From: Sulfurospirillum sp. SCADC
Lineage (GTDB): Bacteria > Campylobacterota > Campylobacteria > Campylobacterales > Sulfurospirillaceae
Assembly: GCF_000743525.1 (NCBI RefSeq)
Contig: NZ_JQGK01000002.1
Coordinates: 62,001-126,000 of the forward strand
Length of the DNA stretch: 64,000 bases
Direction: 5' to 3'
Shown: piece by piece, positions 1 through 64,000 of the stretch
How positions within the stretch are numbered: position 1 is the first letter of the stretch
Layout: each line of letters begins with the position of its first letter
Translations under genes and position numbers: made by a program
The notes under the pieces: generated by a model
Database searches by the model: none
Seen by the model: only the letters and a program-made list of their open reading frames with translations
Told to the model about the DNA's origin: nothing

Positions 1-2
1 TC

Positions 3-908
3 TCGTTTGTGAAAAAACACCATCTACGTCTGGAAGAGCGCGATCATGGGCAGATATTTTGTGCTAACAGTGCCAAAGAGTTGGTCTCTATTTTGGGTCG
101 CTTGAGCGCGTATGCGACGTTTTACCTCTCCACCAAAGTTTTACATGTAAAGAAAAATGACCACTTTGTTCTCACGACCGATAAAGGCGAAATTCACGCC
201 AAAAAAGTGGTTGTGGCGAGTGGTGGGCTTAGTTATGCCAGCATTGGTGCGAGCGACATTGGCTATAAAATCGCGGAATCGTTTGGGCATACGATCATTC
301 CTCCTTCGCCTGCGTTGGTTGGGTTAACCCTTCAAAAAGAGCAATTTTGGATGAAGGAACTGAGTGGAATTGCCTTGCCTGTTTGTTTATATGTAGAAGG
401 AAAACGTTTTAGCGAAAACCTGCTTTTTGCACACAAAGGCATCAGTGGACCCTCTATTTTGAGTGGATCGTTGTACTGGAAAAAAGGGAATATGACGATT
501 GATTTTCTCCCACACATTCAAAGCATGGAATCACTTTTTAAGGAGCAGGGTAAAAAGCAGATCATCACCGCATTGGGGCTTCCAAAACGCTTTAGTAAAG
601 CCTTTTTAGACTCGGTTGGCATGGACGATAAAGTGCTCTCAAAACTCACCGCCTCGGAGCGTGAGACGCTTGCTTTACTCAAAGCCTATACCTTCGCTCC
701 TGCAGGCAATTTTGGCTACACCAAAGCCGAAGTGACCAGAGGCGGTGTTAGCACTTCTGAGATCCATCCTACAAATATGGAAAGCCTTACATGTAAAGAG
801 CTTTATTTTCTTGGCGAAGTGATGGATGTGACAGGAGAATTGGGAGGATTTAACTTCCAATGGGCGTTTGCATCGGCGATGCGCTTTGTAAAAGGGTCTG
901 TTTTTTGA
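3..908 (+). CDS. BaiN/HI0933-family FAD-dependent oxidoreductase, 5'-truncated by window edge
   Basis: The reading frame is open to the left edge, so the N-terminal FAD-binding part lies outside the window; a GTG at 9 is probably internal. About 300 residues remain of a family that usually has about 400. Visible family signatures are the ASGGLSYASIGASDIGY stretch (residues about 70-87 counted from 9) and the C-terminal GEVMDVTGELGGFNFQWA block, which closes the flavin site in HI0933/YhiN proteins. The family is made of cytosolic flavoproteins of mostly unknown substrate; BaiN acts in bile-acid metabolism in gut Clostridia, which should not be transferred here. One copy of TTACATGTAA lies at 141-150 (read as LHV) and one at 787-796 (read as TCK). 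The family call is firm, the substrate is unknown. Confidence 0.85.
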   Translation, partial: SFVKKHHLRLEERDHGQIFCANSAKELVSILGRLSAYATFYLSTKVLHVKKNDHFVLTTDKGEIHAKKVVVASGGLSYASIGASDIGYKIAESFGHTIIPPSPALVGLTLQKEQFWMKELSGIALPVCLYVEGKRFSENLLFAHKGISGPSILSGSLYWKKGNMTIDFLPHIQSMESLFKEQGKKQIITALGLPKRFSKAFLDSVGMDDKVLSKLTASERETLALLKAYTFAPAGNFGYTKAEVTRGGVSTSEIHPTNMESLTCKELYFLGEVMDVTGELGGFNFQWAFASAMRFVKGSVF

Positions 909-942
909 TACAATAAAAGTAACTGAAGAGAAGAGGTGTGGT

Positions 943-3549
943 GTGATTAGAGCGGCACGTGTGCATTTGCGCGATCCTAAGAGCGTTTTGGTTGTCGTTT
1001 TTGTACTCTCGTTTGTACTGCTGACACTGGGTCTTCTCAATCTTCATACCTTAGAGACCGAAAAAGAGCGAGCAAAAGTCTATACGACCGCCGTCAACTA
1101 CAGTTATGACATCAAATTTAACCTCGACCGAGCCCTCTCCTCAACCTACACACTCCAAGCGTTATTGACCCAAAATGATGGTGGATTTATTCGTAATTTT
1201 GAAGAGATTGCGGATGAGATTTTACCGTCTTATCCGGGTGTGATAGAGCTTGCGATTGCTCCTCGTGGTATCATTCAACAAGTAGCGCCGCTTGCTGGCA
1301 ATGAAAAAGCACTGGGGCTCAACCTTTTTGAAGCCAAGACCCAAAACAAAGAGTCTTTTTTAGCACGTGAGAGCGGTAAATTGACGTTGGCTGGACCTTT
1401 GGAGTTGACTCAAGGGAATATTGGTCTTGTGGGACGGCTGCCTATTTTTGAAAATAGGGAGAACAAAGAGCATTTTTGGGGATTTACCGCTGCGGTGATT
1501 CGCATCTCAGAGATCTTTGATACTGCTAAGATTGCTCAGCTTGAACAAGAGGAGCTACAGTATGAAGTGTGGCGCATCCATCCTGATAGTAAAGAGAGAC
1601 AGATTATTTTAAGCTCAAAACGCACACCACTCATTGATCCTGTGGTCTATGCCTTCGATGTCCCCAATAACACATGGAGCATTGCAATAGCGCCTGAGAA
1701 GGGATGGGGGAGTCCGGTTGTGTTTATGGTGCGAGAGTTGATGGCGTTGATTTTTGCACTGATGTTAGCCTATATGGCAAAACTACTCCTTGAGCTTAAG
1801 ATGGCAAAAGTGGCACTGGAGTCTAAGGTGCTTCAAACCACAGGTGAAAAAAATGTTTTGGAGCGTCAATTTGAGGTGCTCTTAAATGCGATTCCCGATC
1901 TGATTTGGCTCAAAGACCCCAATGGCATCTATCTGTTTTGCAACAAAGCGTTTGAACGCCTTTATGGGGCAAAAGAGCAGGTAATTGTGGGGAAAAGTGA
2001 CTATGCTTTTGTGAATTTTCAATTAGCTGATTTTTTTAGAACACACGATATTATCGCAATGGATGCCAAAGAGCCTGTGCGAAATGAAGAGGAACTCAGT
2101 TTTAAAGAAGATGGTTACAACGGATTGTTTGAGACGATTAAAACGCCTGTGTATGATCAAAACAGTGAACTCTTAGGCGTTTTAGGTGTTTCACGCGACA
2201 TCACAGCACGCAGAGAAAATGAAGAAAAAATTCAAAAATTAGAGTATTTTGATCCACTCACCTCTTTACCGAATAAGCTACAACTGCGTCTTCGTGTGGA
2301 GCATGATCTGAATATTGTGCAACGCAACAATGAGCAGTTAGCGGTTCTGTTTATCGATTTTGATCACTTTAAAAATATCAACGATACCCTAGGGCATGCT
2401 ACGGGTGATGAGCTTTTGGTCAAGGTCTCTAAACGTCTCAAACCTCTTTTGCGCCAAGTCGATACCCTTTCGCGCCAAGGGGGCGATGAGTTTGTCGTAA
2501 TCTTGCCAGGGGTGAGTGTGGACGATGCTGCGCACATGGCAAAGCGCTTGCTTCAAGCGATTGAACAGCCCATTAAGCTAGAGACCACTGAGTTGATCGT
2601 GACCGCGTCTATTGGCATTGCACTCTATCCCAATGATGGAGAAGACATCGACACGCTCTTTAAAAGTGCGGACGCGGCGATGTATTTGGCCAAACAAAAT
2701 GGCAGAAACAATTACCGTTTCTTTACCTCCGAGATTCAAAGCAGATCTGCTCGCATCTTAAGCTTGGAAAATGCGCTACGTTATGCGCATACCAGAGGCG
2801 AATTGAGCCTGCATTATCAGCCACAAATTTCACTGAGCGATGGCAAAATTGTGGGAGTTGAGGCACTCCTTCGTTGGAATCATCCTGAGTTTGGAATGAT
2901 CTCGCCTGTGGAGTTTATTCCGATTGCAGAAGAGAGCGGTCAGATCTTGTTAATCGGTGAATGGGTGATGCGCACCGCTGCAACGAGGATGAAACAGTGG
3001 ATGGATATGGGCTTTCCTGCGATGAGTGTGGCGGTCAATCTCTCCGCCGTTCAGTTTCACCATGCGCATCTCTCCACGTTGGTCAGTGCGATTATTGATG
3101 ACGTGAAGCTTCCGCCATGGTTTTTGGAAATTGAGTTGACCGAGAGTGCTGCAGCTCAAAATCCACTCCATGCGATTGAAACGATGAATGAGCTCTCCAA
3201 AAAAGGGATTCGTCTTTCCATTGATGATTTTGGGACAGGGTACTCCTCTTTGAGTTATTTGAAGCGTTTTAAAGTCTATAAACTCAAAATCGATCAGAGC
3301 TTTATTCGCGATATTAGCATTGATCCAGAAGATCGTGAGATCGTTAAAATCATCATTGCTTTGGGAAAAAGTTTGGGGCTTAAAACGATTGCAGAAGGCG
3401 TTGAGACCAAAGAGCAGTTAGACTTTTTAAAAGAAAATGGCTGCGATGAAGCTCAAGGGTATTACTTTAGTAAACCCTTGAATGTGACGGATTTAGAAGC
3501 GCTTTTAAGAGCGCCTGAGATTATTTTAGATAAGAACAACAGTAACTAG
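943..3549 (+). CDS. Membrane CHASE-PAS-GGDEF-EAL c-di-GMP turnover protein
   Basis: An 868-residue bifunctional c-di-GMP protein starting at GTG 943 behind AGAGG. There is a transmembrane segment at about residues 16-34, a CHASE-like periplasmic sensor to about 260, a second transmembrane segment at about 262-285, a PAS domain at about 305-420, GGDEF at about 430-595 and EAL at about 610-860. The diguanylate cyclase signature GGDEF is intact at residues 513-517, and an RxxD inhibitory site (R504-D507) sits exactly five residues ahead of it, so product inhibition is expected. The phosphodiesterase signature EAL is at 640-642, followed by the DDFGTGYSSLSYL and EGVET blocks. Both halves therefore look catalytically competent. 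The signal sensed outside is unknown. The last 29 bases overlap the convergent ppnP gene. Confidence 0.93.
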   Translation: MIRAARVHLRDPKSVLVVVFVLSFVLLTLGLLNLHTLETEKERAKVYTTAVNYSYDIKFNLDRALSSTYTLQALLTQNDGGFIRNFEEIADEILPSYPGVIELAIAPRGIIQQVAPLAGNEKALGLNLFEAKTQNKESFLARESGKLTLAGPLELTQGNIGLVGRLPIFENRENKEHFWGFTAAVIRISEIFDTAKIAQLEQEELQYEVWRIHPDSKERQIILSSKRTPLIDPVVYAFDVPNNTWSIAIAPEKGWGSPVVFMVRELMALIFALMLAYMAKLLLELKMAKVALESKVLQTTGEKNVLERQFEVLLNAIPDLIWLKDPNGIYLFCNKAFERLYGAKEQVIVGKSDYAFVNFQLADFFRTHDIIAMDAKEPVRNEEELSFKEDGYNGLFETIKTPVYDQNSELLGVLGVSRDITARRENEEKIQKLEYFDPLTSLPNKLQLRLRVEHDLNIVQRNNEQLAVLFIDFDHFKNINDTLGHATGDELLVKVSKRLKPLLRQVDTLSRQGGDEFVVILPGVSVDDAAHMAKRLLQAIEQPIKLETTELIVTASIGIALYPNDGEDIDTLFKSADAAMYLAKQNGRNNYRFFTSEIQSRSARILSLENALRYAHTRGELSLHYQPQISLSDGKIVGVEALLRWNHPEFGMISPVEFIPIAEESGQILLIGEWVMRTAATRMKQWMDMGFPAMSVAVNLSAVQFHHAHLSTLVSAIIDDVKLPPWFLEIELTESAAAQNPLHAIETMNELSKKGIRLSIDDFGTGYSSLSYLKRFKVYKLKIDQSFIRDISIDPEDREIVKIIIALGKSLGLKTIAEGVETKEQLDFLKENGCDEAQGYYFSKPLNVTDLEALLRAPEIILDKNNSN

Positions 3550-3832
3550 CGCACGTCTTTACATGTAACGTAAAAGAGGCATTGGCAGGTACTTCAAAGG
3601 TTGCTGTTTCATGAATCACTAAAGGCTCTTTTTGGTTTGGAAACTCCACACTCAGCTCGCCACTTAAAAACTCCATTACTTCCGCTGCACCTGTGTTAAA
3701 GGTGTAGTCTCCTACTTGCATGAAACCGAGTGTTTTGGTAGAACCATCTTCAAACGTGAGCGTGTAACTCACCACTTTGCCATCAAAATAAACATTGGCT
3801 TTTTTCGTAACGGTAACATTTTTAAATTCCAT
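3521..3832 (-). CDS. ppnP: Pyrimidine/purine nucleoside phosphorylase (PpnP, DUF1255)
   Basis: A 103-residue single-domain cupin matching the PpnP/YaiE family in length and layout. Recognisable blocks are KANVYFDGKVVSYTLTFEDG near the N-terminus, TLGFMQVGDYTFNTGAAEVME in the middle and FEVPANASFTLHV near the end. PpnP enzymes phosphorolyse several purine and pyrimidine nucleosides in the cytosol, a salvage role. The gene runs against the c-di-GMP gene and shares its final 29 bases with it (convergent overlap). TTACATGTAA at 3559-3568 is read as LHV inside this gene. A TATAAT at 3866-3871 on the minus strand lies 34 bases upstream of the start. Confidence 0.92.
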   Translation of the reverse strand: MEFKNVTVTKKANVYFDGKVVSYTLTFEDGSTKTLGFMQVGDYTFNTGAAEVMEFLSGELSVEFPNQKEPLVIHETATFEVPANASFTLHVKTCASYCCSYLK

Positions 3833-3865
3833 TTTTTTCCTTTATTGGGTTTTTGAGATGGCGTA

Positions 3866-3871
3866 ATTATA
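3866..3871 (-). promoter_or_regulatory. Probable -10 element of ppnP
   Basis: On the minus strand this reads TATAAT, in an A+T-rich spacer between the divergent ppnP and carbonic anhydrase genes. No clear -35 box is needed in Campylobacterota sigma-70 promoters. It is an inference from the consensus. Confidence 0.5.
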
Positions 3872-3912
3872 CAAGAGTTCGTGTGTATAATTTCTTTTTC
3901 ATTCGGATTGAC

Positions 3913-3918
3913 TATAAT
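3913..3918 (+). promoter_or_regulatory. Probable -10 element of the carbonic anhydrase gene
   Basis: TATAAT, 30 bases before the ATG at 3948. A second TATAAT lies at 3886-3891, so transcription may start at either one. Confidence 0.55.
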
Positions 3919-3947
3919 TAGCCATCTAAAACTTTGGAGCGTGCTTG

Positions 3948-4598
3948 ATGATGAAAATAGCAGAGTTAATTAGTGGGTATGAGAAGTTTAAAGATACTAA
4001 ATTTAAAAAATACGAAAACAAATTTTTGGACTTGGTTAAAAATGGACAGCATCCAAAAGTTTTATTTATCGCTTGCAGTGACTCTCGCGTCGATCCTGCA
4101 CTGATCACCAACTCAGCGCCGGGTGAGCTTTTTGTTCTACGCAACATTGGCAATTTTGTTCCACCCTTTGCGCCCGATAATGACTTTCATGCAACAGCTG
4201 CAGGGATTGAGTATGCCGTTTCCATCTTGGAAGTGACCGACATTATTATTTGCGGACATTCGCATTGTGGGGCGATTGAGACGATGTACACGAAGATTAC
4301 CGACATTAATTTGGTGCATGTTAAAAAATGGCTAGAATTAGGGATGGATGCCAAAAATTACGTGACCCAAAAGCTCATCAGTCAAAATGTGACACAACCT
4401 GAGAGGCTAGAGCTTACGGAGAAAATTTCACTGCTGTTTCAATCCAAAAATCTCTTAACATACCCCGATGTTGAGCGTCGTGTCAATGAAGGCGAGCTTT
4501 TTATTCGTTCGTGGTATTATCACTTAGAGACGGGTGAATTAGAATATTTCAACACCGAATCGGGTGAATTTGAGCCCATGATCGGCAGTGAAAATTGA
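3948..4598 (+). CDS. Beta-class carbonic anhydrase
   Basis: A zinc enzyme of 217 residues that interconverts CO2 and bicarbonate in the cytosol. With the ATG at 3948 as start (GGAG at 3936-3939, 8-base spacing; a second ATG follows directly), the zinc ligands fall at C43, H104 and C107, with the D45-R47 dyad in the CSDSRVDP motif and the second ligand pair in CGHSHCG. These are the complete beta-CA signatures. The protein probably supplies bicarbonate for carboxylation and pH homeostasis, as usual in capnophilic or microaerophilic Campylobacterota. It overlaps the next gene by 11 bases if that gene starts at its first GTG. Confidence 0.95.
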   Translation: MMKIAELISGYEKFKDTKFKKYENKFLDLVKNGQHPKVLFIACSDSRVDPALITNSAPGELFVLRNIGNFVPPFAPDNDFHATAAGIEYAVSILEVTDIIICGHSHCGAIETMYTKITDINLVHVKKWLELGMDAKNYVTQKLISQNVTQPERLELTEKISLLFQSKNLLTYPDVERRVNEGELFIRSWYYHLETGELEYFNTESGEFEPMIGSEN

Positions 4599-5550
4599 TG
4601 AAAGGCAGCGAAAAGTGATACGTTGGAGTCTGCTTTTTGTACCGCTTCTGCTCAGTGCACTTGAGTTTAAAGTCGCAACGTACAATGTCGAAAACCTCTT
4701 TGATGCAACCAAAAATAGCAGCGAATACGAAGAGTATCAGCCAGGCCCAAAGCACGGCTGGAGTGAGGCGATGTTGCAGAGAAAAGTCAACAATCTAGCA
4801 CGCGTGATAGGCGACATTAATGCTGACATCATCGTTTTAGCCGAAGTTGAAAACAAAGCAGTGCTTCAAAAACTCAACACTGCACTTGGGAACAAAGCTT
4901 ATCCTTACCTCTTTTACCCTACCAAAAAAGAGCGTGTTTTTATTGAGACAGCACTTCTTTCACGTTTCCCAATCGAAAAAAGCTCTACGATAGCACTGCA
5001 CAATCAAGCCAGAGGCATTCACCGTGTTACTGTAAGCGTGGATGCAAAAGCGCTGGATCTTTACATCAACCATTGGCCCGCTTTCATCGAAAAAGAGGAT
5101 GAACGCCTTGTCTATGCTAAAACACTGCATACGATTTTGGAAAAAGAGAAGGGTCGCGAGTATATTCTCTTGGGCGATTTTAATTCGCCCTACCAAGAGC
5201 AAAGAAGGCACTGGGGCATGGGACTGGTTCATTTTTTACAAGCCGGCGATCAAAAAGCTCCTTTGTATAATCTCTGGTACGAGTTACCGCAAAATAGGCG
5301 CTATTCTCACAGTTATGGCAAGCAAAAAAATGCGTTGGATCATATCATTATCCCCAAATCCTTGATGGATCATAAAAGCATTGAGTACACACCAGATTCC
5401 TTTAACGTGTTTGTTCGCCCTTATATGTTGGATGAAAATGGCAATCCCAATCGGTGGCAAATCAGCAATAAAGGGCGAGGCGAACACCTGGGTTCTGGTT
5501 TTTCCGATCACTTGCCCATAACTGCAATTTTCCATACGCTGAAGGATTAA
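4588..5550 (+). CDS. Secreted endonuclease/exonuclease/phosphatase-family protein
   Basis: The product begins with a short hydrophobic signal peptide (IRWSLLFVPLLLSALE) followed by the EEP-fold core. Motifs are KVATYNVENLFD at the N-terminus, VLAEVENKAVL carrying the metal-binding Glu, YINHWPAF, LLGDFNSP and the terminal SGFSDHLPI with the catalytic Asp-His. The fold hydrolyses phosphodiesters in nucleic acids, inositol phosphates or lipids. Extracellular location plus this fold suggests nucleotide or DNA scavenging, but the substrate cannot be told. Two GTG starts are possible, 4588 or 4615; the second has an AAGG about nine bases upstream and gives a tighter signal peptide. It follows the carbonic anhydrase gene without a gap and may share its transcript. 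Confidence 0.85.
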   Translation: MKIDERQRKVIRWSLLFVPLLLSALEFKVATYNVENLFDATKNSSEYEEYQPGPKHGWSEAMLQRKVNNLARVIGDINADIIVLAEVENKAVLQKLNTALGNKAYPYLFYPTKKERVFIETALLSRFPIEKSSTIALHNQARGIHRVTVSVDAKALDLYINHWPAFIEKEDERLVYAKTLHTILEKEKGREYILLGDFNSPYQEQRRHWGMGLVHFLQAGDQKAPLYNLWYELPQNRRYSHSYGKQKNALDHIIIPKSLMDHKSIEYTPDSFNVFVRPYMLDENGNPNRWQISNKGRGEHLGSGFSDHLPITAIFHTLKD

Positions 5551-5623
5551 GTCACAAAAATAACACCTTTTTAAGCCCTTTACTTTTATAGTTATCCATT
5601 ATATTTATCATAAAGGACTCAAA

Positions 5624-5827
5624 ATGATCTGTGCTGAAAAACTTCAACGTTTAATGATGGCGGCAGTCTTGTTTATTGCATGCTGTTTGATGAGTGTTGG
5701 CTCAATTTACGGTACGATTTTGCTAGGTTTTGTCATCGCGATGATCGTTGTCTGGGCGATTACCGATTTTTGTCCTTCCATTTGGCTTTTTTCAAAGCTA
5801 GTAGGTCACTGCAAACGTAGCCACTAA
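5624..5827 (+). CDS. Small inner-membrane protein, DUF2892 type
   Basis: A 67-residue protein with two hydrophobic helices (about residues 10-28 and 30-47) and the C-terminal TDFCPSIWLFSKL segment typical of DUF2892/YgaP membrane-anchor proteins. These anchors are sometimes fused to rhodanese domains; here the domain stands alone. AAAGGA precedes the ATG. No function can be assigned beyond membrane location. Confidence 0.75.
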   Translation: MICAEKLQRLMMAAVLFIACCLMSVGSIYGTILLGFVIAMIVVWAITDFCPSIWLFSKLVGHCKRSH

Positions 5828-5841
5828 CACCGAAAATTCCT

Positions 5842-5905
5842 TTACATGTAAAAGGACGATTTAACCTCTCTTTGGTTAAAATAAGATCAAATTATTTACA
5901 TGTAA
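5842..5905. repeat. Two TTACATGTAA palindromes in front of glyS
   Basis: Exact copies at 5842-5851 and 5896-5905, 54 bases apart; each is part of the 12-base TTTACATGTAAA. Between them lies a further inverted repeat, TTTAACC (5860-5866) and GGTTAAA (5874-5880) with a 7-base spacer. The second palindrome ends ten bases before the glyS ATG and so overlaps its leader. The arrangement could be operator-like; no ordinary terminator is visible here. Confidence 0.8.
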
Positions 5906-5915
5906 AGGTCGATCA

Positions 5916-7967
5916 ATGATCAAACCCCTTTTGATAGAAATCGGTGTTGAAGAGCTCCCTGCTATCCCCTTTTTGAAAGAACTTCCCCATATTGAAACAC
6001 TCTGGCTTGAGATTTTAGAGAAAAATGCCCTCGCATGCGCGTTTAATTTTTACTACACGCCACGTCGTTTAGTGCTTTGGCATGAAGCGTTTCCAACACA
6101 GCAAAATGAACGAGAAGAGGAGTTCTTTGGAGCACCGCTTTCAGTTGCACTTAAAGACGGCGAGCCCACACCTGCAGCACTTGGCTTTGCTAAAAAATGC
6201 GGTGTTGATTTTAGTGAAATCTCGCGCGCGATGAAAGATGGCAAAGAGGTTTTATACTATAAAAAAACCATTGCAGGACAAAGCTCACAAAACCTTCTTC
6301 AAGGAATGATCGAGCAATTTATCAAAGGGCTAAATTTTGGAAAGTCCATGCGTTGGGGCTTTTTAGAAGAGCATTTCATTCGTCCGATTCGCTGGATCGG
6401 TTGTATGATGGGGGATGAACATGTGCCTTTCTCTCTTTTTGGTGTCGAATCAACCCCGTTTTCCTATCCACACCGAACGATTTCGTATGAGCCCTTTGCC
6501 TATATGTTTGCAGGCGATTATTTTGAGCGTTTGGCGGAGCGTGGCGTGGTGCTTTACCCTTCAAAACGTGAAGAGATTATCTTAAATGATTTTAAAGCGA
6601 TTGAGGCCAAAGAGGGTATATCGATTGAAATTGATGAAGATCTTTTAGCCGAAGTCGTGGCGATTACCGAGTATCCAAAAGCGTTGATCGGCAGTTTTGA
6701 AGAGCGCTTTTTGCGTCTGCCTCCTGAGGTGATTATTACCTCCATGAAAGAGAATCAACGCTATTTTCCTGTCTTTAAAGACGGATATCTGACTAACCGT
6801 TTCATCGTCGTTTCCAACGCAATCAGCGATGATTATGACCTGATCGTCAGAGGCAATGAAAAAGTCCTTCGAGCACGACTTTCGGACGCACTTTTCTTCT
6901 TGGACAATGACCTTAAAAACGGTCTGCGCTATGAAGGGCTCAAAGACATTACGTACCTTGATGGATTGGGTTCACTTTTGGATAAAGAGCTTCGTGAAAA
7001 AGCGATTGCAACCTACTTAAGCTGCAAATACCAAACAGCACTTCTAGCCCAAAATGCGCGATTAAACGCTTCAAGTTTAACGGCACTCATGGACAAATCC
7101 GTGATGTACAGTAAAAGCGATCTTTTAAGCGAGATGGTCTATGAATTTACAGAACTTCAGGGCTTGATGGGTTACTACTATGCGACCGCTTCGGGGGAAG
7201 ATGAACTGTTTGCCCTCGCGCTCAAAGAGCAGTATCTGCCCAATTCAGAAGAGAGTGCGCTTCCAAGCACGCTTTTTAGTGCGATTGTAGCGCTTTCGTA
7301 TAAACTAGATTCTTTGATCGCGCTCTTTAGCATCGACAAAATCCCAACGGGTAATAAAGACCCGTATGCCCTTCGCCGTGCGGTCAATGGCATCGTTAAA
7401 ATTGTGTTGGATCAAGGCATCGCTTTTGACATTAAAAACGATCTTTCTGCTCTGAGTCAAGCGTACAAAAGCTTTGATTTTAACGTGCTTGAGACCTTCT
7501 TTTTAGAGCGAATGTACCAATTCTTTGATGTCAATCCTTCCATCATTTCTGCTGTGATCAGCAGTGGTGAACGAGATATTGTGAAGATGGCACAAAAGAT
7601 TAAAGCACTTTCTTTTATCGTCCAAGATGATGGCTTTAAAGAGATGTTTTCAACCTTCAAACGTGTTGCGAACATCATCAAAAACATGGAAGCAAAAGAG
7701 CAAACACCTGTGAATGAGGCGCTGTTTGATAACAGCTACGAAAAAGAGCTTTTCGCTTCTTTTAGAGCAGTGATTTCAAACGAATATGCCTCTTTTGAGG
7801 AGAATTTAGACGCACTGTTTGGTCTTAAACCTCAAATCGACGCCTTCTTTGACAATGTTATGGTCAATACCGAAGACGTCAGTGTCAGAACCAATCGTCA
7901 GAATCTGATTGCTTCGATTTACACTGCGTTTAAGGCGATTGCCGATATTAAAGAGATCAGCATTTAA
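5916..7967 (+). CDS. glyS: Glycyl-tRNA synthetase beta subunit
   Basis: A 683-residue protein of the usual length for the beta chain of the alpha2-beta2 bacterial glycyl-tRNA synthetase. It opens with LLIEIGVEELPA, the family hallmark, and contains FYYTPRRLVL, KSMRWG and the HD-like PTGNKDPYALRRA segment near residues 470-482, with the anticodon-binding region in the C-terminal third. The beta chain binds tRNA; the catalytic alpha chain (glyQ) is not in this window, so the two genes are separated on the chromosome. The start ATG at 5916 directly follows the second TTTACATGTAAA. A strong terminator hairpin follows the gene. Confidence 0.97.
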   Translation: MIKPLLIEIGVEELPAIPFLKELPHIETLWLEILEKNALACAFNFYYTPRRLVLWHEAFPTQQNEREEEFFGAPLSVALKDGEPTPAALGFAKKCGVDFSEISRAMKDGKEVLYYKKTIAGQSSQNLLQGMIEQFIKGLNFGKSMRWGFLEEHFIRPIRWIGCMMGDEHVPFSLFGVESTPFSYPHRTISYEPFAYMFAGDYFERLAERGVVLYPSKREEIILNDFKAIEAKEGISIEIDEDLLAEVVAITEYPKALIGSFEERFLRLPPEVIITSMKENQRYFPVFKDGYLTNRFIVVSNAISDDYDLIVRGNEKVLRARLSDALFFLDNDLKNGLRYEGLKDITYLDGLGSLLDKELREKAIATYLSCKYQTALLAQNARLNASSLTALMDKSVMYSKSDLLSEMVYEFTELQGLMGYYYATASGEDELFALALKEQYLPNSEESALPSTLFSAIVALSYKLDSLIALFSIDKIPTGNKDPYALRRAVNGIVKIVLDQGIAFDIKNDLSALSQAYKSFDFNVLETFFLERMYQFFDVNPSIISAVISSGERDIVKMAQKIKALSFIVQDDGFKEMFSTFKRVANIIKNMEAKEQTPVNEALFDNSYEKELFASFRAVISNEYASFEENLDALFGLKPQIDAFFDNVMVNTEDVSVRTNRQNLIASIYTAFKAIADIKEISI

Positions 7968-7977
7968 TCCCTGTTTG

Positions 7978-8009
7978 GAGCCTAAATCCTAAGGTATTTA
8001 GGCTCTTTT
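7978..8009 (+). terminator. Intrinsic terminator after glyS
   Basis: A perfect 10-base-pair stem, GAGCCTAAAT (7978-7987) with ATTTAGGCTC (7996-8005), an 8-base loop and a TTTT tail. Confidence 0.88.
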
Positions 8010-8022
8010 ACTCCTTCAAAAC

Positions 8023-9711
8023 GTGAAAAAGAGCACAATGTCAGTCAGTAAACGCATCAAACACTTTAAACAGCTCGCTATTTTACTCACCATCTTTTGG
8101 ACACTGCTGACAAGCTGTTTTGTGATCTATCAATTTTACAACGAAGAAAAACACATCGAAGAGAGCTCATTAGAAAAAATAAAAGGGGTGGCGGAACAGT
8201 CGGTTGCTTTTATTTATTGGGCGTATGAGCAAAAAGCAAACGCTTTGAATGATGAGCAAAAGTATGTCATTCGCAGTAATTTTTCCCTCAAAGAACTTTT
8301 AGCCGTCCTTGCAAAACACAGTGACATGGAACTTGATATTTCCTCTTCCACCAAAACACTCAACCTATCACCCTCAGCTTTAGACACCGTACTGAAAGTC
8401 AAAGAGCGCAAAGAAGATGGTTACATCGTTTTTGAAAAAACAGGCGAAAAACACCTCTTTTATGTCAAACCGATGCTGGCAAATCGTGCGTGTATCTCAT
8501 GTCATGTTCACCATGAAAGTACGGTTGGATCATTGATGGGCTATACGACGCTGATAATGAAAGTGCCGACGTTTAAAAATGCCAATCCTCAAACCTTTTA
8601 TTTTCTCGTGGTGACCTATCTTGGAACATGGCTTTTGGGGCTTTTTGCCATTTGGTGGATTCATGCACGCGGTCGCGATTATCTCAATGAAAAAACCAAA
8701 ATGTATGAAGAGAGTATGTACGCACTCGTGGACATGATGGAAAAGCGCGACAGTTACACCGCTGGACACAGTCAACGCGTCGCTGAATACGCAAAAATGA
8801 TTGTTCTTGCCATGAACTATAGCAGTGATGAGGCGGATTTTATCTACAAAGCAGGGATGTTGCATGACATCGGAAAAATCGAAATTCCCGATGCTATTTT
8901 GCTCAAACCTGATAAACTCACAGAGATTGAATATTCCCTCATCAAACGCCACGTGAGGGCAAGTTATGAACTGCTCTCACGTGAACCTTTTATCCTACTT
9001 GCTGAAGTGGTGTTATCGCACCATGAACGCTACGATGGCGGTGGGTATCCGCAAGGGCTCAAAGCGGAGCAGATTCCATTTTTCTCACAAATTATTGCCG
9101 TAGCAGACGCGTTTGATGCGATGACCACCAATCGGGCGTATCGTAAAAGTTTAAGCCGTGAAGCGGCCTTGGCTGTTTTAAACGAGGAGCGAGGAAAACA
9201 GTTTCATCCTCTGATCGTTGATGTTGCTCAAGAGATTTTTGCTCAGGCAATTTTGCCCGAAAATACAACCCAAATGCCAAAAGATCTGCTCGAAGAGATG
9301 CGTTTTTCGTACTCTTTTCGCGATCAACTCACCGGTTTTTACAATGTCAATTACCTCAAATTTGTCTTCAATCATGCCCCTGATTATGCGCTGAAAGTCT
9401 TTCAGATTGATCATCTCAACTGTACAGATTTTGCGCTATACAACAAAAAAAATGGCTGGAAAAAAGGCGATGAACTTTTATGTTTGATCGCAAAAACAAT
9501 CGCGTCGATCTACCCAGAAGCGATCATCGTACGTGTGTATAGTGATAATTTTTTGGTTTTACATGTAAACGAAAATGAGCCCATCGACTATGCCACAATC
9601 GATGTTTTGATGCGTAAGCATGGTCTGGTGATGCAGTATCAACATGTCAGCTTTGGCATTGATGAAACGTTGAGCATCGAAACGTTGGAAGATAAACTAC
9701 TTCATTTATAG
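8023..9711 (+). CDS. Membrane heme-sensor HD-GYP phosphodiesterase with degenerate GGDEF tail
   Basis: A 562-residue protein. A transmembrane helix at about 18-38 leads to a periplasmic DUF3365/Tll0287-like sensor carrying one c-type heme motif, CISCH at residues 157-161, then a second helix at about 193-212. The cytosolic HD-GYP domain has the HD pair in LHDIGKIEIPD and the HHERYDGGGYP signature, so c-di-GMP phosphodiesterase activity is expected. The last 130 residues resemble a GGDEF fold (FRDQLTGFYNVNYL), but the active-site loop reads YSDNF, so this part should be catalytically dead and perhaps binds GTP or regulates. Heme suggests sensing of redox, NO or O2. Translation could begin at GTG 8023 or at ATG 8038, which has AAAGAG before it. 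Confidence 0.88.
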   Translation: MKKSTMSVSKRIKHFKQLAILLTIFWTLLTSCFVIYQFYNEEKHIEESSLEKIKGVAEQSVAFIYWAYEQKANALNDEQKYVIRSNFSLKELLAVLAKHSDMELDISSSTKTLNLSPSALDTVLKVKERKEDGYIVFEKTGEKHLFYVKPMLANRACISCHVHHESTVGSLMGYTTLIMKVPTFKNANPQTFYFLVVTYLGTWLLGLFAIWWIHARGRDYLNEKTKMYEESMYALVDMMEKRDSYTAGHSQRVAEYAKMIVLAMNYSSDEADFIYKAGMLHDIGKIEIPDAILLKPDKLTEIEYSLIKRHVRASYELLSREPFILLAEVVLSHHERYDGGGYPQGLKAEQIPFFSQIIAVADAFDAMTTNRAYRKSLSREAALAVLNEERGKQFHPLIVDVAQEIFAQAILPENTTQMPKDLLEEMRFSYSFRDQLTGFYNVNYLKFVFNHAPDYALKVFQIDHLNCTDFALYNKKNGWKKGDELLCLIAKTIASIYPEAIIVRVYSDNFLVLHVNENEPIDYATIDVLMRKHGLVMQYQHVSFGIDETLSIETLEDKLLHL

Positions 9712-9718
9712 AACGCGG

Positions 9719-9724
9719 TATAAT
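9719..9724 (+). promoter_or_regulatory. Probable -10 element for the 9756-15156 gene run
   Basis: TATAAT begins eight bases after the preceding stop codon and lies 31 bases before the ATG at 9756, which has GAGGGG as ribosome-binding site. It is the only good promoter-like site before the overlapping genes that end with mcrC. Confidence 0.55.
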
Positions 9725-9755
9725 TGTCTGTATAAACTACGAAGAGGGGCTTTGA

Positions 9756-11501
9756 ATGCGTTTGACTACCTGTCCGTTAGACTGTTTTGATGGATGTAGC
9801 ATCACTGTGAACGATGAGCTTAAACTGAAAGGCAACAAAAACCATCCTATCACGCAAGGCTACCTTTGCCATCATCTCAATCACTACCATACCTTTGAAC
9901 GGATTGAAGAGCCACGTTATTTGGGGCAAAGCATTAGTATGGAAGAGGCACTGAAGATTTTAGAAGAGAAGCTAAGAGCGTACAAGCCTTCCCATACGCT
10001 CTATTTTAAAGGAAGTGGAAATCTGGGTGTGATGCAAGGGGTCACAAAGCGTTTTTTTGCAGAACATAAAGCCGTTTTGGCTTCGGGATCATTGTGTGAT
10101 GAAGCGGGTGATGCAGGCGTATGCGAGAGCAGGGGTGCCAATCTAGCCCTTTCTCCTTTACATGTAAAAGAGGCCGAAGTCGTTATATTATGGGGTCGTA
10201 ACCCGAGTGTAACGAACTCGCATATGCTTCCATCGCTTAAGGGAAAAACGCTTATTGTCATTGATCCGATAAAAATTGACCTTGCTTACTCCGCAGCCCT
10301 TCATATTCAGATTCAACCAAGAGGCGATCTTTATTTGGCTCTTTTGCTCTGCCGTTTAGTGGCAATGGAAGATATGGAAGACCAAACATTTTTAAATGAG
10401 CGAACGCTAAATCACAGCGATTTTATAGAGTACATCAGTGGCATTCCTATGCGAAAATTACTGGATAGATCACAGGTAAACCTCGATGAAGTTGGCGAGT
10501 TGCTTCGTCTTATCAAAGGTAAAAAAGTCTCTATTTTAGTCGGTATTGGTGTACAAAAGTATAGCTTTGGTCACAGTGTTTTACGTGCCATTGACGCATT
10601 AGGTGCTATGCTTGGACTGTTTGGGAAAGTAGGCTGTGGTGTAAGTTACCTCTCCAACAGCGGTTTTGATTTTTACGCCCCTTTTAAAGTCAGTGCTAAA
10701 ACAGAGCCTTTGCCGATTGTTGATTTTGGCAAATACGATTTGGTCTTTATTCAAGGGGGCAATCCTCTTTCTCAAATGCCGTGTAGTAGCAAAGTGAACG
10801 CAGGCATTGATCACGCCAAATGCGTGGTTTACTTTGGCTTGCATGAAAATGAGACCTCTGAAAAGGCACATTTGATTATTCCTGCAAAAAGCTTTTTGGA
10901 AAAAGAGGACTTAAAATTAAGCTATGGGCATCATTTTATTGGGCGCATGCCAAAGCTCGTCGAGAGTGAGATTGGAATCAGTGAATATGCTCTTGCTCAA
11001 ACGTTACTAGGAGTTTTTGGACATCAGGCATTAGAGAGCGAAGAGCGTATTATCGAGCAGGTGATTGTTTCCAATAGCGTGGAAAAAGAGGGCTTTTTGA
11101 TCTCAAAAACCTATGAAGATTTACCGTATGAAAAAACCTTTTACACCCCCAGTGGAAAGTTTGAATTTTTAGAAGAGTTTGATGATGAGCCTTTAGAAGA
11201 GGAGGGCTACTTTCTGATTGCTGCAAAGCAGAACACCTCCCTTAATTCACAGTTTGTGACGGATGATTATCTTTATGTGCCACGAAGTCTTGGCTTCGAG
11301 CAAGAGACACGTGTGCGACTCACGAATCGCTATGGAAGCGCAGAATACTCGGTCATGCCCAGTGATCGACTGAGGGATGATTGTCTTCTTTTGTACAGTG
11401 GAGCTAAAAATGCCAACCAACTGACGCCTCATGCAATGAGCCAAGAGGGGAAATGCGCCATTTACCAAGAGATGAAAGTGAAATTGGAAAAAGTCAGATG
11501 A
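9756..11501 (+). CDS. Short molybdopterin-dependent oxidoreductase (DMSO-reductase superfamily)
   Basis: A 581-residue protein. It begins with CPLDCFDGC and a fourth Cys in GYLCHH (residue about 41), an N-terminal [4Fe-4S] ligand pattern of formate dehydrogenase/BisC-type enzymes, followed by molybdopterin-binding blocks: GSLCDEAGDAG near residue 112, VVILWGRNPSVTNSH, LIVIDP and FIQGGNPLSQMP, and a C-terminal dinucleotide-binding-like domain (SLGFEQETRVRLTNRYG). It lacks a Tat signal, so it should be cytosolic. It is shorter than respiratory family members (700-900 residues) and has no recognisable electron-transfer partner beside it. The substrate is unknown; a formate dehydrogenase-like or assimilatory role is only a guess. 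TTACATGTAA at 10158-10167 is read as LHV. It ends in an ATGA overlap with the next gene. Confidence 0.82.
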   Translation: MRLTTCPLDCFDGCSITVNDELKLKGNKNHPITQGYLCHHLNHYHTFERIEEPRYLGQSISMEEALKILEEKLRAYKPSHTLYFKGSGNLGVMQGVTKRFFAEHKAVLASGSLCDEAGDAGVCESRGANLALSPLHVKEAEVVILWGRNPSVTNSHMLPSLKGKTLIVIDPIKIDLAYSAALHIQIQPRGDLYLALLLCRLVAMEDMEDQTFLNERTLNHSDFIEYISGIPMRKLLDRSQVNLDEVGELLRLIKGKKVSILVGIGVQKYSFGHSVLRAIDALGAMLGLFGKVGCGVSYLSNSGFDFYAPFKVSAKTEPLPIVDFGKYDLVFIQGGNPLSQMPCSSKVNAGIDHAKCVVYFGLHENETSEKAHLIIPAKSFLEKEDLKLSYGHHFIGRMPKLVESEIGISEYALAQTLLGVFGHQALESEERIIEQVIVSNSVEKEGFLISKTYEDLPYEKTFYTPSGKFEFLEEFDDEPLEEEGYFLIAAKQNTSLNSQFVTDDYLYVPRSLGFEQETRVRLTNRYGSAEYSVMPSDRLRDDCLLLYSGAKNANQLTPHAMSQEGKCAIYQEMKVKLEKVR

Positions 11502-12199
11502 ACGATACAGACATTTTACTCGATGATGCCCTTTTGCTTGTGGAGCAAAACTTCTACTTTTTACACATGGGCGAGTTTTTAGGCAAGCTTACCAAAACGG
11601 AAGACCTGAGCGATCGCAGTCTTTTTGTGGTAAAAAAGTATGAAAATGACCAAGCCTACTACTTCAATGCCGAGATTATTCAAGAGCTTTTAGCCAATGC
11701 GCGTCAAACCAAAAAAGAGGATATTTCGCTTTTTGAGTATTTCGTTGAGTTTAACGCTTTTCGGGGCATTTGTATGGCAATGGTGGAAAGCCTTCGTTTC
11801 GAGAGTCCATTTAAAATCTTTATGCAAAAACTCTTTGGTGAACAGTATGAGAATTTTTTTGACATTGTCTCGTTTGTGCGCAATGTGCTCTCCCATAACA
11901 TTCACTCAGAGATTCGCCTCAGTGAGAAAGATTTTGATGGCACACTCAAACGCATTCGTCGTATGGGGCGAAAAGCTGCTATGAGCTTTGCCTTTCAATA
12001 CTCCCTCAATCTCCCAGAACTAGGCGCTCCCAATGATGCGTATGTCTTTACATGTAAGATTGATTTTGAAAGCCTTGAAGAGGGAATGCCTTTTTTAGAA
12101 ATCCTCTCCATGTGGGACTTGATGATGCTCAGTGAGCTGTGTTTTAATTTGGTGATGACGTATCGGATGAATGAAGAAAAGGTGATAGATAATGAGTGA
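11498..12199 (+). CDS. Uncharacterised protein with HEPN-like RX4H motif
   Basis: A 233-residue soluble, mostly helical protein with no family that I recognise. The start is set by the ATGA overlap (11498-11501) with the oxidoreductase gene. Residues 128-133 read RNVLSH, which fits the RX4-6H catalytic signature of HEPN ribonucleases, and the surrounding helices (FFDIVSFVRNVLSHNIHSEI) resemble the RNxxxH helix of HEPN proteins. Function as an RNase is inferred from this motif alone. The gene ends in an 8-base overlap with mcrB, so its translation is coupled both to the oxidoreductase and to the restriction genes. Codon use and one TTACATGTAA (12048-12057) match the host chromosome rather than the A+T-richer mcrB that follows. 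Confidence 0.6.
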   Translation: MNDTDILLDDALLLVEQNFYFLHMGEFLGKLTKTEDLSDRSLFVVKKYENDQAYYFNAEIIQELLANARQTKKEDISLFEYFVEFNAFRGICMAMVESLRFESPFKIFMQKLFGEQYENFFDIVSFVRNVLSHNIHSEIRLSEKDFDGTLKRIRRMGRKAAMSFAFQYSLNLPELGAPNDAYVFTCKIDFESLEEGMPFLEILSMWDLMMLSELCFNLVMTYRMNEEKVIDNE

Positions 12200-13874
12200 A
12201 TTTAAACAAAATGAAAATTTTATATCAATAAATAAACTACCAATTATTGTTTTAACACATAATCCAAAAGGAAAATGGGGTGATGTTCGAGATAAAATAG
12301 AACAAGGGTTTTATAAAGGCTGGGGGAAAGCGATTAATGTTGAAATTGACCAATTAGCCTTAATCTATATTTCAAAAGGCGCGAATGAAATAGAATATAT
12401 CATGCAAGTTGAAAATGTTTATGAAGACTCAATGGATTTAAAATTAGTCAGAAAATTAGATGAAAAAACACGAAAACAATTGACTTATACTAAATTGGTC
12501 GAGAATGGACTAAAACCCTCAACCATAAACTATATTCTTAACAATAATGAAAAACTCTATAAATATGTTACAAAAGTTATCAATGGTGAATTAGGAGATA
12601 CTATGAATGCAGTTTCAACTCAGCCCCTCAATCAAATCCTCTATGGCCCTCCCGGTACAGGCAAAACATATCATACGATTAATAAAGCGATTGAAATTAT
12701 TGAAAATAGAGTGGTGGAAGAAACTGAAGATAGGGATATTTTAAAAGCACAATTTGAAGCCTATAAACAAGCGGGTCAAATCGAATTTTTGACGTTTCAT
12801 CAAAGCTATGGCTATGAAGAGTTTGTTGAGGGGATAAAAGCGGAAATAACAGAAAAAGAAAATATTAAATATGAAGTTCAACCTGGTATTTTCAAAAAAC
12901 TTTGTGAAAAGGCAAACGATAAAAGTTTTTCTTTTAAAGAAAAAATAGAAAAGTATCGTGAATTATTACAGAATGAAGAAATAAATTTAAAAACTGCTAC
13001 GGGTGTTCCGTTTAAATTATCTAAAAGTGATTATGGCATAAATACACAAACAAATCATTCATTTAGTGTCAATAAATTGATAGAAATAAATGATGGAAAA
13101 TTATCAAGCAATCCTGATGGCACTTATGGAAAATTTATAGTTGAAGATATCCATAAAAGATTTCCAAACAATGAATTAAAAAACTACATTCTCATCATCG
13201 ACGAAATCAACCGTGGCAATATCTCTAAAATCTTTGGAGAACTTATCACGCTTATTGAAGAGAGTAAGCGCATAGGTAAAGATGAAGCGTTACATGTAAA
13301 GCTTCCATACTCTAATACAGACTTTGGCGTACCACAAAATCTCTACATTATCGGCACAATGAACACCGCTGATAGAAGCATCGCTTTGATGGACACTGCA
13401 CTGAGACGAAGGTTTTCATTTACGGAGATGATGCCTCGTACGGATGTGTTGGATTTTGAAGTTGAGGGTTTACATGTAAAGCGTATGCTTGAGATAATTA
13501 ACAAGCGCATTGAGTATCTTTATGACCGTGACCATACCATCGGACATGCGTATTTTATGAGTTTAAAAGATGAAAAGATCACTGACAAAAAAGCAGAGCT
13601 TGATAACATTTTTAAACATAAAATTATCCCTCTGTTACAAGAGTATTTTTACGATGATTGGGAGAAGATAAGATTGGTTCTAGGAGACAACCAAAAAGAG
13701 AAAAAGGAACAAACAAAAGAGTTGCAATTTATAAAAATAAAAAAAGATTACGATACAAATAAACTTTTTGGAGACGGTTCTTACGAGCTACTAGATGATG
13801 AAGCAACAAAAGTCTATGAAATCAATCATAATGCTTTTAAAAATATAGAGAGTTACAAAAAAATATATGAGTAA
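12192..13874 (+). CDS. mcrB: McrB-type AAA+ GTPase subunit of a type IV restriction system
   Basis: A 560-residue protein. Residues 1-130 form an A+T-rich, unassigned N-terminal domain that presumably reads modified DNA. The AAA+ motor follows: Walker A GPPGTGKT at 152-159, the Walker B/DEINRGN block (YILIIDEINRGNISKIFGE) and the McrB signature MNTADRS beginning at residue 390, then MDTALRRRF as arginine-finger region. McrB proteins are GTP-driven translocases that work with McrC to cut methylated or otherwise modified DNA. The N-terminal domain differs between systems and sets specificity, so the modification recognised is unknown. The start codon overlaps the preceding stop and the 3' end overlaps mcrC by 8 bases. 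Two TTACATGTAA copies (13290, 13470) lie in the conserved motor half. Confidence 0.93.
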   Translation: MSEFKQNENFISINKLPIIVLTHNPKGKWGDVRDKIEQGFYKGWGKAINVEIDQLALIYISKGANEIEYIMQVENVYEDSMDLKLVRKLDEKTRKQLTYTKLVENGLKPSTINYILNNNEKLYKYVTKVINGELGDTMNAVSTQPLNQILYGPPGTGKTYHTINKAIEIIENRVVEETEDRDILKAQFEAYKQAGQIEFLTFHQSYGYEEFVEGIKAEITEKENIKYEVQPGIFKKLCEKANDKSFSFKEKIEKYRELLQNEEINLKTATGVPFKLSKSDYGINTQTNHSFSVNKLIEINDGKLSSNPDGTYGKFIVEDIHKRFPNNELKNYILIIDEINRGNISKIFGELITLIEESKRIGKDEALHVKLPYSNTDFGVPQNLYIIGTMNTADRSIALMDTALRRRFSFTEMMPRTDVLDFEVEGLHVKRMLEIINKRIEYLYDRDHTIGHAYFMSLKDEKITDKKAELDNIFKHKIIPLLQEYFYDDWEKIRLVLGDNQKEKKEQTKELQFIKIKKDYDTNKLFGDGSYELLDDEATKVYEINHNAFKNIESYKKIYE

Positions 13875-15156
13875 AAATAGTTTTTCGATTTTAGAATTTA
13901 GGTCAATCTATTATAAACAATACGATATTTTTGGAATGGATTTACAAGGTAATCTTGTAGTCCCGAAAAAAGTTTTTAATGAAATAAAACAGTTTATTCT
14001 CAAAAATAGTGAGCAAACCCAATTTCTAAAACCAAGTTATAAAAATGGTTTAGGAGAAGTTCTTCAAGCTCAAAACTATGTCGGTGTCATCCAAACCAAG
14101 GATGGATCGACCATAGAAATACTTCCAAAAATTCAAAATATAAGCGAAGAAACGTCCAAAGAAATTTTAATCAGAATGCTTAAAACTCTCAAAAAATCAC
14201 CTTTTAAAAACTTTACTATGGCACATCTTAAAAGCTCAAAAATGCCACTTTTAGAGATATTTATTACGATGTTTTTGGAAGAGTTAGCAGCTCTTGTTCG
14301 CAAAGGTATCAAAAGTGACTATATCACCAAAGAAGAAAATCTTAAATTCCTAAAAGGTAAACTCAAAATAGGCGAGCAAATCAAACAAAATACCATCCAT
14401 AAAGAGCGATTTTTTGTGGAGTTTCAAGAATTTTTGAGTGATAGAGCCGAAAACAGGTTGATTAAAACCACCCTTCAATACCTCTATAAAAAATCCAAGC
14501 TCAATGCCAATCAACAACGCATACGAGAGTTTTTATTTGTTTTTGATGAAATTTCTGTGTGCAAAGATATAAAAAATGACTTTTTACATGTAAAGCCAAA
14601 TCGTCAGATGAAAGACTATGAACATGTGCTTTTATGGTGTAAAACTTTTTTACTAGAAAATTCATTTTGCCCTTACAAAGGTAATGATATTGCTTTTGCG
14701 CTTTTGTTTGATATGAACCTGCTTTTTGAGAGCTATATGGGGGATTATCTGAAGAAAAAAGGTTTACATGTAAAGCTACAAGATAAAACGCATCATTTAG
14801 CCTATGAAAATAACGATGGAAAATTTAGGCTTAAACCTGACATACTCGTTTACGATAAAGATGTGCTTCTAATCGCCGATACCAAATGGAAAATACTCTC
14901 AAAAGAAAAGACAAATGAGGGCATATCTCAACCTGATATGTATCAGCTTTATGCGTACGGTACAAAGTATGAAGCGTGTCAAGAAATGTATCTTATTTAC
15001 CCAAAAGATAATGACATTAATACTAGAAAATTTGTCTTTAATAAAGAGAGAGAGGGTTCTTTAATGTTAAATACTCTCTTTTTTGATGTAGAAAATAATT
15101 GTTTTGAGAGCAATGATAAAGGATATAGACTTTTAGAGTTAATTGGAAAGGTATAA
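13867..15156 (+). CDS. mcrC: McrC-type endonuclease subunit of a type IV restriction system
   Basis: A 429-residue partner of McrB. The N-terminal half matches the McrC finger region (NYVGVIQTKDGSTIEILPKI, then LLEIFITMFLEEL). The C-terminal nuclease has a PD-(D/E)xK core with D325 in LKPDILVYD and D338-T-K340 in IADTKWK, followed by QLYAYGTKY. It stimulates McrB GTP hydrolysis and makes the double-strand cut. It is translated by stop-start overlap with mcrB. Two TTACATGTAA copies (14584, 14764), both read as LHVK, sit in this gene, which suggests a long residence in the host or transfer from a relative using the same palindrome. Confidence 0.93.
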   Translation: MSKNSFSILEFRSIYYKQYDIFGMDLQGNLVVPKKVFNEIKQFILKNSEQTQFLKPSYKNGLGEVLQAQNYVGVIQTKDGSTIEILPKIQNISEETSKEILIRMLKTLKKSPFKNFTMAHLKSSKMPLLEIFITMFLEELAALVRKGIKSDYITKEENLKFLKGKLKIGEQIKQNTIHKERFFVEFQEFLSDRAENRLIKTTLQYLYKKSKLNANQQRIREFLFVFDEISVCKDIKNDFLHVKPNRQMKDYEHVLLWCKTFLLENSFCPYKGNDIAFALLFDMNLLFESYMGDYLKKKGLHVKLQDKTHHLAYENNDGKFRLKPDILVYDKDVLLIADTKWKILSKEKTNEGISQPDMYQLYAYGTKYEACQEMYLIYPKDNDINTRKFVFNKEREGSLMLNTLFFDVENNCFESNDKGYRLLELIGKV

Positions 15157-15183
15157 GAAAAAAAGGTGGGGGGATCCCCACCT
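15157..15183 (-). terminator. Intrinsic terminator of amtB-glnK
   Basis: AGGTGGGG (15164-15171) pairs with CCCCACCT (15176-15183) around a 4-base loop. On the minus strand the hairpin is followed by a run of seven T, so it ends glnK transcription; on the plus strand there is no T tail for mcrC. Confidence 0.88.
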
Positions 15184-15190
15184 AAAAAGA

Positions 15191-15538
<348 letters not shown>

Positions 15539-15541
15539 TTA

Positions 15542-16858
15542 TTATCTTAAGTTGAAGGCTTTTTCGCCGTGCTCTACTTCATCCAAACCTTGAGACTCAG
15601 CGTCGCTGCTTACTCTTGCGCCACCTGTTAGGATAGAAGCAATTTTAAAGACAATCGCTGTCGCAATCGCTGTATAGATGATCGTTACGATGATACCTTC
15701 AATTTGAATCATCACTTGGTCTGCATTTCCATAGAGTAAACCCGTACCTAGCTCATTGACTTCTGGGTTTGCAAAGATACCTGTTGCAATCGCACCCCAG
15801 ATACCTGCCACACCGTGGATACCAAAAGCATCTAAAGAGTCATCGTATTTCAATGCTTTTTTGAGACCATTGACACCGTAAAATGCTAAGATACCTGCCA
15901 CTAAACCGATCACAAGAGCGCCTGCCGTGTCAACAAATCCAGCGGCGGGTGTGATCGCAACAAGACCGGCTACAATACCTGAAGCAATACCAAGCAGTGT
16001 GAATTTTTTATAGGTAATATACTCAATCGTCATCCAAGCAAGTGCTGCCATTGCTGCTGCTGTGTTGGTGACAAGGAATGCACTTGCGGCAATGCCGTCT
16101 GCTCCAAGCTCACTACCAGCGTTGAATCCAAACCAGCCGAACCATAGCATACTAGCACCTAGTACGGTAAGTGTTACAGAGGAAGGGAACATCGCTTTAC
16201 CAAAATCAGCACGTTTGCCTAGCATAAGGGCCATTACAAGACCAGCAACACCTGCGTTGATGTGAACAACTGTGCCACCTGCAAAGTCAAGAACGCCAAG
16301 TTTGGATAAAAATCCGCCGCCCCATACCCAGTGAGCAATAGGAGCATAAACCGCTAAGATCCAAAGTGCTGCAAAAATGAGCCATGTTGAAAATTTCAAT
16401 CTCTCAATCACTGCGCCGCTGACGAGAGCGACTGTAATGCCTGCAAAGGTCATTTGGAATGCTACGAAAAGAAGCACAGGAATGTTACCCGTTGCCCAAA
16501 GATCTGTTACTTTGATGCCACTTAAAAAGAGGCTGTCAAAACCGATGATGCCACCAATATCAGTACCAAATGCTAACGTATAGCCAGCAACAACCCATAC
16601 AATGGCTGCAACAATATAGCCTATAACACTCATCGCAATGGTATTGAGCAAGTTTTTAGAGCGAGACATACCGCCATAAAAAAGTGCTAAACCTGCTGGG
16701 GTCATAAACATAACAAGCGCAGTTGCTGTTAAAACCCATGCCGTGTTTCCTACGTCAAGTGTCGGAGCCGCTTCAGCGACCTCTGCAGCCGCTTCTTCAG
16801 CCGCCCACAATGTTGATAACGGCAACAATGTTGCGAGAGAGAGTAGTTTACTTCTCAT
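15542..16858 (-). CDS. amtB: Ammonium transporter AmtB
   Basis: A 438-residue Amt/Rh channel with a cleavable-type N-terminal signal (LLSLATLLPLSTLWA) and eleven hydrophobic helices. Family blocks include MTPAGLALFYGGMSRSKN, the first pore histidine in YAPIAHWVWGGGF, FAGGTVVHINAG and the second pore histidine in DAFGIHGVAGIWG. It conducts NH3/NH4+ into the cytosol under nitrogen limitation and is blocked by the GlnK encoded next. An AGGAGGAAT ribosome-binding site precedes the ATG. I see no clear sigma-54 site upstream. Confidence 0.96.
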   Translation of the reverse strand: MRSKLLSLATLLPLSTLWAAEEAAAEVAEAAPTLDVGNTAWVLTATALVMFMTPAGLALFYGGMSRSKNLLNTIAMSVIGYIVAAIVWVVAGYTLAFGTDIGGIIGFDSLFLSGIKVTDLWATGNIPVLLFVAFQMTFAGITVALVSGAVIERLKFSTWLIFAALWILAVYAPIAHWVWGGGFLSKLGVLDFAGGTVVHINAGVAGLVMALMLGKRADFGKAMFPSSVTLTVLGASMLWFGWFGFNAGSELGADGIAASAFLVTNTAAAMAALAWMTIEYITYKKFTLLGIASGIVAGLVAITPAAGFVDTAGALVIGLVAGILAFYGVNGLKKALKYDDSLDAFGIHGVAGIWGAIATGIFANPEVNELGTGLLYGNADQVMIQIEGIIVTIIYTAIATAIVFKIASILTGGARVSSDAESQGLDEVEHGEKAFNLR

Positions 16859-16889
16859 GAATTCCTCCTAATAATGTTGAACTGATGAA

Positions 16890-16895
16890 ATTGTA
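16890..16895 (-). promoter_or_regulatory. Possible -10 element of amtB
   Basis: Reads TACAAT on the minus strand, about 32 bases before the amtB start. Consensus match only. Confidence 0.35.
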
Positions 16896-16989
16896 TCACT
16901 TCACGGATTTTAATCTACGCATATGACTGATTAAAATTTAACCAGTTTAAAAAAAGAGTCCACTTTTCTTCAAACTTTTAACAACAAGC

Positions 16990-16995
16990 TATAAT
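16990..16995 (+). promoter_or_regulatory. Probable -10 element of the OpgB-like gene
   Basis: TATAAT in the sequence GCTATAATACC, 33 bases upstream of the ATG at 17029, with AAGAGG as ribosome-binding site in between. Confidence 0.55.
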
Positions 16996-17028
16996 ACCAT
17001 CCTAAAATAAAAGAGGATACACATCACA

Positions 17029-18969
17029 ATGAATCATATGCCATGGCTATCTGCAGGGCTTTTTCTCCTGGCTCTTTTGACCTCCAAAAACCGTACGAGG
17101 ACACGTAAAAGTGCGTTTATGGGTGCGGGAACTATTTTTATTTATATGCTACTGAGCGCTTTTTACATTATCTCGAACTATTTTACCGGAGAAGGCATCA
17201 ATGACGCTGTGATCTTTCATCTACGCTACGGGCTAGAAGGTTCAGGGTTTGGTGATTATTATTTAATCATTGGTATCGGCTTTGGACTCTTTTTTGCTAG
17301 CTTAGCCCTCTCGATTTTCTACTATCGCTTGGTCAAAAACGATGTCTTTGAGCATCATCAGAAGCTAAAATACGCACTTTCTCTCAGTGCATTGAGCCTT
17401 TCATTGGTGCTGCATCCTACGGTGCGTTTTTTGGGCGAAAGTGCGCTTAAAGCCATTGGTATTGAAAATCCATTGAGTCTTCAGTATCGTTTTAGCGACT
17501 ATTACCAAGACCCTGTTTTAACCCCTCTTAGCGAAGAACATCCCAATTTAGTCTATATTTTTGCGGAGAGTTTTGAAGAGACCTATTATGATGAGACGCT
17601 ATTTCCTTCGCTTGTAACCCATTTGCGTCCTATTAGAGAACAAAGTGTTTCTTTTACACAGATCAAACAAGCCCTTGGAACCAGTTGGACGATTGCGGGG
17701 ATGACAGCGGTGCAGTGTGGTATTCCTTTGGTGACACCCTCAGCAAACGCACACTCACCGCAGGGGAACTCGATGTCCAAGATGAGTACGTTTTACTCTG
17801 GGGCTGTGTGCATGAGCGATATGCTGCATAAAGAGGGCTACAAACTGATCTACCGTAGTGGTTCGCCTTTGGAGTTTGCAGGGGTCGATAAGTTGTACCG
17901 TACGCACCACTTTGATGACATCAAAGGCATTAAAGAGCTCAAACCACTCCTGCAAAACCCTAACTATCAAACACCGTGGGGACTGTACGATGACACGCTT
18001 TTGGGGATTGCGATGAATGATTTTAAAAAGCTCTCCAAAAGCAGACAAAAATTTGCGATGTTTCTCTCCACGATGGACACGCATCACCCTTACGGGCATG
18101 TCTCTAAAAGTTGCAAAATCCAAAAATATCAAGATGGCAGTAACTCGATGCTGAACGCTGTGGCGTGTTCGGATGAATTGATCGCAAAATTTATCAAGCA
18201 AATTGAAGAATCTCCGTACGGCAAAAATACGATCATTGTGGTTGCCTCAGACCATCTTGCAATGCACAATATGGCGATAGAGACACTGATGAAGGGTGAG
18301 CGCCGCAATCAATTGATGATGATCGATCCTCGTTTAAGCAGCGCTCAAAAGGTGGAAAAAGTCGGTACGACGCTGGATATTGGAGCAACGCTTCTGCCTT
18401 TTTTAGGCTATAAAGCAACACTGGGATTGGGGCGCGATCTTTTAAGCGAGGAAGATTCTCTAGAGGCTTCCTTGGATGCTTTTGATAAAATCTTAAGTGC
18501 TTGGTCGAAAGAGTTAAGCCGTTTTTGGGAGTTTCCAAAAATAGAGCAAGAACTGGTTCTGGATACAACGAAAAACAACCTCAAAATTGGCAAAACGCTC
18601 TATAAATTTCCTATTTTATTACGGTTGAGTGACAACTTGGAAGTGAGTCCTTTCTTTGAGGTCAAGCTTAAGTTTTTTGAGACGGCTAAACTCTTTGGGT
18701 ATCTGCATGATTATCATGCGAACGATGCTTTTTTGTGGGTCGATACATGCTCTCGCCTGAGCGCTTTAGCGTCTGAGAGTAATGTCAGTGTGAAAGGCAA
18801 GTATTGTTACGCGCTTGGAAAATTGGGTGCAGATATACGCTTGGAGAGCTTAAATGCCCCCCAAAAAAAGCTTAGTTTAGACCTCCTAAACCAAACACTC
18901 AACCTTTCGTATGAAGATGAAAAAGCAGTCACACGACGGGAAAATTTGATGAAGATAGAAGAGAAGTAA
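17029..18969 (+). CDS. LTA-synthase/OpgB-like membrane sulfatase-fold transferase
   Basis: A 646-residue protein with about four N-terminal membrane helices (residues about 5-20, 30-50, 80-105 and 118-135), then a periplasmic alkaline-phosphatase-superfamily domain. NLVYIFAESFEETYYD supplies the metal-binding Glu, and the nucleophile region reads GTSWTIAGMTAVQCGIPL, close to phosphoglycerol transferase I (OpgB/MdoB). Other blocks are MDTHHPYGH and VVASDHLAMHN with the metal-binding Asp-His. Enzymes of this type move phosphoglycerol or phosphoethanolamine from phospholipid to glycans in the periplasm; modification of osmoregulated glucans or of lipid A is the likely role. No glucan synthase is nearby, so the acceptor is not known. 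Confidence 0.85.
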   Translation: MNHMPWLSAGLFLLALLTSKNRTRTRKSAFMGAGTIFIYMLLSAFYIISNYFTGEGINDAVIFHLRYGLEGSGFGDYYLIIGIGFGLFFASLALSIFYYRLVKNDVFEHHQKLKYALSLSALSLSLVLHPTVRFLGESALKAIGIENPLSLQYRFSDYYQDPVLTPLSEEHPNLVYIFAESFEETYYDETLFPSLVTHLRPIREQSVSFTQIKQALGTSWTIAGMTAVQCGIPLVTPSANAHSPQGNSMSKMSTFYSGAVCMSDMLHKEGYKLIYRSGSPLEFAGVDKLYRTHHFDDIKGIKELKPLLQNPNYQTPWGLYDDTLLGIAMNDFKKLSKSRQKFAMFLSTMDTHHPYGHVSKSCKIQKYQDGSNSMLNAVACSDELIAKFIKQIEESPYGKNTIIVVASDHLAMHNMAIETLMKGERRNQLMMIDPRLSSAQKVEKVGTTLDIGATLLPFLGYKATLGLGRDLLSEEDSLEASLDAFDKILSAWSKELSRFWEFPKIEQELVLDTTKNNLKIGKTLYKFPILLRLSDNLEVSPFFEVKLKFFETAKLFGYLHDYHANDAFLWVDTCSRLSALASESNVSVKGKYCYALGKLGADIRLESLNAPQKKLSLDLLNQTLNLSYEDEKAVTRRENLMKIEEK

Positions 18970-18997
18970 GCGCGCTGACCTCTCTTTACATGTAAGG

Positions 18998-19873
18998 CTA
19001 GGTGAGACGCTTGAAGAAGCGGTCGCCGTAGAGGTTGATGATCAGTCCTAGGACGATTAAAAACGCTGCAAAAAGCTTCCATGTGGGCAGTGCTTCGCCT
19101 ACTAAAAGAGCGGAAGAGGAAAATCCGACCACCGGTACAAGCAGCGTAAAAGGGGCGACGGTTGTAGCAGGGTAGCGACTGAGTAGCCAACTCCAAATGC
19201 CAAAACCAAACAAGGTAACTGGATACGCAAGATAGGCAATCGCGCCGATACTTTTACCCGAGAGGTGTGTAAATATTTCAACGCTCCACAGATGCGATTC
19301 AAAGAGATACGAGAGTGTGAGTAAAAAAGGAAGCGAGATAAAACTTCCCCAAATGACGAGGCTGAGCATGTCAACCTTGCCGATCTGTTTGGAGACAAGA
19401 TTGCCAATCGCCCATGAAAGGGAGGCACATTCGACTAAAAAAAGTCCCACAAGATTGACATCGCCTCCTGCATGAAATCCTACAAAGACAATGCCTGAAA
19501 AAGCAATGATCGCTCCTACGATTTTAGCCAAGCTCATCTTCTCTTTAATGAAAATGACCGCTAAAAGAGCGGTAAAAAAGACTTGGGTTTGCAAAGCGAG
19601 TGAGGCAATGCCAGAACTAACGCCCACATACATTCCCGAAAACAAAAAGGCAAAATCGAGGATAAACATGCTCAACGAATAGAAAAAAAGCATTTTCCAT
19701 GAGGTGTTTGCAGGTCTTTTGAAGAAAAAGATCGTGGGAAACGTTGCGAAAAAGAACCGTAAAAACGTCAGCAAGAGGGGAGGAATCTCTGTGAGGGCGA
19801 CTTGAATCACCACAAAATTGACTCCCCAAATGACGACCACGCCAAGAGCAAGTAAAATATGTTTCAGAGCCAT
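18998..19873 (-). CDS. EamA/DMT-family metabolite exporter
   Basis: Ten hydrophobic helices in two EamA repeats, about 291 residues from the ATG at 19873. That start is two bases from the stop of the preceding LysE-type gene (TAA-A-ATG). A longer reading frame to 19912 exists but would overlap that gene. Family hallmarks are VVIWGVNFVVIQVALTEIPP in the first repeat and AYLAYPVTLFGFGIWSWLL in the second. DMT carriers of this group export amino acids or other small metabolites. Paired with the LysE-type exporter it probably serves amino-acid efflux; the substrate is unknown. Confidence 0.88.
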   Translation of the reverse strand: MALKHILLALGVVVIWGVNFVVIQVALTEIPPLLLTFLRFFFATFPTIFFFKRPANTSWKMLFFYSLSMFILDFAFLFSGMYVGVSSGIASLALQTQVFFTALLAVIFIKEKMSLAKIVGAIIAFSGIVFVGFHAGGDVNLVGLFLVECASLSWAIGNLVSKQIGKVDMLSLVIWGSFISLPFLLTLSYLFESHLWSVEIFTHLSGKSIGAIAYLAYPVTLFGFGIWSWLLSRYPATTVAPFTLLVPVVGFSSSALLVGEALPTWKLFAAFLIVLGLIINLYGDRFFKRLT

Positions 19874-19874
19874 T

Positions 19875-20495
19875 TTAACGGTTACTGCCAGCGAGTTTGA
19901 TGCCAAAGCCAACCAATGCGACGCCTGCTAAACGCGTTGCAATTTTGCGCGCCAATGGAAACGCTTTGAGTTTACGCGCTAAAGTATTGCCCAAAAGCAC
20001 CAAAAGTGCTTGGTAAATAAGGCTGATAAGGCTTACATGTAAGATCATCGCAACTAAAGTTGTGTTGGTTGCATCGTGGCGTAAAAAGAGTGGAAAGAAC
20101 GCCACAAAGAACAGCATAACTTTAGGGTTAGTAATGCTCACAAAAAATGCCTGCTTAAAATAGACCAAAGCCGATTTTTTAGGTTCAATTTTCCCCGAAT
20201 TGGGTTCGATTTTCGCACGCAGTAATCCAATGCCTAACCAGACCAAATACGCCGCACCAAAGTATTGCAACAGCTCAAACACAAAAGGATTTTGCCGCAT
20301 AATGGCGGCAAGTCCTGCAAGGGCTGCGATCATAAAAACAAAATCACCCAAAAGCGTACCCAAAACAGCGCCCATTCCTGCTCCTATGCCATTGCGCGCC
20401 GTTGCATTTAAGATCGCAATGGTGCCAGCACCAGGGATGAGTTGAAAGAGTACAACCGCCATAACAAAACTGTAATAGTTTTGAATCTCAAACAT
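19875..20495 (-). CDS. LysE/RhtB-family amino-acid exporter
   Basis: A 206-residue protein with six hydrophobic helices and the LysE family opening FQLIPGAGTIAILNATARNG with the conserved Pro-Gly pair, then GALLGTLLGDFVF-like and ISITNPKVMLFFVAFFP-like blocks. These proteins export basic, neutral or hydroxy amino acids by proton antiport. It is the first gene of a two-gene operon with the EamA carrier. TTACATGTAA at 20033-20042 is read as LHV. Confidence 0.9.
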   Translation of the reverse strand: MFEIQNYYSFVMAVVLFQLIPGAGTIAILNATARNGIGAGMGAVLGTLLGDFVFMIAALAGLAAIMRQNPFVFELLQYFGAAYLVWLGIGLLRAKIEPNSGKIEPKKSALVYFKQAFFVSITNPKVMLFFVAFFPLFLRHDATNTTLVAMILHVSLISLIYQALLVLLGNTLARKLKAFPLARKIATRLAGVALVGFGIKLAGSNR

Positions 20496-20586
20496 ACAGC
20501 CTCCTTAGTAAAAATTGGCTTCATTATACTACGACTCAAAAAAAGTGTTGCCTCTTTTTCGTCCTTTTTTTATCATATGTTTTTCT

Positions 20587-20592
20587 TATAAT
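20587..20592 (+). promoter_or_regulatory. Possible -10 element of the soluble MCP gene
   Basis: TATAAT within a T-rich tract, about 100 bases before the ATG at 20694, which implies a leader of roughly 95 bases. Confidence 0.4.
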
Positions 20593-20693
20593 GTCCAAAT
20601 AAAGCGTGACTTTATCAAGAATGCCATAGAATGTGACATTGTAAGATTATGAATACGATCTCATCGATGCGAATACGGGGCAAGGGGAAGTAT

Positions 20694-21875
20694 ATGAGCG
20701 TGAATCTACTGTTAATCGGGGCAAATGATGCCACCACTGCGGAGCTTGTCTCTTTGGTGGATGCAACACTTTCAACCACCGCTGTCTATCAAAAAGCTAC
20801 GTTAAGTAACTATCACAATTATGATGCTGCTAATTATGACCTCATCGTCTGTTTTGCCAATCGTTACGATGAGATGGTGAAGCAATATGGCTCACAGAAG
20901 GTGATTTCGGTGGAGTTTGTCCCTCCAACGGACTTTTTTGTAGGGGTGAGTCGCATCCCTGAGGGCGAAAATGTCATTATTTTTAACAACAGCACTTCGG
21001 GCGCCAATGTTCTTCTCAAATTTCTCAAATTTTACAAACTCGATCATGTGACCTACCAAGTGATTGCCTTTGATGAGTGTAGTGACACGGAGACCAAAGA
21101 GGCGTTAAGCAGCGCCAAATACATCATTGGAACTGACGGCTATGTCTCATCCGGCAAAGCACTTTACACCAAATACAGCCATCTTTTGCGTCCGGATGTG
21201 CGCGTGATGCCAAGTCCTCCACGCACGGCAACGGCGGAGAGTGTGAGTGGTTTAGCGCAAATGGTCACCGCCATTAACAGCGATAAAGCACTGCAAGAGG
21301 CACGCAGCATCTCTCGAAAATTGGCAGAGCAGACCAAAGAGATTTCACTCATCACCCAAAGCGCTTCGCAGTCCATCGAAGATACCGCCAATACAATCGT
21401 GGTGGTCAACACGAAACTCGCAGCAGAAGTCAAAAATGTCCAAGTGACCAACGGTATGGCAAAGGAGCTCAGCGAAGCGGTTGAGCAGATCGGCAACATC
21501 ACAACTGCGATTAAATATATCGCCAGTGAAACCAACCTTTTAGCACTCAATGCGACCATCGAAGCGGCGCGTGCAGGCGATCACGGGCGTGGGTTTGCCG
21601 TCGTGGCAAGCGAAGTGCGCAAACTCTCCGACCAAAGCAACAAATCAACCGATAACATTCGCATCTCCATCATGGATGTCCAAAAAGTGGTCGATCAAAT
21701 CGTTCCTGCACTGCAACGCACGGTCGATGAGATCATCAAAACACAAGCGGAGGTCGAGCGTATTAGCCTTGCCGCCCAAGAAGAGAGTCGTGCGATGAAT
21801 GAGATCATCCAAAAACTTCAAGTCATTGTCGATGTCTCTGAAGCGTTGAATGTCGCTGAAAATCACCCCGAATAA
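20694..21875 (+). CDS. Cytosolic methyl-accepting chemotaxis protein with PrpR-N-like sensor domain
   Basis: A 393-residue protein from the ATG at 20694, chosen because AAGGGGAAG lies just before it; an upstream in-frame ATG at 20649 has no such site. There is no membrane helix. Residues 1-185 form an alpha/beta domain ([31 protein letters not shown]) that recalls the N-terminal ligand domain of PrpR-type regulators, a distant comparison. The C-terminal half is a short MCP signalling coil with the tip sequence [20 protein letters not shown] and [13 protein letters not shown], which binds CheA/CheW. The protein probably reports an intracellular metabolite to the chemotaxis array; the ligand is unknown. 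Confidence 0.85.
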
Positions 21876-21892
21876 TCTTTACATGTAAAACG

Positions 21893-21919
21893 AAAGAAGC
21901 CCTCAAAACGCTTCTTTTT
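21893..21919 (+). terminator. Intrinsic terminator after the MCP gene
   Basis: AAAGAAGC (21893-21900) pairs with GCTTCTTT (21910-21917) around a 9-base loop, ending in a T run. TTACATGTAA at 21879-21888 lies between the stop codon and the hairpin. Confidence 0.75.
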
Positions 21920-21999
21920 GCTGCATTTTTCTTCTCCTTTGAGATGATCATAATCAAGAGTGTGTTAAACTTTTGCTGTAATTTTTTAAAGGAGAAACG

Positions 22000-23118
22000 A
22001 TGCGTTTTTTTAGGACACTGTTAAGCCTTGCCGCCATTATGGCAACAAGTGCTTTTGCAAAAGAGATTAATATGGGTGTGATACTACCGATGAGTGGGGC
22101 ACTCGCGGGCTATGGTCAAGTGGCGTATGAGGGAGTTGAGCTTGCCAATACTTTACAGCCAAAACTCAAAAATGGCGACACGCTTAAACTGGTTTTAGTC
22201 GATACAAAAGGCGATAAAGTCGAATCAGCCAATGCTGCAACAAGACTCATTACGTCCGATAAAGTTGTGGGAATTATAGGCGAGATGATCAGTACGAACA
22301 CCGCTCAGATTATCTCTATTGCGGAGAAAAAACAGGTTCCTGTCATCGCACCGGCTGCGACCAATGATAAGCTGACCGAAAATCGAACCTATGCCAATCG
22401 TGTCTGTTTTATCGACTCTTTCCAAGGAACGGTGGTTGCGAATTACGCTTCTAAAGATTTAGGGCTTAAAACAGCTGTGATTGTTACCGATCAAGCACAA
22501 GTGTATTCACTCGGACTTGCAAAAGCCTTTACTCAGGCGTTCACACAAAGCGGTGGAAAAGTGCTTAAAGAGGTGCGAGTAAGCTCAGGCGATAAAGATT
22601 TTAAAGCGGTCATCTCTCAAATCAAAGCGTTAAATGCTGATTTTGTTTTCTTACCTCTGTACCATACGGAAGCTTCGATGATCAAGCGTCAAGCCAAACA
22701 AGCAGACTTTAACAAACCGTTCTTCTCCGGTGATGGCGTTGCCAATCAAACGTTTATCGACTTAGGTGGTGACGCGGTTGAAGGGTATATGTTTACCGAC
22801 GCATTCGATCATAGTGCGCCTCCAACCAACAAATCCAAAGATTTTATCGCTGCTTATGAGAAAAAAACAGGCAAAAAAGAGTTGAACTCCTTTACAGCTT
22901 TGGGTGCCGATGCGTATAACATCATGGTCGATGCGATGAATCGTTGCTCTAACCCAGAAGATAGCGTTTGTGTCAACAGCGAAATCCGAAAAACTTCAAA
23001 ATTTGAGGGTGTTTCTGGCTTTATCTCTATCGATGATAAAGGCAATGCAACCCGTTCCGCCGTCATCAAAGAGATCAAAGGTGGCAAAGCCGTTTACAAA
23101 TCTACTGTCAATCCCTAA
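22000..23118 (+). CDS. LivJ/LivK-type periplasmic substrate-binding protein
   Basis: A 372-residue type I periplasmic binding protein with a classical signal peptide (RTLLSLAAIMATSAFA, cleavage after about residue 20). Family blocks include NMGVILPMSGALAGYGQ, GIIGEMISTNTAQII, VPVIAPAATNDKLTENR and AVIVTDQAQVYSLGLAKAF. Such proteins deliver branched-chain amino acids, other amino acids, amides or urea to an ABC importer. No permease or ATPase genes are adjacent, so it is an orphan or works with a transporter encoded elsewhere. A strong AAAGGAGAA ribosome-binding site precedes the ATG. A cysteine pair near residues 311 and 327 might form a disulfide. Confidence 0.92.
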   Translation: MRFFRTLLSLAAIMATSAFAKEINMGVILPMSGALAGYGQVAYEGVELANTLQPKLKNGDTLKLVLVDTKGDKVESANAATRLITSDKVVGIIGEMISTNTAQIISIAEKKQVPVIAPAATNDKLTENRTYANRVCFIDSFQGTVVANYASKDLGLKTAVIVTDQAQVYSLGLAKAFTQAFTQSGGKVLKEVRVSSGDKDFKAVISQIKALNADFVFLPLYHTEASMIKRQAKQADFNKPFFSGDGVANQTFIDLGGDAVEGYMFTDAFDHSAPPTNKSKDFIAAYEKKTGKKELNSFTALGADAYNIMVDAMNRCSNPEDSVCVNSEIRKTSKFEGVSGFISIDDKGNATRSAVIKEIKGGKAVYKSTVNP

Positions 23119-23134
23119 TCTTTACATGTAAAAA

Positions 23135-23161
23135 CCAAAGGGGCATTTTTTGCCTCTTTGG
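23135..23161 (+). terminator. Hairpin after the LivK-like gene
   Basis: CCAAAGGGGCA (23135-23145) pairs with TGCCTCTTTGG (23151-23161), eleven pairs with one G-T, around a loop of five T. There is no T tail, so it is a weaker terminator candidate. TTACATGTAA at 23122-23131 again lies between stop codon and hairpin. Confidence 0.65.
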
Positions 23162-23205
23162 ACTACTCCGAACCCTTTATCCTCTCCTTACCAAAAATTT
23201 GATAC

Positions 23206-23211
23206 TATAAT
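23206..23211 (+). promoter_or_regulatory. Probable -10 element of metH
   Basis: TATAAT in GATACTATAATTC, 28 bases before the TTG start of metH. The gap is too short for a cobalamin riboswitch, and none is seen. Confidence 0.55.
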
Positions 23212-23239
23212 TCTAGTTATAACACACTAGGAATTCGAC

Positions 23240-26200
23240 TTGGCAACACTTCAAGAACTTATCAAAGAAAAAATTTTAGTCATCGATGGTGCGATGGGAA
23301 CGCAGATTCAAGCCTTAGAAATTGCACCTGAACAGTGGGAAGGCAAAGAGGGGTGTAACGAGCTTTTGAACGTTACATGTAAAGATGCCATTTCAAAAAT
23401 TCACCGTGGTTATCTCCTCGCAGGTGCGGACATCATCAAGACCAACACTTTTGGCGCATTGCCGTGGGTTTTGGACGATTATGGCATCGGTGAGAGGGCG
23501 TATGAACTTGCCCGTGCAGGTGTAGAGATCGTTAAAGAGGCGTGTACATCGTTTGCAACGCCTGAAAAACCTCGTTTTACGGCCGCTGCCTTTGGCCCTG
23601 GGACGAAACTACCCTCCTTAGGACATATCGGCTACGATGAGATGTTTGAAGGCTACAAAGAGGCGGCACGTGGTGCGATTGAGGGTGGGGCAGATCTTTT
23701 TCTCATTGAAACGGCGCAAGACCCACTTCAAATTAAAGCCGCTTTGCACGCCATTACGGATGCTCAAAATACTTTACATGTAAAACTTCCCATCATGGTT
23801 TCTGTCACCATTGAACTGAGTGGAACGATGCTCATTGGAACCGATGCCACAACGATTGCGGCGATCTTGGAGCCTTTTGACATTCTAAGCCTTGGCTTCA
23901 ACTGCGGCACAGGTCCTGAACAAGTTGAAAAGCATGTCAAAACGCTCAGTTCCGTTTGGGGTAAACCCATCAGTGTACACGCCAATGCAGGACTTCCTCA
24001 AAACCGTGGGGGTTATACCTTTTACCCAATGGGACCTCGTGAATTTGCCGAACTTCAAGAAAAATTTACGGAGATTGCAGGCGTTGCGATTCTTGGTGGC
24101 TGTTGTGGTACCACGCCTCAGCATATTTTAGAGCTTTCCAAACGTGTTGAAGGTAAAAAACCGCTTGCTCCCAAAGGTGAGATGCCTCGTAGCATCGCCT
24201 CGTTGTTTGAAACCAGAGCGCTCAAACAAGACCCAGCGCCGTTTTTGATTGGTGAGCGAAGTAATGCCACGGGTTCCAAAGCCTTTCGTGAGTTGCTTCT
24301 TGCCGAAGACTACGATGGCACGCTAAGTGTGGCTCAACAACAAGTCAGAAGTGGCGCACACGGCATCGATGTAAGTGTCGGTTTTGCAGGACGCGATGAG
24401 CACAAAGACACCCAAGAGGTGATGGGACGTTACGTGCAAAAGATTCTTTTGCCACTCATGCCAGACACCACGCAAGTACCAGCGCTTGAAGTCGCATTGA
24501 AACTCATCGGTGGCAAGCCTATCATCAACTCCGTGAACCTTGAAGATGGCATCGAAAAGTTTGACAAAGTCTGCTCTTTAGCGAAACGCTTTGGTGCCGC
24601 ACTTGTGTGTCTGACCATCGATGAAGTGGGCATGGCAAAGAGCAAAGAGCAAAAGGTCGCGATTGCGGAGCGCATCTATACCTTAGCGACTGAAAAGCAT
24701 GGCATTCACCCCGAAGATTTGGTATTTGACTTACTTACGTTTACGGTAGGTAGTGGCGATCCTGAGTACCATACCGCAGCGATTGAGACCATTGAGGCGA
24801 TTCGTGAATTTCACGCACTGCATCCCGAAGTCGGTTTTGTCCTTGGAGTTTCTAACATCTCGTTTGGTTTAGCCAAACACGCCCGTGAATACCTAAACTC
24901 CGTCTTCTTACACCATTGTGTCGAAGCAGGTCTGAGCATGGCGATTGTCAATGTTAAAAATACCCTTCCGATGCACAAGATCAGCGACGTGGATAAAAAA
25001 ATCTGCGAAGATTTACTCTTTAACCACCGCGAAGAGGGCGATCCGCTCTTTAAATTCATCGACCATTTTGAAGGGGTGGTGGAGAACAAAGACGAGAGTG
25101 ACGCGGCGTATCAAGCGATGGACACCAAAGAGAAAATCTCAACCCTGCTTATCGATGGTGATAAAGAGCGCATGCTTGCTCTCTTGCCTACCGCTAAAGA
25201 GGAGATATCCGCGGAAGTCATCGTCAATGAGATATTGATCGATGCGATGAAAGTCGTCGGTGAGCTTTTCGGCAGTGGGAAAATGCAACTGCCGTTTGTC
25301 CTCCAATCGGCGGAAGTGATGAAAGCCGCGGTGGATTATCTGCAACCGTACCTTCCAAAGACGGAAAAGAATACAACGACGACGCTCATCATCGGAACCG
25401 TCAAAGGCGATGTGCACGATGTGGGTAAAAACTTGGTGGACATCATCTTAAGTAATAACGGTTTTAAGGTCATCAACATTGGCATCAAAGCGGACTTAGA
25501 TCAATTTTTAGAAGCGCTCAAAGAGCACAATGCCGATGCGATTGGTATGAGTGGACTTTTGGTGAAATCGACCAACGTCATGAAAGAAAACCTTGAAGCG
25601 ATGCAGAAGATGGGCATCAAAATTCCTGTTATTTTAGGTGGTGCGGCACTCACCGATAACTTTGTGGAAGACTTTTGCCGTCCGATTTACGACGGCCCGA
25701 TTTATTACTGCAAAGACGCGTTTGAGGGCATAACGGCGATGTCGCGCATCGAAGCGAAAAATTATGACACCTCGTTTAGCCGCATCGTTCTTGAAAACAG
25801 TGTCAATCGTGCCACGAAAGAGGCCAAAGAAATTCCACCGTTTCATGAGCTTAAAATGCCTAGTCGTGACATCGCCATCCCTACACCGCCATTTTGGGGC
25901 AGACGTGTTTTAAAAACCGATGTCAAAGAGTTGGCGTTTTCGTGGATCAACCACAAAATTCTTTTTGCGCAACGTTGGGGTTACAGTGGCAAAGGGCAGA
26001 GCAAAGAGGCGAAGCAAAAACAGCTAGATGAGGTTCTGTGGCCAACATTCGAGCGCATCAAAGCCGACATCGAACGACTGGGACTGTTTGAGCCAACGCT
26101 GATTTACGGTTACTATCCTGCACGATCAAGCGAAAACAACCTCTATCTTTTTGATGAGAGCGAGGGGTATTTTAGTGAAGCTCAGGTCAATCGTAAGAAC

Positions 26201-26710
26201 ATCGATGCCATCAAAGTGCGTGCCATTAAAACGTTTGATTTCCCTCGTCAAAATAGAAATCCGTACCGAAGTCTAAGCGACTTTATTCACCCTGATCGTC
26301 ACGATGTTTTGGCGCTTACATGCGTAAGTGCGGGTTCAAAATTTTCAGCGTATGAGAAAGAGCTTTACGATGCGGGCAATTTTACCGAGTACTTTTTTGT
26401 GCATGGGCTAGGTGTTGAACTAGCTGAAGCATTAGCCGAGATCGTACATAAACAGATACGCCTTGATCTTGGTATCGCAGAGCTTGAAGGGCATAGTTTA
26501 CGCGATGTTCAGATGAAGCGTTACCTTGGGTGTCGTTACTCGTTTGGTTACCCAGCATGCCCTGCCTTGGAAGACACGCAAATCATTTTTGATCTGCTCA
26601 AACCTGAGGAATTTGGCATAAATCTCAGCGAAACATTTCAGATTCACCCTGAGCAAAGTACCACAGCGATCGTGATGCACCACAGGGAGGCTTTATATTT
26701 TAATGTCTGA
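23240..26710 (+). CDS. metH: Cobalamin-dependent methionine synthase
   Basis: A full-length 1156-residue enzyme starting at TTG with AGGA upstream. Domain order is homocysteine-binding (residues 1-320; zinc ligands C222 in FNCGTGPEQ and C288-C289 in GGCCGTT), methyltetrahydrofolate-binding (about 325-620; VGERSNATGSKAFREL), cobalamin cap and B12 domain (about 640-880; DVHDVG with the cobalt-ligand H726) and the AdoMet reactivation domain (about 900-1156; RPSYGYPACP-like segment YSFGYPACPALEDTQ). It transfers the methyl group from 5-methyl-THF to homocysteine in the cytosol. TTACATGTAA occurs at 23373-23382 (TCK) and 23774-23783 (LHVK). It is monocistronic or leads into the hydrolase gene, which has its own TATAAT. 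Confidence 0.97.
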   Translation: MATLQELIKEKILVIDGAMGTQIQALEIAPEQWEGKEGCNELLNVTCKDAISKIHRGYLLAGADIIKTNTFGALPWVLDDYGIGERAYELARAGVEIVKEACTSFATPEKPRFTAAAFGPGTKLPSLGHIGYDEMFEGYKEAARGAIEGGADLFLIETAQDPLQIKAALHAITDAQNTLHVKLPIMVSVTIELSGTMLIGTDATTIAAILEPFDILSLGFNCGTGPEQVEKHVKTLSSVWGKPISVHANAGLPQNRGGYTFYPMGPREFAELQEKFTEIAGVAILGGCCGTTPQHILELSKRVEGKKPLAPKGEMPRSIASLFETRALKQDPAPFLIGERSNATGSKAFRELLLAEDYDGTLSVAQQQVRSGAHGIDVSVGFAGRDEHKDTQEVMGRYVQKILLPLMPDTTQVPALEVALKLIGGKPIINSVNLEDGIEKFDKVCSLAKRFGAALVCLTIDEVGMAKSKEQKVAIAERIYTLATEKHGIHPEDLVFDLLTFTVGSGDPEYHTAAIETIEAIREFHALHPEVGFVLGVSNISFGLAKHAREYLNSVFLHHCVEAGLSMAIVNVKNTLPMHKISDVDKKICEDLLFNHREEGDPLFKFIDHFEGVVENKDESDAAYQAMDTKEKISTLLIDGDKERMLALLPTAKEEISAEVIVNEILIDAMKVVGELFGSGKMQLPFVLQSAEVMKAAVDYLQPYLPKTEKNTTTTLIIGTVKGDVHDVGKNLVDIILSNNGFKVINIGIKADLDQFLEALKEHNADAIGMSGLLVKSTNVMKENLEAMQKMGIKIPVILGGAALTDNFVEDFCRPIYDGPIYYCKDAFEGITAMSRIEAKNYDTSFSRIVLENSVNRATKEAKEIPPFHELKMPSRDIAIPTPPFWGRRVLKTDVKELAFSWINHKILFAQRWGYSGKGQSKEAKQKQLDEVLWPTFERIKADIERLGLFEPTLIYGYYPARSSENNLYLFDESEGYFSEAQVNRKNIDAIKVRAIKTFDFPRQNRNPYRSLSDFIHPDRHDVLALTCVSAGSKFSAYEKELYDAGNFTEYFFVHGLGVELAEALAEIVHKQIRLDLGIAELEGHSLRDVQMKRYLGCRYSFGYPACPALEDTQIIFDLLKPEEFGINLSETFQIHPEQSTTAIVMHHREALYFNV

Positions 26711-26712
26711 TG

Positions 26713-26718
26713 TATAAT
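26713..26718 (+). promoter_or_regulatory. Probable -10 element of the hydrolase-sirtuin pair
   Basis: TATAAT right after the metH stop codon, 21 bases before the ATG at 26740. Confidence 0.5.
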
Positions 26719-26739
26719 GAGCTATACAAAGGATAAAAT

Positions 26740-27531
26740 ATGAAAAAAACCATCGGCGGATTATCGGTTTTAGTGGAAGGCAATCAGAAAGATACAGCAA
26801 TTATTTTTTTACACGGTTTCCCGTATGATCACACCATGTGGCGCGAGCAAATCGCAGCACTGAGTGAAAACTACTACTGTGTGGCGTACGACATCAGAGG
26901 GCTTGGAGGCTCTTCGGTTGGTGATGGACAGTTTACGATGGAGTCGTTTGTCGATGATCTTGAACTGATGATCAGCGAGCTTAGAATTGAAAAACCACCG
27001 ATTGTGTGTGGGTTTTCGATGGGCGGCTACATCGTCCTTCGCGCACTTGAGCGGATGGAAAATGCTTTTTCCGCGGTCATTTTATGCGATACAGCTTCCA
27101 ATGCCGATGATAACGAAGGAAAACTCAACCGCTCCGACGTCATCAGACGCATCAATGCGCAAGGCTTGACCACGTTTTCCAAAAATTTCATCGGACACTG
27201 TTTCAGCGATGGCTATAAAAAAGCGCACAAAGAGTTGGTCGATAAACGCATCGCCAAGTCGACAAAGTTTAACTCCATCGGTGTTAAAGGGTGTCTGTTT
27301 GCGATATTGACGCGCAATGACATGACATCATTTCTTCCTTCCATCAACCTTCCAACTTTAGTCATGTGCGGTGAACACGACACCATAACGCCACCTGCTA
27401 AAGTGAAAGCGATGGCTGAAAAGATACCTAATGCTGAATTTGTGCTTATCAAAAATGCGGCACACATGAGTGTGGTTGAAAACCCCGTAGATTGCAACGA
27501 GGCAATCAAAGCATTTTTAGCAAAACTTTAA
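26740..27531 (+). CDS. Alpha/beta-fold hydrolase
   Basis: A 263-residue protein with the full alpha/beta hydrolase outline: oxyanion loop HGFPYDHTMW, nucleophile elbow GFSMGGY (Ser near residue 93), the acid in CGEHDTITPP and the catalytic His in NAAHMSVVENP. It resembles 3-oxoadipate enol-lactonase-like and peroxidase-like hydrolases, a broad group. The substrate cannot be named. It is followed after 13 bases by the sirtuin gene, presumably on the same transcript, which would fit an acyl-ester or acyl-lysine link but does not prove one. Confidence 0.85.
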   Translation: MKKTIGGLSVLVEGNQKDTAIIFLHGFPYDHTMWREQIAALSENYYCVAYDIRGLGGSSVGDGQFTMESFVDDLELMISELRIEKPPIVCGFSMGGYIVLRALERMENAFSAVILCDTASNADDNEGKLNRSDVIRRINAQGLTTFSKNFIGHCFSDGYKKAHKELVDKRIAKSTKFNSIGVKGCLFAILTRNDMTSFLPSINLPTLVMCGEHDTITPPAKVKAMAEKIPNAEFVLIKNAAHMSVVENPVDCNEAIKAFLAKL

Positions 27532-27544
27532 AAAGGTGTAAGCC

Positions 27545-28246
27545 ATGGCACGAGTTGTAATATTCTCAGGAGCAGGCATCAGCGCGGAGAGTGGACTCTC
27601 CACCTTTCGCGACACAGGCGGACTTTGGGAAAAGTACCGCATCGAAGAGATTTGCCAAGCGGGATGTCTTTCTTGGAACCGTGAAAACACCCTCACATTT
27701 TACGACGCAAGGCGCGAACAACTCGCCTCTGTAGAACCCAATGCCGCGCATTACGCTCTCTCAAAACTGCAAGAGAAATACCCCAACGACATTGTGATCA
27801 TCACCCAAAACGTCGACGATCTTTTCGAGCGAGCAGGGTGCAAAGACATTTTACACTTGCACGGCTTTTTGCCCAGACTTCGCTGTGAACAATGCGGCGC
27901 AACCCATCTCATTGGCTACGCCAAACAAGAGCGAACCTTTACATGTAAAAACTGCGGCGGCTCCTTTCGCCCCGACATCGTCTTCTTCGGCGAAGCCGCC
28001 CCGATGTACGAACACCTTTACGAAGCCATGGAAGATTGCCAATTTTTAGCCATCATAGGATCTAGCGGAAATGTCGTTGCGATGGATCATTTCGCTTTAC
28101 ATGTAAAAGTTTCCATACTCAATAATTTGGAAAAAAGCGACGCGATTAACGAGAGGGTTTATACGAAAGTTTTGTATAAAAAAGCGACTGAGGCGGTGGA
28201 TGAAATTGTGGGGGATGTGGAGAGGTTTTTACAAAAAGAGTCTTAA
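27545..28246 (+). CDS. cobB: NAD-dependent protein deacylase, sirtuin (CobB-type)
   Basis: A 233-residue Sir2 protein. The NAD site is GAGISAESGLSTFRD at residues about 7-21, then QNVDDLFERAG, and the catalytic H106 in LHLHG. The structural zinc is held by CEQC and CKNC pairs. The class III motif YxxR is present (Y53 and R56 in FYDARR), which favours desuccinylase/demalonylase as well as deacetylase activity. It removes acyl groups from lysines in the cytosol. TTACATGTAA occurs twice, at 27939 (TCK, inside the zinc site) and 28097 (LHVK). Confidence 0.93.
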   Translation: MARVVIFSGAGISAESGLSTFRDTGGLWEKYRIEEICQAGCLSWNRENTLTFYDARREQLASVEPNAAHYALSKLQEKYPNDIVIITQNVDDLFERAGCKDILHLHGFLPRLRCEQCGATHLIGYAKQERTFTCKNCGGSFRPDIVFFGEAAPMYEHLYEAMEDCQFLAIIGSSGNVVAMDHFALHVKVSILNNLEKSDAINERVYTKVLYKKATEAVDEIVGDVERFLQKES

Positions 28247-28366
28247 TTGAAACGTTGGCATTCAAAGATGTTAAAAGCTAGAACAAGATAAAATTTTAAA
28301 TGCAAAAAATAGTATGAAGTTAAACTATATAAATTCCCTAAAAACTTAATAAAATAAAGATTCAAC

Positions 28367-31068
28367 ATGAATGCAAAAGATATAGAACATAATATACAAA
28401 TTATTATTGATAATTTTTCAGCTGATGAATTTATCTATGATTTTCTCATCGCTTATGGAATCTCTAAAACTTCGGTCACTCGATTAAAAAAAGGTGATTT
28501 TAACTTATCGAAAAATACAGATGAAATTCTTTATAAAAGGAAGGTATTTTTTAAAGTAGAAGATGGTGATAAGCTTTTAAATACTGTTGATACTTTATCA
28601 AAAGAAGAATCTATCTTAAAACAACAGCCAAGATTTATCATCGTCACTGATTACAAATCTTTTGTTGCAAAAGATTTAAAATTAGGTAGAAATTTAGATA
28701 TAGAATTAAAAGAATTACCAAGGTATTTTGATTTCTTTTTACCTTTAGCTGGGAGCGAAGTTTACAAAGCTAGTAACGATAATGAAGCAGATAGAAATGC
28801 TGCTTATAAAATGACAATGCTTTATGATTTATTGCGTGAAGAAAATCCAAATATTTATAACTCAAAAGAGCATATTCATCATCTCAATATTTTCTTGTCC
28901 CGTTTGTTGTTTTGCTATTTTGCAGAGGATACTGAAATTTTTGAAGAAGATAGTATATTTACAAATACCTTGGCACAACATACTAATCATAACGGCAGTG
29001 ATACTCATGACTTTTTAAGTCGTTTATTTAAAAGATTAAATACACTTGAAAAAGACAGTTTTCCTGCATATCTTGCAGAGTTTCCTTATGTAAATGGCGA
29101 TTTATTTAAAGACACGATTAATATTCCTATTTTTTCAGCTAAAGCACGAAAAGTATTGATTGAGTTAGGTGAACTCAACTGGAAAGATATAAATCCTGAC
29201 ATTTTTGGCTCAATGATACAAGCTGTTGTTATGGATGAATACCGTAGTGATTTAGGAATGCACTACACTTCTGTTCCAAATATCTTTAAACTCATTAAGC
29301 CGCTTTTTTTAGATGAACTCTATGAAGAGTTTAAAAAAGCACAAGATAATGTAAAACAATTGCGAGAGTTTATAATCAGAATATCTAAAATTAAATTTTT
29401 TGACCCTGCTTGTGGCAGTGGAAATTTTTTAATCATCACTTACAAAGAGATACGACTTTTAGAGGTAAAAATTTTACAACGCATTATCGAATTAGAACAA
29501 TCACATTTATTGATTGATAGTGTCATTTCATTAGAGCAATTTTATGGTATTGAAATAGATGATTTTGCGCACGAAGTTGCGATTTTGTCTCTTTGGTTGG
29601 CTGAGCATCAAATGAACCAATATTTTGAAGAACAGTTAGATGGTTATACCGATCATAAATCTATTATTCCGTTAAAAAAATCGGGAACAATCATTCGAGG
29701 GAATGCTACACGATTAGAGTGGAAAGAAGTTTGTTCAATTAATAAAGATGATGAAATCTATATAATTGGAAATCCTCCATATTTAGGAAGTAGAAATCAA
29801 GATAAAGAACAAAAAGATGATTTGAAATTTGTTTTTAAAAAAGATTATAAAAGTTTGGACTATGTTTCGGCTTGGTTTTATAAGGGTGCTAATTATATTG
29901 AAGGATTTAATGCAAAATGTGCTTTTGTTTCTACAAATTCAATTTGCCAAGGTTTATTAGTTGCTTTAACTTGGGATAAAGTGTTAAATAAAAAGATAGA
30001 GATAGATTTTGCATATCAATCTTTTAAATGGACTAATAATGCTAAAGGTAATGCTGGAGTAACAGTTATTATTGTAGGATTAAGAAACATTTCCAATATT
30101 CCCAAATATCTGTTTGTTAATAACTATAAAAAATTAGCCAAAAATATAAATCCATATCTTCTTGATGCGTCAAATCTAGTTGTAATAGGTAGAAGCAAAC
30201 CTTTTTCTAAGTTTCCTGAAATGAGATTTGGCAATATGCCAAATGATGGAGGTAATTTAATCTTATCAACGAAAGAAAAAAATAAGCTTTTAAATATAGG
30301 TTCATTTCAAAAACAATGGATTAAAAAGTTCATAGGTGCATCTGAATTTATCAGAGGAAGTGAAAGATTTTGTTTATGGATTGAAGATCGGGATTTAGAG
30401 CAAGCAAGACAAATAAATGTAATTGCTGAAAGATTGAACAAAGTAATTGAACATAGAGAAAACAGTTCAGAGAAAAGTACTAGAGAAAAGGCATATACAC
30501 CTAACCACTTTTATTTTACATCTTATAAAAGTACAGATTCAATTTTAATTCCTGGGCATTCATCAGAAAGACGAGAATATATCCCTATTGGGTTTTTTAA
30601 TGAGGATACAATTATTTCAAACTCAGCGATGGCAATTTACAATGCAGAGCCTTGGCTTTTTGCAATACTTACAAGCCGCATGCATATGGTGTGGGTAAGA
30701 TCAGTTGGGGAAAGTTAAAAACAGATTATAGATACTCGGCAAAACTTTGCTACAACACTTTTCCATTCCCAAATATTGACAGTAAGCAGAAAGAAAATTT
30801 AAATTTATATGTTTTTGCCATTTTGGATGAGCGAGCTAAGCACCGAGGAAAAACTATGGCTTGGTTATATAACCCTGATACAATGCCAAAAGGCTTAAAA
30901 CAAGCACATCAAGAGCTTGATGAAGCAATAGAACAATGTTACCGTTTACAGCCTTTTAAAAATGATACAGAACGGTTGGAGTATCTGTTTAAGCTCTATG
31001 AAGAAATGACTAAAAAAGATACCCTATTTTCGAAACAGAAAAAAATAAGGAATAAAAAAGATGCCTGA
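28367..31068 (+). pseudogene. MmeI-like N6-adenine DNA methylase, frameshifted
   Basis: Two overlapping frames, 28367-30718 and 30652-31068, together make one methylase of about 900 residues. The first has an MmeI-type N-terminal region, SAM motif I FFDPACGSGNF (about residue 344) and the catalytic NPPY at about 468 (GNPPYLG). The second supplies the expected C-terminal target-recognition end (KTDYRYSAKLCYNTFPFP and YNPDTMPKGL). The break is at four G (30707-30710): one extra G would restore VGGKLKTDYRYS. A one-base deletion, phase variation or an assembly error can all explain it. It opens an A+T-rich three-gene cassette and overlaps the helicase gene by 8 bases. In this family the same chain can also carry a nuclease; I see no PD-(D/E)xK core in the N-terminal part, so it is read as methylase only. 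Confidence 0.85.
30707..30710 (+). other. G4 tract at the methylase frameshift
   Basis: The tract in AGTTGGGGAAAG is one base short of the frame that joins the two methylase halves. Four G is short for the long poly-G phase-variable tracts of Campylobacterota, so a fixed mutation or a base-calling error is as likely as switching. Confidence 0.7.
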
Positions 31069-33022
31069 TTTAGTACATGTAAAATATCAGCAAACTGGAA
31101 AAAGCAAGAAGACAAACGCTTTAGGTATGCGTGAAATGCAAGAAAAGGCTTATGAGGGTAGAACAGCACAATATTTACTTTTAAAAGCACCTCCTGCATC
31201 TGGAAAGTCTAGGGCATTAATGTTTCTAGCATTGGATAAACTTGAAAATCAAGGTATCAAAAAAGTCATTGTTGCCGTACCTGAAAAATCAATTGGTGCA
31301 TCTTTTGAAACTACTGAACTAAAAAAATATGGTTTTTTTACCGATTGGCGTCCAAATCCAAAGTACAATCTCTGCACACCTGGAGAAGAAAAAAGTAAAG
31401 TATCTGCTTTTTTAGAGTTTATAGAAAGCGATGAATCGATACTTATCTGTACACATGCCACTTTACGTTTTGCTTTTGATGGATTGGATGAAAAAAAGCT
31501 TGATAACACATTGGTTGCTATAGATGAATTTCATCACGTATCTGCTGAAGGCGATAATAGATTGGGTGAAGTCTTGAAAAATATAATGGCAAAATCAAAT
31601 GCACATATTGTTGCTATGACAGGTTCTTACTTCAGAGGCGATAATGTTCCTGTTTTAATGCCAGAAGATGAATCTAAGTTCACTAAAGTAACCTACAATT
31701 ACTATCAACAGTTAAATGGTTACGAATATTTAAAATCTTTAGGCATCGGGTATCATTTTTATTCAGGTAGGTATTTTAAAAAACAGCCCGATAAAGAGAT
31801 GTCCGCCTTGGCAGAAGTGTTGGATGAAAATAAAAAGACTATTGTTCATATTCCAAGTGTTAATTCAGCGGAATCATCAAAAGAAAAATATGAAGAAGTA
31901 AATCATATCATTAATGTTTTAGGTGAATTGGAATATCAAGATGAAAAAACAGGTGTACTATATGTCAAAAGCAATAAATCAGGCAAAATATTAAAAGTCG
32001 CTGATTTAGTAAATGATAATCCCAAATCAAGAGATAAAATTTCAACATACTTAAGAGATATTAAATCGGTTGATGATATTGATATTATCATTGCACTGGG
32101 AATGGCTAAAGAAGGTTTTGATTGGCCTTATTGTGAACATGCTTTAACTATTGGGTACAGAGGTTCCTTAACTGAAATTATTCAAATTATAGGAAGGGCA
32201 ACAAGAGACAGTAATAATAAAACTCATGCCCAATTTACGAACTTGATAGCTCAAGTTGATGCAGAAGATGATGATGTGAAATTGTCTGTAAACAATATGT
32301 TAAAAGCTATTACAGCATCTTTGTTGATGGAACAAGTTTTAGCACCTAATTTTAATTTTAAACCAAAAGATTTAGAAAGTGACGATGATGAAAAAGATGA
32401 TGAAAGTACAATTAGAATAAGAGGTTTTAAATTACCTACATCACAAAGGGCAAAGGACATTATAGAGTCAGATTTGAATGACTTAAAAGCACGAATCTTG
32501 CAAGATGCACAAATGTTAAAAGCAATGCCAGGTAATCTTGAGCCTGAAGTTATAAATACGGTACTAATACCAAAAATCATACGAGAGGTGTATCCTGATT
32601 TAAATGACGAAGATTTGGAAGCAGTAAGACAATATGTCGTTGTTGACTCTGTGATTAAAAATAGTACTATAGAAGAGCAAGGTGATAAAAAATTTATTAG
32701 AATGGCAGGAAGCTTTGTCAATATTGATGATATTCATATTGACTTGATAGATCAAATAAATCCATTTCAGAAAGCTTTTGAAATTTTATCAAAATCAGTA
32801 ACAACTCAAGTATTTAAGTTGATAGATGAACATATTCAATCAACAAAAATTGAGATGACAGAGGAAGAGGCCATCCTTTTATGGCCTAAGATAAAGGAAT
32901 GGGTCAGTAGAACAGGTTTTGAACCTAATTTACAGTCTTTTGACAAGAAGGAAAAAAGAATGGCTGAGGCATTGGTTTTTTTAAGAGAACAGAAACGAAA
33001 AAGAGCGTTGAGTAATGAATAA
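31061..33022 (+). CDS. DExH-box superfamily 2 helicase of a restriction-like cassette
   Basis: A 653-residue SF2 ATPase. Walker A is APPASGKS (residues 43-50), motif II is DEFH (155-158), motif III resembles MTGSYF, motif V is GMAKEGFDW and motif VI is IGRATRD (about 377-383). The C-terminal 250 residues show no known domain. The family resembles helicases of type I, type III and DISARM-like systems that translocate on DNA. It overlaps the methylase by 8 bases and the nuclease gene by 8 bases, so the three products are made together. The function as motor in modified-DNA discrimination is inferred from context. No exact TTACATGTAA occurs; the nearest is GTACATGTAA at 31073-31082. Confidence 0.85.
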   Translation: MPDLVHVKYQQTGKSKKTNALGMREMQEKAYEGRTAQYLLLKAPPASGKSRALMFLALDKLENQGIKKVIVAVPEKSIGASFETTELKKYGFFTDWRPNPKYNLCTPGEEKSKVSAFLEFIESDESILICTHATLRFAFDGLDEKKLDNTLVAIDEFHHVSAEGDNRLGEVLKNIMAKSNAHIVAMTGSYFRGDNVPVLMPEDESKFTKVTYNYYQQLNGYEYLKSLGIGYHFYSGRYFKKQPDKEMSALAEVLDENKKTIVHIPSVNSAESSKEKYEEVNHIINVLGELEYQDEKTGVLYVKSNKSGKILKVADLVNDNPKSRDKISTYLRDIKSVDDIDIIIALGMAKEGFDWPYCEHALTIGYRGSLTEIIQIIGRATRDSNNKTHAQFTNLIAQVDAEDDDVKLSVNNMLKAITASLLMEQVLAPNFNFKPKDLESDDDEKDDESTIRIRGFKLPTSQRAKDIIESDLNDLKARILQDAQMLKAMPGNLEPEVINTVLIPKIIREVYPDLNDEDLEAVRQYVVVDSVIKNSTIEEQGDKKFIRMAGSFVNIDDIHIDLIDQINPFQKAFEILSKSVTTQVFKLIDEHIQSTKIEMTEEEAILLWPKIKEWVSRTGFEPNLQSFDKKEKRMAEALVFLREQKRKRALSNE

Positions 33023-34220
33023 TAAAAAAACATTAGAGGACATTTTTGATGATGATAATTTTGGGTTATTGGACTCAAAGCCAAAAACATCAAATGTAAA
33101 AAATGAAGATGATAGACTTATTGATTCTCTTGAAGAAATAAATTCTTTTATTGATAAAAATGCTAGAGAGCCGAGTTCCTCTAGTATGTCAGAATATAAC
33201 TTACTTGCAGCACTCCGTCATTTTAGGGAAGATGAAACAAGTAAAAAGATTTTAAAACCATTTGATAGACATAACTTATTGGGCTATGTAGAAATGGATA
33301 AACTTACAATAGATGATATTTTCAATGATGATGATTTAGGCTTACTTGAGGCAGATAGTGATTTGGATATTTTCAAGTTCAACCATACCCCAAGACCTGA
33401 AGATAGAGCTGAAACGGATTTTGTAGCACAGCGAAAACCATTACAAGAAAAAGAATTTGAAAAATATGAGAAGATGTTTCAAAAGGTACATCAAGAAATA
33501 AAAGAGAGTAGAAGACAGATAAAAAAGTTTGACAATATTGAGAAAAATCTTCATATTGGTAATTTTTATATGATTAGTGGTGTTCTCTTATATCTAGAAT
33601 CGGCAAACTTGAAAAAAGAGGTATGGGAACAAAAGTCAGGCAATAGAGTACGAATTGAAGGAAGAACAAGAACAATATTTGAAAATGGTACATATAGTAA
33701 TATGCTTTATAGGTCATTAGGTAAACAAATTCAAAAAGATGGCAAGTTAATAACAAATATCGATGATAAAGTAGAGCATGGGTTGTTTGTTGATGCAAAT
33801 TTAGTTGATGAGGAAGATATTCAAACAGGTTGGATATATGTTTTAAAGTCCAAATCTGTCAACCCAAATATTTCAAATATTAAAGACTTATATAAAATAG
33901 GTTATTCAAGTACATCTGTAGATGAACGAATAAAGAAGGCAAAAAATGAAGCAACATATTTATTTTCAGATGTTAAAAAAGTAGCGACTTATAAAGTTTA
34001 TAATCGAAATGCTGATAAATTAGAAAGTCTTTTACATAGGTTTTTTGCTCAAGCCTGTTTAAATGTAGATTTGTTCGATACTAAAGGTCAGAGGATAACA
34101 CCTAGAGAGTGGTTTGTAGTTCCTTTTGATGTAATTGAGGAAGTAATACATCTAATTTTAAATGAAAGCATTGTCAATTATGAATATGATGCAGTAAACA
34201 AAAAGGTAAGTTTGAAATAG
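33015..34220 (+). CDS. GIY-YIG nuclease-domain protein of a restriction-like cassette
   Basis: A 401-residue protein. The C-terminal GIY-YIG/T5orf172 nuclease begins near residue 271 with GWIYVLKS and continues with LYKIGYSS (about 292-299), an ERIKKAKNEA segment and the ESLLHRFF helix expected to hold the metal-binding Glu. The N-terminal half has two copies of an acidic motif, TLEDIFDDDNFGLLD (6-20) and TIDDIFNDDDLGLLE (98-112), around an EYNLLAALRHFRED block that recurs in helicase-associated proteins. A charged, probably coiled region (about 145-185) links to the nuclease. It is likely the cleavage subunit of the cassette; that role is inferred. Codon use is A+T-rich throughout. Confidence 0.8.
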   Translation: MNNKKTLEDIFDDDNFGLLDSKPKTSNVKNEDDRLIDSLEEINSFIDKNAREPSSSSMSEYNLLAALRHFREDETSKKILKPFDRHNLLGYVEMDKLTIDDIFNDDDLGLLEADSDLDIFKFNHTPRPEDRAETDFVAQRKPLQEKEFEKYEKMFQKVHQEIKESRRQIKKFDNIEKNLHIGNFYMISGVLLYLESANLKKEVWEQKSGNRVRIEGRTRTIFENGTYSNMLYRSLGKQIQKDGKLITNIDDKVEHGLFVDANLVDEEDIQTGWIYVLKSKSVNPNISNIKDLYKIGYSSTSVDERIKKAKNEATYLFSDVKKVATYKVYNRNADKLESLLHRFFAQACLNVDLFDTKGQRITPREWFVVPFDVIEEVIHLILNESIVNYEYDAVNKKVSLK

Positions 34221-34238
34221 TCCACAAAAAAAGGGATC

Positions 34239-34254
34239 GGAGCTAAACTTTTAA
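34239..34254 (+). repeat. Left copy of a 16-base direct repeat flanking the deaminase gene
   Basis: GGAGCTAAACTTTTAA here and again at 34808-34823, each preceded by an A-rich stretch and GGGA. The two copies bracket a 569-base unit that carries only the cytosine deaminase gene. Confidence 0.75.
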
Positions 34255-34310
34255 CTTTCTGAAATTTCATTTTTTTATATGTAAAAAAATCACAAGTCAA
34301 GTCATCAAAG

Positions 34311-34316
34311 TATAAT
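34311..34316 (+). promoter_or_regulatory. Probable -10 element of the deaminase gene
   Basis: TATAAT, 38 bases before the ATG at 34355, with AAAAGGG as ribosome-binding site between them. Confidence 0.5.
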
Positions 34317-34354
34317 CAAACATAGCAATATAGGATAACTAAAAGGGAAACATA

Positions 34355-34798
34355 ATGGATAAATTTTTAGAAGCAGCCATAGAAGAAGCGCAAAAAGGGT
34401 TGGATGAGGGTGGTATTCCTATTGGTTCGGTTCTTGTGATAGACGGTAAAATAGTAGGGCGTGGTCACAACCAAAGAGTTCAAAAAGGAAGTGCTGTACT
34501 GCATGCAGAAATGGACTGTTTGGAAAATGCTGGACGACTTAGCGCACGTGATTATCAACGAGCAACGCTTTACTCTACGTTGTCTCCTTGCGATATGTGC
34601 AGTGGTGCCATTTTGCTTTATGGCATATCAAAAGTCGTTATCGGTGAAAACCATACCTTTTGTGGACCAGAAAAATACGTAAGATCAAGAGGTGTAGAAG
34701 TTGAAGTTGAAGTCATCAACAACCCAAAATGTCGTCAACTTATGGAATCTTTTATACAAAAGAATCCTAAACTTTGGAATGAAGATATTGGTGTATAG
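34355..34798 (+). CDS. Cytosine/nucleoside deaminase of the yeast FCY1 type
   Basis: A 147-residue zinc-dependent cytidine-deaminase-fold protein. The zinc and catalytic residues are in VLHAEMDCLEN (HAE) and SPCDMCSGA (PCxxC). The later block GENHTFCGPEKYVRSRGVEV and the overall length resemble the small fungal cytosine deaminase rather than the large bacterial CodA or the tRNA-adenosine deaminase TadA. It should convert cytosine to uracil in pyrimidine salvage; a guanine or other nucleobase substrate remains possible. The gene is bracketed by a 16-base direct repeat, which hints that it arrived as a unit. Confidence 0.82.
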   Translation: MDKFLEAAIEEAQKGLDEGGIPIGSVLVIDGKIVGRGHNQRVQKGSAVLHAEMDCLENAGRLSARDYQRATLYSTLSPCDMCSGAILLYGISKVVIGENHTFCGPEKYVRSRGVEVEVEVINNPKCRQLMESFIQKNPKLWNEDIGV

Positions 34799-34807
34799 CA
34801 TAAAAAG

Positions 34808-34823
34808 GGAGCTAAACTTTTAA
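34808..34823 (+). repeat. Right copy of the 16-base direct repeat
   Basis: Identical to 34239-34254 and placed ten bases after the deaminase stop codon. The remaining 34824-35029 holds TTACATGTAA (34845-34854) and a TACAAT at 34912-34917 that may be the -10 of the next gene; nothing else is evident. Confidence 0.75.
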
Positions 34824-35029
34824 TATTTATACCCACTAAAACCTTTACATGTAAAGATTTACCACACGCATTTACACCGCATCCCCTAAGCTAGAATGTA
34901 AAAGTTTTAGCTACAATAGATTGACATACGAAGCTATTATATGGCTATTAATTCAATATGACGAGGTGTTTTTACATAAATGTTGCCCCACCAAAGGGTT
35001 TTGTACAACAAAATACAATGGAGGCATAG

Positions 35030-37297
35030 ATGCTTAAAAAATTACTTACTTCTTCCTTTCAACCCATTTCAAGCGTTGTTCTAGCAACGGATTTGGATGG
35101 TACTTTACTCGCAGGTCCACTGCCAGCACGTCGTCATTTACGTGAACTTTTTAGCGGAAATATTCCTTATGCTAAACTTATTTTTGTCACAGGACGAGGC
35201 TTAGAGTCGATTTTGCCTGTGTTAAATGACCCGATGGTTCCCAGACCTGATTATATTATTGCGGATGTGGGGGCGACGGTGGTTTATGGCGATACGTTGT
35301 TGCCTGTTTTTCCGTTGCAACAAGAGATCTCCGCTCTTTGGCCTGGCACGCAATCGGTGGTGGATGCGCTGGAATCTTTTTCCTATTTAGAGCGTCAAAG
35401 TGTTCCTCAAGAGCGTCGGTGCTCGTTTTTGGTGCATGAAGCGATGATTGATGATGCGCTAAGAGCTGTTGTTGCCTCTTTGGGGTGTGAGCTTCTTTTC
35501 TCCGCACGAAAATACCTTGATGTTTTGCCCAAAGGCGTTGGCAAAGGTGCGACCTTGCGGAAGCTGTGTGCGCATCTTGAATTTACTCACGAAACGGTTG
35601 TGACCGCAGGTGATACGATGAACGACTTGTCGATGTTTCAAGAAGGCTTCTCTAGCATCGTTGTCGGTGGAGCAGAGCCAGCCCTTGTGCACGCGGTGCG
35701 TGATGACAAAGGGGTTTATCTTTCATCGGGCGAGGGGTGCGCGGGGATTATTGAGGGGCTTTCACATTATCAATTTTTGAAAAGTGAGAAGCCAAGCGTG
35801 GTACATGAAGAGGGAACATCGGATTTGGTGATGGTATACCATCGTTTACCCTTTGATGAGCTGGCAAATGGAGAGAGGAAAAAACCTAAAAGTCCCAATG
35901 GCATTATGCCCACACTGTTAAATTTTTTCTCCTCAGGTGTTGAGGGTTCATGGGTTGCGTGGTCGCAACAAAGCTCACGCACACCTCTTGATTTTGAAGT
36001 TCATGTGGACGTCGATGTGGAAAAATACCCCAACTTAAAAGCAGCGCGCATTCCTCTTTTAGCCAAAGATGTGGATCTCTTTTACAAGAAATTTTCCAAA
36101 GAGGCGTTTTGGCCCATCATCTTCTCTTTTCCTGATAAGGCTGAGTTTAAACAAGAACACTGGGAACATTACCTTGATATTAACGAAATTTTTGCCAAAC
36201 AAACTGCACTGGAAGCATCCAAAGGTGCTTTGGTTTGGATTCATGATTATAACTTATGGATGGTGCCTGCGTTTTTGCGCATGTTACGACCCGATCTAAA
36301 AATCGCCTTTTTTCACCACACAACGTTTCCGCCTTCCAATATTTTCAATATCATTCCGTGGCGTCGTGAGATCATCGGAAGTCTCTTGCAGTGCGATTAT
36401 ATAGGCTTTCACATTCCTCGTTATGTGGAAAATTTTGTCGATGTCGTGCGCAGTTATGCCCCGACAAAAATACTTTCCCAAGTCCCCTGTGCTCCACGGT
36501 TTATGACGTATGGTTGTGCACTTGGGGTGGATTTGATGAGCGATGACATTGAGGTTTTAGGAAAGAGAGTGCGTTTGGGTGCGCATCCTGTTGGGATTGA
36601 TTGTACGCAGATTGATCATTTGCTTCACAAAACGACAGTGCGTCATAAAATCGAAGATATTCGCGTTCAATTTTTGGGTAAACGTGCCATTCTCTCGTTG
36701 GAACGACTGGACTACGTCAAAGGTGCGCTTGAAAAACTTTTGGCGTTTGAGACTTTACTTGAGAAGCACCCAGAGTTTGTTGGAAAGTTGGTTTTGCTTA
36801 ATTTTGTCACCCCAGCGGCGCCTGGCATGGAAGTGTATGAATCTTTGAGAGTAGAGGTTGATAAAATGGTTGGGCGCATTAATGGGCGCTTTTCAACGCT
36901 GGATTGGACGCCTGTGCGCTACTTTTACCGCTCCATTCCTTATGAAGAGGTAATTGCGTATTACGCTATGGCGGATGTTGCGTGGATTACCCCGTTGCGC
37001 GATGGACTGAACCTTGTCGCCAAAGAGTACGTGGCAACGCAAGGGCATTTAGGAGGAAGTGGTGTGCTTGTTCTCTCCGAATTTGCAGGAGCTGCGGTTG
37101 AGCTTCATGGCGCATTATTGACCAATCCTTACGATGCGAAAAGTATGGAAGAGGTGCTCTATCTTGCCTTAACCTTAGGTGAAGATGATAGGACGTACCG
37201 AATGACACGTATGAATGCGATTGTGCGCAGTAACGATGTTCACACATGGGGCGAAGGATTCATGCGTGCGGTGATTCCCAATCGTACAATAACATGA
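35030..37297 (+). CDS. ggpPS: Bifunctional glucosylglycerol-phosphate phosphatase/synthase fusion
   Basis: A 755-residue fusion. Residues 1-250 are a HAD-type phosphatase of the sucrose-phosphatase group, with the DLDGT nucleophile motif at 21-25 and TAGDTMNDLSMF as motif IV. Residues about 265-750 are a GT-B glycosyltransferase of family GT20: VWIHDYNLWMVPAFLR, FFHHTTFPP, LSLERLDYVKGALEKL and TPLRDGLNLVAKEYV. The last two blocks favour glucosylglycerol-phosphate synthase over trehalose-phosphate synthase. The same domain order is known from GgpPS of Pseudomonas, which makes the compatible solute glucosylglycerol from ADP-glucose and glycerol 3-phosphate. The 3' end overlaps an mscS-type channel gene (ATGA), which supports a role in osmotic adaptation. 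Confidence 0.82.
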   Translation: MLKKLLTSSFQPISSVVLATDLDGTLLAGPLPARRHLRELFSGNIPYAKLIFVTGRGLESILPVLNDPMVPRPDYIIADVGATVVYGDTLLPVFPLQQEISALWPGTQSVVDALESFSYLERQSVPQERRCSFLVHEAMIDDALRAVVASLGCELLFSARKYLDVLPKGVGKGATLRKLCAHLEFTHETVVTAGDTMNDLSMFQEGFSSIVVGGAEPALVHAVRDDKGVYLSSGEGCAGIIEGLSHYQFLKSEKPSVVHEEGTSDLVMVYHRLPFDELANGERKKPKSPNGIMPTLLNFFSSGVEGSWVAWSQQSSRTPLDFEVHVDVDVEKYPNLKAARIPLLAKDVDLFYKKFSKEAFWPIIFSFPDKAEFKQEHWEHYLDINEIFAKQTALEASKGALVWIHDYNLWMVPAFLRMLRPDLKIAFFHHTTFPPSNIFNIIPWRREIIGSLLQCDYIGFHIPRYVENFVDVVRSYAPTKILSQVPCAPRFMTYGCALGVDLMSDDIEVLGKRVRLGAHPVGIDCTQIDHLLHKTTVRHKIEDIRVQFLGKRAILSLERLDYVKGALEKLLAFETLLEKHPEFVGKLVLLNFVTPAAPGMEVYESLRVEVDKMVGRINGRFSTLDWTPVRYFYRSIPYEEVIAYYAMADVAWITPLRDGLNLVAKEYVATQGHLGGSGVLVLSEFAGAAVELHGALLTNPYDAKSMEEVLYLALTLGEDDRTYRMTRMNAIVRSNDVHTWGEGFMRAVIPNRTIT

Positions 37298-38361
37298 CGA
37301 TCAATTTACTCTTAGATTATACGATTATGGGCAATCCATTTTTGGACTATTGCATTGCCTTTGGGTTTTTTACATTAGGTTCTTTATCTGTTTTTATCTT
37401 TAAATATTACATTTTGGCAAAGCTAAAACTATGGATCAATGCGATTCCAACACACGTGAGTGGCTTAATCATCAGTGTCATCGAAACGTATTTGATTCCT
37501 GTTTTTTACTTTTCCATCTTTTATCTATCGCTCAAATTTCTTGTGTTGTCTTCAAAATTCGAACATAGCCTTGATGTGATGATCTTTGTTGTGCTGACCA
37601 TGTTTTCTGTTCGTATTGTGATTGCTATTGCGCATTATAGTTTGCAACGCTATTTACAAACATCGGTTGATTCGATACAAAAGAAAGATCAACTCAAGGG
37701 GATTAGCGGACTGGTGAGTTTTGCTATTTGGATGATTGCCATCATGTTTCTCCTTGATAATCTTGGGGTCAAAATATCAGCCGTGGTGGCAGGTCTTGGC
37801 ATTGGTGGTATTGCCGTTGCTTTGGCTGCTCAGACCGTACTTGGGGATCTTTTTAGTTATTTCGTCATTTTTTTTGATAAACCCTTTGAGTCGGGTGATT
37901 TTATCATGGTTGGCGATAAAATAGGGGTTGTGGAGCATATTGGCATCAAAACGACACGTATTCGCGCCCTCAGTGGCGAACAACTTGTCTTTTCCAATAC
38001 TGATTTGACGAATTCCCGCGTGCATAATTATAAAAGAATGGAAAAACGAAGGGTTGTATTTTCCTTGGGGGTGACGTATCAGATTGCGCCAGAACAGTTG
38101 AAAAAAATTACCACCATCGTGAAAGAGATTATCACCATGGTGGATATGACAACGTATGATCGGGGGCATTTTGCACGCTATGGCGATTCAAGTTTAAATT
38201 TTGAATTTGTGTACTACGTCAATAGCAATGATTACACGATCTATATGGATATTCAAGAGTCGATTAATATGGCAATATTTGAAGCCTTTGGCAAAGAAGG
38301 GATCGAATTTGCCTATCCCACACAAACACTTTTTATCCGTAAAAATGCAGAAGAAGTGTGA
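37294..38361 (+). CDS. MscS-family mechanosensitive channel
   Basis: A 355-residue channel started by the ATGA overlap with the ggpPS-like gene; a longer frame to 37246 is less likely. There are four to five hydrophobic helices in the first 200 residues, then the MscS pore and upper vestibule: AGLGIGGIAVALAAQTVLGD (TM3) and FFDKPFESGDFIMV, and the C-terminal RYGDSSLNFEFVYYV. It opens on hypo-osmotic shock and releases solutes. Cotranslation with a solute synthase suggests that it is the release route for glucosylglycerol, an inference from position. A perfect 18-base palindrome overlaps its stop codon. Confidence 0.9.
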   Translation: MTINLLLDYTIMGNPFLDYCIAFGFFTLGSLSVFIFKYYILAKLKLWINAIPTHVSGLIISVIETYLIPVFYFSIFYLSLKFLVLSSKFEHSLDVMIFVVLTMFSVRIVIAIAHYSLQRYLQTSVDSIQKKDQLKGISGLVSFAIWMIAIMFLLDNLGVKISAVVAGLGIGGIAVALAAQTVLGDLFSYFVIFFDKPFESGDFIMVGDKIGVVEHIGIKTTRIRALSGEQLVFSNTDLTNSRVHNYKRMEKRRVVFSLGVTYQIAPEQLKKITTIVKEIITMVDMTTYDRGHFARYGDSSLNFEFVYYVNSNDYTIYMDIQESINMAIFEAFGKEGIEFAYPTQTLFIRKNAEEV

Positions 38362-38405
38362 TCTCTGCAGAGATCAAGGCTTTACATGTAAGAACCTTTT
38401 AGGTT
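38359..38405. repeat. Three adjacent palindromes after mscS
   Basis: A perfect 18-base palindrome (38359-38376, centre CTGCAG), then TTACATGTAA (38382-38391), then a small hairpin AACCT-TTT-AGGTT (38393-38405). The first has no loop, so it suits protein binding better than termination; the last may be a weak terminator. Confidence 0.6.
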
Positions 38406-38490
38406 TTAAGGCGAAGATTTGCTACAATATAAAATACCTTTATTTGATAATATTTCTCAACTTGTGGTAATTTTATTTTAGGGGAAGAGG

Positions 38491-39477
38491 GTGAGCGAAA
38501 GTTCTGTGTTGCGTATTAACTCTTACGATCTGTTGCAGATCGCTCAAACGAAGCAGTACCCTTTTTCGCGTGAAAATTTTTTGGCGAAGGTCAAACCAGA
38601 ACTGGGTGATGGGACGTTTATTTGGTACAACCTTGGAAACGGTGTGGCGGCGTATACGTATGCGTATGTTTTGCATCAAGACACGATAACATCGCTCTCT
38701 TCGGATATTCCAGGTGCTGTGTTGGTGTTTAATCTGGGCGATGACTTTACGCATGTGTTTAAAAATAAAACACAATACCTTATCAAGAAAAACAGCTTTT
38801 TCATCGGATTTTCATCGCATGCGTTTTGTATGGAGATGCAGATGCAAAAGGGTAAACGCTACCGTACGATTACGATTGGCATCAAAGAGGAGCTGTTGTT
38901 CCATCTCATCAGTAATTATCAAGAGGTGTACACAAAGATGGCAGAGGAGACGCAGCAGAATGGTTATGCTGTTTTAGAAGGTGGCGAGATTGATCTGCGG
39001 CAATTGGAGATTTTAAAGGCGTTTGATGCGCACGAAATGGATGAAAACCTTTTGAATGTGCTCTATTTGGAGGCGCATATCATGTATTTGGCGCACTATA
39101 CGATTGAGCGTATGATGAGCACGATGCACAAAATCGCCGATTTTTCGTTGGATATTAAGACGATTCATTCGCTTGAAAAGGCGAAACATATCATCTTGCA
39201 CGAGTACGACAAAGAGCTTTTTATCAAGCAGATCGCTTATCGTTCGGCGATTAATGAGTGTTATTTGAAAAAAGATTTTAAAGCGTATTATGGCATGACG
39301 GTATATGAGATGCTCCAAAAGCAGCGTTTGGACGTGGCAAAAACCTTGCTTCAAAAAAATCATAGTGTGAAAGAGGCGGCGTTTAAAGTTGGCTACAAGC
39401 ATACGGGCAATTTTAGCAAGCGCTTTATGGAACATTTTGGTGTATCGCCGAGCGTTTACCGCAAACAGCTCTTTTAA
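38491..39477 (+). CDS. AraC-family regulator upstream of siderophore uptake genes
   Basis: A 328-residue regulator starting at GTG 38491 after AGGGGAAGAG. The N-terminal 220 residues are an all-beta/helical sensor as in PchR/YbtA-type siderophore regulators; the C-terminal 100 residues are the double helix-turn-helix, with IAYRSAINECYLKKDFKAYY as first and VKEAAFKVGYKHTGNFSKRF as second reading helix, and the closing GVSPSVYRK motif. It stands directly before a TonB receptor gene, which suits activation of iron-siderophore uptake in response to the ligand. A TACAAT at about 38423-38428 may be its -10. Confidence 0.85.
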   Translation: MSESSVLRINSYDLLQIAQTKQYPFSRENFLAKVKPELGDGTFIWYNLGNGVAAYTYAYVLHQDTITSLSSDIPGAVLVFNLGDDFTHVFKNKTQYLIKKNSFFIGFSSHAFCMEMQMQKGKRYRTITIGIKEELLFHLISNYQEVYTKMAEETQQNGYAVLEGGEIDLRQLEILKAFDAHEMDENLLNVLYLEAHIMYLAHYTIERMMSTMHKIADFSLDIKTIHSLEKAKHIILHEYDKELFIKQIAYRSAINECYLKKDFKAYYGMTVYEMLQKQRLDVAKTLLQKNHSVKEAAFKVGYKHTGNFSKRFMEHFGVSPSVYRKQLF

Positions 39478-39580
39478 AGTAGATTTTCCCCTTTTGTGAC
39501 TCTTTATTTATTGATAATCATCCTCATAAATGGCACACTTCCACCATCAAAACAACAACATGATACAAAAAGGACGATGG

Positions 39581-41468
39581 ATGATAGACAAAAAATTGTG
39601 GAAAATAAGTTTAGCTGTATGTTTACTGCTCCCTTCACTTGCATTTTCGGAGAACAATTCAACAGTAGAACTCAATGAAGTGACCGTTACGGGCGAAAAA
39701 ATAGAGCGTTCTTTGCAAGAGACCACAACCGCGGTGAGTGTTTTCAAGGGCGATAGCATGGATGCTTCCGAGACAAAATCGGCGTATGAAGTAGCGTCAC
39801 AAGTGCCCAATATGATCAATAATCCTGCCGATCTTCCCGTCATTCGTGGTGTCGGTGGTGCAGGTCCTGCAACGGGAATGCACGCGTTTATCTCGGGGGC
39901 TCGTCCACGCATTAGCACGAGTGTGGATGGGTTAAGTGAGAGTTGGAGCGGACAGCGTTATTTGGACATCGGCGCTTGGGATATTGAGCAGATTGAAGTA
40001 CTGCGTGGCCCACAATCGACCACACAAGGACGCAATAGCATCGGTGGTGCCGTTGTGATCAATACCAAAAATCCGACGTTTGAACCTGAGGGTGCAGTGC
40101 GCATTGGTTATGAAAATGAAGATGACAAAGCGCTTCTGGGTGCGATGATATCAGGTCCCATCCTAGAGGATGAGTTGGCGTTACGACTGGCTGCGCAGGG
40201 CGTTTACGGGCATGGATTTATCAATTACACGGGAGCGAGTACTCCTTGGGATCCCTCCGAGATCAAGCAAGGAAGTGTACGCGGTAAAATGCTTTGGATT
40301 CCTAAAAATATCGAAGGGTTGATCGTTAAGACGACTGTATCGCATCGTAGCCAAGAGGGCGAATATATGAATGAAATCAGTAACCCTGATATTTCATTAT
40401 TTCAAGATGTTGTCTCTTCGGTCAATCCTGTGCGTTACACCGACACCACTAACACGACGGTGAGTGTCGATGTCGAATACGCAATCAATGATGATTTGAA
40501 ACTCTATACACTGCTTGGTCACAGTGACTATCAAGCCTCTTTTGAACAAGCCACCCTCGTGATGCCTTTGGGGCTGGATGAAAAGAGCACGACTCTTGAA
40601 ACGCGGTTGGTGCATGACCCTAAAGGTGGGTTGTTGACGAGTATGGTGGGGCTTTATTTTTACGACCGTACGCAAGACATTGCTACCGATGGCGCTACGT
40701 TGTTGAGCGGCGATGATGAGATTAAGACTGCTGCTTTATTTGGTGAAGAGTCTTTATATGTAAGCGATTCTTTAGATGTGCTGTTTGGTGGACGTGTGGA
40801 GAGAGAGCATCAAGAAAGGGATGTTTCTTACAAAAGAGGCGCTAATATGGCCTCCACCGATACGGACGCGGCTGAAACGGTTTTCCTTCCAAAAGTGGGT
40901 TTGGACGTATGAAGCGACAACGCGTTCGTTAATGCTCAATAAAAGCCTAACGCTCAATACCAACCTTTTTTACAACGATTATGAAGGGTATCAAGGTTTG
41001 CTAAGCAACCGTATTACGAACATTCCTGAGGGGAAAAGTTATGGTTTTGAAGCGGAAGTTAACTATCGTTTAACGTCTGATTTAGCACTTCACGGTGGGT
41101 TTGGTCTTTTACGATCTGAAATTACCGAAGCACCGACAGGCACAACGTATAAAGGCAATGAGTTCAACTATGCGCCTCATTTTACGGGTAATGTTGGCTT
41201 CACGCAACACTTTGGTGGTGGCTTCTTCTTTGGAAGTGATCTCTCATACGTGGGTGAATACTATTCCGATATTGCCAATACTGAAACGACCAAAGCGGGC
41301 AAATACACCCTAGTCAATGTCAATCTTGGCTATGAAACCAAAAGTTATACGATTCGTACCTACGTCAAAAATGCGTTGGATGAAGATGTGCTCTATTTGT
41401 ATCGCGGAACCAATCTACAAGTGGGTCAACCACGTACCTTTGGCGTGACGTTTGACTACCGTTTCTAA
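39581..41468 (+). pseudogene. TonB-dependent outer-membrane receptor, internally deleted and frameshifted
   Basis: The first frame (39581-40912) starts at the ATG behind AAGGA and encodes a signal peptide (WKISLAVCLLLPSLAFS), a TonB-box-like ELNEVTVTG, a plug domain (VLRGPQSTTQGRNSIGG) and the first barrel strands to FLPKVGLD. The second frame, read from about 40905 to 41468, resumes at WTYEATTRSLMLNKSLTL and ends in the correct C-terminal RTFGVTFDYRF. Family members normally have some 40-60 residues between these points (the strand with the conserved gly-tyr repeat), so a deletion rather than a single base change is the better explanation. The receptor most likely took up a ferric siderophore. 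As it stands no complete barrel can be made. Confidence 0.82.
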
Positions 41469-41483
41469 GAAGAGTCGCTTCAA

Positions 41484-41782
41484 ATGAACCTTTATCGCTA
41501 TTTAGCCACTCCTGAGCCCCATGGTAAAAAATTGGGCTCTTTCGCATCCTTACCGCCATTTTTGGCGGTTTGGTGCTTTCGTATCTGAGCCTCTCTGTTT
41601 TGGTGGCACTGAGCACGCCTTTCAAGCAAGACTTAGCCGTGATCGCACTGTTGTACAACACGTTGGCGTGGGCAGTAGCTGCGTTGTGGATCGCCTTAGC
41701 GCCTACTAAGCTTGGTGCACTGCTTCGCTTTGTGCTTCCAACCCTGATCGTTGTGGGCATTTTAGGATGGGTCTATGAATGA
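41484..41782 (+). pseudogene. DUF3649-like small membrane protein, frame broken at an A6 run
   Basis: The start at 41484 reads MNLYRYLATPEPHGKK and then leaves frame; the frame that follows the A run (41526-41531) reads IGLFRILTAIFGGLVLSYLS and continues to 41782 with three hydrophobic helices and a final GILGWVYE. One extra A would join them into about 100 residues, like the small three-helix proteins that accompany PepSY membrane proteins in iron-uptake loci. A -1 slip of lysyl-tRNA on the A run, a true deletion or an assembly error are all possible. It overlaps the PepSY gene by 8 bases. Confidence 0.65.
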
Positions 41783-43364
41783 GATCAACGCGTCCAAATT
41801 ATGGAAACAGCGCCTTTTAAGGCTTCATGCCGCGCTGGGTATGGTCGTTTCATTGGTCATGTACGTCAGCGTTTTTTTTGGTATTTTTGCCATTTTTCTG
41901 CCGTATCTTCAGGTGTGGGAGAAACCATCACGTCATATACAGAGAGTTGATGTCACGCAGATTGATTATGAAACCATGCTCAATCAGGTTTTAGAAGACC
42001 CCAATTTTCCCAAAAATAACCTGCTCATCACGCTTCCTGGCACCAAAGGTGAAACAGCGTTGAGCATTTCGCACCGTTTTAGCGCCCCTCTTTTTTTCAA
42101 CCCACTCAGTGGCGCAAAAATCAAAGATGAAGGTGCGCAATCGCAACTAGCAAGCTTTTTAAACAAGCTTCATTACGGCAAAGTGTTGGATTTTGACAAA
42201 GAGCTTTTTGGGGTGGCATTTAGTTTTTTTGGGCGTTTACTCTTTGGTTTTATGGCTGTGGGCGTGATGAGCATCGTTATTTCAAGTGTTATCTTGATCA
42301 TCATCTTCGCCTACAAGAACAAACCCAAAACGCCCCAAGCACTTTTTTCGCGTTTACATGTAAAGATTTTTACATGGATTTTCCCTATCTTTTTGCTTAT
42401 AACGCTCAGCGGTGCTTTTATGAATCTTTCGCTTCTAAGCTTTGTTCCGATGGCAAAGCTGGCGAGTAGTGGCAAAGAGAGTCGCATCGATGCGATCATC
42501 GGTCCCGTGCTTTTCCCTAAAGAAAATGCGATGGCTGCTTCCAGTGAAACGGCACCGATGCTACCGATTAAGACATTAATTGCCAAAGCGCAAAATCTGA
42601 ATCCACAGATCAACTTTCAGCAACTAAAGCTGGTCAATTGGAACGCCAAAAATGCCCAGATAGAGCTTAAAGGCTACGATGTTTACAAGCCTTTTTTAAA
42701 CGGTGGTTCCTTTAATAAACCGAGTCTAACACTCAGTGCGGTTGATGGTTCGCTCATTTCAGAGCAAAGAGTGCTGGATCGTTCGTGGAGTGTTTTCTTT
42801 GCGGAAGCGACCTTTTTTCTTCACTTCTTAGCCGGTGTGGATATTATCAGCCGAACGTTGGTAGCGTTGGTGTTGGTCGCATCTGCTTTGGCGATTGGCT
42901 TTGGTGTGATGTTGTGGCTTGAGAAACAGGCGAAGAAATTTGATGAACGCATTCCTTTTTATCACTGGATGGGAAAATTCTCTTTGAGCGTCATGGTGGG
43001 TGTCATTCCTGCAACGGGCGTACTTTTCGTGTTGCAGTGGCTTTTACCGTTTGATCTTGCTGATCGGCTTTTGTGGCAAAAAGGGCTCTTTTACAATGCG
43101 TGGCTCGCAACGCTGTTTTGGGCGTTTTACCGCTTCAATGCCTACCAAGCTGCCAAAGAGTTTTTAGCCGTGGGTGGTGCGTTGTTTCTAGGCTCAGTTT
43201 TACTGCATTGGTTTGCGCTAGGATTTCCTCCTGTGGGCTCTACTTTAGGGGTTGATCTGTGGCTTTTGGTGTTGGGAAGTCTGCTTCTTTGGGGTGCTCG
43301 AAAACTACCGTGTCAGCCTGAAGCGATACACTCATTTTGGATTAGAAAAAAGGAGAAAGCATGA
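41775..43364 (+). CDS. PepSY-associated membrane protein, probable ferric-siderophore reductase type
   Basis: A 529-residue protein with a PepSY_TM layout: helix about 18-42, a periplasmic PepSY region, helices near 150-175, 200-220, then a second periplasmic part (about 225-345) and at least four more helices to the end. Conserved histidines are in RLHAALGM, LNKLHYGKV, FLHFLAGVD and FYHWMGKF, in positions that suit heme or metal binding. Proteins of this type sit beside TonB receptors and are thought to reduce or release siderophore iron. TTACATGTAA at 42354-42363 reads LHVK. It overlaps both neighbours, so the cluster is one transcript. Confidence 0.8.
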   Translation: MNEINASKLWKQRLLRLHAALGMVVSLVMYVSVFFGIFAIFLPYLQVWEKPSRHIQRVDVTQIDYETMLNQVLEDPNFPKNNLLITLPGTKGETALSISHRFSAPLFFNPLSGAKIKDEGAQSQLASFLNKLHYGKVLDFDKELFGVAFSFFGRLLFGFMAVGVMSIVISSVILIIIFAYKNKPKTPQALFSRLHVKIFTWIFPIFLLITLSGAFMNLSLLSFVPMAKLASSGKESRIDAIIGPVLFPKENAMAASSETAPMLPIKTLIAKAQNLNPQINFQQLKLVNWNAKNAQIELKGYDVYKPFLNGGSFNKPSLTLSAVDGSLISEQRVLDRSWSVFFAEATFFLHFLAGVDIISRTLVALVLVASALAIGFGVMLWLEKQAKKFDERIPFYHWMGKFSLSVMVGVIPATGVLFVLQWLLPFDLADRLLWQKGLFYNAWLATLFWAFYRFNAYQAAKEFLAVGGALFLGSVLLHWFALGFPPVGSTLGVDLWLLVLGSLLLWGARKLPCQPEAIHSFWIRKKEKA

Positions 43365-43852
43365 AAAAATTCATTCTATGGGCGATGGTATTGCTCTTGC
43401 CAACGTTTATGTGCGCGCATACGCTTTTGTTACATGTAAGCGACAATGACGATGACACGATCACCATCAAAGGTGAATTTAGTACAGGTGAGGGCGCTTC
43501 TGGTGCTTTGGTCAAACTGCAAGCGGTGGGAAGCCAAGAGATTTTGCTTCAACAAAGACTGCCCGATAGCAGTGAGCTTGTGTTGAGCATCCCCACAGTG
43601 CCGTATGAAGTGATCTTAGATGGCGGTCCTGGGCATCAAATCAGCCGCAATGGCATCGCTCCCAAAGCTGGGTTTGAAAAAACAGCACCCCAAAGTGAAG
43701 TGGCATCTCCTTCCAAAGCGATGAGCCAAAGCATACCTCTGGCACTCAGCGTCTGCCTTGGTTTAGCCTTTGTGCTTTTGGGTGCGACGCTGTTTATCAG
43801 CATCTATAACACCAACAGACTGCTTAAAAAGCTGAATGTTGCCAAATCTTAA
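43361..43852 (+). CDS. Signal-peptide protein with C-terminal membrane anchor, iron-uptake cluster
   Basis: A 163-residue protein translated by ATGA overlap with the PepSY gene. It has a signal peptide (ILWAMVLLLPTFMCAH), a beta-rich domain of about 80 residues (DDTITIKGEFSTGEGASGA, as in carboxypeptidase-regulatory-like or DUF4198 folds) and a transmembrane helix at about 125-150. No function is known to me. Its place suggests a helper of metal or siderophore handling in the periplasm. Confidence 0.65.
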   Translation: MKKFILWAMVLLLPTFMCAHTLLLHVSDNDDDTITIKGEFSTGEGASGALVKLQAVGSQEILLQQRLPDSSELVLSIPTVPYEVILDGGPGHQISRNGIAPKAGFEKTAPQSEVASPSKAMSQSIPLALSVCLGLAFVLLGATLFISIYNTNRLLKKLNVAKS

Positions 43853-43915
43853 TCTCTTGTGGTGCCAATAGGTTGTGGTGTCACCGCAAGGTTACATGTA
43901 AAAGTCTTTTAAGCC

Positions 43916-44584
43916 TCACATCGAAGGGGTTTTCACCATATAGCCAATACCTCTAATGTTGGTGATAAAATCTTCTTTCAGGTGACTTTTGAGACGATTG
44001 ACCTCTGTTCGGATGGTGGCTTCGTCGACGTCCATATCAAAATCATTCCATACGTTTTCTCGAAACATGTCGTAGCTACAGACAAATCCTCGGTTGTGGG
44101 TGAGGAATTGGATGATTTGAAGTTGTCGTTTGGATAAAACTTGGGGCTCTTCGTGAAAATAGAGCGTCATGGCATCACAATCAAAACTGTAGGAAGCGGA
44201 GAGTCTTTTGTGGTGCCTCTCTTTTTTGAGGGTTTTTGAAATGCGGTCGATTCTGATATTGAGCTCTTTGAGATGAAACGGTTTTTTCAGATAATCAAAA
44301 CAGCCAAGCTCAAACGCTCGTGATATATCTTCGATGTCAATGAGTGTTGAGATGAAAATAACAGGCATCACTTTTTTTTGCGCATGCAATGTCTCTAAAA
44401 TCGTTAATCCATCAATATTGGGTACGTTAATATCGAAAATCAGCAGGTCAAACCGCTCTTTTTCTAAGACGCTCAAACAGGCATTGCCATCTCGGATGGA
44501 TGTCATGGCGTGACCGATGGTTGAGAGGTATTTTGTGATCGATTCGTTGAGGAGAATGTCATCTTCTAAGAGTAAAATTTTCAT
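43916..44584 (-). CDS. OmpR-family response regulator partnered with the FIST kinase
   Basis: A 222-residue two-domain regulator: receiver at 1-120 with the acidic pair in LLEDDILL, the phosphorylated Asp in LLIFDINVPN and Lys in YLKKPFH; winged-helix DNA-binding domain at about 130-220 (DVDEATIRTEVNRLKSHL, closing in TNIRGIGYMVK). The start overlaps the kinase stop (ATGA), so the two are coexpressed. The pair faces away from the mop operon across a 480-base regulatory region and is a natural candidate to control it. That link is inferred from position. Confidence 0.9.
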   Translation of the reverse strand: MKILLLEDDILLNESITKYLSTIGHAMTSIRDGNACLSVLEKERFDLLIFDINVPNIDGLTILETLHAQKKVMPVIFISTLIDIEDISRAFELGCFDYLKKPFHLKELNIRIDRISKTLKKERHHKRLSASYSFDCDAMTLYFHEEPQVLSKRQLQIIQFLTHNRGFVCSYDMFRENVWNDFDMDVDEATIRTEVNRLKSHLKEDFITNIRGIGYMVKTPSM

Positions 44585-46470
44585 GCGTTCTCGATTTTAA
44601 ATTGGTACGAAAAGGATGTTATGTTTTCATCCGAATGCAGTGTAATTTTCACGTTTTCTTCCTTACAGATTCTTTTAACGAGGTTGAGTCCAAGTCCAAA
44701 GCCGTTTTGCGCCTCTTCTTCACGGTAGAACTCTTCAAAGATTTTCTCTGGTTTTTGAATTTTTCGCGAATGCGATGCAATGCAAAAATGACAATTATCC
44801 GCATCTTTGTAGAGAGAAACGATAATTTTTTCATTCTCAAACGTATATTTAATCGCATTGGTGAGGTTGTTGTCGATGATGCGTTGTAATTTGGTTTCGT
44901 TAAAGAAAATCATGGCGTCATCACAATCGGCTTTGAAACTAAGCATGGATTTTGCTTTATCCGCCACTTGGGCAAAAAAGTCGATACGAGACCGGACATA
45001 ATCGACCAAATCAATAGAGCGTTTCACATAGTGAATTTGATCTTTTTTCACCAAATAACTTAAATCATCGTACATCGAGAAGATGCTTTTGGCTGCGACT
45101 TCGATATTTTCCAAGTAGACACTTTTCCCAAACTCCATCTCATGCAGCTCAATACTGCTCATGATGACGCTTAAGGGCGTATTCATCTCATGCACGGTGT
45201 AGCGCAAAAACTGTTTGTGAGATGCCAAAAGGGTGTTGGAGTAGCGCATCTGCTTCTCTAAACGTTTGGACTGATCGTCATAATCGCGCGCACTTTGTTC
45301 AATCAAATGGGTCAAGGATTCAATGCTTTTAGAGTAGGGAGTGTTTTTTTTACTCTCCTCTTTGTGCGCGATGGTTGGGATGGAATCCACGGTAGAAGAT
45401 TCGCTTAAGGCAACTACGGTGAGCGTTTGGTTGAGAAGTTTGTTGTGACCGTTTTGGTGGTAAAACTCTGAGTAGGTAAAAAACCCTGAGGTTGCCGCTG
45501 TTTTTGAAAACGAACCGATGCCCAGTTTGATTAAAAAGGGCATAAACCGTCTTCGCGCCATACAGGAGAAGACATAATACGTTTCTGCGTTGATCGTGTG
45601 CAAGTTTTCTAAAACGTCTAGAGGATCTTTCATCAAAGACTCAGCATCACCAAAACCGATGCGGACTTTATCGCCTTCGCTAAAATTGCCGCTGTAGCTC
45701 AGGCTGCCATCCTCATGCTTAGCGATGACCGCTCGTGCCATGATGACACCGTGTTTTTCAAGGATAAGGGGAAATTCTGTTTGTGAGAAGTTTCCACCGA
45801 GGTATTTGTCGTAAAATTCTGCTGCTTTCATACCATCGATCAGGTAAACTCTGTTCTCCGTTACTTTCGTAATGGTATGCTTAAGCCCGATAGGTTTCCA
45901 GTCAAACTTATAATCGGTGGCTACATGTAAAATGTCAGAATTTAACGAAACACCGACCACACCTTCGCCTAAAAGCGTGTTTTGGGATGAAATATAGGTT
46001 TGCTCAAACTTGCCATTGTCGCCTGCCATGCCCCCACAAATCGGTATGGTCGGATCATACGATTCCACTCCTTTTAAAAACTCTTCGGCATTCATACGCG
46101 TGCCATCTGAAAAAAGAATGAGGAGTTTTGTGTTGGAACTTACCAAATCAGAGGCTATTTTGACACCGCATTGAAAGGAGTCTGCCATATTGGTGTAAGA
46201 GGTTTTGATACAGGTGTCTTCAAATATGCTGATGGAGATGACGGTTCTAAGCGTTGTGATCCGCTCACCAAAGATCTCTCCATCGGTGGTCGTACCAATA
46301 CAGATGGCATGGGGAATATGCGCAAGAATAACGTCGCTGATCTCCTGCAGTACCGTTTTTCCTTGCCCACAAAAGAGTTGGACTAAGACATTTTTTTCCA
46401 CTTCAAAAAGTGAAAAATCTATGATACTCTGCACTGAACCTGTTTCATAACAAAAATTGTACGTCTTCAT
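44581..46470 (-). CDS. Cytosolic FIST-domain sensor histidine kinase
   Basis: A 629-residue kinase from the ATG at 46470, which follows a GGGGGATGG ribosome-binding site; the frame extends further upstream without such a site. Residues 1-370 are FIST_N plus FIST_C (ICIGTTTDGEIFGE, CGGMAGDNGKF, VFSCMARRRFM), a fold thought to bind small ligands such as amino acids. A coiled linker leads to the dimerisation helix with the phospho-acceptor in RYTVHEMNTPLSVIMSS and a HATPase domain (NNLTNAIKYTF, GFGLGLNLVKRI). There is no membrane segment, so the signal is intracellular. The ligand may be an aldehyde, an amino acid or another metabolite linked to the mop pathway. Confidence 0.88.
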   Translation of the reverse strand: MKTYNFCYETGSVQSIIDFSLFEVEKNVLVQLFCGQGKTVLQEISDVILAHIPHAICIGTTTDGEIFGERITTLRTVISISIFEDTCIKTSYTNMADSFQCGVKIASDLVSSNTKLLILFSDGTRMNAEEFLKGVESYDPTIPICGGMAGDNGKFEQTYISSQNTLLGEGVVGVSLNSDILHVATDYKFDWKPIGLKHTITKVTENRVYLIDGMKAAEFYDKYLGGNFSQTEFPLILEKHGVIMARAVIAKHEDGSLSYSGNFSEGDKVRIGFGDAESLMKDPLDVLENLHTINAETYYVFSCMARRRFMPFLIKLGIGSFSKTAATSGFFTYSEFYHQNGHNKLLNQTLTVVALSESSTVDSIPTIAHKEESKKNTPYSKSIESLTHLIEQSARDYDDQSKRLEKQMRYSNTLLASHKQFLRYTVHEMNTPLSVIMSSIELHEMEFGKSVYLENIEVAAKSIFSMYDDLSYLVKKDQIHYVKRSIDLVDYVRSRIDFFAQVADKAKSMLSFKADCDDAMIFFNETKLQRIIDNNLTNAIKYTFENEKIIVSLYKDADNCHFCIASHSRKIQKPEKIFEEFYREEEAQNGFGLGLNLVKRICKEENVKITLHSDENITSFSYQFKIENA

Positions 46471-46950
46471 AAACCATCCCCCATGCTCATTAGCGCTTGA
46501 ATGAAAGATACCCAATACCAGCTTATAAGGAAGATATTTTTGAGCACAAAACTTTAAAATGTGTGCATTACATGTCAATAGATTACCTATTTATGCTTCC
46601 TAAATTTTTTTTTGATACGTTACGTTACAATCGATGCTATTGCTATATTCATGCTACATTCGTACTATATAATCTTCGCAGATAGTTAAAAAGTCAATCT
46701 AATAAAAATACATAAGTTATGGGAGGCCAAAAAATTCGATAGAACATGAATACCAAAGGTATCGGCGTATTTCATGGTGGGATTTAAGGGTGAGTTTTTT
46801 GACGATTCATGGTTGGTAATATGCAAAAAAGGCATATTAAGAGCATTTAACGTGAGATTTTCAAAAAGCTTATGTGCAAAAATATGCACATTTTGCATAT
46901 TTCTTATTTACATGTAAGAAAGTGCTGACAACTATTTAAGAGGGAAATAC
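46471..46950. promoter_or_regulatory. 480-base divergent regulatory region between FIST kinase and mop
   Basis: No convincing gene lies here. It contains a TATAAT at 46668-46673, a set of inverted repeats built on ATATGCA/TGCATAT close to mop (described separately), TTACATGTAA at 46908-46917 and a nine-of-ten variant at 46568-46577. The mop start is preceded by AGAGGGAAA. A 70-codon minus-strand frame at 46686-46898 has no family features and covers the repeats, so I read it as chance. Confidence 0.65.
46818..46900. promoter_or_regulatory. Cluster of inverted repeats upstream of mop
   Basis: Three perfect 7-base inverted repeats: AATATGC (46818-46824) with GCATATT (46832-46838); ATGTGCA (46872-46878) with TGCACAT (46885-46891); ATATGCA (46882-46888) with TGCATAT (46894-46900). 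The last two overlap. Spacers are 7, 6 and 5 bases. The shared ATGCA half-site indicates a repeated operator for one regulator. Confidence 0.6.
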
Positions 46951-49671
46951 ATGTTAAAAAGAACCTTAATCATTAATGGCGTTAAAACCACTTTGGTGAC
47001 AGACGCCGAGGAGAAACTATCCGATGTGCTGCGAAAACAGTTAGGACTCACAGGCACAAAAGTAGGCTGTAATAGCGGTGAATGCGGTACATGTACCGTT
47101 ATTTATAATGGCAAAGTTGTGAGATCGTGTATTTTAAAAATGAAAAAAATTGAAGACAATGATGAGATCATCACCATTGAAGGGGTCGGTACGAAAGATA
47201 AACTTCACCCACTTCAAGTTTCGTGGATGGTGCATGGTGCGGCGCAATGCGGTTATTGTACCCCTGGTTTTATTGTCTCTGCCAAAGGCCTTTTAGACCA
47301 AAACACCAACCCAACACGTGAAGAAGTACGCGATTGGTTCCAAAAAAACAAAAACCTCTGCCGTTGTACGGGATATATTCCTTTAGTGGACGCGGTAATG
47401 GACGCTGCAAAACTCATGCGCGGTGAAATTACCATCAAAGATATTTGGAAAGAGCTTCCTGAGGGCGCTTCGTTGGTGGGTTCAGAGTTTATTCGTCCCT
47501 CCGCACTTGCGAAAGTCATGGGAACATGGGATTTTGGAGCTGATTTGGGTCTAAAACTTCCACTCAATACCCTTCACGCCAAACTCGTTCAAGCCGAGGT
47601 TTCTCATGCCAATATTATCTCGATTGACACCGAAGAAGCGAAAAAAGTTCCCGGTGTTGTGGCAGTCCTTACCTATAAAGATGTCAAAGGAACGAACCGC
47701 ATCAATGGTTTGGCATTTCCTACCAATAAGGGCGATGGCTTAGATAGACCGATTTTGAATGATAAAAAAATCTTCCAATACGGTGATGCCATTGCGATTG
47801 TTTTAGCTGAAAATGAAAAAGCAGCTCATGCAGGTGTCGAAAAAGTCAAAGTAGAACTCGAAGTCTTACCGGCGTACATGAACGCACCTGACGCGATGGC
47901 AGATGATGCGATTGAGATTCACCAGGGTACTCCAAATGTCTACTTTACCAACCATATCAGTAAAGGAGCCGAAACCGGCCCTATCATGAAAGATGCACCT
48001 TTTGTGGTGGAAGATAGCTTCTATACGCAACGACAACCGCACTTACCGCTCGAGCCTGATGTTGGTTTTGCGTATGTCAATGATGAAGGTAAACTCATTG
48101 TTCACTCAAAAAGTATCGCACTGCATTTTCATGCGTTGATGATTGCGGAGGGTGTGGGCATGAAAGCCGAAGATGTTTTCATCGTTCAAAACAATACGGG
48201 CGCTACGTTTGGTTATAAATTTAGCCCAACGATGGAAGGCTTACTTGGAGTTGCAACCCTTGCTACGGGAAGACCAGTCTATCTTGAGTTTGATATGAAA
48301 CAACAAATCACCTATACAGGTAAACGTTCCCCATTCTGGACAACGATGAAAATGGCGGCGGACAAAAATGGCAAAATCTTAGCATTAGAATCTGATTGGA
48401 GTGTTGACCATGGTCCTTACTCCGAATTTGGTGACTTATTAACCCAAAGAGGTTTCCAATTTGGTGGAGCAGGATATATGATTCCTAATATTCGTGGTAA
48501 TGGACGAACCGTTTGTACGAACCACGGTTGGGGTTCAGCGTTCCGTGGATACGGTGCTCCTGAGATCATGTTCCCATCCGAAGTACTCATTGATGAATTG
48601 GCTGAAAAAGTCGGTATGGATCCGTTTGACTTCCGATATAAAAATATCTACAGACAAGGTGATACAACCCCAACAGGATGTTCTCCCGATGTTTTTTGTT
48701 TAGAAGAGCTGTTTGATAAAAGCCGACCAGTGTATGAATTGGCGAAAAAGACAGCAGCGAAAAAGAATGCCAATGCAGCAGCCGATAAAAAATACGGTGT
48801 GGGCGTTTCGGTCAATATCTATGGTTGTGGCTTAGATGGCCCTGACTCTTCTGAAGCGTGGGCGGAACTGACCAAAAACGGTGTTGCGGTCGGCAATTCA
48901 TGGGAAGATCACGGACAAGGTGCAGATATTGGCACGCTTACCTTTGCACATGAAACTTTGAGACCTCTTAACCTTAAACCAGAGCAAATTGATTTGGTGC
49001 TCAATGATATGACCAAAACACCCAACAGCGGTCCAGCAGGTGGAAGTCGCTCCAATGTGGTCACGGGAAATGCAACCGTTGTGGCATGTCGCAATTTGCT
49101 TGAAGCGATGAAAAAAGCAGATGGAACATACCGAACTTACGATGAGATGGTCGCCGAAGGAAGAGAGCTTAAATACATGGGTAAATGGACAGCACCATGC
49201 ACCGATACACCTCCAACCGATGGTCAAGGTAACCCGTTTGCGGCTTACATGTACGGTGTCTGCATCGCAGAAGTCGAGGTCGATACCAAAACGGGTAAAA
49301 CCAATGTTGAGAAAATGACACTCGCATCGGATGTCGGTACGATCATCAATAAACTCGTTGTCGATGGACAAATGTATGGTGGTTTGGTTCAAGGTATCGG
49401 TCTAGCACTCACTGAGGACTTTGATGATCTTAAAAAACATACCACCTTGACAGGGTGCGGTATCCCAAAAATCAAAGATGTTCCCGATAATCTTGAGCTA
49501 ATGTATACCGAATACCAACGACCAAACGGCTTGCTAGGTTCTGCAGGTGCAGGTGAAATGCCTTTGGCAGCGCCTCATGCGGCGATTATTAACGCGATTT
49601 ACAATGCGTGCGGTGCGAGAGTAACACACTTACCAGCACGTCCTGAGAAAGTTCTAGCAGCGATGGCGTAG
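46951..49671 (+). CDS. mop: Molybdenum aldehyde oxidoreductase (Mop type, xanthine oxidase family)
   Basis: A 906-residue one-chain molybdenum hydroxylase without an FAD domain. Plant-type [2Fe-2S] ligands are C40, C45, C48 and C60; the second cluster uses C100, C103, C137 and C139; the catalytic Glu is E869 in GAGEMPL. These positions match, as I recall them, those of the structurally known Desulfovibrio gigas aldehyde oxidoreductase, which carries molybdopterin cytosine dinucleotide. Other blocks are RQPHLPLEPD and GWGSAFRGYGAPE. It oxidises aldehydes to acids in the cytosol and passes electrons through the two clusters, probably to the fused flavoprotein/ferredoxin protein encoded next. 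It opens a ten-gene locus for its own redox partner, cofactor synthesis and unexplained modification chemistry. Confidence 0.95.
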   Translation: MLKRTLIINGVKTTLVTDAEEKLSDVLRKQLGLTGTKVGCNSGECGTCTVIYNGKVVRSCILKMKKIEDNDEIITIEGVGTKDKLHPLQVSWMVHGAAQCGYCTPGFIVSAKGLLDQNTNPTREEVRDWFQKNKNLCRCTGYIPLVDAVMDAAKLMRGEITIKDIWKELPEGASLVGSEFIRPSALAKVMGTWDFGADLGLKLPLNTLHAKLVQAEVSHANIISIDTEEAKKVPGVVAVLTYKDVKGTNRINGLAFPTNKGDGLDRPILNDKKIFQYGDAIAIVLAENEKAAHAGVEKVKVELEVLPAYMNAPDAMADDAIEIHQGTPNVYFTNHISKGAETGPIMKDAPFVVEDSFYTQRQPHLPLEPDVGFAYVNDEGKLIVHSKSIALHFHALMIAEGVGMKAEDVFIVQNNTGATFGYKFSPTMEGLLGVATLATGRPVYLEFDMKQQITYTGKRSPFWTTMKMAADKNGKILALESDWSVDHGPYSEFGDLLTQRGFQFGGAGYMIPNIRGNGRTVCTNHGWGSAFRGYGAPEIMFPSEVLIDELAEKVGMDPFDFRYKNIYRQGDTTPTGCSPDVFCLEELFDKSRPVYELAKKTAAKKNANAAADKKYGVGVSVNIYGCGLDGPDSSEAWAELTKNGVAVGNSWEDHGQGADIGTLTFAHETLRPLNLKPEQIDLVLNDMTKTPNSGPAGGSRSNVVTGNATVVACRNLLEAMKKADGTYRTYDEMVAEGRELKYMGKWTAPCTDTPPTDGQGNPFAAYMYGVCIAEVEVDTKTGKTNVEKMTLASDVGTIINKLVVDGQMYGGLVQGIGLALTEDFDDLKKHTTLTGCGIPKIKDVPDNLELMYTEYQRPNGLLGSAGAGEMPLAAPHAAIINAIYNACGARVTHLPARPEKVLAAMA

Positions 49672-49751
49672 AGCTTTACATGTAAGGCGTGCGATACGTG
49701 TGTATCGCACGCCTGATTTTGCTTTTAACACGATATTTTGAGGAAAACAGA

Positions 49752-52115
49752 ATGGATTTAGACGCATTATTAGAGATGAGCAATCAGTGTATTCATTCAG
49801 AACCTCCCGTATGCATGGCATCGTGTCCGGTTCATATGGATGTGATTGCTTTTGTTACTGAAATTGAAAAAGGTGATTTTGCTAAAGCGTATAAGGTGAT
49901 GGAAGCCAAAATACCCTTTAGCAGACTTATTGGAAAAATCTGCGACCACCCTTGTGAGAGTCACTGTGTACGAAAAGAGGTGGGTGGAAGTATCCGCATC
50001 AGTGAACTGGAAAAAACGGCGATTGATTTAGGGTATACGAGTCCTAAAAAACCACTACTTATGCCCAAAAACAAAGGGACGGTTGCGGTTATTGGCGGAG
50101 GGCTTAGTGGGTGCGTTGCAGCGATTGAGCTGGATAAAAAAGGCTACAACGTCACTATTTATGAAAAAACAGACCGTTTAGGAGGAAGCCTTTGGGCGTA
50201 TGAGGGGCAAGACTTAGAGAGTGCCATCATCGAAGAAGAGCTCTCCGTGATTGCAAAAAAAGGCATTACGGTTTGGTATAACACGGAAGTGACTGAAGCA
50301 AATCTGCAAACGTACATTGAAAAATACGATGCGCTCTATTTAGGAACAGGGGCGTGGAGTAAAGCGTATGCCATTCATCCTGAGACCTTTCAAGTCAATG
50401 ATACTTCCTTATTTATCGGCGGCACACTTCAAACGCAAAACCATTCTAGTATCTTTTCGGCAAGTTCAGGCAAAAGAGCGGCGGTCTCTATTGACCGCTA
50501 CATTACCAAAACCTCGATGAGTGCTTCTAGGGAGCGCGAGGGCGTTTTTGAAACGAAATTAGACTATAAAATTGATACGGTACAACCCATTGTAGAGGTG
50601 GCTAAAACAGCCTCTGTTTATTCTGAAAGCGAAGTGCAAGAAGAGGCAAGTAGGTGTCTTAAATGCCAATGCGATGCCTGTATTAAAGCCTGTGTGCATA
50701 TGCAACGTTTTTCCATTACGCCTGATCGTTATATCCGAAGCATCAATCATAACGAGCGCATTGTTTTAGGAAACAGAAGCGCTAATTTGATGATCAACTC
50801 CTGTACGGAGTGTGGTTTGTGTAAAGAGGTGTGTCCTTTTGGCATTGGTATGAAAGATATTATCCACGCTACAAGACAGAGTATGGTAGAGCGCGGTAAA
50901 ATGCCCATTTCGGCGCATGATTTTGCCCTTAAAGATATGCAGTTTAGCCACAGCGATTATTTTTCACTCGTACGCAAACAACCGAGCAAAGAGCAATCCA
51001 AAAACCTTTTTTATTATCCCGTCATTGCTTTTTCGCAGTATGCACGAGGTTTGTACAAAGGCTCTGGAAAAACGGGCTATCTTTTTTACCCAGGTTGTCA
51101 GCTGAGCTCCACGCACACGGATTATATTGGCGCTATTTACAAATATTTGGTGGGCGTGATCAAAGAAAAAGAGGCTGATAACGATGTCGGTCTTTATCTG
51201 GGGTGTTGTGGCGCACCTGCGGATTGGGCAGGAAGGCTTGATCTGATGCCTGAAAGTGTTGAAAAAATACATAAAACGTGGGAAGAGATGGGTGAGCCGA
51301 CCTTCATTTTAGCCTGTTCGAGCTGTGCTTCGACATTTGAGAAATACTTGCCGATGATTAAGACCATCTCGTTATGGGAAGTGTTTGCCACCTACGGTTT
51401 GCCCGAGGTGGATATTAAAAAAGGTAAGCGTGAGCTTTGCATTCACGATGCCTGTGCGACGAGGCATAATGCGAAAATTCATGAAAGTGTACGAAGCATT
51501 GTGAAAACTTTGGGTTATAGCGTTGAAGAGCTTGAATACGCCAAAGAGAAAGCAAAATGTTGTGGTTATGGCGGATTGGTCGCTTGTGCCAATCCTGAGC
51601 AGGCGGAAGATTTTGTCCAAGACCGCGCCCATGAGAGTGAACACGATGTGCTGGTCTATTGCGCGATGTGCAAAGATATGTTGGTGAAAGGAAATAAACG
51701 GGCGTACCACATTTTGGACATCATTTATGGCAATGAGATCAACCCTGATGCGCCTCAAAAAATGCTAACGCTTTCCGAGCGCCAAAACAATCGCAAACGC
51801 CTCAAACAGCAGTTGCTCAAAGAGATTTGGAACGAAGAGGAGAGCGATATGAGCAAGACCTATGACTTTACCCTGCATCTTTCCGATGCGATCATTGCTT
51901 TGATGGAGAAGCGATTTATTTTGCTGAGTGATGTTGAAAAAGTGGTGGAACACTCGCTTACATGTAAAGAGCGATTTTACAATCCTGAAACCTTGGATTT
52001 TCTCGCACGCCTGAGAGTGAACAATGTGACCTTTTGGGTGAAATACGAAGAGCATGGCAGTGACATCACGGTAAAAGATGTCTACTCACATCGCATGGAA
52101 GTGGTGGAGGACTGA
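49752..52115 (+). CDS. GltD-like flavoprotein fused to a dicluster ferredoxin/CCG protein
   Basis: A 787-residue fusion starting at ATG 49752 behind AGGAAA. The N-terminal part has GltD-type iron-sulfur cysteines (CMASCPVHMD, CDHPCESHC), then a Rossmann flavin site VAVIGGGLSGCVAAIELD near residue 110. The middle has ferredoxin cysteines (CLKCQCDACIKAC and CTECGLCKEVC). The last third has two CCG domains as in GlpC/HdrD (YPGCQ with GCCGAP, and the pair KCCGYGG with CAMC). A C-terminal 90-residue extension looks unrelated. It should carry electrons between the aldehyde oxidoreductase and NAD(P)H, quinone or disulfides. Family members I recall as pyridine nucleotide-disulfide oxidoreductase/dicluster-binding proteins travel with Mop in Desulfovibrio (DVU_1558 neighbourhood). 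Confidence 0.88.
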   Translation: MDLDALLEMSNQCIHSEPPVCMASCPVHMDVIAFVTEIEKGDFAKAYKVMEAKIPFSRLIGKICDHPCESHCVRKEVGGSIRISELEKTAIDLGYTSPKKPLLMPKNKGTVAVIGGGLSGCVAAIELDKKGYNVTIYEKTDRLGGSLWAYEGQDLESAIIEEELSVIAKKGITVWYNTEVTEANLQTYIEKYDALYLGTGAWSKAYAIHPETFQVNDTSLFIGGTLQTQNHSSIFSASSGKRAAVSIDRYITKTSMSASREREGVFETKLDYKIDTVQPIVEVAKTASVYSESEVQEEASRCLKCQCDACIKACVHMQRFSITPDRYIRSINHNERIVLGNRSANLMINSCTECGLCKEVCPFGIGMKDIIHATRQSMVERGKMPISAHDFALKDMQFSHSDYFSLVRKQPSKEQSKNLFYYPVIAFSQYARGLYKGSGKTGYLFYPGCQLSSTHTDYIGAIYKYLVGVIKEKEADNDVGLYLGCCGAPADWAGRLDLMPESVEKIHKTWEEMGEPTFILACSSCASTFEKYLPMIKTISLWEVFATYGLPEVDIKKGKRELCIHDACATRHNAKIHESVRSIVKTLGYSVEELEYAKEKAKCCGYGGLVACANPEQAEDFVQDRAHESEHDVLVYCAMCKDMLVKGNKRAYHILDIIYGNEINPDAPQKMLTLSERQNNRKRLKQQLLKEIWNEEESDMSKTYDFTLHLSDAIIALMEKRFILLSDVEKVVEHSLTCKERFYNPETLDFLARLRVNNVTFWVKYEEHGSDITVKDVYSHRMEVVED

Positions 52116-52116
52116 G

Positions 52117-52323
52117 ATGGAAACGAAAACCGAAACAACAACCACATGGATGTGTGACAAATGCCACAAAGCATTGGTATCACAAAAGGTTAAAGTGCGT
52201 TATCTTGAAGGTAATTTTGAAGTGGAACTTTTAAAATGCCCTACCTGTAACATGGTTTTTATTAGCGAAGATTTGGCTTTAGGGAAAATTCTTGAAGTCG
52301 AAAAAAGCTTGGAGGACAAGTAG
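52117..52323 (+). CDS. Small zinc-ribbon/rubredoxin-like redox protein (DVU_1557 type)
   Basis: A 68-residue protein from the ATG at 52117, set by GGAGG upstream and by the preceding stop two bases earlier. It has two CxxC knuckles, CDKC (about residues 13-16) and CPTC (about 40-43), 27 residues apart, suitable for one zinc or iron ion. It matches my memory of the DVU_1557 redox protein family of mop loci. Its role may be electron transfer or carrying a cofactor intermediate; neither is shown. Confidence 0.75.
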   Translation: METKTETTTTWMCDKCHKALVSQKVKVRYLEGNFEVELLKCPTCNMVFISEDLALGKILEVEKSLEDK

Positions 52324-52324
52324 C

Positions 52325-53065
52325 GTGTTGACATGTAATGTCTATGAAAGCAGCTGTATGCACGAAGCTACGGGGGAAACCTTGCGTCCGGGGGGATTTA
52401 AACTCACCGATCAAGCGGTTCGCTTTTGTGGCTTAAATGAACATAATCATGTGCTCGATCTAGGCTGTGGCATGGGCGCAACGGTTTCGTACCTTTATGA
52501 AAATTATGCGATTAAAGTGGTGGGAATTGATCCATCCTCGAAGTTGTTAAGTCTTGCAAAGGCGAAAAATCCTTTTGCAACGTTTATTGCAGGATCGGGG
52601 GATGCGCTTCCCTTTGTCACTAAAAGCTTTGAATGTGTTTTTGCTGAGTGTACGCTTTCTCTGATGAATGATTTACATGTAACGTTAAAAGAGGTCTATC
52701 GAGTTTTGGATACAGGCGGTTGGTTTGTCATCCACGATGTGTATGCGAAAAACCCTGAGAGCCTAGATGCGATGGATAATTTCTCCATCACATCGTGTAT
52801 GCGAGGGATGCACGATCTGCTCTCTTTAAAAGAGATGTTGGAAAAAGTTGGCTTTGAAATCATGCTTTTGGAAGATTGCTCTGAGCTACTCAAAGAGCTT
52901 ATGGTCAAAATCATCTTTTCGCACGGTTCGATGGGGGCTTTTTGGGGTAAAACCATCGAAGGTGAAAAAGCGCAAACGTGTTGCTCTTTTGAGCAAAACA
53001 TTAAGCAATGCAAACCCGGTTATTTTATGTTAATTGCTAAAAAAGGAGATGAAAACAATGGATGA
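52325..53065 (+). CDS. SAM-dependent class I methyltransferase (DVU_1556/TrsM type)
   Basis: A 246-residue protein from GTG 52325, one base after the preceding stop with GGAGG nine bases upstream. Motif I is VLDLGCGMG, followed by VVGIDPSS, the post-I acidic loop and a UbiE-like VYRVLDTGGWFVIHD block. The N-terminus carries CNVYESSCMHEATGETLRPGG and the C-terminus TCCSFEQNIKQCKPGYF, so cysteines may bind a metal or thiol substrate. Methyltransferases in this locus accompany a radical SAM protein. The acceptor molecule is unknown. It overlaps the next gene by 8 bases. Confidence 0.82.
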   Translation: MLTCNVYESSCMHEATGETLRPGGFKLTDQAVRFCGLNEHNHVLDLGCGMGATVSYLYENYAIKVVGIDPSSKLLSLAKAKNPFATFIAGSGDALPFVTKSFECVFAECTLSLMNDLHVTLKEVYRVLDTGGWFVIHDVYAKNPESLDAMDNFSITSCMRGMHDLLSLKEMLEKVGFEIMLLEDCSELLKELMVKIIFSHGSMGAFWGKTIEGEKAQTCCSFEQNIKQCKPGYFMLIAKKGDENNG

Positions 53066-53504
53066 TGTATCGCTACGACTCTTTAAACTCTCATCAGCAG
53101 GGTTTTGCTGTGCGCAGATCATGTACAAATTGGCGCTTGAAGACGAAGGTTCTTGCAATGATGACTTAGTGCGCTCTGCACAAGGGCTCTGCCGTGGCAT
53201 CGCCGATACGCAACAAACCTGTGGCGTACTCAGTGGTGGCATTGGCGTTTTAGGATTGTATGCGGCAAAAGCAAAAGAGGAAGAGAGTGCTAATGAAGAT
53301 TTTGCACCGATGGTTCAGGCGTTTCACGAATGGTTTCAAACAGAATGTGGCTCAACGCAGTGTGCCGCGCTGATTGGCGTGAGAGATTTTCACAGTGGCG
53401 ACCAAAGTTTCAAACCCATTTGCGCCGGAATCATCCAAAAAGCGTATGTCAAAGTCTATGAGATTTTGCTAGAACATGGCTATGACTACGGAAATAGAGC
53501 GTAA
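53058..53504 (+). CDS. C-GCAxxG-C-C family protein (DVU_1555 type)
   Basis: A 148-residue protein from ATG 53058 (AAGGAGA nine bases before). The C-GCAxxG-C-C pattern is recognisable although the first motif is altered: GFCCAQIM near the start, then GLCRGIADTQQTCGVLSGGIG, TECGSTQCAAL and PICAGII. These cysteine-rich helical proteins are predicted to bind a metal cluster, often next to redox enzymes, and no member has an agreed function. The start overlaps the methyltransferase gene and the end overlaps the radical SAM gene, so it belongs to the same translational unit. Confidence 0.82.
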   Translation: MDDVSLRLFKLSSAGFCCAQIMYKLALEDEGSCNDDLVRSAQGLCRGIADTQQTCGVLSGGIGVLGLYAAKAKEEESANEDFAPMVQAFHEWFQTECGSTQCAALIGVRDFHSGDQSFKPICAGIIQKAYVKVYEILLEHGYDYGNRA

Positions 53505-54831
53505 TGCAATGATGCACACGGAGAGTTTATGTCCGATCTGCTTGCGCGTGCTTGAGGCGTTTATTGTTGAAGAAAACGGGAATGCTTCCATGCTTAAAAC
53601 TTGCCCAGAACACGGATCGTTTGAGACGGTTTTGTGGCGAAGCAAAACGCCGATGAATGAGTGGATACGTACCAAAGAGAGAGCGTATATTAAAAATCCT
53701 ATCACAGAGGTTGACAAAGGGTGTCCGTTTGATTGTGGTTTGTGCAGTGCGCACCGACAACACACCTGCACGGCACTGATTGAAGTAACGTCACGGTGTA
53801 ATCTTAGTTGTCGTTTCTGTTTTGCAGACGCGATGGATGCTAAAAGCAATGACCCGACCTTGGAGCAGGTACGGTTTCAGTTTGAGAGCATTTTGAAAGT
53901 CTCAGGCAGATGCAATATCCAACTCTCAGGCGGTGAGCCAACGGTAAGAGATGATTTGGCGGAGATTATTCGCATCGGTGTAGAACTAGGCTTTCCATTC
54001 ATTCAGGTTAATACCAATGGTATTCGCATGGCTAAAGATGAAGCCTATGTCAAAGCCTTAAAAGAAGCGGGACTGAGTTCTCTTTTTTTACAATTTGATG
54101 GCATTGATGATAGGATTTATGAAACATTACGAGGGCGTGCGCTTTTTGAGCTTAAAGTTAAAGCGATTGAAAATTGCCAAAAGTATGGCATTGGCGTTGT
54201 GCTCGTTCCCACCATCGTTCCTCATGTGAATGTGAAGAGTATCGGTGAGATTATCCGTTTTGGCATCAGCCATTCTCCTACGGTTCGAGGGGTGCATTTT
54301 CAGCCTGTGAGTTATTTTGGACGGATTCCAGAGCCTCCCAAGGATGAGGATAGAATCACCTTGCCTGAGGTAATGGAGCATATTTGCGAACAGATGAATG
54401 GCATGGTGGAGATGCAAAGTATGCAACCTCCAGGGTGTGAAAATGCGCTTTGTTCGTTCAATGGCAATTACCTTATTGAAGAGGGGACATTAAAGCCTGT
54501 AAGCAAACGCTCCTGCTGTTCAACCACTGTAGAAAAAGCTGAAGAGGGAGCGGACAAAGCCAAAGCTTTTGTGGCACGCAATTGGTCATACCAAAAACAA
54601 GCCAAAGAAGAAAAACTCTCCGATTGGGACAAAATCTTAAATGCTATTGCCAACAACACTTTTAGCCTCTCAGGTATGGCGTTTCAAGATGCGTGGAATG
54701 TCAATTTGGAGCGGATTCGGGATTGTTGTATTCATGTCTCCACGGCTGATGGAAGACTGATTCCTTTTTGTATGTACAACATCACCAACATGGACGGGAT
54801 GTCACTTTACCGAGATGCAAAGAGGGCATGA
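53476..54831 (+). CDS. Radical SAM protein of the mop locus (TrsS type)
   Basis: A protein of up to 451 residues. An N-terminal zinc-binding part (LCPICLRVL, CPEHGSF, then GCPFDCGLCSAHRQHTC) precedes the radical SAM core with C108, C112 and C115 in RCNLSCRFCFAD. LSGGEPTVRDDL is the GGE SAM site. C-terminal cysteines (PPGCENALCSF, KRSCCST, RDCCIH, FCMYN) suggest an auxiliary cluster. It resembles the radical SAM (seleno)protein family that accompanies mop genes; here the special position is an ordinary codon, since no in-frame TGA is seen. The reaction is unknown. The start may be ATG 53476 or 53509; the first overlaps the preceding gene by 29 bases. Confidence 0.85.
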   Translation: MAMTTEIERNAMMHTESLCPICLRVLEAFIVEENGNASMLKTCPEHGSFETVLWRSKTPMNEWIRTKERAYIKNPITEVDKGCPFDCGLCSAHRQHTCTALIEVTSRCNLSCRFCFADAMDAKSNDPTLEQVRFQFESILKVSGRCNIQLSGGEPTVRDDLAEIIRIGVELGFPFIQVNTNGIRMAKDEAYVKALKEAGLSSLFLQFDGIDDRIYETLRGRALFELKVKAIENCQKYGIGVVLVPTIVPHVNVKSIGEIIRFGISHSPTVRGVHFQPVSYFGRIPEPPKDEDRITLPEVMEHICEQMNGMVEMQSMQPPGCENALCSFNGNYLIEEGTLKPVSKRSCCSTTVEKAEEGADKAKAFVARNWSYQKQAKEEKLSDWDKILNAIANNTFSLSGMAFQDAWNVNLERIRDCCIHVSTADGRLIPFCMYNITNMDGMSLYRDAKRA

Positions 54832-56132
54832 TGCAGGTTACACCGCTGGAAGACTGGATAATTGAGCGTACACACCTTGCGCATAAAAGCCAAGAGGCTT
54901 TGAGAGCATATCAGCTTGAAAAACTCATTCACACCTTAGCGTATGCCAAAGACAAAAGCCGATTTTATAACGAAAAATTAAAAGAGACTGACCTAAATTC
55001 TATTACCTCACTGGGGGATTTTGAGCAAATTCCTTTTACAAAGCCTTCCGATATTAAACACAATGCTCATGACTTTTTATGTGTTTCTGCCCATGAGATA
55101 GAGCGCATTGTAACCCTCAACACTTCAGGTACCACAGGCGATGAAAAGCGCCTCTTTTTTACGCATGAAGACCTAGAAGAGACCATCGACTTTTTTCAAT
55201 ACGGCATGAATTGTGTGGTGGAAAAAGGTGACAAGGTAATGGTACTGCTTCCAGGGTCTGCGTTTGGTAGCATCGGGGATTTGCTCAAAAAAGCTCTTTG
55301 GCGCTCTGGCATTGAGTGCGTTGTTCATGGTCTTTTGCAAGACATTGAAAAAACGGCGGCGTGCATTGAAGAACATCACATTACCTGTATTGTAGGCATT
55401 CCGATGCAAGTGCGCTACCTTAGTCTTATGAAACCTGAACTGTTTGAGCGACACATTCGCAAAGTGCTTTTAAGTACCGACTATGTCCCCGATGTACTCG
55501 TCAAAACCCTCAGTCGTAACGGTACATGTAAGGTTTTCAACCACTACGGCATGACCGAAATGGGCTATGGCGGAGGCGTGGAGTGTGAATGCCTGGGTGG
55601 CTACCACCTACGAGAAAACCATCTGTATTTTGAAATTATCGACCCAGAAACTGGCAAACTTGTGAGAGATGGCGAGTATGGTGAGGTGGTTTTTACCACG
55701 CTGAATCGCCAAGCGATGCCTTTGATTCGCTACAAAACGGGCGATAGGGCGCGGTTTTTAACAAAGCCTTGTGCGTGCGGTACGTTTTTGCGAACCATGG
55801 AAAAAGTGCAAGGGCGCATGGAAAACAGAGTTTTTATCCATGGGCATGAAATTCACCTAAAAGCGTTAGATGAAATCCTTTTACACTTTGATTCTATTTT
55901 AGATTATACGCTGAGCGTGGAGGAAAATAATACCTTACATGTAAAGCTCATTCTTGCAAATAAAGAGCGCTCAGTAGCGCTTAAAGAGGAGGTCATTAGA
56001 CGCATTCGGGAGCATTTTCCTTTTGCGTTTACACTTCGGATCGACGCCCAAGAAGATGATCGTTCACCTAAAATAACCCGTAGCATGATCAAACGAACAT
56101 TACACGACAACAGACAAGGAGCAAAGGTATGA
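54828..56132 (+). CDS. PaaK-like adenylate-forming ligase (DVU_1553 type)
   Basis: A 434-residue protein started by the ATGA overlap with the radical SAM gene (a second ATG follows directly). The AMP-binding P-loop is TLNTSGTTGDEKR, followed by FNHYGMTEMGYGGG, VVFTTLNRQAMPLIRYKTGDRARF and the closing MENRVFIHGHEIH and RSPKITRSMIKR segments of phenylacetate-CoA ligase relatives. It should activate a carboxylate as adenylate and pass it to CoA or another thiol. An acid produced by the aldehyde oxidoreductase is an obvious candidate, but a role in building a cofactor is equally possible. The loop KPCACGT adds a possible metal site. Confidence 0.85.
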   Translation: MMQVTPLEDWIIERTHLAHKSQEALRAYQLEKLIHTLAYAKDKSRFYNEKLKETDLNSITSLGDFEQIPFTKPSDIKHNAHDFLCVSAHEIERIVTLNTSGTTGDEKRLFFTHEDLEETIDFFQYGMNCVVEKGDKVMVLLPGSAFGSIGDLLKKALWRSGIECVVHGLLQDIEKTAACIEEHHITCIVGIPMQVRYLSLMKPELFERHIRKVLLSTDYVPDVLVKTLSRNGTCKVFNHYGMTEMGYGGGVECECLGGYHLRENHLYFEIIDPETGKLVRDGEYGEVVFTTLNRQAMPLIRYKTGDRARFLTKPCACGTFLRTMEKVQGRMENRVFIHGHEIHLKALDEILLHFDSILDYTLSVEENNTLHVKLILANKERSVALKEEVIRRIREHFPFAFTLRIDAQEDDRSPKITRSMIKRTLHDNRQGAKV

Positions 56133-57163
56133 AAACCATCGTAGAACACATTGTAGATAGTTTAAATGAACAACACGAAATCGTTACGGCAACCATATTG
56201 CACAAAAGTGGTTCAGCGCCTAGAGAAGCGGGCACGAAGATGGTGATTCGCAAAGATACGTCCATTGAAGGCACGATTGGGGGTGGCACTTTGGAAGCCA
56301 TGGCGATGCAATTAGCCCCTGAGGTGTTTAAAACCAAACAGAGTTCCATCGAAGAGATTGAACTGACCGATGATGACGCAAGAGCTTCGGGTATGGTGTG
56401 TGGTGGCGAAGTCAGCGTGTTGTTGGAGCACATCGATGCGCTCGATATTGCGCAACTCAACATCTATCATAAAGCCAAAGAGCTTAAGGCATTGGGTACG
56501 GATTTTATTATGATCACAAACATTTCGCAGACGAACAGGCGTGTGAATGGCAAACATAAATGGATCTGCACTGAGGCGGATCTGTTTGGCGAGAAGGACA
56601 AAGAGGTACAAGGCATTGTGCAGGATCTTCGGGAAAATTTTTACCATGTCAAATTTCATTTACATGTAGGCAAAAATCGTTACATGATCGAGCCTTTTTA
56701 CGCGATGGATCGGCTCTACATCGTGGGAGCTGGGCATGTTTCTCAGCAAATTGCCTTACTCTCCAAATCGCTTGGGTTTTACACGGTTGTCATTGATGAT
56801 AGAGAAGCCTTTGCCAATCAAGAGCGTTTTCCCTCCGCCGATGAAATTCATGTGGTCTCTTCGACATATGAGGGATTGCTTCAAAAAGTGGGGATTCCGC
56901 CTAACAGTTACATTGTCATCGTGACCAGAGGCGTTGATAAAGTCGTGTTGGAGCAAGCCCTTCACATGCGCGCCAAATACATCGGGATGATTGGGAGTAA
57001 AACCAAACGAAATTATGTGTATGCTGAGCTGTTGAAAGAGGGATTTGCGCAACAAGCGTTAGATGAGGTGCATTGTCCTATCGGTGTGTCTATCAATGCG
57101 CAAACGCCTGAGGAGATCGCCGTTAGCATCGTTGCTGAATTAACCCAAGTGAAAAGAAGTTAG
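56129..57163 (+). CDS. xdhC: XdhC-family molybdenum-hydroxylase maturation factor
   Basis: A 344-residue XdhC/CoxI protein overlapping the ligase gene by ATGA. The N-terminal XdhC domain has HKSGSAPREAGTKMVI and GTIGGGTLEAMA; the C-terminal Rossmann domain has LYIVGAGHVSQQIALL and the family closing IGMIGSKTKR with CPIGVSINAQTPEEIAVSI. XdhC proteins bind the molybdenum cofactor, promote its sulfuration and insert it into xanthine-oxidase-type enzymes. In this locus the client is Mop. Confidence 0.93.
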   Translation: MKTIVEHIVDSLNEQHEIVTATILHKSGSAPREAGTKMVIRKDTSIEGTIGGGTLEAMAMQLAPEVFKTKQSSIEEIELTDDDARASGMVCGGEVSVLLEHIDALDIAQLNIYHKAKELKALGTDFIMITNISQTNRRVNGKHKWICTEADLFGEKDKEVQGIVQDLRENFYHVKFHLHVGKNRYMIEPFYAMDRLYIVGAGHVSQQIALLSKSLGFYTVVIDDREAFANQERFPSADEIHVVSSTYEGLLQKVGIPPNSYIVIVTRGVDKVVLEQALHMRAKYIGMIGSKTKRNYVYAELLKEGFAQQALDEVHCPIGVSINAQTPEEIAVSIVAELTQVKRS

Positions 57164-57166
57164 ACG

Positions 57167-58273
57167 ATGACAAAGCGTAGTATCGGTGTTTTGATTCTTG
57201 CCGCTGGGTATTCGTCGCGCATGCACGATTTTAAACCCCTCTTGCCTTTTGGAAAAACGAGTGCATTAAAACGGCTTATTTTGACCTACCAAGCGCATGG
57301 AATAGAGTCTATTTACGTGGTCGTTGGGCATCGCCAAGAAGAGATCAGAGAGGTCTTAAAAGAGGAAAAGGTTACGATTGTTTACAATGAGGATTACGAT
57401 CAAGGGATGTTTAGCTCGATTCAAACAGGGCTTCGAGCGATGGATGAAACACTGAGTGCATTTTACATGCAACCTGTGGATATTCCGCTCATCAAAGCTC
57501 AAAGCCTTGAGCGGTTGTTTGAGGCGTATGCAAGCACGCGCAAAGGGGTCATTTACCCAACATTTTTGGGGCATAAAGGGCATCCTCCACTCATTGATAA
57601 GAAATATAAAGCGCAGATTTTAGCCAGTAACAGCGAAGGTGGACTTAAAAAAGTGCTCGAAGCGTTTCAGGATGATGCTTTACATGTAAACGTCTGCGAG
57701 CAGTCGGTTTTAATGGATATGGACACGAAGGAAGATTATGAAAACCTCCTGCGCTACGAAGCGTTGAGCGCGCCCAATAAAGAAGAGTGTTTGGCGATGA
57801 TGCTTCAAAACGAGGTGCCACCCCACATCATCAAGCATTGCGAAGCGGTGGAAAAAATGGCGTGCAATCTGCATGAACAGATCGCCTGTTTTGGGATTGG
57901 CATCGACAAAGATGCTTTAAGTGCAGCGGCGTTGCTGCATGACATTGCGCGGAGAGAAAAAAACCATGCGCTGGTGGGTGCGCAAAAGCTTCGCGCGATG
58001 GGCTACGATGCCATTGGTGATCTGATCGCAACACACATGGACATTGACGTCGATGTGAATGCGCCGATCAGTGCGCATGAACTGCTCTTTTTAGCCGATA
58101 AATTGGTCGACGAAGATGAGGTGTGTGGTTTTGAAAAGCGCTTTATTAGGGCATTTCAAAAATGCGAAGGCAACCTCGAAGCACAACGTAACATCACCCA
58201 ACGCTTAAATGCCACACGCATGATTATTTCCAAGATCGAAAAGCTTACATGTAAGGTGTTTCCTTATGGTTGA
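57167..58273 (+). CDS. MocA-like cytidylyltransferase fused to an HD domain (DVU_1551 type)
   Basis: A 368-residue two-domain protein. Residues 1-195 are a MobA/MocA-type nucleotidyltransferase: ILAAGYSSRMHDFKPLLPF with the Lys, MQPVDIPL as the metal-binding motif and FLGHKGHPPL. This half should form molybdopterin cytosine dinucleotide, the cofactor of Mop-type enzymes. Residues about 205-368 form an HD hydrolase (IKHCEAV, LLHDIARREK, DLIATHMDI, LADKLV), with complete metal ligands. The fusion suggests control by a nucleotide or phosphoester hydrolase. TTACATGTAA occurs at 57680-57689 and 58245-58254. It overlaps the phosphatase gene by 8 bases. Confidence 0.88.
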   Translation: MTKRSIGVLILAAGYSSRMHDFKPLLPFGKTSALKRLILTYQAHGIESIYVVVGHRQEEIREVLKEEKVTIVYNEDYDQGMFSSIQTGLRAMDETLSAFYMQPVDIPLIKAQSLERLFEAYASTRKGVIYPTFLGHKGHPPLIDKKYKAQILASNSEGGLKKVLEAFQDDALHVNVCEQSVLMDMDTKEDYENLLRYEALSAPNKEECLAMMLQNEVPPHIIKHCEAVEKMACNLHEQIACFGIGIDKDALSAAALLHDIARREKNHALVGAQKLRAMGYDAIGDLIATHMDIDVDVNAPISAHELLFLADKLVDEDEVCGFEKRFIRAFQKCEGNLEAQRNITQRLNATRMIISKIEKLTCKVFPYG

Positions 58274-58847
58274 AAAAGTCTATCTGCTTCGTCATGGGCA
58301 TGTTGATAACGGAAGTGAGAAAAGGTATTTGGGGCGTACGGATGTGCCACTGGATGCGTTAGGATTAGAGCAAGCACAAGTGTTCGGTGATTATTTTAAG
58401 GCGATTCCTTTTGATGCCATTTTTACCAGTCCTTTGAAGCGTTGCGTGCAAACGACACAGATGCTCTCTGAGAAATTTCAGATTGTGGAGGCATTGACTG
58501 AGATCGATATGGGGGATTGGGAAAATGTTCCGATGGCAGACATTCAGTCATGCTATCCTAAACTGTATGCGCAACGAGGTGAAAATTTGGAGTACTTTAC
58601 CCCACCCAATGGTGAGAGCTTTCGCATGATGGCACAGCGTGTGAGGCAGGCATTTGAGAAAATCGTACAGAGTGGTGATGGAACCATCATCATCGTTGCC
58701 CACGCAGGAGTCAATCGCATGATTCTCTCACATCTCTTTGGCATTGAGATCAATGACATGTTTAGCATTGTCCAACCGTTTGCGTGTGTCAATGAATTAA
58801 CATGGGATAGGGAACGTACGCAGTGGGAGTATCGAAACGTGTTGTAA
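58266..58847 (+). CDS. Histidine phosphatase family protein of the mop locus
   Basis: A 193-residue phosphoglycerate-mutase-like phosphatase. The catalytic LLRHGHVDN motif is at residues 7-15, TSPLKRCVQTT supplies Arg, and IVAHAGVNRMIL the second His; the EIDMGDWE segment carries the acid. It is close in layout to CobC (alpha-ribazole phosphatase), and might act on a nucleotide-loop or cofactor precursor. It is the last gene of the mop run and overlaps the MocA-HD gene by 8 bases. A two-sided hairpin follows. Confidence 0.85.
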   Translation: MVEKVYLLRHGHVDNGSEKRYLGRTDVPLDALGLEQAQVFGDYFKAIPFDAIFTSPLKRCVQTTQMLSEKFQIVEALTEIDMGDWENVPMADIQSCYPKLYAQRGENLEYFTPPNGESFRMMAQRVRQAFEKIVQSGDGTIIIVAHAGVNRMILSHLFGIEINDMFSIVQPFACVNELTWDRERTQWEYRNVL

Positions 58848-58871
58848 AGAGGCTTTATTGACAAAGCCTCT
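58848..58871. terminator. Bidirectional terminator between mop locus and CNNM gene
   Basis: AGAGGCTTT (58848-58856) pairs with AAAGCCTCT (58863-58871) around ATTGAC: nine perfect pairs. It lies between convergent genes and is followed by T-rich sequence only weakly on either side. Confidence 0.75.
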
Positions 58872-58886
58872 GGTAGTTCAATATCT

Positions 58887-59963
58887 TTAATTAACCTTCG
58901 CTTTTTCGAGTTTTTTACGCTCGACTTTCATACGGTCTTGGAATTTTTTACTGCGATCTTTGGCAAAGAGTTGCATGTCTTCGACTTCGTCCATCTCATC
59001 CACGATCTCAACCCCTAAAAGCGTTTCAATCGCATCTTCAAGGGTTACAACACCCGCGGTTTGTCCGTAGCTATCAAAGACCACAAACAGATGCGTTTTA
59101 CGTTTAATGAACTGATCGATAAGGTTAGGTACGGGAAGATTTTCAGAGACCATATGCACTTCGTGTGCGATGTGTTCGAGTGTGATGGTGTCGTGGTCTT
59201 CTACGCTCTCTTCAAGGATGCGTTGGTTAAAGACGATACCCACAACATCATCCAGCGTCTCACCAAAAACAGGGATACGTGAATGAATGTACATACGATC
59301 ATCCTCAATCGCATCTTCGATGGTCGTTGTAGCAGGAAGCGCAAACACAACGCTACGTGGCGTCATAATGTCTTTGGCTTTAATGTTTTTGAGTTTTAAA
59401 AGATTTTCAATGAGGTCACTCTCTTTACTGAGGATCGATCCCTCTTTTTCGCCCATCGCAACAACAGCCATGATCTCATCACGCGAGAAATTGTTTTGGT
59501 GTTTTTTGTTTTTGGAAATAGAGTTGGTTAAAAGCGATGAAATCCATGTAAATGGCGTGGTGATCGTGACTAGAAACGAGATCAGGTACGCTGAGGGAAT
59601 CAAGAGTTTTTTCCAGTAAAGAGCCCCGATGGTTTTAGGGATAATCTCTGAAACATACAAAATAAGCAGTGTCACAACAAACGCAACCGCTGTTTGCCAC
59701 TCTTGTCCAAACAAGATTTGCGCTTGCGCACCCACACCTGCCGCTCCCATCGTGTGTGCGAAGGTATTGAACGTTAAAATTGAAGAGATCGGTTTGTCGA
59801 TGTTGGCTTTGAGCTCTTTGAGTAGGACAATAGCATTTTCGTTCGTCTCTTTGGGAAGTGTTTCAATGTAAGAGTGCGTGCTTGAGAGCAAAACAGCTTC
59901 AAGAACAGAGCAGATAAACGAGATAATAAGCGCGATAGAAAGATACGTAATCAATAGCGTCAT
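58887..59963 (-). CDS. CNNM/CBS-domain membrane protein (hemolysin-like), without CorC domain
   Basis: A 358-residue protein. Residues 1-170 are a CNNM/DUF21 domain with four hydrophobic helices (IALIISFICSVLEAVLLSS, VSEIIPKTIGA), followed by a CBS pair (about 190-325; IMTPRSVVFALPA, HSRIPVFGE, THLFVVFDSYGQTAGVVTLEDAIE). The C-terminal transporter-associated CorC_HlyC domain seen in many relatives is missing and replaced by a basic tail rich in Lys. The family takes part in Mg2+/Co2+ homeostasis at the inner membrane. Despite the historic hemolysin name there is no reason to assume a toxin. Confidence 0.88.
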   Translation of the reverse strand: MTLLITYLSIALIISFICSVLEAVLLSSTHSYIETLPKETNENAIVLLKELKANIDKPISSILTFNTFAHTMGAAGVGAQAQILFGQEWQTAVAFVVTLLILYVSEIIPKTIGALYWKKLLIPSAYLISFLVTITTPFTWISSLLTNSISKNKKHQNNFSRDEIMAVVAMGEKEGSILSKESDLIENLLKLKNIKAKDIMTPRSVVFALPATTTIEDAIEDDRMYIHSRIPVFGETLDDVVGIVFNQRILEESVEDHDTITLEHIAHEVHMVSENLPVPNLIDQFIKRKTHLFVVFDSYGQTAGVVTLEDAIETLLGVEIVDEMDEVEDMQLFAKDRSKKFQDRMKVERKKLEKAKVN

Positions 59964-60075
59964 AGAAGTGCCCCTAAGAAAGAAGCAAAGTTAAAGCTAC
60001 ACGAGTCCGGTTCGCTTTGGGTCATACAGAATTCCTTTAAAATAATTTGTGTCGTATTATAGCATAAAGAAAAAA

Positions 60076-60441
60076 CTACTTGATTACAGGCTCGAATAGG
60101 AGCGAGATGGAGTTGACACAATGACGCGTGTTTTTTGGGGTCAAATGCTCACCCTCAAAAACATGTCCTAAGTGCGCTTCACAGGCGTTGCAAAGGATTT
60201 CAGTGCGTCTGCCATCGCGGTCAGTTTCGCGCTTAATCGCCCCTTTGATCTCATCATCAAAACTGGGCCAGCCACAACCCGAATCAAACTTATCAGACGA
60301 AGTATAAAGAGGTGCATTGCACTGTTTGCAGTGGTAAACACCTGCTTCATGAAAGCTATTGTATTGCCCAGAATAGGGCATTTCCGTTCCTTTGTGAAGG
60401 ATGACACGCTCTTCTTCTGGGCTAAGGGCGCGAAGCGTCAT
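60076..60441 (-). CDS. msrB: Peptide methionine-R-sulfoxide reductase
   Basis: A 121-residue MsrB from the ATG at 60441, chosen because GGAG lies five bases upstream; a longer frame exists. Zinc is bound by CKQC and CNAC. Motifs [29 protein letters not shown] contain the substrate pocket and the catalytic Cys. It repairs R-methionine sulfoxide in the cytosol under oxidative stress. The leader holds the two palindromes at 60518-60569. Confidence 0.94.
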
Positions 60442-60517
60442 AAGGACTCCTTTGGCATGTGATGAAAAATAGTGCAATGGCGTTTGAAAAATCGTTGAAA
60501 ACGAGCTCAAAACCTCT

Positions 60518-60569
60518 TTACATGTAAAACGTTATAACGACTTTGTGCTAAAAGAGGCTTTACATGTAA
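60518..60569. repeat. Two TTACATGTAA palindromes between ktrA and msrB
   Basis: Exact copies at 60518-60527 and 60560-60569, 42 bases apart (about four helical turns), in the gap between the ktrA stop (60573) and the msrB start (60441). The near-symmetrical flanks are AACCTC and GAGGC. Confidence 0.8.
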
Positions 60570-60572
60570 AGA

Positions 60573-61235
60573 TTAGCTCTCTTCTTTGGTAAGGTTTCTC
60601 AGCTTCTCAATAAAGGCTTTTTTACCGATAAACGAGAGCATGTCATTTTCGCGAACTTTGTAGGTTTTATCGACATCAAAGGTCCAGTTATCTCTGGTTT
60701 TGCAAGCAATAAGATGGATCTCATTTTCAAACATCAGCTCGATCTCTTGTACCATTTTGCCCATCAAAGATTTGGTGACCGTAAACTTTGCAATTTTGAT
60801 CGTGCTGCTAAAATCAATTTGGTCGATGACGACGTTTCCGACAAGGTTTTCCACGAGCTTTTTAGCCGATTCGCGTTCAGGATAGATGACCTTAAACGCT
60901 CCTAAGCGCGCTAGAATTTCACCATGCGTCAGCGTGATGGCTTTGGCGATGATGGTTTTATTGTCCAACTCTTTAAGCGCCATCAGGGTTAAAATACTCG
61001 CCTCGATGTTCTCGCCAATGCTGATAATAACCGTATCAAGCCCCACAACGCCCGCTTCTTGAAGGGCTTTGATGTCGGTACTGTCTAAAATAAGCGCGTC
61101 TTCAATGTGGTCGCTGATCAGTTGAATTTTGTGGGGATCGTTGTCAATGGCGATGATGTCCATGCCTTGTTCCGCTAACCCTTTGGCGATGTGAAAGCCA
61201 AATTTCCCCAAACCTATAACAGCGTATGTTTTCAT
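60573..61235 (-). CDS. ktrA: KtrA/TrkA-type K+ uptake regulatory subunit
   Basis: A 220-residue RCK protein: Rossmann fold opening YAVIGLGKFGFHIAKGLAEQG with the NAD(H)/ATP-binding glycines, TrkA-N to about residue 140 and TrkA-C from about 145. It forms an octameric ring that gates the KtrB channel in response to ATP/ADP. The start overlaps the ktrB stop (ATGA) and it is the last gene of the operon. Confidence 0.92.
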   Translation of the reverse strand: MKTYAVIGLGKFGFHIAKGLAEQGMDIIAIDNDPHKIQLISDHIEDALILDSTDIKALQEAGVVGLDTVIISIGENIEASILTLMALKELDNKTIIAKAITLTHGEILARLGAFKVIYPERESAKKLVENLVGNVVIDQIDFSSTIKIAKFTVTKSLMGKMVQEIELMFENEIHLIACKTRDNWTFDVDKTYKVRENDMLSFIGKKAFIEKLRNLTKEES

Positions 61236-62563
61236 AATAAAATCCTTCCTTCTGGGTATTGAATATGTTTGATTTTTTCTTTGCCGATGATGAGAAATCC
61301 AAAGGCAAAAATGCCCATCCGTCCGATGAGCATAAGGGCGATAATGATGGATTTACCAAAAGGGCTAAAGTGATCTGAGAGGCTCAGAATGTCGCCATTG
61401 CCAACGGAAACTCCCACCGTACAAAAAGCCGATACGACTTCAAAGAGTGTTTTCATAAAGGTTGTGTGTTGGGTTTCGACTAACACAACGGTGGAGGTGA
61501 TTGTGATAAACGAAGCGACTAAAATGATTGCAGACGAGCGATTGATGATCTCTTGCGTAATGGTACGTTTAAAGGCGTGTGGCGCTTGATTGCTGATCTT
61601 CATCGTGTGGATAGTCGCGATGATAAGCACGGCAACGGTCGTGATTTTGATGCCGCCTGCGGTACTGCCTGCTCCTCCTCCGATCATCATGTAAATGGTC
61701 GAGCAAAAAAGCGATGCGTCACTCAGAAGTGAGAGATCAATACTGTTAAAGCCAGAGGTTCTAAAGTTGACGGAGAGAAAAAAGCTGTTCAGAAGCTTGT
61801 GATAAAGCGACATGTGTGTAAAAAGACCTTTGGTGTCCCACTCGATGGCTAAAAAGAGCATCATGCCTGAGAGGAGCAAAATCAGTGTCCCTAAAAGAGT
61901 GATTTTGGTGTGCGCGGAGAGCATAAAACGTTTGTGGGTCGCTTTGGAATGAAGCTCTACCAAGACCAAATAGCCCACACCGCCCAAAATAATTAAAAAA
62001 GCAATCGTGATTAAAACGGTAAAATCGGTTTGGTACCCCAAGAGATTGTCACGAAAGGTTGAAAACCCAGCATTATTGAACGCAGCAACCGAGTGGAAAA
62101 TACCTTGCCAGATCGCTTTATTAAGAGGCATATGGGTGGCAAAACGCATCGTTAAGATGAGTGCACCTAGCGATTCGATGATGAGCGTAAAGAGAAAAAC
62201 CTTTTTTAAAAAGCTTTGAATGTCGAGGTTATGGGCGTAATTGAGCGAATCTTTTGCCATGTTTTTTTCATGAATGGTCAGGTTCTTCTTCATAAATAAG
62301 AAGAAGAGGGTGACGATACTCATATACCCAACACCACCCACTTGCATCAAAATCAAAATAACACATTGCCCAAAAAAGGTAAAATGTTCAGGGGTTACTT
62401 TAACCACAAGCCCTGTCACGCACGTTGCAGAAGTCGAGGTAAAAAGTGCATCGATAAACGCGAGTCTTCCCACATGGGCAAACGGGAGCATCAAGACAAT
62501 GGCACCACAAAAAATAACCGCTAAATAGCTAAAAAGGATGATCCTTAAGGTTTTTTGATTCAT
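61232..62563 (-). CDS. ktrB: KtrB/TrkH-family potassium transporter
   Basis: A 443-residue membrane protein with the four-repeat pore of the Trk/Ktr/HKT superfamily. Pore-loop blocks are FTSTSATCVTGL, HSVAAFNNAGFST, NFRTSGFNSIDLS and VSAFCTVGVSVG; GGGAGSTAGGIKI is the gating loop in the third repeat. It takes up K+, probably with Na+ coupling as in KtrB. It is overlapped by the response regulator gene upstream and by ktrA downstream. Confidence 0.94.
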   Translation of the reverse strand: MNQKTLRIILFSYLAVIFCGAIVLMLPFAHVGRLAFIDALFTSTSATCVTGLVVKVTPEHFTFFGQCVILILMQVGGVGYMSIVTLFFLFMKKNLTIHEKNMAKDSLNYAHNLDIQSFLKKVFLFTLIIESLGALILTMRFATHMPLNKAIWQGIFHSVAAFNNAGFSTFRDNLLGYQTDFTVLITIAFLIILGGVGYLVLVELHSKATHKRFMLSAHTKITLLGTLILLLSGMMLFLAIEWDTKGLFTHMSLYHKLLNSFFLSVNFRTSGFNSIDLSLLSDASLFCSTIYMMIGGGAGSTAGGIKITTVAVLIIATIHTMKISNQAPHAFKRTITQEIINRSSAIILVASFITITSTVVLVETQHTTFMKTLFEVVSAFCTVGVSVGNGDILSLSDHFSPFGKSIIIALMLIGRMGIFAFGFLIIGKEKIKHIQYPEGRILL

Positions 62564-63267
62564 TCATCTCCTTGTTCGTGTTCACATTGGCAAAAACGAT
62601 ACCCAATGCTGGACTCTGTTGTGATGTACTCGGGTCTGGTCGAGCTTTTTTCAATTTTCTTGCGCAAAGAATTGATGTAGGTTCTGAGATACTGCATTTC
62701 GTTTTGATACCCAACACCCCATACCGCTTTTAAAATCTGCTGATGCGGAAGGACTTTGTTGGCATTTTGCATCAAGTAACGCAACAGTGCGTATTCTGTG
62801 GGCGTGAGCTTTAAGAAAGATCCCTTTAACGTTACCTCTTTCTTGGTAAAATCAATGGTAAGATCTTTACATGTAAGGATTTCGTGGGAAATTTCATGGT
62901 GCACGCGTCGTAGCGTTGAGCGCACACGTGCAAGCAGTTCACTGGTCGAAAAGGGCTTGGTGACATAGTCATCCGCACCCAAATCCAGTGCCGCGATAAT
63001 CTCTTTTTCATCGCTTTTCGCTGAGAGAACAATGATGGGCGTTTTGCTCTCTTTGCGCACCGCTTTGATCAGTGTTTTACCATCGCCATCAGGCAATCCA
63101 AGATCTAAAATAATGAGCGTAGGATTGTGGCTGATGTATTCACGTTTTGCAAGTGTGAGCGTATTGGCACAGCGCGTTTTATAACCGTATTCGAACAGTG
63201 AAATGGTTAAAAGTTTGGAGATGGCATCGTCATCTTCAACGATTAAAATAAGCTCATTGGGTTTCAT
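62560..63267 (-). CDS. KdpE-like OmpR-family response regulator
   Basis: A 235-residue regulator close to KdpE: receiver with VEDDDAIS, LIILDLGLPDGDG (phospho-Asp) and YVTKPFSTSEL, then winged helix with LTPTEYALLRYLMQNANKV and MQYLRTYINSLRKKIE. Its coupling by four-base overlaps to a KdpD-like kinase on one side and ktrB on the other indicates that it governs K+ uptake through Ktr, not the Kdp ATPase, at least locally. TTACATGTAA at 62867-62876 is read as TCK. Confidence 0.9.
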   Translation of the reverse strand: MKPNELILIVEDDDAISKLLTISLFEYGYKTRCANTLTLAKREYISHNPTLIILDLGLPDGDGKTLIKAVRKESKTPIIVLSAKSDEKEIIAALDLGADDYVTKPFSTSELLARVRSTLRRVHHEISHEILTCKDLTIDFTKKEVTLKGSFLKLTPTEYALLRYLMQNANKVLPHQQILKAVWGVGYQNEMQYLRTYINSLRKKIEKSSTRPEYITTESSIGYRFCQCEHEQGDE

Positions 63268-64000
63268 TCTGCCTCTTTTTGGAGCGCACTGAGGTGTTTG
63301 AGCCTTGGTAAGGTTATCTCAAAACAGACGCCATTTTCGTGGTTATACGCTTTTATTTTTCCATGGTGTGCGGCGACGATGCTTTGGCAAATGAACAGTC
63401 CAATGCCACTGCCTGAAATATCTTTCGCGTTTTCAAGGCGGTAAAATTTATCGAAAATTGTCTCTAAATACTGCTCTTTGAGGGGATTGCTTTCGTTGAA
63501 GAAGGTGATCTTCACATGTTTGGGTTCTTGAATGATCGTGACACTGATCTGTTTGGTCTGGTTGGAGTATTTAAATGCGTTGTCTAAAAGATTGGCAAAA
63601 AGGCGCACTAAAAGATTGTAATCACCCCAGAAAAGCTCCAAATTTGCATCTACATGTAAACGTAAAGAGCGCTGTATGTGGGCTTCATCAAAATCTTGCA
63701 ACGCAACACCCAAACTATCTTCCAGATCGCACCATTCCATCTTCAGCTCTAAGTGCTTGTCTTTCAGGCGCGCATTGTCTAAGAGGTTATTGATGAGGCG
63801 GTTCATGCGATCCGAGCCATTTTTGATCTCGTGAAGCAGTGTATTTTGCGTCTCTTCGCTCATTTTTCGATCTTCCAAGAGCAGTGTAATCGAGCCCAAA
63901 ATGGAAGAGAGCGGTGTTTTAAGGTCGTGCGAGAGGGTGCTTAGTAAAATCTCTCGTATCTCATTGGTTTGAATTTTTTTCGCTTGTGCCGTGATGATGT
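63264..64000 (-). CDS. KdpD-like sensor histidine kinase, 3' part; rest outside window
   Basis: The frame is open to the right edge, so only the last 245 or so residues are seen. The phospho-acceptor helix reads LSHDLKTPLSSILGS (coordinates about 63890-63935), followed by the HATPase domain: LLVRLFANLLDNAFKYSN, the G1 box SGSGIGLFICQSIV and a closing GVCFEITLP. The match to the KdpD kinase core is close. The N-terminal KdpD and Usp domains, if present, lie outside. It is the first visible gene of the kinase-regulator-ktrB-ktrA operon. Confidence 0.88.
   Translation of the reverse strand, partial: IITAQAKKIQTNEIREILLSTLSHDLKTPLSSILGSITLLLEDRKMSEETQNTLLHEIKNGSDRMNRLINNLLDNARLKDKHLELKMEWCDLEDSLGVALQDFDEAHIQRSLRLHVDANLELFWGDYNLLVRLFANLLDNAFKYSNQTKQISVTIIQEPKHVKITFFNESNPLKEQYLETIFDKFYRLENAKDISGSGIGLFICQSIVAAHHGKIKAYNHENGVCFEITLPRLKHLSALQKEAE

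Follow-up and report, generated by a model that had tools for sequence, protein, structure and literature searches.

A ten-gene block around a Mop-type aldehyde oxidoreductase in Sulfurospirillum, with a Tes-like radical SAM enzyme and a candidate low-throughput branch

The window analysed here is a 64,000-nucleotide stretch of Sulfurospirillum sp. SCADC (contig NZ_JQGK01000002.1), in which ten genes fill positions 46951-58847 of the plus strand. Their order, from Mop to a histidine phosphatase, is that given by the original prediction, and the tight packing that it described is also borne out. The features of the locus are as follows.

43916..44584, minus strand: response regulator, linked to the block but outside the unit (it remains by the empty site in genome G264, locus L131)
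44581..46578, minus strand: FIST-like sensor histidine kinase, divergent neighbour (FIST assigned by inspecting the sequence)
46951..49671, plus strand: Mop, molybdopterin-dependent aldehyde oxidoreductase with two [2Fe-2S] clusters and molybdopterin cytosine dinucleotide (MCD), without a flavin domain (NF045668; 1DGJ and 1SIJ alignments; E869)
49685..49714, plus strand: 13-bp perfect hairpin in the gap behind mop, found by folding; it may terminate transcription in part or stabilise the 3' end of mop mRNA
49752..52115, plus strand: diclust, a protein with Fer4_20, FAD/Rossmann, 4Fe-4S dicluster and CCG domains (NF045663, 994 bits; Pfam domains)
52117..52323, plus strand: DVU_1557 family CxxC...CxxC protein, DUF7479 (NF045645, 97 bits; PF24292)
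52325..53065, plus strand: DVU_1556 family class I SAM methyltransferase, ArsM-like (NF045667, 252 bits; the GTG start at 52325 is uncertain)
53058..53504, plus strand: DVU_1555 family C-GCAxxG-C-C protein (NF045669, 152 bits; PF09719)
53476..54831, plus strand: TrsS, Tes-family radical SAM enzyme, Cys form (NF045646; 7TOL homologue)
54828..56132, plus strand: DVU_1553 family PaaK-like AMP-forming ligase (NF045666, 473 bits)
56129..57163, plus strand: XdhC-family maturation factor of the aldehyde oxidoreductase (AOR) (NF045664, 418 bits against a cut-off of 350)
57167..58273, plus strand: MocA-type nucleotidyltransferase fused to an HD domain, putative MCD synthase (NF045665, 435 bits against 315; TIGR03310, 143 bits; HD)
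58266..58847, plus strand: CobC-like histidine phosphatase (TIGR03162, 160.4 bits, just under the cut-off of 162.9)
58848..58871, strand not assigned: hairpin where the phosphatase gene and the CBS gene converge, read from the sequence

Eight of the nine junctions overlap or almost touch. Spacers measure 1 nt between diclust and CxxC and between CxxC and methyltransferase, and 3 nt between XdhC and MocA-HD, while the overlaps comprise 8 nt (methyltransferase/C-GCAxxG), 29 nt (C-GCAxxG/TrsS), 4 nt (TrsS/ligase and ligase/XdhC) and 8 nt (MocA-HD/phosphatase). The mop/diclust junction is the only spaced one, with 80 nt that contain the first hairpin. The hairpin behind the phosphatase likely marks the end of the transcription unit. 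Across the window no riboswitch was found (zero Rfam matches), and a sigma-70 promoter scan returned no excess over shuffled sequences.

Nine of the ten genes match curated NCBIfam models over cut-off, the exception being the phosphatase, which is weakly conserved (44 of 193 residues invariant). The gene set is thus already catalogued, with matched models named after DVU_1551, 1553, 1555, 1556 and 1557 that follow locus order here; this agreement with Desulfovibrio vulgaris is one of locus tags in five model names. DVU_1559 is listed as an aldehyde oxidoreductase (PMC10920352), and the literature search found no paper that explains a gene set of the DVU_1551-1559 type.

The block behaves as a unit of inheritance. 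Among 397 Campylobacterota genomes, the 16 with an over-cut-off match to Mop are also the 16 with one to TrsS. In the Sulfurospirillaceae (29 genomes) the ligase, C-GCAxxG protein, methyltransferase, MocA-HD and XdhC share a single distribution: 18 genomes have all five and the other 11 have none. The co-occurrence check proposed with the original prediction, run here, did not refute it. Three genera contain both states (g1, with G264; g3, with G164 versus G173, G347 and G410; g4, with G377 versus G194), and gene order is fixed in 23 further loci, those at contig ends being visible in part. In G264 the CBS gene and the sensor kinase lie about 0.2 kb apart with the module absent, making this empty-site relative a natural control. 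Inspection by eye revealed no sign of the module around other Tes-like genes in four Campylobacterota genomes (L109-L113). A contig search for cross-phylum synteny matched only Sulfurospirillum-like contigs, viral contigs yielded nothing, and no Mop-TrsS cluster appeared among the matches listed from plasmid and phage searches. Plasmid loci of Cetobacterium and Ilyobacter carry a diclust relative; no shared pathway is claimed for them, because the Cetobacterium methyltransferase and C-GCAxxG matches are weak.

Wherever a locus extends far enough, the sensor kinase adjoins the block, which it likely regulates. The kinase was rejected as a member, since it remains in G264 and G194 without mop; in G194 and G164 it stands beside a tungsten-type AOR gene without the module.

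The D. gigas enzyme is a long-studied model of the molybdenum hydroxylases, and Mop of the present locus resembles it closely. The protein (906 aa) matches NF045668 over residues 3-905 with 1616 bits against a cut-off of 1100, and aligns over its full length with the crystal-structure enzymes of D. desulfuricans (1DGJ) and D. gigas (1SIJ). As originally predicted, the canonical residues are in place: eight [2Fe-2S] cysteines (C40, C45, C48, C60, C100, C103, C137 and C139) and the catalytic glutamate, exactly at 869. XdhC and MocA-HD fall into families responsible for MCD synthesis and its delivery, and both exceed their curated cut-offs, which agrees with their predicted role; judged from MocA-HD and from the Mop homologues, Mop probably binds MCD. 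The radical SAM enzyme, methyltransferase, ligase and cysteine-rich proteins, as also predicted, are not needed by any known Mop maturation.

The hairpin that sets mop apart from the nine downstream genes is a new observation. It is the top terminator-like site of the region and folds in 18 of 18 orthologous gaps, with a stem whose sequence varies, and it is proposed to act as a partial terminator or as a 3' stabiliser of mop mRNA. Codon adaptation is 0.63 for mop versus 0.52-0.58 for the module genes, the 69-codon CxxC gene excepted. In S. multivorans fermenting pyruvate, a condition in which H2 arises, Mop is 142-fold up and a top-ten protein (PMC6242987).

Since Mop is devoid of flavin, earlier work looked for a flavin-bearing partner and used flavodoxin as a stand-in; an aldehyde-to-H2 chain has been reconstituted (PMC10223205). 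The adjoining diclust gene is a candidate for this partner: it lies next to mop in every locus compared, and its domain content together with this adjacency suggests that the product may accept electrons from Mop. The diclust protein has 25 cysteines invariant across 23 sequences. Against this reading, D. gigas flavodoxin serves as acceptor in vitro. The partner has been pursued by docking and reconstitution, and we know of no work that ties it to the adjoining gene.

TrsS matches NF045646 with 682 bits against a cut-off of 490 and falls below the cut-off of the Tes model NF045702 (385 versus 450 bits). No in-frame stop that could encode selenocysteine occurs in 16 of 16 over-cut-off matches. 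Ligand sets were taken from 7TOL and then checked for invariance by alignment; the rubredoxin site (C19/C22/C43/H46), the N-cluster ligands (C83/C87/C90/H93) and the radical SAM cysteines (C108/C112/C115) are kept, as are the C-terminal cluster cysteines, whose exact ligand assignment is inferred. Judged by these residues, TrsS is a Tes-family enzyme with all four metal sites. It is probably not a pterin methylase, in spite of its Pfam match to PF23545, which bears the HMPTM pterin methylase name. A pterin link through the HMPTM zinc ribbon was dropped because MJ0619 is a tetraether synthase whose claimed pterin role was not reproducible (PMC9433317). By analogy with Tes, the target of TrsS should be an sp3 C-H bond, and its C-terminal Fe-S cluster should serve as in Tes. 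In the region of the second lipid pocket, about 75 residues separate the aligned blocks versus about 121 in 7TOL; the predicted structure (mean pLDDT 48) is too poor to judge this hydrophobic pocket.

In the methyltransferase, C120 and C169, the equivalents of ArsM Cys174 and Cys224, lie 49 aa apart in 23 of 23 sequences, and C46 lies near the position of Cys72 without being clearly aligned. ArsM cut-offs are missed by a wide distance (PRK11873, 62 versus 263 bits; NF040539, 74 versus 240 bits). The same cysteine pair is also kept in methyltransferases that partner Tes, and in haloarchaea and Mycolicibacterium relatives of the methyltransferase stand beside Tes-like enzymes without Mop, which indicates that the chemistry of this enzyme pair is not intrinsically tied to Mop. 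In the CxxC protein, C26, C29, C54 and C57 are invariant; the predicted structure of the C-GCAxxG-C-C protein (pLDDT 54) is too poor to use. A CoA-type ligase would suit a pathway that processes a substrate at least as well as one that makes a factor.

The best explanation is of a single operon, kept or lost as a whole, centred on aldehyde oxidation by a D. gigas-type Mop. XdhC and MocA-HD would make MCD and deliver it, and diclust would take the electrons, filling the flavin slot missing from Mop. TrsS, the ArsM-like methyltransferase, the PaaK-like ligase and the two cysteine-rich proteins would form a low-throughput branch, whose product would be a small factor for Mop or its electron-transfer partner rather than the bulk aldehyde. 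The hairpin would let Mop accumulate far above the helper proteins. As a whole this explanation is tentative, somewhat short of an even chance. A more specific version, in which TrsS and its partner assemble, with the ligase and cysteine-rich proteins, a hitherto undescribed organic redox factor (possibly S- or Se-bearing) that carries electrons between Mop and diclust, is distinctly doubtful.

Among the three options of the original prediction, a dedicated factor is favoured over a substrate pathway. There, a particular compound would be made or altered by TrsS and the methyltransferase, Mop would oxidise its aldehyde group, the ligase would activate the acid and the kinase would sense the compound. 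Such a substrate pathway draws on a PaaK-like ligase that scores over its curated cut-off, on the constant kinase neighbour, on the occurrence of the enzyme pair without Mop elsewhere and on the unexplained aldehyde source in Sulfurospirillum (PMC6242987). Each turnover of TrsS or of the methyltransferase presumably costs SAM, however, and such steps are unlikely to keep pace, at growth rate, with an enzyme among the ten most abundant proteins. The pathway is further weakened by G194, where the aldehyde slot beside the same kinase type is filled by an unrelated AOR without TrsS or the rest of the module, and 15 of the 16 TrsS-positive genomes carry this second AOR as well. It is rather unlikely, though the nearest contender to the factor branch.

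Handling of thiophiles, in which the methyltransferase and TrsS act on As, Se or S at the cysteine pair and either protect Mop, whose Mo site arsenite blocks, or make an organometalloid, is improbable. In D. gigas Mop, arsenite acts as an inhibitor where the substrate would sit (PMC10223205), an arsenosugar-type locus in the same genome shares a diclust paralogue, and both distal As(III)-binding positions are kept; yet the methyltransferase scores far below ArsM, its third cysteine lacks a clear match, the block has no ars gene and the ligase is left unaccounted for. Modification of Mop itself, as protein or cofactor, which the original prediction also offered, fits the strict co-inheritance with Mop and the cofactor genes but is very improbable, given that related Mops purified and crystallised from Desulfovibrio, compared here as proteins alone, are described with the ordinary cytosine-dinucleotide cofactor (PMC10223205), that Tes homology indicates an sp3 carbon substrate and that the MJ0619 pterin role was not reproduced (PMC9433317).

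Under the factor reading, a well-studied enzyme class would have missed one component throughout. The constant position of diclust beside mop makes the flavin-partner question directly testable, and TrsS represents a Tes-family member outside known lipid biosynthesis, one that strict co-inheritance links to a single enzyme.

With the Mops of D. gigas (1VLB/1SIJ) and D. desulfuricans (1DGJ) the Mop of this locus shares full-length homology, the Fe-S cysteines, Glu869 and a single chain without a flavin domain; the literature on those enzymes has flavodoxin as acceptor, whereas the present locus combines Mop with a radical SAM module and with diclust as the flavoprotein. The DVU_1551-1559 set (NF045645, NF045646 and NF045663-NF045669) comprises the same families, in the same order as far as locus tags tell, and the NF045646 family also includes selenoproteins, in contrast to the Cys form here. 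Tes/GDGT-MAS (MJ0619, 7TOL) shares with TrsS the rubredoxin site, the N-cluster with its histidine, the radical SAM site and the C-cluster cysteines; TrsS differs in its sub-threshold Tes score, in being about 46 residues shorter ahead of the last conserved block, and in an invariant Cys347-Cys348 seen in none of the Tes-like sequences aligned. The ArsM-ArsS and ArsL-ArsM pathways likewise combine a radical SAM enzyme with an ArsM-like class I methyltransferase bearing the two As(III)-cysteine positions, whereas the methyltransferase here forms its own family, leaves ArsM cut-offs unmet and has no arsenic genes nearby. As with Rhodobacter XdhC and E. coli MocA/PaoD, XdhC and MocA-type proteins stand beside the enzyme that they would serve; here MocA is fused to HD, and the radical SAM enzyme, methyltransferase and ligase have no known role in those maturation systems.

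As originally predicted, all ten genes of the aldehyde oxidoreductase locus are found on the + strand, and nine of the ten proteins, the phosphatase being the exception, match curated NCBIfam models in profile searches.

Ten-gene block: 46951-58847, + strand, from gene calls in the window. NCBIfam models matched over cut-off, in gene order:
Mop, molybdopterin-dependent aldehyde oxidoreductase: NF045668
diclust, flavin/dicluster protein: NF045663
CxxC protein, DVU_1557: NF045645
methyltransferase, DVU_1556: NF045667
C-GCAxxG-C-C protein, DVU_1555: NF045669
TrsS, Tes-family radical SAM protein: NF045646
PaaK-like ligase, DVU_1553: NF045666
XdhC: NF045664
MocA-HD, DVU_1551: NF045665

The DVU locus tags in the model names follow the gene order in the window, which supports the set DVU_1551-1559 named in that prediction; DVU_1559 is listed as an aldehyde oxidoreductase in PMC10920352. 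Because models exist for all but the phosphatase, the gene set has already been recognised by curators. No paper describing what the set does turned up in full-text literature searches, and TrsS is named in one review, there only as a listed selenoprotein family.

Mop and TrsS exceed their cut-offs in an identical 16 of 397 Campylobacterota genomes, all Sulfurospirillaceae. Searching 29 genomes of this family for the ligase, the C-GCAxxG-C-C protein, the methyltransferase, MocA-HD and XdhC recovered all five in one and the same set of 18 (including one partial C-GCAxxG and one partial XdhC match) and none of them in the other 11, bearing out the co-occurrence that the original prediction had put at stake. 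Among the genomes searched for diclust, its matches over cut-off show the same pattern. Presence of the block varies inside three genera, which implies more than one inheritance event, and gene order is invariant across all loci compared, some of them partial, with a contig end inside the block. The genome G264 lacks the module: there about 0.2 kb separates the CBS gene from the sensor kinase, the two genes that border the block in the window; the unit therefore runs from mop through the phosphatase. The FIST-like kinase and its response regulator, considered as members, were rejected as mere neighbours because both are retained at this empty site.

Mop aligns over its whole length with its counterparts from D. 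desulfuricans and D. gigas; the Fe-S cysteines are conserved, and Glu869 falls at precisely that residue number. Its cofactor is accounted for by XdhC and MocA-HD. The D. gigas enzyme lacks flavin, and an aldehyde-to-hydrogen chain has been rebuilt in vitro with flavodoxin as its putative partner (PMC10223205). A domain search of diclust, encoded directly 3' of mop, shows an FAD-binding region, a CCG domain and Fe-S domains of two kinds, and 25 of its cysteines are invariant in the orthologue alignment; gene position and domains lead us to propose it as the natural electron acceptor of Mop. The mop-diclust junction is the only non-tight one in the block; a perfect hairpin of 13 bp lies in its gap and ranks first among the terminator-like sites of the region. 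Hairpins of similar size, differing in stem sequence, occur in 18/18 orthologous gaps folded, and codon adaptation is higher in mop than in the module genes, the 69-codon CxxC gene excepted. The simplest reading of these sequence features is that Mop would be produced in large excess over the module proteins. The S. multivorans orthologue, SMUL_2101, increases 142-fold in abundance during pyruvate fermentation and ranks within the ten most abundant proteins; its aldehyde source is given as unknown (PMC6242987).

In G194, a genome without Mop or TrsS, the kinase and regulator adjoin a gene for a tungsten-type aldehyde:ferredoxin oxidoreductase; G164 has an additional kinase copy that likewise comes after the end of one, and in two Mop-positive loci one lies just past the phosphatase.

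Extracted loci with a tungsten-type oxidoreductase gene, either beside the kinase (Mop absent or second copy) or immediately after the Mop operon:
L132, 10323-14824
L134
L007, 14752-17262
L013, 14771-17371

Nearly all family genomes carry this oxidoreductase. Given this wide carriage and the kinase's place beside an unrelated enzyme, aldehyde oxidation seems to be the common denominator, and it is Mop, not aldehyde oxidation in general, that the module accompanies. Like radical SAM enzymes in general, TrsS presumably uses up SAM at each turnover. This cost, together with the pattern just described, speaks against TrsS as a bulk supplier of Mop and favours a factor made in low amounts. We tentatively suggest, as a possibility somewhat short of probable, that the TrsS branch may make such a factor. 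The structures predicted for TrsS and the C-GCAxxG-C-C protein were poor.

ArsM is the closest outside family of the DVU_1556 methyltransferase in profile searches. Of the three cysteines with which CmArsM binds As(III) (PMC12608789), two have counterparts in all orthologues, C120 and C169; the cysteine at the first of these positions is missing from five other methyltransferases compared. Tes-like radical SAM genes are immediately followed by a methyltransferase gene in Salinirubellus, two Haloarcula species, Halorarius and Mycolicibacterium, while in Halalkalicoccus the gene ahead of the methyltransferase carries no annotation beyond that of a short hypothetical. DVU_1556 is the best family, just under cut-off, for both Tes-partner methyltransferases scanned. 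Those haloarchaeal and Mycolicibacterium neighbourhoods contain no annotated Mop gene, so the pair exists away from Mop too.

Such pairs on haloarchaeal and Mycolicibacterium plasmids (L116, L117, L119, L120, L121, L122, L124) often lie near DUF547, redoxin or DUF3179 genes. A separate locus in the window's own genome (L114, G000:C3:58000-74000, 2288-10795) encodes arsenosugar-type glycosyltransferases (TIGR04282/TIGR04283 fused), a rhodanese-like protein, two TVP38-like proteins, a diclust paralogue of the dicluster/CCG type and a protein of 993 aa in which radical SAM, ArsM and MbdU-like domains are fused. A Cetobacterium plasmid cluster (L060, 13575-19166), without Mop or TrsS, combines a methyltransferase, a C-GCAxxG-C-C protein, a diclust relative, rhodanese and TVP38.

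Elsewhere in Campylobacterota, two tandem Tes-like genes occur in another family (L034 and L113, G233:C31:1-14000), one match having an in-frame TGA, possibly selenocysteine, and further Tes-like genes lie beside small membrane or lipoprotein genes without the Mop module (L109, L110, L111, L112).

The nearest solved structures to TrsS are 7TOL/7TOM, the M. jannaschii tetraether synthase (Tes), formerly called a pterin methylase, a role that PMC9433317 was unable to reproduce; its reaction, an sp3 C-C coupling, proceeds through a C-S bond with an auxiliary cluster (PMC9433317). TrsS is not filed as Tes because its score falls under the Tes cut-off. In the alignment the ligand pattern is conserved at each of the four metal sites of Tes; TrsS is shorter in the stretch ahead of the last conserved block and, unlike the aligned Tes-like sequences, has an invariant Cys347-Cys348 pair.
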